Part shown: positions 1 to 26,141 of the stretch, piece by piece | Layout: each line of letters begins with the position of its first letter | How positions within the stretch are numbered: the stretch's first letter is position 1 | IMG/VR virus record: IMGVR_UViG_3300047388_000074 | Coordinates: 1 to 26,141 of that record | Length of the DNA: 26,141 nucleotides | From: a virus | Reading direction: 5' to 3' (one strand) | Notes under the pieces: model-generated | Seen by the model: the letters and a program-made list of their open reading frames with translations, nothing else | Databases searched by the model: none | Told to the model about the DNA's origin: nothing | Program-made: the position numbers and the translations under genes

Positions 1-1
1 C

Positions 2-235
2 GGCGGTGTCGACCGTCACGGCATCGCGCGCCCACTGCCAGCGTGCCGTGGCAACTGCAACCAGGGTCGCACCGCGTGCGACTGCGAGCTGGCCAACGCC
101 ACCCCCATGCGACCGCATTCCGTCGTCATGGTGCGCCCCGCGATCACGGTGCATCGCATCCCGCGCCTGCGCCGAGCGCGCCGCTTCCTGTGCGCGCTGT
201 GGGACTTCATGCGCGCACCCCGCTTCCTTCCCTGA
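2..235 (+). CDS. Partial small Cys-rich phage protein (C-terminal part)
   Basis: A reading frame is open from the left edge to a TGA at 233-235, giving about 77 codons, so the true start lies outside the window. The visible N-terminal half contains a cysteine cluster, ACRGNCNQGRTACDCEL, that resembles the C-x(3)-C-x-QGR-x(2)-C-x-C pattern I recall from short phage and plasmid proteins of unknown function. A hydrophobic, arginine-flanked stretch near the end (FLCALWDFM) could associate with a membrane. It lies 19 nt upstream of the recombination operon and on the same strand. The cysteine motif is seen directly. The family assignment is from memory, and a metal-binding role is inference. A competing longer frame runs through this region from position 6 into the next gene, but its translation here is low-complexity. 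Confidence 0.5.
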   Translation, partial: GGVDRHGIARPLPACRGNCNQGRTACDCELANATPMRPHSVVMVRPAITVHRIPRLRRARRFLCALWDFMRAPRFLP

Positions 236-254
236 CCTTCAACCCGAGACAAGC

Positions 255-1331
255 ATGAACGAACTCACTGCGTCGAGCGGCGGCCTCCAGCCGCCAACGC
301 TCCAGCAATATGGCATCGAGAACGCCGCCACCGCTGCTGCCTCTCGCGCCAAGGCACTCGCTGAGGCCCGCTACGTGATGGCCATCCGCAACCCGCGCAA
401 CTGGGATCAGGTGCGCCAGGACTTGCTGAAGGAGTGCCGCCGTCCGTCCTTCGCGGGAAACAAATCCGCCTACTACGTCAAGCCCATTGGCGACGGCGTC
501 GAGGGCCTGGGCATTCGCTTCGTCGAGGTCGCGATCCGCTGCATGAAGAACATCAGCGTCGAGACCGAGATGAGTTTCGAGGACGAAACGAAGGAGGTCC
601 ACCGCGTCGAGGTCAACGACATCGAGGGCAACGTGCCGCTGGGCATGACCGTGCCGGTGTCGAAGTACGTCGAGCGCAAGTACCCGGCCGACGACGGCAC
701 CTACATCAGTGTGCGCAAGAACAGCTGGGGCAAGAACGTCTATCTGGTGCCAGCCAAGGGCGACGAGCTCCTGAACATCCGCGGCGCCCTGATCTCCAAG
801 GCGATGCGCACGCTGGGCCTGCGCCTGGTGCCCGGCTACCTGCAGGACGAGGCCATCGACATCATCAAGGCAGTCCGCCTTGACGCCGCTGCCAAGGATC
901 CGGACGCCGAGCGCCGCAAGATCCTCGACGCCTTCGCCGAGATCAACGTGCGAGCGGTGGACCTGACCGACTACCTGGGCCACGACGTCGCCGCCTGCTC
1001 GCCCGCCGAGATGGTGAAGCTGCGCGGCCTGTACGGCGCGATCCGCGACGGCGAGGCTACGTGGGCCAGCGTCATGGAGAACAAGGCCGAGAGCGGAAGC
1101 AGCGCCGGCGCGCCCCCCCCGCCGCCGCCAAAGAGCGGGCCGCCCGAGCTGACGGCCGAGGCCTTCGCCAAGGAAGAGGCTTCCTGGAAGACGATCGTCC
1201 AGTCGGGCAAGAAGACGGCCGCCGGGCTGATCTCGATGCTCTCCAGCAAGAACACACTCACCGAAGACCAGAAGAAGGCCATCGCCGCCTTCGAGAGCTT
1301 CGACGACTCCGCGGAAGGCGGTGCCCAATGA
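255..1331 (+). CDS. Putative phage single-strand annealing recombination protein
   Basis: This is a 358-aa protein if it starts at ATG 255. The frame stays open upstream to position 6, but that part is Arg/Ala/Cys-rich and unlike a protein, so 255 is preferred. Residues about 20-210 form the conserved-looking core (for example NPRNWDQVRQDLLKECRRP, then AYYVKPIGDGVEGLGIRF and ISKAMRTLGLRLVPGYLQDE). It recalls phage proteins encoded beside YqaJ exonucleases and thought to anneal single strands. A proline run (PPPPPP) links the core to an acidic and lysine-rich C-terminal tail of about 70 residues. Its stop overlaps the exonuclease start (ATGA, 1328-1331), so the two are probably co-translated, as in Red-type recombination pairs. 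The annealing role rests mainly on this partnership. No catalytic motif is expected in such proteins. Confidence 0.55.
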   Translation: MNELTASSGGLQPPTLQQYGIENAATAAASRAKALAEARYVMAIRNPRNWDQVRQDLLKECRRPSFAGNKSAYYVKPIGDGVEGLGIRFVEVAIRCMKNISVETEMSFEDETKEVHRVEVNDIEGNVPLGMTVPVSKYVERKYPADDGTYISVRKNSWGKNVYLVPAKGDELLNIRGALISKAMRTLGLRLVPGYLQDEAIDIIKAVRLDAAAKDPDAERRKILDAFAEINVRAVDLTDYLGHDVAACSPAEMVKLRGLYGAIRDGEATWASVMENKAESGSSAGAPPPPPPKSGPPELTAEAFAKEEASWKTIVQSGKKTAAGLISMLSSKNTLTEDQKKAIAAFESFDDSAEGGAQ

Positions 1332-3070
1332 AGATCCACGACCTGGTCCAGGGTTCGCCCGAGTGGCACGCCTACCGCGCTGACCACTGGAACGCCAGCG
1401 ACGCGCCGGCCATGATGGGCGTCTCGCCCTACAAGACCCGTAGTCAGTTCCTGCACGAGCGCCACACTGGCCTGCGCAGCGACTCGACGCCCGAGCAAGA
1501 GCGCATCTTCGCAGCAGGCCATGCGTACGAGGCGCAGGCCCGGCCGCTGGCCGAGTTGATCATCGGGGAGTCGCTCTACCCAGTGGTGGCCAGCGATGGC
1601 GCCTACTCAGCGTCGTTCGACGGAATCACGATGGCCGAGGACACCGTCTTCGAGCACAAGAGCCTGAACGACGAACTGCGAGCTTGCATGCCAGTCAACG
1701 ATGGCCTGACGATCCCCGAGGACGTGGTGCTGCCGATGGTCTACCGGGTGCAGAACGAGCAGCAATTGAAGGTGTCCAACGCTGGACGTTTGCTGTTCAT
1801 GGCCTCGAAGTGGGCCGGCGAGACACTGGTCGAGGAGCGTCACTGCTGGTACCTGCCTGACCTGGAGCTACGCGCGCGCATCGTCGCGGGCTGGGCGCAG
1901 TTCGAGGCCGATCTGGCCGCCTACGTCCCGGCTGCGGCCGCCGCGCCGGCGCCGGTAGGCAAGGCACCCGAGTCGCTGCCGGCGCTGCACATCGAGGTCA
2001 AGGGCCAGGTCACTGCCAGCAACCTCGCGGCGTTCAAGACCGCGGCGCTCGCCGTGATCCGCAGCGTGAACCGTGAGCTGAAGACGGACGAGGACTTCGC
2101 CAACGCAGAGAAGGCGGTGAAGTGGTGCGAGGACACCGAAGAGCGCCTAGCCGCAGCCAAGCAGCAGGCGCTCGCGCAGACTGCCACCATTGAGGCCCTC
2201 TTCCGCACCATCGACGAGATCAGCGCCGAGGCCCGTGACGTGCGGCTGGCGCTGACCAAGGACGTGAAGGCGCGCAAGGAAGCGATCAAGGGCGAGATCG
2301 TAGCCGGCGCGATCGCCGCATTCGCTCAGCACATCCAGGCGATGGCCTGCCCCCACCTGCCGCGCATCGCCGCGGACTTCGCAGGCGCCGCCAAGAACAA
2401 GCGCACCGTCGCCAGCCTGCGGGACGCCGTCGACACCGAGCTGGCCCGCGTGAAGATCGAGGCCAACGGCCACTACCAGCGCATCCAGCAGAGCCTGGCG
2501 GCGCTCGCCCAGCACCAGGCCCACGCGTTCCTGTTCTCGGACGTGGGTGCCTTGGTGCTGAAGTCGCCCGATGACCTGGCGCTGGTGATCCGCACGCGCA
2601 TCGCTGACCACGAAGCCAAGGAAGTGACGCGCCGCGAAGACGAGACCGCGCGTATCCGCGCCGAGGAGCAAGCGCGCGCCGATCGCGAGGCCACGGCCAA
2701 GGCGCAGGCCGAGCTGGCGGCACAGCGTCAGGCCGATGCCGATGCGTTCGCCAAGCAGCGGGCTACGCTGACCGGCGACTTCACGCCGCCAGCGCCTACC
2801 CCCATCATCGCGCGCGGCGAATCCCCGGCCGGCAAAGCCATCATGGCAGCCGCGCCCGCACCGCGCGCAGACGAGCCGGCGACCCTGAACCTGGGCGCTA
2901 TCAGCGATCGCCTGGAGTTGACGGTGAGCGCTGCCTTCATGGTCAAGGTTGGCCTCGAAGGCGCGCCGGGGCCGCGCGGCTCGAAGCTGTACACCGAGAA
3001 CCAGTTCACGCAGCTGTGCCACGCGATCGCGCGCCACTGCATGGAAGCCGCTGCTGGCGTGCCGGCCTGA
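1328..3070 (+). CDS. YqaJ-like viral exonuclease with long C-terminal extension
   Basis: This 580-aa protein starts at ATG 1328, which overlaps the preceding stop. The first about 200 residues match the YqaJ/lambda-exonuclease type: GSPEWHAYRADHWNASDAP near the N-terminus, MMGVSPYKT, an EQERIFAAGHAYE segment with an acidic residue, ASFDGI, and an EHKS motif of the metal-binding active site. It should resect double-stranded DNA 5' to 3' and hand the strand to the annealing protein. A normal family member ends near residue 200-300. Here an Ala/Pro hinge leads into about 350 further residues: a coiled-coil-rich region (many Glu, Lys, Arg, Ala) and a final globular-looking segment ending AIARHCMEAAAGVPA. 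The extension looks like DUF1351-type phage proteins, so this may be a natural fusion. The exonuclease assignment is strong. The extension's role is unknown. Confidence 0.8.
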   Translation: MKIHDLVQGSPEWHAYRADHWNASDAPAMMGVSPYKTRSQFLHERHTGLRSDSTPEQERIFAAGHAYEAQARPLAELIIGESLYPVVASDGAYSASFDGITMAEDTVFEHKSLNDELRACMPVNDGLTIPEDVVLPMVYRVQNEQQLKVSNAGRLLFMASKWAGETLVEERHCWYLPDLELRARIVAGWAQFEADLAAYVPAAAAAPAPVGKAPESLPALHIEVKGQVTASNLAAFKTAALAVIRSVNRELKTDEDFANAEKAVKWCEDTEERLAAAKQQALAQTATIEALFRTIDEISAEARDVRLALTKDVKARKEAIKGEIVAGAIAAFAQHIQAMACPHLPRIAADFAGAAKNKRTVASLRDAVDTELARVKIEANGHYQRIQQSLAALAQHQAHAFLFSDVGALVLKSPDDLALVIRTRIADHEAKEVTRREDETARIRAEEQARADREATAKAQAELAAQRQADADAFAKQRATLTGDFTPPAPTPIIARGESPAGKAIMAAAPAPRADEPATLNLGAISDRLELTVSAAFMVKVGLEGAPGPRGSKLYTENQFTQLCHAIARHCMEAAAGVPA

Positions 3071-3074
3071 CGCC

Positions 3075-3602
3075 ATGGCCCTCCACGACGAGTACCGCGC
3101 CACGCTGCGCACCGCCGGCGCCGCGCGCGAGCACTTCATCGCCGCGATGAACCTCGCGCGCACGCTGCTGGACAACGGAGAGCAGGTGCTGCTGACCGTC
3201 AGCGTGGCTGTGGAACCCGTCGGCATCCAGCAGCGCAAGTTCCTGCACGGCCCTGTCCTGACCCAGATCTCGGAGCAGGTGCGCGTCGCTGGCGAGCGCT
3301 TCACCACCGACGTCTGGAAGGAGTACTTCCGCCGCCTGATCCTCGAGCGCGAGCCCGAGTACGTGATGCAGAAGATGCCCGGCGCCAAGCGCGCCACGCC
3401 GCGCCGCGTGCGCCGCTCCACCGAGAGCCTAGGCGTGCGCGCCTACGCCAAGTTCATCGACGAGGTCATCGACCACGCGGTGGCCGAGTGGGGCGTCGTT
3501 TTCCGCCTCGAGATGAACGAACGCGAGGCGGTGCGCTATGTCGACCCGCGTCGTCTGAAGAAGCCGACGCCTGTCGGCGAGTTGTCCCTCACCTCAACCT
3601 GA
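3075..3602 (+). CDS. ninB: NinB/Orf-family recombination protein
   Basis: This is a 175-aa protein starting at ATG 3075, four bases after the exonuclease stop. It carries the hallmarks of the NinB (lambda Orf) family: an N-terminal strand and helix with GPVLTQISEQV, the ERFTTDVWKEYFRRLIL segment, a basic RRVRRSTESLGV stretch and a C-terminal FIDEVIDHAVAEWGVVF helix. NinB proteins bind single-stranded DNA and SSB and help load the annealing protein during phage recombination. The context of exonuclease plus annealing protein fits exactly. Length is near the usual 140-180 residues. A longer open frame upstream (from 2949) overlaps the exonuclease gene and is not needed. The family call comes from motif recognition by eye. 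Confidence 0.82.
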   Translation: MALHDEYRATLRTAGAAREHFIAAMNLARTLLDNGEQVLLTVSVAVEPVGIQQRKFLHGPVLTQISEQVRVAGERFTTDVWKEYFRRLILEREPEYVMQKMPGAKRATPRRVRRSTESLGVRAYAKFIDEVIDHAVAEWGVVFRLEMNEREAVRYVDPRRLKKPTPVGELSLTST

Positions 3603-3612
3603 GACCCACCAC

Positions 3613-3930
3613 ATGACCAAGAACTTCCCCGCCGCCCAGTCCTTCGAGGCGGGCCCGCGCCCGCCCATCGAACTCGTGAAGGTCGAGAGCAAGCAGATCG
3701 ACGCCATCGGCTACGACAAGGAAACACACATTCTCGCCGTTCGCTTCTCGCGCTGGGACAAGACACCCGCCCCGGTCTACTGCTACGGCGACGTCTCGCC
3801 CGAGACCCACGCCAAGTTCATCGGCGCCGAGTCGCTGGGCAAGTTCCACGGCGAGCACATCAAACCGCTGCCGTTCAAGAAGTACCACCCGGACGCAGTC
3901 GCCGAGACGGCCGGCGCAGCCGAGGCCTGA
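3613..3930 (+). CDS. KTSC-domain protein
   Basis: This is a 105-aa protein. Residues about 22-90 form a KTSC domain: the VESKQIDAIGYDKETHIL segment, then AVRF, a VYCYGDVSPETHAKFIGA block and SLGKFHGEHIKP. KTSC domains are small folds found fused to lysyl-tRNA synthetases or alone in phages. They are thought to bind RNA or nucleic acid, although the stand-alone phage role is not established. The gene lies 10 nt after ninB and 112 nt before the DGR variable genes, on the same strand. An association with the retroelement is possible but unsupported. The short Ala-rich tail (AETAGAAEA) is probably disordered. Confidence 0.75.
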   Translation: MTKNFPAAQSFEAGPRPPIELVKVESKQIDAIGYDKETHILAVRFSRWDKTPAPVYCYGDVSPETHAKFIGAESLGKFHGEHIKPLPFKKYHPDAVAETAGAAEA

Positions 3931-4042
3931 CCCAGTTTTCCGCCCGCAGCCGCCCGCGCGTCGACTCCCTACGCACCAGCGATTCCGGCCGCCGCGCACC
4001 CGCGCAGGGCTTCTTCTTTCCAACCCGCCACGAAAGGCACCC

Positions 4043-4450
4043 ATGACCACGACCATCCAGTCCAAGAAGACCATCCAGTTCGCCGTCGTCGCGGCGCTCG
4101 CGCTCGGTGCGCCCCTCGAAGGCGGCACCTTCGCCGGCATCCTCACGCTGCCCAATGGCACGCACGCCGCCGTCGTCCTCCTCGCCGACAAGCCCAGCGA
4201 AGAGCTGAACTGGGCCGACGCGAAGAAGTGGGCCGAAAGCGTCGGAGGTGAGCTTCCGGCCCGTCCCGCCGCGGCCATGCTCTTCGCCAACGCGAAAGAC
4301 CAGTTCGAGTCCGAATGGCACTGGACGTTGGAGGCCTACGGCGGCTCGTTCGCGTGGGTCCAGTACTTCGGCCACGGCAGCCAGGGCACGGGCCACGTCG
4401 ACGGCGACCGCTGGGCTCGAGCCGTCCGCATGATTCCTTTGGTCCTTTGA
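4043..4450 (+). CDS. DGR variable protein 1 (DUF1566/C-type-lectin-like)
   Basis: This 135-aa protein has a fold that looks like the DUF1566 (Lcl, C-type-lectin-like) domain used by many DGR targets: GGTFAGILTLPNGTH, WADAKKWAESVGGELPARP, AAAMLFANAKDQF, and a closing WARAVRMI. The last third, residues about 101-130, is encoded by VR1, whose changes from the template lie at AAC-derived codons. That leaves the scaffold residues (Gly, Ser, Ala, Trp, Gln, Phe, Arg) fixed and the exposed ones variable. It is a paralogue of the next gene and shares its layout throughout. The N-terminal hydrophobic run (FAVVAALALGAP) might suggest a signal peptide. Aligned to its paralogue it is instead a beta-strand region. 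A Shine-Dalgarno-like GAAAGG lies about 7 nt before the ATG. The binding partner of the variable face is unknown. Confidence 0.88.
   Translation: MTTTIQSKKTIQFAVVAALALGAPLEGGTFAGILTLPNGTHAAVVLLADKPSEELNWADAKKWAESVGGELPARPAAAMLFANAKDQFESEWHWTLEAYGGSFAWVQYFGHGSQGTGHVDGDRWARAVRMIPLVL
4343..4430 (+). repeat. DGR variable repeat VR1
   Basis: These 88 bp align without gaps to the template repeat at 5486-5573. By hand comparison there are 17 mismatches. Sixteen lie at template adenines and one does not (template C5557 is G at 4414, giving TGG for TGC). The substitutions at adenines are to G, T or C. The 15-bp 3' end GCTCGAGCCGTCCGC (4415-4429) is identical in VR1, VR2 and TR and behaves like the initiation-of-mutagenic-homing (IMH) segment. 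Upstream of GGCTCG the similarity to TR stops. Confidence 0.93.
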
Positions 4451-4458
4451 TCCTTCCA
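4435..4458 (+). repeat. Three TCCTTNNN units, 8-nt period, just after VR1
   Basis: TCCTT occurs at 4435, 4443 and 4451, exactly 8 nt apart, starting 5 nt beyond the end of VR1. The array overlaps the stop codon of variable protein 1 (4448-4450). The same three-unit array with the same period follows VR2 but not TR. In BPP-1 a hairpin downstream of VR helps mark the recipient site. I see no comparable hairpin here, so these units are a candidate replacement. That role is inference. Confidence 0.6.
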
Positions 4459-4471
4459 GGAGTCACGCACC

Positions 4472-4918
4472 ATGACTATCACCCTCGAAGAGATCAAGTC
4501 GGATCACGCGCGCCTGGCCGACAAGATCGTCGCGTTCGAGCGCGCGCAGCCGCGCATCGTCAACCTGCAGCACACCGCGATCGTGCTGGCCGAAGGCGAG
4601 ACCTACGCCGGCTTGATCCTGAACGACGACGGCACGCCATCGCACCACCTGGTGCTGTTGCCGGGAGAAACCGAAGCGACCTGGGCTGATGCCAAGGCCT
4701 GGGCCACGAAGGCCGGTGGAGAGCTTCCCACGCGCCGCGAGCAGTCGCTGCTGTTCGCCAACGCCAACGCCGGCTTCAAGGCCCGGTGGTACTGGTCGAG
4801 CGAGAAGAACGAGAGCGGCTCGGGCGCGTGGGTCCAGGGCTTCGGCTTCGGCTGCCAGTACGCGTTCCTCGTCGACGACAGCCACTGCGCTCGAGCCGTC
4901 CGCAGATTGAATCCTTGA
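4472..4918 (+). CDS. DGR variable protein 2 (DUF1566/C-type-lectin-like)
   Basis: This is a 148-aa protein starting at ATG 4472, with AGGAG at 4458-4462 as its ribosome site. Residues 1-30 form a short amphipathic helix (EEIKSDHARLADKIVAFERA) that is more helical than the matching part of its paralogue. Residues 40-148 form a DUF1566/C-type-lectin-like domain: GETYAGLILNDDGTPSHHL, WADAKAWATKAGGELPTRRE, SLLFANANAGF, WYWSSEKNE, and the terminal CARAVRRLNP. VR2 encodes residues about 116-145. The gene follows its paralogue by 21 nt and precedes avd by 32 nt. Such domains tolerate massive variation on one face and typically bind a ligand. In a phage this could be a host surface structure, but no tail-attachment segment is visible. 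Confidence 0.9.
   Translation: MTITLEEIKSDHARLADKIVAFERAQPRIVNLQHTAIVLAEGETYAGLILNDDGTPSHHLVLLPGETEATWADAKAWATKAGGELPTRREQSLLFANANAGFKARWYWSSEKNESGSGAWVQGFGFGCQYAFLVDDSHCARAVRRLNP
4817..4904 (+). repeat. DGR variable repeat VR2
   Basis: These 88 bp align without gaps to TR 5486-5573. I count 18 mismatches and every one lies at a template adenine (to G, T or C). All positions with G, C or T in the template are unchanged. The 3' end TGCGCTCGAGCCGTCCGC is identical to the template. Nine AAC codons of the template have become GGC, GGC, TTC, TGC, TAC, TTC, GAC, AGC and CAC in order. None can become a stop codon. Confidence 0.95.
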
Positions 4919-4935
4919 GTCCTTCAGTCCTTTGA
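4912..4935 (+). repeat. Three TCCTTNNN units, 8-nt period, just after VR2
   Basis: TCCTT occurs at 4912, 4920 and 4928, exactly 8 nt apart, starting 8 nt beyond the end of VR2 and overlapping the stop codon of variable protein 2 (4916-4918). It matches the array behind VR1 in unit, number and spacing, while the three variable bases differ. The sequence after TR (from 5574) holds no TCCTT. Confidence 0.6.
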
Positions 4936-4950
4936 ATTGAGACCTGCTAC

Positions 4951-5316
4951 ATGGCCATCCACGACCAACTGCCGATCCACCGTACTGGCGTGCGCCTGCT
5001 CGCTCTTGCGGTGAGGGTGCAGGAGCAGCTCCCTCGCAGCGTGAAGCGCCTGCTGGGCGAGAAGATCATGCAGCACTGCATCGATATGCTCGACCTGATG
5101 GCGCTCGCCAATGCTTCGCAGCGCGAGGTGCGGGCGGCGTACATCCAGGAGTTGCTCAAGCGGCAGCGTGCCGTCACCGTGCTGCTGCGCGTGTGCCACG
5201 ACGCGCGGTACCTGACGGCGCCGAAGCTGTGGGCCGAGTCGATGGAGCTGCTCGGAAGCATCGGCAGTCAGGCCGGTGGCTGGCTCAAGTCCGCCAACAG
5301 GGCGCCTGCAGCATGA
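4951..5316 (+). CDS. avd: DGR accessory variability determinant (Avd)
   Basis: This 121-aa, basic, almost fully helical protein has the size and pattern of Avd. Avd forms a pentameric four-helix-bundle barrel that binds the reverse transcriptase and template RNA and is required for mutagenic retrohoming in BPP-1. Visible segments are LPIHRTGVRLLALAVRVQEQ, LPRSVKRLLGEKIMQHCID, a MLDLMALANAS stretch, AYIQELLKRQRAVTVLLRV and LTAPKLWAESMELLG, with Arg and Lys on the helix faces. It lies between variable gene 2 and the TR. Its TGA overlaps the ATG of the reverse transcriptase frame (ATGA, 5313-5316), which implies translational coupling. The position between VR and TR/RT is the standard DGR order. 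Confidence 0.92.
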   Translation: MAIHDQLPIHRTGVRLLALAVRVQEQLPRSVKRLLGEKIMQHCIDMLDLMALANASQREVRAAYIQELLKRQRAVTVLLRVCHDARYLTAPKLWAESMELLGSIGSQAGGWLKSANRAPAA

Positions 5317-6665
5317 CGGTCAAGGCCCTCATGCCCGTGCGCTGGAATCTGGTCGCGCCCCTGGCTCACGAGGCCACGGATATGCACGCACTCGGGAACC
5401 GGCTGGCACGTCCAGTTCTGTCCGGTGCAGTTGCCGAGCTGATCGGCGAAAGCCTTCGGCCTGGCGACGTGGAAAGCGCGACTTTGGCTCGAACGCGTGG
5501 ATCCAGAACTTCGACAACGGCAACCAGAACACGAACCACGTCGACAACAACAACTGCGCTCGAGCCGTCCGCAAGTTCCAACCTGTTTTCCCTGCTCCTC
5601 GAGGCGTACCTCGATTGCCGGCGCACGAAGCGCAACAGCGCGAGTGCCCTCGCATTCGAGGCCCACCTCGAGGAGAACCTGTGTGACCTGCATACGGATC
5701 TGGTCTCAGGCGCCTACCGGCCTGGACGATCGACGTGCTTCGTCACGCTGCGTCCCAAGCCACGCGAGATCTGGGCGGCCGGCTTCCGCGATCGGGTGGT
5801 GCACCACCTCCTTCACAACCGGATCTCGCCTCGCTTCTACCGGTCGTTCACGGCCGACAGCTGCGCCTGCATTCCGGGCCGCGGCACGCTGTACGCCGCC
5901 CAACGCCTCGAGGCCCAGGTGCGCAGCATCACGCAGAACTGGTCGCGGCCCGCGGCCTATCTGAAGTGCGACCTGGCCAACTTCTTCGTGGCGATCGACA
6001 AGCACGTCCTGCGCGAGCAGCTGGTGCCGCGCGTCGACGGCGCCTGGTGGCAGGCACTGGCCGAGACCGTGCTGTTCCACGACCCGCGCGCCGACGTCGA
6101 CGTGCGCTCGCCGGCACAGGTGCTGCGCCTGGTGCCGGCGCACAAGAGCCTGTTCAATGCGCCGGCCGACACCGGCTTGCCGATCGGCAACCTGTCGTCG
6201 CAGTTCTTCGCCAACGTCTACTTGGACGCGTTCGACCAGTTCGCTAAGCACCAGCTGCGCGCCCCGCACTATGTGCGCTATGTCGACGACTTCGTGCTGC
6301 TCCATGAGTCGACGGCCGCGCTGAGCGCATGGCACGCGCGCATCCGTGACTTTCTGCCTGCACGACTCGGCGCCCACCTGAACCCACGCAAGACCGTTCT
6401 GCAGCCCGTAGAGCGCGGTATCGACTTCGTGGGGCATGTCATCCGCCCTTGGCACCGTTCGCCGCGCGCCAACGCGCTGCCGAACGCCCTGAAGCGCATC
6501 GGCAATGCCGCGAAGGTCGACGAGTTCGACCAGATCAACAGCTATTTCGGATTGCTGCGCCAGTCGCCGGCCAGCCATCATCTCCGCGCACAACTCGCCA
6601 ACGTCGCCCGCTCGCGCGGCTTCTGCGTCGCCGCTGCGTTCACCAAGATCTATCGCAGGGGCTGA
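5313..6665 (+). CDS. DGR reverse transcriptase; frame includes the template repeat
   Basis: This is 450 aa if it starts at ATG 5313, which overlaps the avd stop. The conserved domain begins near residue 90 (NLFSLLLEAYLDCRRTKRN) and runs to the end. Motifs seen are FRDRVVHHLLHNRISP, the first catalytic aspartate in KCDLANFF (D220), IGNLSSQ at 291-297 (the DGR-specific form of the usual QGxxxSP motif), the YVDD catalytic box at 323-326 and the primer-grip-side GIDFVGHVI. It copies TR RNA with adenine-directed errors and works with Avd. I see no ATG, GTG or TTG in frame between the TR and the conserved domain. Translation must therefore start at 5313, at GTG 5469 or TTG 5484, or at a non-standard codon. 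Residues about 59-86 are the out-of-frame reading of TR, a Thr/Arg/Ser-rich linker. The function is certain. The N-terminus is not. Confidence 0.95.
   Translation: MTVKALMPVRWNLVAPLAHEATDMHALGNRLARPVLSGAVAELIGESLRPGDVESATLARTRGSRTSTTATRTRTTSTTTTALEPSASSNLFSLLLEAYLDCRRTKRNSASALAFEAHLEENLCDLHTDLVSGAYRPGRSTCFVTLRPKPREIWAAGFRDRVVHHLLHNRISPRFYRSFTADSCACIPGRGTLYAAQRLEAQVRSITQNWSRPAAYLKCDLANFFVAIDKHVLREQLVPRVDGAWWQALAETVLFHDPRADVDVRSPAQVLRLVPAHKSLFNAPADTGLPIGNLSSQFFANVYLDAFDQFAKHQLRAPHYVRYVDDFVLLHESTAALSAWHARIRDFLPARLGAHLNPRKTVLQPVERGIDFVGHVIRPWHRSPRANALPNALKRIGNAAKVDEFDQINSYFGLLRQSPASHHLRAQLANVARSRGFCVAAAFTKIYRRG
5486..5573 (+). repeat. DGR template repeat TR
   Basis: This 88-bp template holds 27 adenines, mostly in nine AAC codons when read in the phase of the variable proteins. 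It is the invariant copy: both VRs differ from it almost only where it has A. It ends in the IMH-like GCTCGAGCCGTCCGC (5558-5572). It lies after avd, as in BPP-1. Unlike BPP-1, the open reading frame of the reverse transcriptase passes through it in another phase. The 5' limit is set by loss of similarity to both VRs upstream of GGCTCG. A longer functional template RNA, including about 170 nt of upstream spacer (5317-5485) and part of avd, is likely by analogy. Confidence 0.95.
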
Positions 6666-6692
6666 TCACTCTCCCCCTTCTATCAAACCGCC

Positions 6693-6698
6693 AAGGAG
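6693..6698 (+). promoter_or_regulatory. Shine-Dalgarno site fixing the start at 6705
   Basis: AAGGAG directly abuts an ATG at 6699, too close for initiation there. The second in-frame ATG at 6705 lies 6 nt after the site and is the better start. Confidence 0.7.
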
Positions 6699-6704
6699 AT
6701 GAAT

Positions 6705-7358
6705 ATGAGTAAGACAAGCGCCGAGAAAGACTTGGTCGTGATGCGCAGCGCGCCTGAGGCCGCGACCTTCCGCACCGATATTTACGGCTGGGTTTCCAGG
6801 GGCGGCATCTTCTATGGCGACAATGAGGACATCGCCCGATATGCAGGTTGCACTCACGTCGAGTGCAACCGCTGCGGTAAGCCGGTCGAGAAGCGCTGGC
6901 TCGCCTGCGATGGCTGCAGAGACTTGGCGGACATCGAACAATTCGAGAAGCGCGACCGCAAGGACTGGGACGGCATCGCGATGCTGTACTCCCAGCGAAC
7001 CGACGAGTACTACAGCGACTTCGACGCGATCTTAGACGCCATGTCCGACGATGACGAGACGATCACTCTGGCGGACATGCGGCTGATGGTCTGCGAGCCG
7101 TGTATGCCTCTTCCGCTCAACTCGGATTTTTTCGAGGACTGCTTCGCCGAGGATCACGACGAGAGCGACCTCCCCAAGGAAATTTGGGACGCGATGGACG
7201 CTTTCAACGCGGTGCTCGGCGCCATGACGCCCCTGTCGTGGTCGCCCGGGAAGTTCGCGCTCGACCTGAACGGCCCCGTCGTGAAAGCCATTATCGGCGC
7301 CACCCCTACCCCTCTCGCTCAGGATGCTGGCAGCCTGGTGGATGGGGATCGCGGGTGA
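6705..7358 (+). CDS. Unknown acidic phage protein with CxxC zinc-ribbon-like motif
   Basis: This is a 217-aa protein (219 if the ATG at 6699 is used). Residues about 48-72 hold four or five cysteines arranged as C-x(4)-C-x(2)-C then C-x(2)-C (CTHVECNRCGKPVEKR and ACDGC), which suggests a zinc-binding knuckle. The rest is strongly acidic (DDDE, DFFEDCFAEDHDESD) with a second CEPC pair near residue 127. I do not recognise a family. It starts the operon segment after the DGR and its TGA overlaps the GTG of the methyltransferase (GTGA, 7355-7358). Such acidic proteins beside a phage methyltransferase could be DNA mimics or regulators, but nothing here proves that. Confidence 0.75.
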   Translation: MSKTSAEKDLVVMRSAPEAATFRTDIYGWVSRGGIFYGDNEDIARYAGCTHVECNRCGKPVEKRWLACDGCRDLADIEQFEKRDRKDWDGIAMLYSQRTDEYYSDFDAILDAMSDDDETITLADMRLMVCEPCMPLPLNSDFFEDCFAEDHDESDLPKEIWDAMDAFNAVLGAMTPLSWSPGKFALDLNGPVVKAIIGATPTPLAQDAGSLVDGDRG

Positions 7359-8740
7359 AGTACTTGTCCGTCTGCTCCGGCATCGAGGCGGCATCTGTCG
7401 CTTGGTCGCCGCTCGGCTGGAAGCCCTGGGCCTTCAGCGAGATCGACCGATTCCCGAGCGCCGTGCTGGCTCACCACTACCCGAAGACGCCGAACCTCGG
7501 CGACATGACCGATTTCAAGGACTGGCCCGATGCAAGCCTCGATCTTCTCTGCGGAGGAACTCCCTGCCAGTCCTTCAGCAACGCTGGACTCCGAGCAGGA
7601 CTGGATAACCCTCGTGGCCAACTCATGCTCACCTTTGGTGCCATTGCTGCAAAGTATCGGCCCCGCTGGCTGGTTTGGGAGAACGTCCCCGGCGTCTTGT
7701 CAAGCAACGGAGGACGGGAATTTGGTGCCTTCCTCGGGCTCCTGGGCTTCCTCGGGTATGGGTTCGCCTACCGCGTTCTGGACGCTCAATATGTGCGAGT
7801 GGACGGCCACGGGCGCGCCGTCCCCCAACGACGGAACCGTGTGTTCGTTGTCGGATGTCTTGGAGACTGGCGAAGTGCCGCTGCGGTACTTCTTGAGCGC
7901 GAAAGCCTGCGCGGGGATCCTGCGCCGCGCCGACAAGCGGGGACGGGTTCTGCCATCGGCGCTCTTGCAGGCGTTGGCCCAGGTAGCGGCTGGCGCGTAG
8001 GGGCTGACGAAGCTGCCGCAGGGCAACTCATTGCCGGCACGATGACGAGCAACGGAGATGCGCACCCCGGGTTCAAGGACATCAACGGCTTGGTGTCGAT
8101 GTGCCTGAACGCGAAGGGGGGGGTAGGCCGGATGGACGCGGAGTCGGAGACGCTGATTCCTACCAACGGGGGTGCCTTCGATGTTGCTCCCACGATCACG
8201 GCGAGCATCGGCGAGCAGACTGGCCAGGACGCGATGAACCTCGGGCTGGTGTCGTTCCAGACTCGTGGCTCCAACATCGACTTGCACCAAGGCGTCGCAG
8301 CGACGTGCGGCCTGAACATCGACCGAGCAAGCGGCGGTGCGCCTTGCATTGCATCCGACCCCACTCAGATCACTTCGCGCGAGAACCGCAGCAACCCGCA
8401 GCCGGGCGATCCTTGCCACACGCTGGCGAAGGGCGCGCACGCGCCGGCCATCGCTTTCAATGCCCGGCAAAACCCGATCAATGGCCCGATCAATGGCCCG
8501 ATCGACACCAACGGATCGACGAATGGCGTGATGGTTCCGTCGATGCAGGTGCGCCGTCTCACGCCCACCGAGTGCGAGCGGCTGATGGGCTTCCCCGATG
8601 GCTACACCGCCATCACCTGGCGCGGCAAGCCTGCCGCCGACGGCCCGCGCTACAAGGCGCTCGGCAACTCCTGGGCGACGAACTGCGCGCGCTGGGTCGG
8701 GCGGCGTATCGCCATCGTTGATCAACTTTCGAAGGACTAG
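7355..8740 (+). CDS. C5-cytosine DNA methyltransferase
   Basis: This 461-aa protein starts at GTG 7355 (GTGA overlap). Motif I is LSVCSGIEAASVAW, motif IV is GGTPCQSFSNAG with the catalytic cysteine at about residue 71, motif VI is WENVPGVL, motif VIII is QRRNRVFVVG, and motif X is YKALGNSWATN near the C-terminus, preceded by LTPTECERLMGFPDGY (motif IX). The enzyme transfers a methyl group from S-adenosylmethionine to carbon 5 of cytosine. The recognition region between motifs VIII and IX is long (about 240 residues) and rich in Gly, Asn and Ser. No restriction enzyme gene is near, so it is an orphan phage enzyme. It probably protects phage DNA from host restriction. The target sequence cannot be read from the protein. 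A short tandem repeat lies in the recognition region. Confidence 0.93.
   Translation: MKYLSVCSGIEAASVAWSPLGWKPWAFSEIDRFPSAVLAHHYPKTPNLGDMTDFKDWPDASLDLLCGGTPCQSFSNAGLRAGLDNPRGQLMLTFGAIAAKYRPRWLVWENVPGVLSSNGGREFGAFLGLLGFLGYGFAYRVLDAQYVRVDGHGRAVPQRRNRVFVVGCLGDWRSAAAVLLERESLRGDPAPRRQAGTGSAIGALAGVGPGSGWRVGADEAAAGQLIAGTMTSNGDAHPGFKDINGLVSMCLNAKGGVGRMDAESETLIPTNGGAFDVAPTITASIGEQTGQDAMNLGLVSFQTRGSNIDLHQGVAATCGLNIDRASGGAPCIASDPTQITSRENRSNPQPGDPCHTLAKGAHAPAIAFNARQNPINGPINGPIDTNGSTNGVMVPSMQVRRLTPTECERLMGFPDGYTAITWRGKPAADGPRYKALGNSWATNCARWVGRRIAIVDQLSKD
8473..8503 (+). repeat. 12-bp tandem repeat inside the methyltransferase gene
   Basis: CCCGATCAATGG occurs twice in tandem (8473-8484, 8485-8496), followed by a partial third copy (CCCGATC). 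It encodes repeats of NGPI in the recognition-side region. The unit is a multiple of three, so copy-number change would not break the frame. Confidence 0.85.
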
Positions 8741-8745
8741 ACCCC

Positions 8746-8937
8746 ATGTGCTTGATCCCATCCGATGATGAAACGATCGAATTTCTTCGTGAATGCGAAC
8801 ACGCGTGGGTCAAGAACAAGAACGGAAGTCTGCGAATCGGCAGCGGAATCATCGCTCACGTCGTCATGATCATCGACGCCAAAGATGCAGAGATCGCCAG
8901 ACTCCGATCAGCCATCGCAACAAAGGAAGCCCAATGA
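8746..8937 (+). CDS. Small protein of unknown function (63 aa)
   Basis: This 63-aa ORF starts at ATG 8746, five bases after the methyltransferase stop, with AGGAC upstream as a weak ribosome site. The N-terminal half is acidic (DDETIEFLRECEHAW). The C-terminal half forms a likely coiled coil (DAKDAEIARLRSAIATKEAQ) after a short hydrophobic stretch (GIIAHVVMIID). Its TGA overlaps the next ATG (8934-8937), which supports real translation. The family is not recognised. Phage small proteins ending in such a coil are common. Confidence 0.65.
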   Translation: MCLIPSDDETIEFLRECEHAWVKNKNGSLRIGSGIIAHVVMIIDAKDAEIARLRSAIATKEAQ

Positions 8938-9773
8938 CCCACCCCATGGACAACATCACACCCGTAGAGCTGCCGGAACTGCCCGGTTGGGTACTCAATG
9001 CCGCCAAGCCGCATATCGTGACTGGTATGCAAGCCTACGCCCGCGCCGCTGTCATGGATGATCGCGCGAGGCTGGGAAGTGCAGTAGCGGTGCCGGAAGC
9101 GCACGACGAACTGGGCCGCGATCTCGATGGAGAAATCTCGCTGGACTGGCAGAACAAGGCTGGCGACATGCTCTCTATGTCCTTGTCGAAGGATGGCCGA
9201 CTCGCGTGGGCGGTTCATCGCGCCGGCCCGAACGGAAGCGGAAAAGCGCAACTCAACGAGCACGCGTACTGGCTGCTCAACGACGTTCTCGACGAATGCG
9301 CCGCTACCCCTCCTGCCGCCAAGGTAGGCACCTCAAGCGCGTCTGCCGAAGTGTCCACGCCGCCATCAGAAGTTTGGTTGTCCCCGTCGTCGTCGACTGG
9401 CGAATGGCACAACGTGCACCTCCGCGACGGCCCGGGGCCTCACGGGTTCATGAATCCCGCCAGCCCCACAGTGATGGCTCACCGCTACGTCCTCGCCACC
9501 CTGTCCTCTCCCGCCAAAAAGGTAGGCACCGAGGATGCGGATGCACAGGAGACGCCGGGCAAGCGAGGTTTTGCGTTCAACGAGGAACGTCGCACCGCAC
9601 CCCAACCGCCCGAGGCGATGGCCCCCGTCAAAGTGGAGACGGAGGCCGTGATCGACCTGATGCATCGCGCAGGGTTTGCGGGATCATCGTGGACGCTCGG
9701 GGTAGAAGAAATGGCGCGGGTTCTGGCGCTCACTACCCCTGCGGGGAAAGCAGCGAAGGGGGAGCAGTCATGA
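8934..9773 (+). CDS. Unknown phage protein (279 aa), low-complexity linkers
   Basis: This 279-aa protein is coupled to its neighbours on both sides by ATGA overlaps (8934-8937 and 9770-9773). It has an N-terminal helical part with PVELPELPGWVLN, then a compact segment (EISLDWQNKAGDMLSMSLS, LAWAVHRAG) that resembles phage proteins acting on base-content-poor patterns of unknown role. Ser/Ala/Pro-rich linkers follow, in which the 12-base AAGGTAGGCACC occurs twice (9321-9332 and 9519-9530) and encodes KVGT each time. The C-terminal piece (VIDLMHRAGFAGSSWTLG) looks like a short helical domain. This modular make-up suggests assembly from pieces. No function is proposed. Confidence 0.7.
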   Translation: MTHPMDNITPVELPELPGWVLNAAKPHIVTGMQAYARAAVMDDRARLGSAVAVPEAHDELGRDLDGEISLDWQNKAGDMLSMSLSKDGRLAWAVHRAGPNGSGKAQLNEHAYWLLNDVLDECAATPPAAKVGTSSASAEVSTPPSEVWLSPSSSTGEWHNVHLRDGPGPHGFMNPASPTVMAHRYVLATLSSPAKKVGTEDADAQETPGKRGFAFNEERRTAPQPPEAMAPVKVETEAVIDLMHRAGFAGSSWTLGVEEMARVLALTTPAGKAAKGEQS

Positions 9774-9901
9774 GCGAAAATACTGCTTGGACAATCGTCG
9801 CAGTCGCTGCATTGTCTGCCGCCGTGGCCCTGATCGTTTGCGGCCACGTCGGCTGGTTGATTGCCGCGCTTCTGATTTTCTTTATTCTGATCGGAAGTTG
9901 A
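9770..9901 (+). CDS. Small two-helix membrane protein (43 aa)
   Basis: This is a 43-aa ORF with an ATGA overlap to the preceding gene. Two hydrophobic helices (TIVAVAALSAAVALIVCG and WLIAALLIFFILIG) are separated by a short HVG turn and no charged residue follows. It is therefore an inner-membrane hairpin peptide. It lies in the accessory segment and not in the lysis operon. Roles such as superinfection exclusion are possible but not shown. Similar tiny membrane proteins are frequent in temperate phages. Confidence 0.6.
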   Translation: MSENTAWTIVAVAALSAAVALIVCGHVGWLIAALLIFFILIGS

Positions 9902-9902
9902 C

Positions 9903-10592
9903 ATGACCAGCACCCCCTCTAGTCCCGCATCCCCTACGGCAAGCCTGCCGGTTGCGACAATCAAGCGCGGTGCTCAAACGCCGTGGGGCTTCGCTGGCCT
10001 GCTCCTGCAATGGGAGCCGGGGCTGCAAGACATTCCGCCCGGCGAGCACAAGGTCTACGCCGAATCCCAGCTATCCGCCCTCCGCGACCAGGTTGCGCGG
10101 CTGGAGCGGGAGAGACTGGAGGATAAGGGTAGCGCCGACTTCTTGCGCGCTGCCTTCAAGAACTTCCATCGCTCGCTCTGCGCTCGGTTCGGCTACGTGC
10201 ATGACGATGCCGACTGGTATCGCGATCAAGTCTCGCTTGAAGAGCACATCGCCCTCAAGGCTTCCCAGGCCGCGCCTCTCGACGTGGAGCGGGTGATGGG
10301 GTTGGCGGACAAGATGGCCTACGCATGGCACACCTACGAGCTCGACCAGTGCGCCGAAACAGCTATGCTTTTCGGGGATGCCCGCGAAGCTCTCCGCGCT
10401 GCCATCGTCAGCGCCAGAGCGGCTACGTTGGGCGTGATTCGCGAAGTCGAGGAGCTGCTGACGAATGTCCAGCCCAAGATCGCGAGCAACTGCCTTCCGG
10501 GCCGCGCGGGGTTCATCGATAACTACATCGATCCTGCACTTAAGAAGCTGCGCGCGGCTCTTGCTGCAATGCCAGCGAAGGAGATGAAGTGA
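9903..10592 (+). CDS. Unknown phage protein with central coiled coil (229 aa)
   Basis: This 229-aa protein starts at ATG 9903, one base after the preceding stop. A Ser/Pro/Thr-rich, probably disordered N-terminus of about 20 residues leads to a segment with WGFAGLLLQWEPG, then a coiled coil (ESQLSALRDQVARLERERLE) and long helices with a Cys/His-containing piece (HRSLCARFGYVHDDADWY). A last helical region is rich in Arg and Glu. I do not recognise a family. The next gene starts inside its stop (GTGA, 10589-10592). Confidence 0.7.
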   Translation: MTSTPSSPASPTASLPVATIKRGAQTPWGFAGLLLQWEPGLQDIPPGEHKVYAESQLSALRDQVARLERERLEDKGSADFLRAAFKNFHRSLCARFGYVHDDADWYRDQVSLEEHIALKASQAAPLDVERVMGLADKMAYAWHTYELDQCAETAMLFGDAREALRAAIVSARAATLGVIREVEELLTNVQPKIASNCLPGRAGFIDNYIDPALKKLRAALAAMPAKEMK

Positions 10593-10744
10593 GTCGCATC
10601 GATACATTCATCGTCGGCATGAGCGCTGGCGCTACTGTCGCATCCGGACATGGCGCAGCGATCTGCGCGTTAGGCGCATTTCTTGGCGGCGTGATCAATG
10701 CTTGCGCCATCATCTCGGTTGACGCAGCCCCAGCGAAGGAGTAG
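10589..10744 (+). CDS. Small hydrophobic protein (51 aa), GTG start
   Basis: This is a 51-aa ORF from GTG 10589 (overlapping the preceding TGA) to TAG 10742-10744. It consists of MSRIDTFIVGMSAGATVASG, then a Gly/Ala-rich hydrophobic stretch (AAICALGAFLGGVINACAII) that could span the membrane once, and a short SVDAAPAKE tail. It lies four bases before the Xis-like gene. Coding is supported by the overlap and by an uninterrupted frame. It is below the size where chance can be excluded. No function is recognised. Confidence 0.5.
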   Translation: MSRIDTFIVGMSAGATVASGHGAAICALGAFLGGVINACAIISVDAAPAKE

Positions 10745-10748
10745 CGCA

Positions 10749-10976
10749 ATGAGCGAAACCCTCACCATCGACCAGATCGCCGAACTGATGCACGTCACGC
10801 CGAAGACCGCGCGCGACAAGAAGGTCACCGATCCGAAGTTCCCACGGCCTGCGTTCCAGACGTCGCAGCGCAACCGAGCCTGGCGCCGCGCCGATGTGTT
10901 CGCCTATCTTGGCATCACAGACGCGCTGCAATCTGCTCCGGGCTCTCTCGGTAGTACGTCCGCAACAGCAGGTTGA
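10749..10976 (+). CDS. AlpA/excisionase-like DNA-binding protein
   Basis: This is a 75-aa protein starting at ATG 10749. Residues 1-58 form a MerR/AlpA-type winged-helix domain: LTIDQIAELMHVTPKTARDK as the recognition helices, DPKFPRP with the typical proline wing, and NRAWRRADVFAYL to close. Such proteins act as recombination directionality factors (Xis/Cox) or as transcription activators of int. It is transcribed towards the integrase and their 3' ends overlap by 62 bp (10915-10976), so antisense interference between them is possible. Its position next to int supports excisionase. A role as a regulator is the alternative. Confidence 0.75.
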   Translation: MSETLTIDQIAELMHVTPKTARDKKVTDPKFPRPAFQTSQRNRAWRRADVFAYLGITDALQSAPGSLGSTSATAG

Positions 10977-11913
10977 GGTCGCGATGCCCAGACACGCGCG
11001 CCAGGGTCATGACATCAACGCGGCGCGCGAGCATCGTCAGCGCCATGGCCCGAGAGTCGTGGAAGTGCAGATGCTTCAGCAGGCACGCATCCCGACCCTT
11101 GCGGAACAAGGCATCGAGCGAAGCGGCCTTGATCGTCCATGGTGATCCGGTCACGCCGGCCATCAGCACGCCCAGGAGACGCACAGTGCCGCGCGTCAGG
11201 GGCACAACCCGCACTCCTTCTGCCTCGAGCATCTTGTGCGTCCCCAGGCGGGCCGTGCGCCGAACGAGATCCACGCTCGTGGATTCGAGCCCCATCACCT
11301 CGCCAGCCCGCATCGCGCTCCGCAGCGCCACCATGAAGGCCCAGGCCACCTCTTGGTATTTCGTCGTCGGCCGCCGGCCGGTGCGATAGCCGAGCCAGCG
11401 CACGATGCGCCGGATCTCGCGCCAGGTTGGCAGCTGATCCCGCGGCGGGTTGTCGCCGGGCATCCTCAGCCCCTTCCATGGCGATTCGCCGCACCATTTC
11501 CACTCGTCGCGTGCGATCGACCAGACGTTGCGCAGGAGGTTGATGTCGCGCTGAACTGAGCCCTTGGATACGACCTTGAGCCGGGCATCCCGCCAGCGGT
11601 TCAGGTCATCGGTGCCAACCTCGTGCAGTACCTTGGCAGCCAGCCATGAGAAATCCCGCTGGAAGGCGGTGAAGCGTAGCCCCTCTGCGCGCCGGCCGCG
11701 TTTGTCGACGCTCACCTCGCGCTCGTAGCGCTCCAGCGCTTCCGCCACTGTGCGCCGCGGGAACTGGCCGCGCGCGCCATCAAGGATCGCCGCTTCTTCC
11801 CGCGCCGCCCAGGCCGTCGCCGTCGCCTTGAGGTCGAAGGTCTTCGACGTCCGAACGCCAGCGCGCTCGATCTCGACCTTCCACTTCCCCCGCACCTTCC
11901 GAATGTAGGCCAT
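10915..11913 (-). CDS. int: Tyrosine-type phage integrase
   Basis: This 332-aa protein carries a short N-terminal arm-binding domain (MAYIRKVRGKWKVEIERAG) and a core-binding SAM-like helical domain of about residues 55-145. The catalytic domain shows R202 in ALRSAMRAGEV, a beta-hairpin K227 (GTHKMLE), H285/R288 in HFHDSRA, H310 in SGHRD and a TYY pair at 319-321 holding the nucleophilic tyrosine. It would join phage attP to a bacterial attB site. It reads in the direction opposite to the + operon and its 3' end overlaps the Xis-like gene. Lysis genes lie beyond its 5' end. Confidence 0.95.
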   Translation of the reverse strand: MAYIRKVRGKWKVEIERAGVRTSKTFDLKATATAWAAREEAAILDGARGQFPRRTVAEALERYEREVSVDKRGRRAEGLRFTAFQRDFSWLAAKVLHEVGTDDLNRWRDARLKVVSKGSVQRDINLLRNVWSIARDEWKWCGESPWKGLRMPGDNPPRDQLPTWREIRRIVRWLGYRTGRRPTTKYQEVAWAFMVALRSAMRAGEVMGLESTSVDLVRRTARLGTHKMLEAEGVRVVPLTRGTVRLLGVLMAGVTGSPWTIKAASLDALFRKGRDACLLKHLHFHDSRAMALTMLARRVDVMTLARVSGHRDLNLLLRTYYRESPEQIAARL

Positions 11914-12140
11914 CGCTCCCCCAGGTTTCCCGAGCGGGATGCCGGTCGGGCTCCAGTCGGGATGGCGAAGCGATTCTAGTCGGCGCTCATGGGTGCCTGA
12001 AGATGCACACCACGAATAGAAATCGGCGCTTGGCTACTCTTGGAGATTCTCTGGTGGCACTATTCTGGTGCCCCGAGCCGGGGTCGCATTTGAGCATCCA
12101 TGCGGGTTTCAGACTGGCGATCGGGATTTCGTCGAGCGCC
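11914..12140. other. Intergenic region upstream of int, candidate attP
   Basis: These 227 bp hold no gene I can support. Two small inverted repeats are adjacent: GGCAC at 12056-12060 and GTGCC at 12068-12072 separated by 7 nt, and CCCCG/CGGGG at 12071-12083 with a 3-nt loop. CTGGTG is repeated at 12051 and 12065. A pair of inverted repeats flanking a 7-nt spacer is the arrangement expected for a core site of a tyrosine recombinase. No tRNA 3' end with a proper T-loop was found. The int promoter and arm sites presumably also lie here, but none is clear. Confidence 0.3.
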
Positions 12141-12230
12141 TCAACCCTTCACCGGCTTCGTCAGCCACCAGAACAATACTGCCAGCAGCACCGCCAGGAT
12201 GACATCGGAGGCGGTGAGGCGGCGGGTCAC
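12141..12230 (-). CDS. 29-aa single-span membrane peptide at end of lysis operon
   Basis: An ORF of 29 codons starts at GTG 12230, two bases after the preceding stop, and ends at TGA 12143-12141. Its product is MTRRLTASDV, then ILAVLLAVLFWWL, then TKPVKG: a positively charged N-terminus, one hydrophobic span and a short basic tail, which makes a plausible small inner-membrane protein. It is the last gene of the long - strand operon. Whether it belongs to lysis timing, for example as an antiholin-like peptide, is inference. So short an ORF could still be chance, but its hydrophobic design and position are suggestive. Confidence 0.45.
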   Translation of the reverse strand: MTRRLTASDVILAVLLAVLFWWLTKPVKG

Positions 12231-12232
12231 GA

Positions 12233-12832
12233 TCAGAAGGCGACGCCTACCCGGATTTCGGCCCGGGGCTTGCCGGCCCCCTTCGACACCTCGGCGCCCA
12301 CCCGCAGCCTGCCGATGTCGCGCTCGAGCCAGACGCCTACCTCGCGCTCGGTCGAGTAGCCCAGACCGGCCGCCCAGCGCTTGGGAGGCGGCGGAATCAG
12401 GGCTGCTTCGATGGGGATGTCGATCGCCTGAAGGATGGTCCCGTCCGGGCTGCTGGCGATCACGCGGCGCTCGTCACCCTTGCGAACCAGGGACAGGTCC
12501 ACCTCGACGCTCGACGCGGCCGGCGCGGGCGCGACTGTGATGGACTGCCGCCGTTCCTCGACGTAGCCCCGGGGGATGATGTGGCGCGCTGGTGGCGGGT
12601 GGGCATCGGGCGCACGCTCGGCGATCACGGACTGGTCGGCCTGGCGCACCTGCGGCGCCGCGGTGACGTCCTCGTGGATGGGCTTGGCCGGCCAGAAAGC
12701 GACCAGCGCCAGCACCACCAACACGGCGATGCACGCTCCGATGATCAGCTTCACGCGTAGGGACCAGGGTGCCCGCGCTTCGTCGAGCAGCTGGTGGAAG
12801 TGGTCAACGGCTGCGGTCTCTTCGGGGGTCAT
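12233..12832 (-). CDS. Membrane-anchored protein of the lysis cassette (199 aa)
   Basis: This 199-aa protein starts at ATG 12832 inside the preceding stop (ATGA). It has a cytoplasmic N-terminus of about 25 residues, one membrane span (LIIGACIAVLVVLALVAFW), a Pro/Ala-rich periplasmic linker and a C-terminal beta-rich region that alternates short strands (VEVDLSLVRKGDERRVIAS, WAAGLGYSTEREVGVWLERD, LRVGAEVSK). This topology would suit an inner-membrane spanin subunit. I do not see a coiled-coil Rz domain or an embedded lipoprotein frame, so spanin is only a possibility. The beta repeats ending in GVAF recall other phage proteins of unknown function. Confidence 0.7.
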   Translation of the reverse strand: MTPEETAAVDHFHQLLDEARAPWSLRVKLIIGACIAVLVVLALVAFWPAKPIHEDVTAAPQVRQADQSVIAERAPDAHPPPARHIIPRGYVEERRQSITVAPAPAASSVEVDLSLVRKGDERRVIASSPDGTILQAIDIPIEAALIPPPPKRWAAGLGYSTEREVGVWLERDIGRLRVGAEVSKGAGKPRAEIRVGVAF

Positions 12833-13074
12833 TGCTTGGGAGCCTCTGGTGGAGATGGTTCGGTCGAACGCTTCATGTAGATCGCGCCTGCATGGCCTGC
12901 TGCGACTGCCACATAGGCCGCCGCCAGAACTGTCAAATCGACGTCATGGCCGCGAGCCTCATGGATCAGCGCTGCGCCCGTGACGGACAGCCACGAGAAG
13001 GCCCATGAATAGCGCGCAAGGTCATGGCTCTGTCCATCGATCCCCGTGAAGACCTCGCGCAGGATCTTGAACAT
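12829..13074 (-). CDS. Putative holin
   Basis: This is an 81-aa protein from ATG 13074, sharing one base with the lysozyme stop (TGATG). A longer frame reaching 13152 would overlap the lysozyme by 79 nt and is less likely. Two membrane segments are visible (YSWAFSWLSVTGAALI and LTVLAAAYVAVAAGHAGAIY) joined by a polar HEARGHDVD loop, with a charged Pro-rich C-terminal tail (KRSTEPSPPEAPKQ). Size, two spans and position next to the endolysin fit a class II-type holin, which opens the inner membrane and releases the lysozyme. No family was recognised by sequence, so the call rests on topology and context. Confidence 0.65.
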   Translation of the reverse strand: MFKILREVFTGIDGQSHDLARYSWAFSWLSVTGAALIHEARGHDVDLTVLAAAYVAVAAGHAGAIYMKRSTEPSPPEAPKQ

Positions 13075-13526
13075 CACGGCACCTGCTGCCATTGGCCGCT
13101 CAAGAAGGCAGCGGCGCAGCGTTCGGCGCGGCCCTTGGTCTGCGAATGCCACTTCGACGCCAGCACGCCGTCATGGGCGCCATGCCAATCCCCGGCAGCC
13201 AGGCAGCCCAGCGTGTGCGGAAAGCCCAGCACGCCACCAACGCCCATCTGGAACGCCATGCTCACGACATAGGCCTGCCGCACCGGGTCGAGCGAGCGGA
13301 TGGCCGGCCAGTGGGCTGCGATGCCGTCTCGCGCGTGCGCGAAATCAACCGCAAAGACCGCGTCGACCTTGGCGCCGCCCCAGATCTCTCCTGGGTGCGG
13401 CTGGCCGTCGGTGTACTTGTGGCCAATGCCGTTCGTCCAGAAGCCGAGGCTGTCGATGTAGGCCTCGGTCTCTCGGCCCTCTTCGGCGATGAGCAGGGAC
13501 TCGGCGTCGTGGATCATGGTCGTCAT
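13074..13526 (-). CDS. Endolysin, T4-type lysozyme (glycoside hydrolase 24)
   Basis: This is a 150-aa protein from ATG 13526 (overlapping the preceding stop, ATGA). The N-terminal LLIAEEGRETEAYID then SLGFWTNGIGH contains the catalytic pattern E-x8-D-x5-T of T4 lysozyme (E11, D20 and T26 in T4). The following HKYTDGQPHPGEIWGG and the C-terminal helices (YVVSMAFQMGVGGVLGF, ERCAAAFLSGQW) complete the fold at the usual length. It hydrolyses the beta-1,4 bond between N-acetylmuramic acid and N-acetylglucosamine. No signal peptide or signal-anchor is present, so export must depend on a holin, consistent with the next gene. Confidence 0.93.
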   Translation of the reverse strand: MTTMIHDAESLLIAEEGRETEAYIDSLGFWTNGIGHKYTDGQPHPGEIWGGAKVDAVFAVDFAHARDGIAAHWPAIRSLDPVRQAYVVSMAFQMGVGGVLGFPHTLGCLAAGDWHGAHDGVLASKWHSQTKGRAERCAAAFLSGQWQQVP

Positions 13527-13702
13527 GGCGTGCCTTTCGGAAGCGGGAGATTCGTGCGCAGGTTGCCGTCGCGGTCTTGTTGGATGCCGGGCGCGGCGTC
13601 GGGCTTCTGCTTCCAGCCGGGGTCGTGATCCTTCGGCCAGGGCTTGATCGCCGGGCCAAGAGGCTGGAACGGTTTGGGATCGGGGTCGGTGGTGCGCGTC
13701 AT
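13523..13702 (-). CDS. 59-aa Pro-rich soluble protein of unknown function
   Basis: This is a 59-aa ORF with ATGA overlaps at both ends (13699-13702 and 13523-13526), which is strong evidence that it is translated. It is rich in Pro, Asp and Lys (MTRTTDPDPKPFQPLGPAIK, then WPKDHDPGW) and has no hydrophobic span. It is probably extended or disordered. The pattern PLG.AIKPWPKDHDPGWKQK resembles no family I know. It lies directly between a holin-like gene and the endolysin, so a part in lysis or virion assembly is possible but unproven. Confidence 0.6.
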   Translation of the reverse strand: MTRTTDPDPKPFQPLGPAIKPWPKDHDPGWKQKPDAAPGIQQDRDGNLRTNLPLPKGTP

Positions 13703-14001
13703 GGTTGTTTGCCCTTCATCACGGCCCAGGTTGCAGCGATTGCCGCCACGATGCCGGCAACCCATTTCAGGCCGCCGCCGATGGTGCCCAGCAGAACGAG
13801 CCCCTTCTTCGCCGTGTCGAAGGTCTCGTACATCGCATTCGTCTTGACGTTGTTCGTCTCCTGCTTCTCTGCCAACGTGGCGATGTCGATCGCAAAGCCG
13901 TCCATGCGCTTTTCGCCGTTCTGTAGTTGCAGATTCACACCAGTGAGAGCCGCCTGGACGACATGCTCGAGCTGTGCCATCTGATCTTCGGTGAACTTCA
14001 T
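13699..14001 (-). CDS. Holin-like/XhlA-like small membrane protein
   Basis: This is a 100-aa protein from ATG 14001, preceded by AGGAA at a good distance. A GTG at 14037 would add 12 residues but lacks a ribosome site. Residues 1-65 form an amphipathic helical, partly coiled-coil region (EDQMAQLEHVVQAALTG, TLAEKQETNNVKTNAMYETF). Residues 68-95 are a hydrophobic membrane span (LVLLGTIGGGLKWVAGIVAA). An N-terminal coil with one C-terminal span is the XhlA-like arrangement found near phage holins. It follows the tailspike gene by about 40 nt and starts the lysis cassette. Confidence 0.65.
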   Translation of the reverse strand: MKFTEDQMAQLEHVVQAALTGVNLQLQNGEKRMDGFAIDIATLAEKQETNNVKTNAMYETFDTAKKGLVLLGTIGGGLKWVAGIVAAIAATWAVMKGKQP

Positions 14002-14040
14002 CCGGCGTTCCTGTTGCGGGCGTTGGTCGATGTTCACCGC

Positions 14041-16221
14041 TCAACTCCGGGCCGCGAAGCCGAACCAGGTTCCGGGCGAGCCGGCGACACTGCACTCGCT
14101 TCCCATGTAGCCGCCGGCCGTCGAGTCGATCTTCCAAATCCGATCGCCGACGATGCCAGCGAAGCTCGCGGGCGGTGTGAGGTCGCCGGTCAACGTAGCC
14201 CGCATGGCCGTGAAGTCGCGCGGCGTGCCAACGGCCAGAGGATGTCCGACAACGCCATAAGGGATGATGTTGACGCCGCTGTAGAGCGTACCGCCAACCC
14301 CGCGGTTGTTCGCGTAGAGCCAGAGCGAGCCGTAGTCGTTGTTGCCGGCCATCGCATAGTGCGTACCACCGCCCGCCACGCCATACGAGTAGTTGTCGCG
14401 GACATCGGCTTCGATCGTCGCCGACTGCACGCGAACCGCATTCGTCTGCGTCTCGCCGGTCGCGCGACCCAGCTTGGCGCCGCGCACCACCGGCCGCGTG
14501 CAGGTGGCCAGGTTGATGCCTGCGTAGGTCGCGGCAGCGCTGTAGGACTCGACGTCCAGGAACCGCGTGTTCTTCGGCGGCGTCGTGGCGTTGTCGGCCT
14601 TGAGGTTGTCCTGCACATTGCCGTAGTACCGGCCGCGGATGAATTGGATGTCGTCGCCGGAGATCTCGGCCAGGCCGCCCACCAGGTGGCCCGTTGCCTC
14701 GCAGTCCTCGACCCGGCCGCCGATGCAGTACTGGCCGCGAATGCCGGCGTTGCCGCCCGTGCCGATGGTGCGGGCCTGCGAAAGCACCAAGTCGATTTCC
14801 TGGATCGGAGCAAGCAGCGGGACGTAGCCGACACCAGCCACGGCGTTGGCGACGTTGTCCGCGTAGGCATCCCAGAACAGGCCGAAGCCATTGTTCGCGT
14901 TCAGCACATGGAAGCGGTTGACCTTCAGCAGCTTGTGGCGGAACGGCTTGACAGCGACGGGCGCGAACTCGAACCCGGGATCGCCGGCCGTGTGATAGAA
15001 GCCCGCGAAGGTGCAGCCCGCAACCTCGACGTCTTCTGCGCTGCAGTGGTACACGCCGGACCAGCGCACACCGTGGGACGTGGCGTAGGAGAGGTTCCCG
15101 ATCTTGACTTTCCGAATGGCGATGTTGTGCGGGTGCGTCGTGTACATCGTGCTGGCCAAGAATGCGACCTTGCCCGCGACGATGCCGGCGTTGCTGGAGC
15201 TGTCCAGGACGCCCAGGTAGTTCCAGTCGAGCGCGACGCCAAGGCCTACCGTGGCGCTGTCGGGAATCGTGATGTTCTCGATCAGGCCGTTGTTCGCTCC
15301 GCCGGTGACCTGGATCGCCGCCTTTCCGGCGCGATCGGTCGAAAGAATCATGTCGCGGATCTGCCAGCCAGACACGCCCTCGTCGGCCGACGGCGCGCCC
15401 ACAGTACCGGCATTCGAGACCAGTGCGCCGACATTGATGGGGGCATGAATACCGGCCTGGGTTCCTGGCGCGCCGCTGCTTGTGACGGAGATCGTGCCAC
15501 CGACAATCCGTGCGTTGTTGCGCAGCCGCACCCCTTGATCGGACGCGCCCGAAAGAACCAGGTGGATCTTCGCGCCCTTCAGGTCGACCCACACGTTGTC
15601 CTTGATGATGGGCGACGAGGTGCACCGATAGGTCTTGCCCGGCGTGCCATGCAGCGTTCCGCCGCCGCGCAGAGACATCGCGTCGATTGCGGCCTGGAAC
15701 GCTACCGAGTCGTCTGTCGCGTCGTTGCCAACACAGCCCTGATCTTCGAGGCTGAACCGGTCGCGTAGCTTGTCCTGCACCGTGCGCAACACGGCGCCGA
15801 TGCCAGACTGCAGGAACCCCACCAAGCTGGCGCCGATCTGGCTGGCTAGGTTGAGCAGGTTGTTGAGCACCGCCCAGATCAGGGACGACGTGCCGACAAC
15901 CGGACTCGCGGTGTTCAGCCGGAACATGGAGTTGGCGTTGACCGACCCGCCCGAGACCAGCACCAGCGTGCCATTGGCGAAATCGTAAGTGCCGTCCGCA
16001 TCCTGAGCACGCGTCCAGGCCGCAGAGCTCGAGTCGTAGATTCCATTGGTTGTCTGGTCGGCCTGATCCTTGACCAGTACCCGAGAGGAGGAAGTCAGGA
16101 CGCCGTCGATCGTCTGCTCACCAGAGAGCACGATCGCTCCCGTGGTGGCAACGGCGACGGGCGCCTTGATCGGCGTGTTGCCAACAAGGCCCTGGCGGCG
16201 GTCGGTAGTCGGGGACGTCAT
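14041..16221 (-). CDS. Tailspike/tail fibre with right-handed beta-helix
   Basis: This 726-aa protein starts at ATG 16221 with AGGAG at 16232-16228. Residues 1-110 form an N-terminal virion-binding part seen in other tail proteins (TTGAIVLSGEQTIDGVLT and RVLVKDQADQTTNGIYD). Residues 115-165 are helical. At about 168 the pattern GNDATDDSVAFQAAIDAM opens a pectate-lyase-like right-handed beta-helix that continues, with repeated Gly/Asn/Asp and short strands, to about residue 640. A C-terminal part follows that may trimerise. It would bind, and perhaps cleave, a host surface polysaccharide. No catalytic residues could be assigned by eye. It carries no DGR variable repeat that I could see. Confidence 0.88.
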   Translation of the reverse strand: MTSPTTDRRQGLVGNTPIKAPVAVATTGAIVLSGEQTIDGVLTSSSRVLVKDQADQTTNGIYDSSSAAWTRAQDADGTYDFANGTLVLVSGGSVNANSMFRLNTASPVVGTSSLIWAVLNNLLNLASQIGASLVGFLQSGIGAVLRTVQDKLRDRFSLEDQGCVGNDATDDSVAFQAAIDAMSLRGGGTLHGTPGKTYRCTSSPIIKDNVWVDLKGAKIHLVLSGASDQGVRLRNNARIVGGTISVTSSGAPGTQAGIHAPINVGALVSNAGTVGAPSADEGVSGWQIRDMILSTDRAGKAAIQVTGGANNGLIENITIPDSATVGLGVALDWNYLGVLDSSSNAGIVAGKVAFLASTMYTTHPHNIAIRKVKIGNLSYATSHGVRWSGVYHCSAEDVEVAGCTFAGFYHTAGDPGFEFAPVAVKPFRHKLLKVNRFHVLNANNGFGLFWDAYADNVANAVAGVGYVPLLAPIQEIDLVLSQARTIGTGGNAGIRGQYCIGGRVEDCEATGHLVGGLAEISGDDIQFIRGRYYGNVQDNLKADNATTPPKNTRFLDVESYSAAATYAGINLATCTRPVVRGAKLGRATGETQTNAVRVQSATIEADVRDNYSYGVAGGGTHYAMAGNNDYGSLWLYANNRGVGGTLYSGVNIIPYGVVGHPLAVGTPRDFTAMRATLTGDLTPPASFAGIVGDRIWKIDSTAGGYMGSECSVAGSPGTWFGFAARS

Positions 16222-16319
16222 GGCGTGCTCCTGGGAAAGGGTCGGCCCGCTTCAGCCTTCTCGCTGCTGAGGAGGGAGGCCAGCGTTCGGGCTGGGCGGG
16301 CCGTTTGAAACTGGTTCAT
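16218..16319 (-). CDS. 33-aa ORF bridging ejection protein and tailspike
   Basis: A 33-codon frame begins at ATG 16319 inside the stop of the 2131-aa gene (ATGA, 16316-16319) and ends in a TGA that overlaps the tailspike ATG (ATGA, 16218-16221). It encodes MNQFQTARPARTLASLLSSE then KAEAGRPFPRSTP. Exact ATGA junctions at both ends match the style of the rest of the operon and suggest a coupling peptide. It also contains an inverted repeat, so the DNA may be selected as RNA structure and the peptide may be incidental. No function is recognised. Confidence 0.4.
   Translation of the reverse strand: MNQFQTARPARTLASLLSSEKAEAGRPFPRSTP
16244..16302 (-). promoter_or_regulatory. Inverted repeat/hairpin upstream of tailspike gene
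   Basis: On the + strand, GGCCCGC-TT-CAGCC (16244-16257) pairs with GGCTG-G-GCGGGCC (16290-16302): 12 base pairs with a small internal asymmetry and a loop of about 32 nt. In the late mRNA it forms between the giant ejection gene and the tailspike ribosome site. No U-run follows on the - strand, so it is not a classic terminator. RNA processing, attenuation or mRNA protection are possible. Confidence 0.55.
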
Positions 16320-19300
16320 TTGTCGGTCTTTCCGCTCGTGAGGCCGCGGTACCACTCGGAGATCGACTGCGGGTCGGCCTCGCCCGCGCCGTAGTCCCAG
16401 AGGAACTTGCCAGCGGTGAAGGGCGCCGCGGTCGGCAGCCCGGTGACCAGGCCGACCGCGGTGGCGATGTGCTTGCCGGCGCTGGGCTTGAGCTCGTCCC
16501 CGTGGAGCGCGTGCGAGACCTCGATGCCGCCGCGGATCACGTTGTTCACAGCGTTGACGATCGGGCTTCCTTCGTAGTCGCGACCTTCGACGATCGCCTT
16601 GGCGATGTCGCGCATGATCGGAATACCAGCAGGCACCGAACCCAGGACTGCCTTGGCGGCCCAGCCGCCCCAACTCTCGTCCTTGTTCTCGTTTGGGCCC
16701 TGCGTGGCCACGATGGCTTCGATCAAGCCCGGCACGGCGATGTACCAGAAGCTGCGCGCGAGCACGCTGGCGAAGTTCTTCGTGGCGGCCTTGTACTCAC
16801 CGCTGCGTACGTTCTTCGCGCCGGCCGAGGCATCCATCGCGATCAGGCGCTGGCGGTTGTAGACGTGGTTGAAGAACCCGTAGAACATGTTGATCAGCTG
16901 CGCCGCGCCCTTGGCGCGCTGGATCGCCGCGGTGTCGGTGATGCCCTGGGCGCCGTGGGCGTTGCGCACGGACTTGTCGGCCAGGTACACGGCGTCGGCG
17001 TCGTTGCGGCCCTCGGCCAGCGCGCGGCGGTAGGACGACAGCCACACCGGGCCAGCCGTGCCCATGTCCAGCTTCGAGACGGCCAGGTGCCCGTAGTGCT
17101 GCGCGGCCTTCTGGAACGCCGTGTATCGGCTGTCGCCGATCAGCTTGTCGTACTGCGCGGTGATGTCCTTGTCGTAGGCCACCTGGCGGTACTTCATCTC
17201 GGCCGACTTCTCGAAGATGAACTGCCAGGAGTTGCTGCCGTCGTCGCCGGGCCGGTACAGGTCGCGCGTGGCTGTGAACATTTCCTTGGCCCCGATCTCG
17301 CCGATGGAGTTGGCGAGCGCGGTCAGGTCATGCTTCAGGACGGTCGAGAGTCGAAAGCCGATCCCCACCATCACGGTGTTCGTGCGCGCGGTGGAGATCG
17401 CCTTGTCGATCCAGCTGATCGCCGCGTCGTCGATGTTGCGGGCATTGGCCACGTGCTTGAGCCACGGCCGCAGGGTCTTGCGGTACTCGCTGCCGAAGAC
17501 GTCGTCGAAAGCGCGCTTGACAGAGCCGTCGCCCAGGATCCGGTCGGCATCCATGATCGCTTCTCGGAAGGCAAGGTCGTGCAGTGTCTGGCCGATCTTC
17601 CAGGGGGCGACGTCGAGCGACAGTTGGATCGGGCGCTTGACGCCCTCTACGCGCGAGATGGTCGAACCCTTGGGCGTCGTGGCACGGGTGTAGCCGTTCG
17701 GAAACAGCGTGTCGGCGGCGTTCTTCTCGGCATGCGTCTCGGACTTCAGGTCGCGCGCAGCGTCGTAGACGATCGGGTAGTAGCCGCCCTCGTACTCGCC
17801 GTGAGGCGTGCTGAAGCGGTCGGCCTGCACCAGGTCGAGGCCCACGCCGGTGACGCGCTTTTGCAGCTCGTCGAGCGCGGCCTTGTTCTGGTCGAAGATC
17901 TCCCAGACGCTCTGCACGAAGTCCCAGTCGGCCTTCGTCATGTTCTTGTCGAGGAAGGACTTGACCGCGCGCGGGTCCCACCGGTAGCCGTCGGCCAGCT
18001 TGACGCGGTTGCCCTCGTTGCCCCAGTTCAGCGCCATCGACAGCATGCGCTGGCGCGTCAGCTTCATCGGTCGGCCGGTCTCGGGGTTGCGCAGGTTCGG
18101 GTCGTCGGGCACGGCATCGCGCAGGCGCTTCTGCCAGCCCTTGCCGGCGGCGTCGACCGCAGCCTTGAGCGACTTCGAGGCGACGTCCTGGGTGCGGTCT
18201 TCCCGGTGCTGCGCTTCCTTCAGGCGTCGGAAGACGGCGCGGTTCATGATGCCCAGCGGGTCGCCGCGGTCGATCTGGTCGAACAGCGCCTCGGGCTTGG
18301 TGAGCGACGCGTCGATGCCGCGCAGGGTGCCGAACAGCTTCTCGGCGAACGCCGCGCGCGCGCCGGCGTCCTTGGGGTCGTAGAAGTCGGACTTAGCCCG
18401 CTCGCCCAGGTCGCGGATGGCAGCGACGACCTCGTCGCGCACCTCGGTGAACTCGCGCTGGACGCCGTCGACCTCGATCATCTTCTCGCCGCGGCCCAGC
18501 TCCTGCATGGAGCGCACCGCCTCGTCGAGCGCGCGGAACTGGGCGAGCGTCAGGTCGCCTACAGGCTTGCCCGCGAAGTCGTAGAGCGCGGGGTCGACCT
18601 GCAGCTCGATGCCCGACTCAGCCGACTTGCGCTCGACGAACTCCTGCAGCGTGCCGCCCTTCGTGCGCTGGAGCTCCTCGCCGCGGCCGGCGTCGAATCC
18701 GAACCGGCCGAGCAGGTCCTGGATCTGGTCGTTGTATTCCTTGTCCAGGTTCTTGAACGCAGGCTTGGCCACCGCGCGCTCGAAGTTGCGCGTGCCGCGC
18801 TCGACCTCGGCGGCGGCCGCGCGCGCCTTCGTGTAGAGGATGTGCGAGACGATCTGGCGCTGCTTGGCGGCGGCCGCGCCGGCCCAGTCCTTGGAGAGGA
18901 TCGCCTCCTGCACCTCGCGCGCGGCCTTGCGCTCGTCGCGCAGGAAGCTGTTGAACCGTCCGATCTCGGCGGTCGACTTGTTGGCAAGCAGCTCGTCGAC
19001 GCGCGCGCGCATCGCCTCAAGCATCGGCCTGGTCACCGTGACCGACTCGCGCAGCGCCGCGGCCATGTCCTTCTCGGCCTGCTCGTTCCACTGGGCGGAC
19101 TTCAGCGCGGCGTCGCCCTCTGTCGGTTCTGGCGTGCCGGCCTCCGCGCGGCGCTTGCCCTGGTCCAGCAGCGCCTGGGCGCCCTGGCGACGCAGGTAGC
19201 GCAGCTCGGTGGCCAGGAGCTCGGCCTGGCCCTCGCCGTGCAGCGCCGCCACCGCCTCGTCCTTGATCGAGGCCTCGTCGGTCAGCTCGCCCTTGCGCTC

Positions 19301-22300
19301 GGCCATGCGCGCATCGGTCTCCTGGTCGATCAGGTACTCGCGGATGCCGCGGCGCTCGCCCTCGGCCTGGCGGATCTCGCGCTGCTGGGCCTCGAGCGAC
19401 TGCAGACCGCGGACCATCTCGTCGGGCGAGTCGAAGCCCAGCATCTCCGAGACGTAGGCCGGGTCGAACCCATCCTTGCTGGTGATGCCCTTGGGCAGCG
19501 CGGCCACGCCGTCCTTGCCGTAGACCTCGGTCACGAAGTTCGTGTTCAGCCGGATGCGCTCGCCCAGATCCTCGCCGCCGGGCATCTTGCCGCTGCGCAG
19601 CAGGTTCAGCGCCTGCATGTCGGGCCGCGCGTCGACGGTCTTGGCGACCTCGTCGGCCACCTGGGCGCGCTCGGCGCGGTACTCGGCGGTGCGCTGGCGC
19701 CGCACGGTGGCCATCATCTTGTCCAGCATCGTGGACTCGGCCTGCTGGTTGGCGCGGTCGATCGTGCGCGTGTAGGCGCCCCACTCGGCCTGCGTCATGC
19801 CGGCCTGCTTGCGGTCGGTGAAGTTCGGCTCCAGCCCGGTGGACTTCGTCGCCTCCGCCAGCTCGGCGTCGGTGGCCAGCAGCCGGTCGAACACGCCGCG
19901 GATGTCGGCGTTGATGGGCGTGTCGAGCGCGGCGACGGTGCGGTAGATCTTCGTCAGCCACTGCTTGAAGCGGCTGAAGACGCGGGCCAGCGCGCGGCTG
20001 GGCGCCTTGCCCTCCATGAGGTAGGCCTCGGCGGCGCGCGCGAACTGCTCGTGCTGCTCGGTCGTGAACTCGCCGCCGTCGTTGCCGAGCCAAGCGCGCA
20101 CAGCAGCATCGTCGTCGCGCAGTTGTTGAGGCGCATCTTTCGCACCGGCATCCGCCGCCAGTTCCTCCAGCCACGCATGTCCCGATTCGTGGATGAGCGT
20201 CGAGCTGTCGGCCTTCTCGAACAGGTGGATCGTGGCTCCGGCGTCGTTGAACGCAATCTTTCCACGCTCGCCCTGAGCGAGCACCTTGCCAGTGATGTCG
20301 CTGCTGATGTCGTCCGCGTTGAAGACCATCAGCGTTCGGCCTGGGCCTGCGATCTTGGAATCCTCCGAGATTCCCTTGAAGCCGGCATCCTGAAGTGCCA
20401 GGTTGGCGGCCTCATCGCCCCCCTCCAAATTCTCGGAAAGGAGCTGCCGCAGGTCGCGATTGCGCATGCCGGGCCACATCTGATCCGACAGGTCCGCTCC
20501 CGAGGCTTTCTTCAAACGCTTGATCGTCGCGGCTCTGACTGGCGCGGCCATGTCGAAAATCTCGCCGGGAGCCACACGCACCGGCATCACGTTTGGTGCG
20601 GCATCACCCTTCGGGGCGATGCGGCCTCCTGCGGTTCCTGTTGCATAGCCGCTGGCTGTCCCGGGGTCGTCGGTCAGGTAGTAACCGCGACCCCACATGT
20701 TGCCGCCTTCGATGCGCTCGAACTTGCTGACATCGGAACTGGTGCCATGAAACCAAACGTCATCCCCTCGGCTCGACTGGTTCAGGGTGCGTCCACCGAC
20801 GTCAGAGGACTCGTCGCCGATCTTGGCGCCCTCGGCCTTGTACAGCACGGCCGGATCCTCCCCCAGGCCGCGGCGCTCGGCGCGCGCGACGTAGCGGGCG
20901 GCGAAGATCTGGCCGTAGCGGCTCGCTTCTGCCTCCGGTCGTCCCGCGGCGATGGCCCTTTGTCGCACGTCATCGGCGATTTGTTGCGCCGAATCCGGCT
21001 TCTGTTCCGCGCCCGCAGCGTCGTCGACCGCCTGCTTGACGCGGGCCTCGTACTCCTTCTGGAACGCTTTGGCCTCGTTCAGGCTCATCGCGTCGGCGCC
21101 CACCCGGATGTCGGGGAGCAGCTTGTCGGCGATCGGCGAGCCGGCCAGGTGCGTGACGAAGTCGGCCGTCGGGATGACGACGTCGCCGCCGTTGGCCTCG
21201 GCCTCGGCGAGTTGCTTGGCCATGTCGGGGACGAACCCGAAGATCGGGTCGCGCCCGGCCTCGAGGAGCGACGGTTCGACCGCGGCGCCTTGGTAGAGCT
21301 CGCGGATCTTGGCCGCGGAGATGTGCAGGTCCTGCACCGGCGTGCCGTCGGTCTGGGCCTGCATGAACTGCTGGAACATGCCCAGGTCGCGCTCGCGCGT
21401 CTTGGAGTCGGCCGAGCCGTCGAGGATGTTCTTGAACATCGCGACCTGGCCCTGCGCGCGCTGCGCGGCGCGGAAGTCGCCATAGAGGCCGATCCCGCCG
21501 ATGGTGGCGTGCAGGCCGCCCACCATCAGCGCGCCGTTGATCGCGGCGTCGGACAGGCGGTTGACGAGCTCGGTGGTGTCCGTGCCGAAGTCGCCAGCCG
21601 ACAGCGACTTGGCGATCTGCTCGCCGACGATGTTGGAGGCCTCCATCGCGGTCATGAAGGTGGCGCCGGCCGCCGCGCCCTTGGCGGTGCCCACGCCCAG
21701 CGACGCCAGCGCCCGCGCGAAGGTCGGCGTCTGCACCGCGCGCTCGACCGCCTGCTGCGCAATCTTCTCGGCGCCGCCGGCGCTGAGCAGCTTGCTCTCG
21801 ATCGCGCTGCCGTACGTGCCCAGCGCGTAGGTCGCCGCGCCGGTGAAGATCGCGCCGAACTGCTTGCCGGCCTCGGACAGCGGCTGCCCGTCGGCGCCGC
21901 GCATCTGGCCCATCTTGAGGTAGGCATTGCCGGCCGCGACCTGCGCCATGTCGAGGTTGAAGCCGATCGTTCCGCCTGTCGCTGCGCCGGCGATCGAACC
22001 AGGGATCGCCCCAACGCCACCGGCTGGCGCACCCGCGGCAGCGCCGATCACGCCACCGGCGACTGCGCCCTTGCCGCCGCCCTGCACCGCGTTGTCGACG
22101 AGGCCAGCGATGAAGCCAGCGAAGCTCTGGACAGTGCCCAGGCCGCCGGTCAGTTTCGGCGTCGCAGCGATGCGGCCGCTCGTGGTCTCGATGGCCTGGT
22201 CAGTTCCAGGCGTCGCGGCGCCGAAGATCGACGCCACCTGCTTGACCTCGCCGAGCCGGCCCAGCGCGTTGGAATCGATGGCCGTGGACATGCCCGTCTT

Positions 22301-22711
22301 CAGCGCTGTCCACATCCGGTCGAGCGTGCCGAGCTTGTCGAAGTCGTCCTGCGCCAGGCGCGCGGCCAGCGGGTTCGATCCGATGAATGCGGACAAGCCC
22401 GGGGCGGCGGCGAGCGTCTGGTTGTTCTGCACCTGCTGCGCGGACTGCGCAGCCTCCTGCAGGTTGGCCGAGGCCGCCGGCTGCGGGATGCCCAGCGTCT
22501 TCGAGGCAGCCAGTGCCTTGGCCTCCGCGTCCGGGTTGCTTCCCTGGGCCAGCGCGAGGTTCTTCTGCGCGCGGACGCGGTCGGACGCGGCCTGCATGTC
22601 AATGACCTGTCCGGCCATGTCGTCGTAGTTCGTGCTGGCCGGCAGCGGCGCGGCTACAGCCGGCGCGGTAGCCTGCGAGGCGAGCGAGTCGAAGTCGATC
22701 GATTGCGGCAT
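16316..22711 (-). CDS. Giant polyvalent ejection protein with ART-like and zincin motifs
   Basis: This is a 2131-aa protein. The N-terminal about 300 residues are helical, with a Gly/Ala-rich hydrophobic stretch at about 195-270 (SFAGFIAGLVDNAVQGGGKG, then many GAA/GGV repeats) that could insert into membrane. Residues about 640-820 look like an ADP-ribosyltransferase of polyvalent phage proteins: VWFHGTSSDVSKFE with H655, then GRGYYLTDDPGTASGYA. Residues 836-850 carry an HExxH zincin motif (TLIHESGHAWLEEL, H841-H845). The rest is long helical rod with many Glu, Arg and Ala, and a C-terminal about 450 residues (GIGFRLSTVLKHDLTALANS) typical of the last segment of such proteins. It is likely packed in the capsid and ejected into the host, with the enzymes acting early in the cytoplasm or periplasm. 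The ART region looks less GC-rich than its flanks. The enzyme roles are inferred from motifs. Confidence 0.82.
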   Translation of the reverse strand: MPQSIDFDSLASQATAPAVAAPLPASTNYDDMAGQVIDMQAASDRVRAQKNLALAQGSNPDAEAKALAASKTLGIPQPAASANLQEAAQSAQQVQNNQTLAAAPGLSAFIGSNPLAARLAQDDFDKLGTLDRMWTALKTGMSTAIDSNALGRLGEVKQVASIFGAATPGTDQAIETTSGRIAATPKLTGGLGTVQSFAGFIAGLVDNAVQGGGKGAVAGGVIGAAAGAPAGGVGAIPGSIAGAATGGTIGFNLDMAQVAAGNAYLKMGQMRGADGQPLSEAGKQFGAIFTGAATYALGTYGSAIESKLLSAGGAEKIAQQAVERAVQTPTFARALASLGVGTAKGAAAGATFMTAMEASNIVGEQIAKSLSAGDFGTDTTELVNRLSDAAINGALMVGGLHATIGGIGLYGDFRAAQRAQGQVAMFKNILDGSADSKTRERDLGMFQQFMQAQTDGTPVQDLHISAAKIRELYQGAAVEPSLLEAGRDPIFGFVPDMAKQLAEAEANGGDVVIPTADFVTHLAGSPIADKLLPDIRVGADAMSLNEAKAFQKEYEARVKQAVDDAAGAEQKPDSAQQIADDVRQRAIAAGRPEAEASRYGQIFAARYVARAERRGLGEDPAVLYKAEGAKIGDESSDVGGRTLNQSSRGDDVWFHGTSSDVSKFERIEGGNMWGRGYYLTDDPGTASGYATGTAGGRIAPKGDAAPNVMPVRVAPGEIFDMAAPVRAATIKRLKKASGADLSDQMWPGMRNRDLRQLLSENLEGGDEAANLALQDAGFKGISEDSKIAGPGRTLMVFNADDISSDITGKVLAQGERGKIAFNDAGATIHLFEKADSSTLIHESGHAWLEELAADAGAKDAPQQLRDDDAAVRAWLGNDGGEFTTEQHEQFARAAEAYLMEGKAPSRALARVFSRFKQWLTKIYRTVAALDTPINADIRGVFDRLLATDAELAEATKSTGLEPNFTDRKQAGMTQAEWGAYTRTIDRANQQAESTMLDKMMATVRRQRTAEYRAERAQVADEVAKTVDARPDMQALNLLRSGKMPGGEDLGERIRLNTNFVTEVYGKDGVAALPKGITSKDGFDPAYVSEMLGFDSPDEMVRGLQSLEAQQREIRQAEGERRGIREYLIDQETDARMAERKGELTDEASIKDEAVAALHGEGQAELLATELRYLRRQGAQALLDQGKRRAEAGTPEPTEGDAALKSAQWNEQAEKDMAAALRESVTVTRPMLEAMRARVDELLANKSTAEIGRFNSFLRDERKAAREVQEAILSKDWAGAAAAKQRQIVSHILYTKARAAAAEVERGTRNFERAVAKPAFKNLDKEYNDQIQDLLGRFGFDAGRGEELQRTKGGTLQEFVERKSAESGIELQVDPALYDFAGKPVGDLTLAQFRALDEAVRSMQELGRGEKMIEVDGVQREFTEVRDEVVAAIRDLGERAKSDFYDPKDAGARAAFAEKLFGTLRGIDASLTKPEALFDQIDRGDPLGIMNRAVFRRLKEAQHREDRTQDVASKSLKAAVDAAGKGWQKRLRDAVPDDPNLRNPETGRPMKLTRQRMLSMALNWGNEGNRVKLADGYRWDPRAVKSFLDKNMTKADWDFVQSVWEIFDQNKAALDELQKRVTGVGLDLVQADRFSTPHGEYEGGYYPIVYDAARDLKSETHAEKNAADTLFPNGYTRATTPKGSTISRVEGVKRPIQLSLDVAPWKIGQTLHDLAFREAIMDADRILGDGSVKRAFDDVFGSEYRKTLRPWLKHVANARNIDDAAISWIDKAISTARTNTVMVGIGFRLSTVLKHDLTALANSIGEIGAKEMFTATRDLYRPGDDGSNSWQFIFEKSAEMKYRQVAYDKDITAQYDKLIGDSRYTAFQKAAQHYGHLAVSKLDMGTAGPVWLSSYRRALAEGRNDADAVYLADKSVRNAHGAQGITDTAAIQRAKGAAQLINMFYGFFNHVYNRQRLIAMDASAGAKNVRSGEYKAATKNFASVLARSFWYIAVPGLIEAIVATQGPNENKDESWGGWAAKAVLGSVPAGIPIMRDIAKAIVEGRDYEGSPIVNAVNNVIRGGIEVSHALHGDELKPSAGKHIATAVGLVTGLPTAAPFTAGKFLWDYGAGEADPQSISEWYRGLTSGKTDK

Positions 22712-22712
22712 G

Positions 22713-25079
22713 TCAGTGGGCCGCCAGCGTCGAGTTCAGGTGCAGCAGGTACGCGGTCTGGATCTGCGCCTCGGTCGCATCCTTGCCGCTCTTGGCCTTG
22801 ATGGCTGGCGCGATCCCCGCGCGGAAGTCCGGCGGGACGGCGACCTTGACGCTGCCCGCGGTCTCTGGCGTGATCTGGTAGGCCGGCGTGTCGTTGCTGC
22901 CCCAGAAGCGGCCCGGCGTCTGCACGTTTGTCGTCAAGCCCTTGGCCATGGCGATGATCTCCTGGTCGTTCGGGCGACGACCATTCTTCGCGTGGAAGGT
23001 GTCGAGTTCCTGGCCGAGCGCGCCGGTGTACTGATTGAAGTTCTTGGCGATGTCGGAGCTGGCCGACGTGTTCTTGTCCGGAACCTTGATACCGGCCGGG
23101 CGCAGCGCGTAGTCGGTGGCCAGCGAAAGCGCGTGCAGCATGTTGGTGGACCGGTCTGCGTCCAGATCTGCCTTGTTGCGCGCCGCCACCTGCAGCCCGG
23201 TGAGCTTGTCGAAGTCGGCGAAGGGGAGCTTGGAGATCAGCGGCGTGAGGTCGAGATTGGCGAAGCCCTGCCGGTCGTTGGCGAATTGGCCCATCAACTG
23301 GTAGACGAGACCCTGCGTCGCGGCCGTGCGCGGCGGATCGCCGCCGGCCTTCATGCGGTCCTGGATCGCCATCTGGACTTCGGGCGTCGCCGAATTCCAG
23401 GCCGCCTTCATTGACGGGTCGGCGAGCAGCGAATCCATCGTAGTCGCGCGTTGCGAGCCATCAGGCGCGGCGCCGACCAGGCCGCGGGTGAGCGTGTCGC
23501 GCGCGCTTTCCTGCTGCGCCTGCTGGGCGGCAATCGTGAGTTGGCCGTAGCTGGCCACACGGGTGGCCGCACCATCAGCGCCCACGATGTCGTTGGGGTA
23601 CATCTGCAGCCACGAGTCGCGCGCGGCGGCCATCATGGACGGCAGTCGGGTCTTGAGGTCGTTGGCGGTCGGCACCTGGGGCTGGGCCTGTGCTGCTACC
23701 GGCGGCAGCGCACCGTCGGCGCCGGTCGTGCCAGCGAACTGCGCCGGATTCGTCTTGCCAGCGTCCTGCGCTGCGACGGCCGCGTGCGCGTCGCCGAGCT
23801 GCTTCAGGCCGTTCGCCACGTATTTGTTCGTCTCGTCGAACGGGATCTTCGCGGCCCAGTCGGCGGTGCTGATCTGTCCGATGCGCGGGTCGCCGAACTT
23901 CTGGATCCACTTGTCGACCTGGCCGGGCCCTGCGTTGTAGGCGGCGAGCGTCAGCGCCGGGTTGTCGTAGCGTGCGGTCATGGCGCCGAGGTAGTCGCGG
24001 CCCACGCGCTCCAACTCGCCTGGCAGCGGCTTGCCGTCGACGCCGACCTGCGCTGGCCTGACGCCGAAGCCTGGATCGGTGGACGTGGCCGGCATCACCT
24101 GCATGGCGCCCTTCGCGCCTTTGGTGCTGACCGCGCTGGTGTCGCCGCCGCTCTCCATGCGCTCGACGATCGCAGCCATCGGTGAGGTACCGGCCGCCAC
24201 GTGCCAGAGCATGTCCGGGCTGGTGGGCATCTGGCCGTTGACGATCTTCGTAGCGAGGTCGCGCTGCTGAACCGGCCGGATTGCGTTCTGGACGTCGCGC
24301 GCCAGGCCGATCTGCGCATTCGGCCCCAGCTGGTCCTGCACCTGCTTGAACATCGCCTCGGCCTTGTACGGGTCGGCCTGGACGACGCCCGGAATTCCGT
24401 TGGCGATCGACTGGATGCGCGTGCCGTATGCCGCGTCGAAGTACTGCAGCTTCATCGCAGTCACGGCCTGGGGTGGCATTCCCTTGCGGGCGCCGATGCT
24501 GTCGATGGTCGAGCCGATCGCCAGCATCTGCGTCTGGAAGTTCACCTCGTCTGTTGGCCGAGAGGCCATGCTGCGCAGCGCCAGCGTCACGGTGTCGTTG
24601 GCGGTCGTGTCGTTGAATAGATCCGTCTGGCGCGCCTGGTGCTCGAGCAATTGCTGCTTGAACTGCATGCCAACGACCTCGGCGTGCTGGTCGAACATGC
24701 GCTGCTGGTTGGGCGTGGTCAGGTTGGCGCGGATGTCCTGCTGCGCCTTGGCGAAGCGATCCGCGTAGGTGTCGACGAACTGCTGGCCGACGGTGCCGCC
24801 CTCCTTCACGTTCGCGAATCCGCCATTCGTGTCGTACTGCAACCCGATCGACGACTGGCGCAGCGAGTTGGCGGCTGACTGAGCAACGATCGTGTCCTGG
24901 CGTTCGTTGGTCTGGGCAACGGTGTCGGCAGCCTGCTGCAGGTCGCGGCCGGCGCCGGAGATCTCCTGGCCGGCCATGCCGACCTGGCGCCAGTTCGGCG
25001 GCTCGAATGCGGCGACGCCGCCGGCGGGCTGCGGCGTGCCGCTACCGCCGAACGAGTTGACGTCTGGCATCGTAGGCAT
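22713..25079 (-). CDS. Ejection protein with lytic transglycosylase domain
   Basis: This is a 788-aa protein from ATG 25079 (TGATG overlap with the preceding gene). Residues about 80-290 are helical. Residues about 295-440 form a lytic transglycosylase (SLT) domain: AAIVERMESGGDTSAVS with the catalytic glutamate near residue 309, GAKGAMQVMPATSTD, YDNPALTLAAYNAGPGQV and a closing KWIQKFGDP. The remaining 350 residues are again helical. It resembles the T7 gp16-type internal virion protein, in which the enzyme cuts a hole in peptidoglycan for DNA passage. Its place between the small gp14-like protein and the giant protein matches the usual order of the three ejection genes. Confidence 0.88.
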   Translation of the reverse strand: MPTMPDVNSFGGSGTPQPAGGVAAFEPPNWRQVGMAGQEISGAGRDLQQAADTVAQTNERQDTIVAQSAANSLRQSSIGLQYDTNGGFANVKEGGTVGQQFVDTYADRFAKAQQDIRANLTTPNQQRMFDQHAEVVGMQFKQQLLEHQARQTDLFNDTTANDTVTLALRSMASRPTDEVNFQTQMLAIGSTIDSIGARKGMPPQAVTAMKLQYFDAAYGTRIQSIANGIPGVVQADPYKAEAMFKQVQDQLGPNAQIGLARDVQNAIRPVQQRDLATKIVNGQMPTSPDMLWHVAAGTSPMAAIVERMESGGDTSAVSTKGAKGAMQVMPATSTDPGFGVRPAQVGVDGKPLPGELERVGRDYLGAMTARYDNPALTLAAYNAGPGQVDKWIQKFGDPRIGQISTADWAAKIPFDETNKYVANGLKQLGDAHAAVAAQDAGKTNPAQFAGTTGADGALPPVAAQAQPQVPTANDLKTRLPSMMAAARDSWLQMYPNDIVGADGAATRVASYGQLTIAAQQAQQESARDTLTRGLVGAAPDGSQRATTMDSLLADPSMKAAWNSATPEVQMAIQDRMKAGGDPPRTAATQGLVYQLMGQFANDRQGFANLDLTPLISKLPFADFDKLTGLQVAARNKADLDADRSTNMLHALSLATDYALRPAGIKVPDKNTSASSDIAKNFNQYTGALGQELDTFHAKNGRRPNDQEIIAMAKGLTTNVQTPGRFWGSNDTPAYQITPETAGSVKVAVPPDFRAGIAPAIKAKSGKDATEAQIQTAYLLHLNSTLAAH

Positions 25080-25738
25080 CAGAAGCCTCCCGATCCGCCG
25101 TGCCAGCTCATCCCGCCGCCGCCCATGCTGTCATCACCGCCGGCGCCCACCTGCGGGCCGCCGCCGCCGAAGCGCTGGAACAGAGATGCGCCCTTGGCCT
25201 GGCTCTTGAGCAGGTTGGCCGCTGCGCCACCATAGGCCGCCGCGCCCACCTGCAGCGAGTTGTCGAAGGTCGATTTCCCCTCGAACGTCTTGGCGTCGGC
25301 CTGCTCGTTGTCCAGCCGCGCCCGGTCCCGGCCTCCGTACAGCGCGAGCTGCTTCTGATAGGCGCCCTCGCCAGCGTCGCGCGCGATCAGGTTGACGACC
25401 GTGGGGTCTGAGGCACCGCCGCCGCTGCCAGCAGCCACCGCCAGCGCACGCGAGGTGACGAACTGAGTCTGGCGGTCGATGTCGGAGGCGGTGCGCTGTG
25501 ACGCGGCCTCGGCCGTGTTCGCGTTCTGGCGCATCTGCGCGGCTTCGAACTGGGCGGCCTGGCGAGCCTGGATCCCGAACATGACGTGACTGACGCCGCC
25601 GGCGGCCTGGCCGAACGCGTCCAGCGATCCGCCCACCGCGTTCAGGTTGAACGGCGCGCGGTCAGCGGTTGGCACGGTGGACAGGCCGGTGTCGTCGGTA
25701 CCCGACATCGAAGCCACGAAGCTGTCGAAGAGTCCCAT
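25079..25738 (-). CDS. Small internal virion protein (gp14-like)
   Basis: This is a 219-aa protein. The central part is a long Ala/Gln-rich helix (IQARQAAQFEAAQMRQNANT, AASQRTASDIDRQTQF) followed by ALAVAAGSGGGASDPTVV. The C-terminal 40 residues are Gly-rich (RFGGGGPQVGAGG, ending GGSGGF). The segment SGGGASDPTV-NL followed by Arg/Glu helices is typical of phage internal virion proteins next to tail nozzle genes. The protein should be ejected with DNA and help form the channel across the envelope. Both junctions are TGATG overlaps. Confidence 0.72.
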   Translation of the reverse strand: MGLFDSFVASMSGTDDTGLSTVPTADRAPFNLNAVGGSLDAFGQAAGGVSHVMFGIQARQAAQFEAAQMRQNANTAEAASQRTASDIDRQTQFVTSRALAVAAGSGGGASDPTVVNLIARDAGEGAYQKQLALYGGRDRARLDNEQADAKTFEGKSTFDNSLQVGAAAYGGAAANLLKSQAKGASLFQRFGGGGPQVGAGGDDSMGGGGMSWHGGSGGF

Positions 25739-26141
25739 CAGCTGTTTTGCACCTCATCGAGGGTGATGGCCATGACGGTGGCCGGCCTCGGCGCCTGGGC
25801 GACGATGCACACGCGCATGTCGGTGGTCCAGGTTCCGGGGAATTCGATCAGGTTCTGGTCGTAGTCCGCCTCGACCTCTTGCGTGACGAGAGCGCCGTCT
25901 TCGATCAGCGGCATGTCGTCGAGGTAATCGAAGGACGACCCGAAGCGCACGCCGCGCCGGTGCGTGTCGGCCAGGACGAGGCCGATGTGGCCGATCTTCT
26001 TTTGCTGGTTGAGCATCGAGCCCTGGCCTTGCACGCCCAGCTTCGCGCTCTGGAACGGTGCCGAGTAGCCCAGGCCGATGACGACGTTGGAGGCGGCTGT
26101 GGCGAGCGTGACAAGCCCGGCGCCGTCGGCGGTGTAGCGCT
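25738..26141 (-). CDS. Tail nozzle/tail tubular protein B-like (C-terminal part)
   Basis: The frame is open from the right edge of the window to TGA 25740-25738, giving about 134 codons, so the start lies outside. The beginning is SNVVIGLGYSAPFQSAKL, then KKIGHIGLVLADTHRRGVRF, an FDYLDDMPLIED piece and a final TTDMRVCIVAQAPRPATVMA. The GLGYSAPFQSAKL/IGHIGLVLADT pattern is the usual C-terminal part of podovirus tail nozzle (T7 gp12-like, stabilisation) proteins. An internal GTG at 26034 would start a 98-aa protein but is not the true start. The next gene follows with a TGATG overlap. Confidence 0.75.
   Translation of the reverse strand, partial: RYTADGAGLVTLATAASNVVIGLGYSAPFQSAKLGVQGQGSMLNQQKKIGHIGLVLADTHRRGVRFGSSFDYLDDMPLIEDGALVTQEVEADYDQNLIEFPGTWTTDMRVCIVAQAPRPATVMAITLDEVQNS

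Follow-up and report, generated by a model that had tools for sequence, protein, structure and literature searches.

A complete, probably active phage diversity-generating retroelement with an RT-15 RNA, direct repeats and two lectin-like targets that may act inside the cell

The window, a 26,141-bp IMG/VR fragment of temperate-phage DNA that is less than a complete genome, carries a complete and apparently live diversity-generating retroelement (DGR) rewriting two small lectin-like proteins. Phage DGRs have been understood almost wholly through tail-fibre tropism switching. The reading favored here, to which a probability of roughly 0.6 is assigned, is that this DGR belongs to a distinct lineage, is complete and probably active, and has as targets non-tail proteins that are made early and act intracellularly on a variable partner. 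The first-pass annotation had described a full two-target DGR within a recombination operon, a description borne out by the adenine pattern of the template repeat (TR) and the VRs, the Avd protein, the DGR-type reverse transcriptase (RT) and the RecE-like exonuclease, NinB and KTSC genes located upstream. The elements of the cassette and the relevant neighbors are the following:

1151..3930, + strand: RecE-like exonuclease, NinB and KTSC genes (upstream neighbors), same direction as the cassette
4043..4450, + strand: variable protein 1 (VP1), 135 aa, predicted C-type-lectin domain with the VR at the C-terminus; AlphaFold2 model pLDDT 84.8
4343..4430, + strand: VR1, 88 bp, with 16/17 differences at TR adenines
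4431..4454, + strand: three 8-bp direct repeats, TGATTCCT TTGGTCCT TTGATCCT, directly 3' of VR1
4472..4918, + strand: variable protein 2 (VP2), 148 aa, predicted N-terminal helix (residues 5-24) followed by a C-type-lectin domain; model pLDDT 92.5
4817..4904, + strand: VR2, 88 bp, with 18/18 differences at TR adenines
4908..4931, + strand: three 8-bp direct repeats, TGAATCCT TGAGTCCT TCAGTCCT, directly 3' of VR2
4951..5316, + strand: Avd, 121 aa, matching phrog_3206, bAvd and NCBIfam DivGenRetAVD
5300..5488, + strand: Rfam RF03018 RT-15 structured RNA, reaching from the 3' end of avd to where the TR starts, putative 5' leader of the template RNA
5486..5573, + strand: TR, with adenine at 27/88 bases
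5313..6665, + strand: ORF of the DGR RT, with RT homology at 5577-6665 and a frame open through the TR
6699..8740, + strand: phrog_11053 protein and C5 DNA methylase (downstream neighbors), same direction as the cassette
14041..16221, - strand: tailspike-like protein in the opposite-strand virion operon, without a VR in a whole-window TR/VR scan

The alignment of VR1, VR2 and TR is gap-free over 88 bp, and the homology ends sharply past GTCCGC. The sole non-adenine change among the 17 differences between VR1 and TR is a C>G at position 4414, and against a template with 31% A the adenine bias has a binomial P of 7e-8 for VR1 and 6e-10 for VR2. Sixteen TR codons are variable and no codon of the TR can be converted to a stop by A>N changes, with about 6e14 variants possible for the two C-type-lectin products. 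Pairs of TR and VR with adenine changes are also present in relatives, and in near-identical relatives the differences were found mainly in the VRs, at template adenines. Phages Haboob and phPA-G share the same TR and RT-15, and each of the 25 differences between their VRs is located at a TR adenine. Between the KTSC gene and the point inside the RT where L010 ends, contigs L002 and L010 differ in VR2 only, by 4 changes, 3 of them at TR adenines. The earlier claim implied VR variation among related phages, and such variation was indeed seen between near-identical ones. From these sequence comparisons, the DGR is probably active.

The Avd protein matched the PHROG family phrog_3206, 'Avd protein of DGR' (E 1.8e-21), as well as bAvd (E 6e-8) and NCBIfam DivGenRetAVD (E 5.8e-10), the last two below the curated cut-offs. 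By its sequence, the RT belongs among the DGR RTs, an affinity already proposed: it contains the IGNLSSQ and YVDD motifs, matches phrog_1423 (PHROG, E 2.5e-106) and is 31% identical to BPP-1 brt (tblastn, E 2e-35). The RT-15 RNA (RF03018) was detected with 151.7 bits (E 1.5e-36, gathering threshold 82, model positions 1-192). RT-15 is a separate RNA family in Rfam and is here placed between avd and TR, a position that was unchanged in every relative tested with an RT at least 57% identical. Since RT-15 stops at the start of the TR in each relative tested, it is taken as the leader of the DGR template RNA; a link between RT-15 and DGRs may have been published earlier.

The RT homology begins 4 nt past the TR. 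In 37/37 loci the RT keeps a fixed reading-frame phase relative to the TR: the gap between the two takes ten different lengths, each a multiple of 3. The ATG of the RT ORF at 5313 overlaps the avd stop, and the frame upstream of the TR is open in close relatives. Translation of the RT from this upstream ATG was discarded as a general rule, given a stop inside the TR in L025 and the lack of any start upstream of the TR in Haboob and phPA-G; conservation of the upstream peptide is therefore more likely a side effect of RT-15. The idea that the RT gene conceals a 3' spacer was also rejected, with no excess of synonymous-site conservation at the RT 5' end. Neither Sigma-70 promoters nor terminators were found near the cassette, and a candidate conserved operator upstream of VP1 was discarded because the alignment was conserved only across the ribosome-site region.

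The second distinctive element is the 8-bp direct repeats, which occur 3' of VRs and not 3' of TRs. The self-match at lag 8 was 0.523 after 76 VRs, compared with 0.259 (sd 0.011) in shuffles and 0.239 after TRs, and the only two 8-bp-repeat sites of at least 10 bits in the window are each just past a VR. A GC-rich hairpin with a GRNA loop shortly 3' of the VR, the hallmark of BPP-1-type DGRs (PMC3240598), was found at 0/76 VRs in a search that detected the BPP-1 control; the direct repeats take the place of this VR-side hairpin. Alternatively, the repeats could be a by-product, for instance of placing stop codons in several frames past a variable C-terminus, rather than a homing element. Stops in all three frames within 40 nt were present after 34% of VRs and in 10% of shuffles; however, the remaining two thirds of the VRs do not have them, so a stop cassette fails to explain the strict 8-nt period. 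In addition, chromosomal homologues outside DGRs do not have the repeats, and several targets beside a DGR deletion no longer carry them. The by-product explanation is considered decidedly unlikely.

The cassette had been described earlier as following the plan of the BPP-1 DGR (mtd-avd-TR-brt). This holds for the VP-avd-TR-RT gene order, and both systems share Avd, adenine-specific VR changes, a lectin-fold target with a C-terminal VR and a podovirus genome, the latter being inferred here from internal virion proteins. It does not hold for the template RNA, the RT start and the VR flank. In BPP-1 the TR lies directly against avd, and after it comes a 144-nt spacer corresponding to Rfam Phage_DGR (RF03022), whereas in the window RT-15 is 5' of the TR and the RT comes directly after it; the RF03022 structured spacer had no match in the window or its relatives, although the BPP-1 positive control matched. 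The BPP-1 VR is followed by a GC hairpin with a GAAA loop instead of 8-bp direct repeats, and the BPP-1 tail operon encodes the target, a tail protein of 381 aa, unlike the window targets, which by position are apart from the tail genes.

A close known system is that of Burkholderia cenocepacia phage Magia, whose DGR belongs to the same lineage: its RT is 62% identical to the window RT, it has Avd, RT-15 and a TR, and it is located in the early operon, with two targets side by side and one more elsewhere in the phage. In the DGR passage of their paper, the Magia authors described a potential DGR with genes 47 and 57 as targets and suggested a change of host range (PMC7883833); that passage does not take up the RNA, the operon position, the 8-bp repeats or the third VR, in gene 46, all of which are added here. 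On sequence grounds, DGRs with RT-15 and direct repeats probably form a lineage of temperate phages and prophages, mainly of proteobacteria. Several phages have lost the template and RT while the target genes are still intact. Phages Cruim01 and Aurca01 constitute a natural pair from the same host strain and source, with the RT part at this locus in one of them but not in the other, and Aurca01, whose targets are no longer rewritable, still forms plaques on its host. An 'AP2/HNH-like' label for the ORFs replacing TR and RT in L021 and L035 was dropped, as they had no Pfam match; HNH was confirmed only in L030, L066 and L071.

The targets are located on the strand opposite the tail operon, in the position and orientation given by the first-pass annotation. 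Magia, QDWS, Cruim01, LPPA56 and phPA-G likewise have the DGR in the early operon, with tail or lysis genes on the other strand, and at many further loci early-operon markers share the strand of the DGR. Less in keeping with the preferred reading, the integrase of the window phage is encoded on the minus strand, and prophage L047 has a lysis gene on the same strand as its DGR. The target family is common to the window phage, which from its internal virion proteins appears podovirus-like, the myovirus Magia and the siphovirus Cruim01. Judged by gene context, the targets would work within the cell rather than as part of the virion.

The variable proteins had been called DUF1566-type. Their sequence match to DUF1566/Lcl_C (Pfam PF07603) is weak (E 0.022; 15.5 bits for VP2 against a gathering cut-off of 34.9), but a C-type-lectin fold is clear in the structural models, and the PDB fold matches of the VP2 model are 8q4e and 8oks. 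The likeness to the C-terminal domain of Lcl (Pfam Lcl_C; PDB 8q4e) concerns fold and profile only; Lcl is an exported Legionella adhesin, and the match covers the domain alone and is below the Pfam cut-off. The fold matches listed contained neither Mtd nor TvpA nor any other of the solved variable proteins of DGRs, an absence that does not point to a different fold. Across the lineage the targets are single-domain proteins of 118-230 aa with no attachment or anchor domain in common. The VP1 N-terminus is hydrophobic (15-residue mean 2.0), and VP1-type proteins (L002, L005, L019, L021 and the window) begin with positively charged residues and continue into a hydrophobic stretch (15-residue mean 1.6-2.25), so an envelope location or export is possible for VP1. 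VP2-type proteins and most other members have no positive/hydrophobic N-terminal segment, and VP2 has no signal peptide. A related lectin protein of Halomonas phage QHHSV-1 is encoded at the end of the tail operon, and third targets are near the cI repressor in L006, Magia and Cruim01.

Characterized phage DGR targets are receptor-binding proteins (PMC8144416, PMC10743442), and most of the phage DGR targets in a machine-learning survey were classed as tail proteins (PMC8144416). The first-pass annotation had suggested a virion adhesin, action at the host surface or superinfection control, roles among which the sequence does not decide. VP1 and VP2 could be translated from the early transcript and joined to the tail at assembly as virion adhesins, for BPP-1-like tropism switching. 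Small targets without the Mtd attachment domains have already been proposed as adhesins (PMC10743442), the homologue in QHHSV-1 belongs to a tail operon, and the nearest solved fold is that of the Lcl adhesin domain. This explanation is nevertheless regarded as somewhat unlikely: in podo-, myo- and siphoviruses alike, the early-operon position opposite the tail genes and the small, anchorless size without a common attachment domain argue against it, and the window phage has its own tailspike, which carries no VR. Aurca01 also plaques despite its non-rewritable targets, although a fixed adhesin would permit the same.

Display of VP1 and VP2 on the lysogen surface or in the periplasm, for example to block superinfection or alter adhesion, is consistent with the charged and hydrophobic N-termini of the VP1-type proteins, with the frequent membrane location of cellular DGR targets (PMC8144416) and with the proximity of some third targets to cI. 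It is judged improbable, since VP2-type proteins and most other members do not have the hydrophobic segment, the absence of a signal peptide in VP2 counts against surface display of this protein, and the VP1 stretch is modelled as a low-confidence helix joined to the lectin domain.

In the preferred reading, intracellular action of early-made targets, RT and Avd would reverse-transcribe the TR part of the RNA headed by RT-15, making errors at adenines, and the cDNA would enter the VR via the shared 3' block GCTCGAGCCGTCCGC, the 8-bp repeats flagging the VR as recipient like the hairpin of BPP-1. VP1 and VP2 would be minimal C-type-lectin binding proteins and not tail parts, expressed together with the DNA methylase and the early genes for recombination, on the model of a lambda-like left operon. 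Their site of action would be the interior of the infected or lysogenic cell, where they would bind a partner that varies; the most plausible candidates are a defence factor of the host and a competing phage. Lectin-fold DGR targets are also found in the antigen sensors of multicellular bacteria, several of which are predicted to be cytoplasmic and have been proposed to sense invaders (PMC10907252); those are cellular, with clade 5 RTs and targets linked to NACHT/STAND effectors, whereas the window targets are phage-encoded and without an effector domain. The fuller proposal, a phage DGR with its own RNA layout and direct-repeat homing site that rewrites an early intracellular non-virion recognition protein against host defences or rival phages, is advanced tentatively, at somewhat less than even odds.

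The reversed RNA layout bears on how the template RNA primes copying and brings it to an end, and the direct-repeat flank on what marks a VR as recipient. Early-gene targets in phages of three virion types suggest that diversification extends to post-entry proteins as well, and the Cruim01/Aurca01 pair makes the target function directly testable. If true, an intracellular recognition role would take phage DGRs beyond host-cell attachment and provide a phage counterpart of an adaptive receptor.

It is near certain that the window carries a complete diversity-generating retroelement (DGR) with two targets, as the first-pass annotation had proposed, since both variable repeats (VRs) differ from the template repeat (TR) at its adenines and an accessory protein (Avd) and a reverse transcriptase (RT) are present. 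A whole-window scan revealed no adenine-biased repeat pairs beyond VR1 and VR2. The features are the following:

4343-4430: VR1, in the first target (VP1), 88-bp match to the TR, 16 of 17 differences at TR adenines
4817-4904: VR2, in the second target (VP2), 88-bp match to the TR, 18 of 18 differences at TR adenines
5300-5488: Rfam RT-15 structured RNA (RF03018), 151.7 bits, beginning within the avd 3' end and reaching just into the TR
5486-5573: TR
+ strand: RecE-like exonuclease, NinB, KTSC, two small proteins (the targets), Avd, TR, RT, phage protein, C5 DNA methylase
minus strand: lysis genes and virion genes, among the latter a tailspike-like protein and large internal virion proteins

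The 26,141-bp IMG/VR fragment derives from a temperate, podovirus-like phage, and the described placement of the targets with exonuclease, NinB and KTSC, opposite to the tail genes, has been borne out. On the - strand, a 2131-aa protein (16316-22711; phrog_9880, function not assigned) adjoins a transglycosylase and an internal virion protein, a neighbourhood that suggests a podovirus ejection apparatus. In locus L003, a tandem repeat-like block (4250-4650) that set off many adenine-biased pair calls was unrelated to the DGR.

VR variation among related phages was also looked for, and adenine-biased differences were found in three comparisons. Between the metagenomic contigs L002 and L010, the stretch that starts at the KTSC gene and stops inside the RT, where L010 ends, covers VP1, VP2, Avd, RT-15 and TR and is identical apart from 4 bases in VR2 (3 at TR adenines). 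The TR and RT-15 sequences of the Pseudomonas aeruginosa phages Haboob and phPA-G are the same, and between these two phages 25/25 VR differences are at TR adenines; for Cruim01 against the phages Aurca01 and Medea1 this proportion was 62/65. Such differences between close relatives are strong, if indirect, indications of recent retrohoming.

The asserted likeness to the Bordetella phage BPP-1 holds for gene order and fails for RNA layout and VR flank. In BPP-1 the TR directly follows avd, and a different RNA family, Phage_DGR (RF03022), sits in the 144 nt that separate TR from brt, a spacer credited with RT-Avd recruitment and priming in published work (PMC12875486), whereas in the window RT-15 lies 5' of the TR and RT homology starts 4 nt past it. 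RT-15 was found at the equivalent position in all tested relatives whose RT identity is 57% or higher. The gap between the end of the TR and the start of RT homology is divisible by three in 37/37 loci (ten lengths, 3-48 nt), and in every one of them the open RT frame extends back into the TR, so that translation of the RT most likely takes in the 3' portion of the TR, if not more of it. As to where translation would begin, several TRs contain an in-frame ATG, an upstream stop occurs in locus L025, and no start codon lies within the window TR. In retrons, the order is msr-msd; a 5' structured RNA followed by a template recalls this arrangement, although any parallel in priming would be speculation. 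In a sister RT lineage (L011:9849-9970 and L013:9872-9956) the RT frame likewise runs through the TR, reading it in the NQN-rich frame of the target protein, while the window uses a Thr/Arg-rich frame.

Efficient homing in BPP-1 depends on a GC-rich hairpin with GRNA loop on the 3' side of the VR, an element that has been proposed as a conserved requirement (PMC3240598). No such hairpin follows any of the 76 VRs of the window lineage, the BPP-1 control being positive. What follows these VRs is an 8-bp unit in three copies, approximately T[TC][AG]N[TC][CA][AC]T, with a lag-8 self-match of 0.523; shuffled sequences gave 0.259 (sd 0.011), and the value downstream of TRs was 0.239. The repeat model gives exactly two window sites of at least 10 bits (4431 and 4908), each directly after a VR, in agreement with a pattern search. 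Low scores were obtained for both L009 VRs and for those of L041, where the VR ends may be misplaced. Chromosomal homologues lack the repeats, as do the targets next to a DGR deletion in L030, L036, L066 and L071, and we infer that the repeats take part in homing. They are present in L011 and L013 (RTs 43-52% identical), which have no RT-15 match, and L015 and L016 (RT 42% identical) carry a hairpin after the VR (10 bp, TTAA loop; L015:167, L016:9029). Judging from these sequences, hairpin and direct-repeat flanks both occur within one wider RT group, and the repeats may be an older feature than RT-15. That the window lineage has a layout of its own, in RNA, frame and VR flank, is well supported by the loci compared.

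DGRs as such are already known, and that of phage Magia has been recorded, with a suggestion on host range (PMC7883833). No account of RT-15 as a DGR leader, TR-RT frame locking, 8-bp repeats after VRs or early-operon DGR targets in phages was found in the literature searched, whose coverage is incomplete.

The VP2 model comprises an N-terminal helix and a C-type-lectin domain (pLDDT 92.5, high confidence), its best solved matches being the Lcl C-terminal domain (8q4e, Z 12.7) and Bd2740 (8oks, Z 13.0); the VP1 model is similar (pLDDT 84.8). Across 35 examined members, targets are 118-230 aa long, and no second domain was recognised in them. The N-terminus is hydrophobic in VP1-type members near the window and not in VP2-type members. 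A TR is usually accompanied by two to three VRs. The third targets of L006, Magia and Cruim01 are found at a long distance upstream, close to the repressor.

Template and RT have been lost, with targets intact, in L019/L020 (42 RT residues remain), L021, L030, L035 and L036. Among isolated phages, both targets are retained in Aurca01 and Medea1, in which a NUMOD4-HNH gene takes the position of avd-TR-RT. Aurca01 shares its source and host strain with Cruim01, and the two match at 99.7% identity for 2.3 kb directly after the RT. In U7, D14O, PMG1 and PAN70 related proteins are present, with no RT among the features listed. Intact targets after such losses imply that the proteins have a use outlasting diversification. 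Where avd, TR and RT are missing, NUMOD4-HNH_3 (L066:6317-6808, L071:6314-6808) or HNH_3 endonuclease genes (L030:10469-10921) directly follow the last target, as if the DGR core had been displaced repeatedly. In L021 and L035, which lack TR and RT, unrelated ORFs without a Pfam match (L021:8842-9720, L035:11025-11480) start inside or just after RT-15. A homologue of 123 aa, with a nearly invariant VR equivalent, is encoded on the chromosome in Oxalobacteraceae. This Lcl_C protein of Massilia and relatives (L049:9971-10342; L048, L050, L052, L053, L058-L061), with conserved M28 peptidase, phosphoesterase and protein kinase neighbours, is possibly a domesticated target.

In annotated phages the cassette lies in a run with genes for an exonuclease, an annealing protein, a methylase and an integrase. 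Tail or lysis genes occupy the other strand in Magia, QDWS, Cruim01 and LPPA56, and the cassette adjoins cI in Haboob and phPA-G. For contigs and prophages, in which marker genes were identified by similarity, most of the markers fit this strand pattern, the exceptions being L047 and the window integrase. The lineage spans siphovirus (Cruim01), myovirus (Magia) and podovirus-like (window) virions. This position, comparable to the lambda left operon, argues without proving it that the targets would be made early and not as tail parts. However, a target homologue in QHHSV-1 is located in a tail operon, and viral DGR targets were mostly classed, by prediction, as tail proteins in a large survey (PMC8144416); cytoplasmic lectin-fold targets have been proposed in multicellular bacteria (PMC10907252). 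The best reading, with a probability of roughly 0.6, is that the targets of this lineage would be non-virion proteins with an intracellular role.
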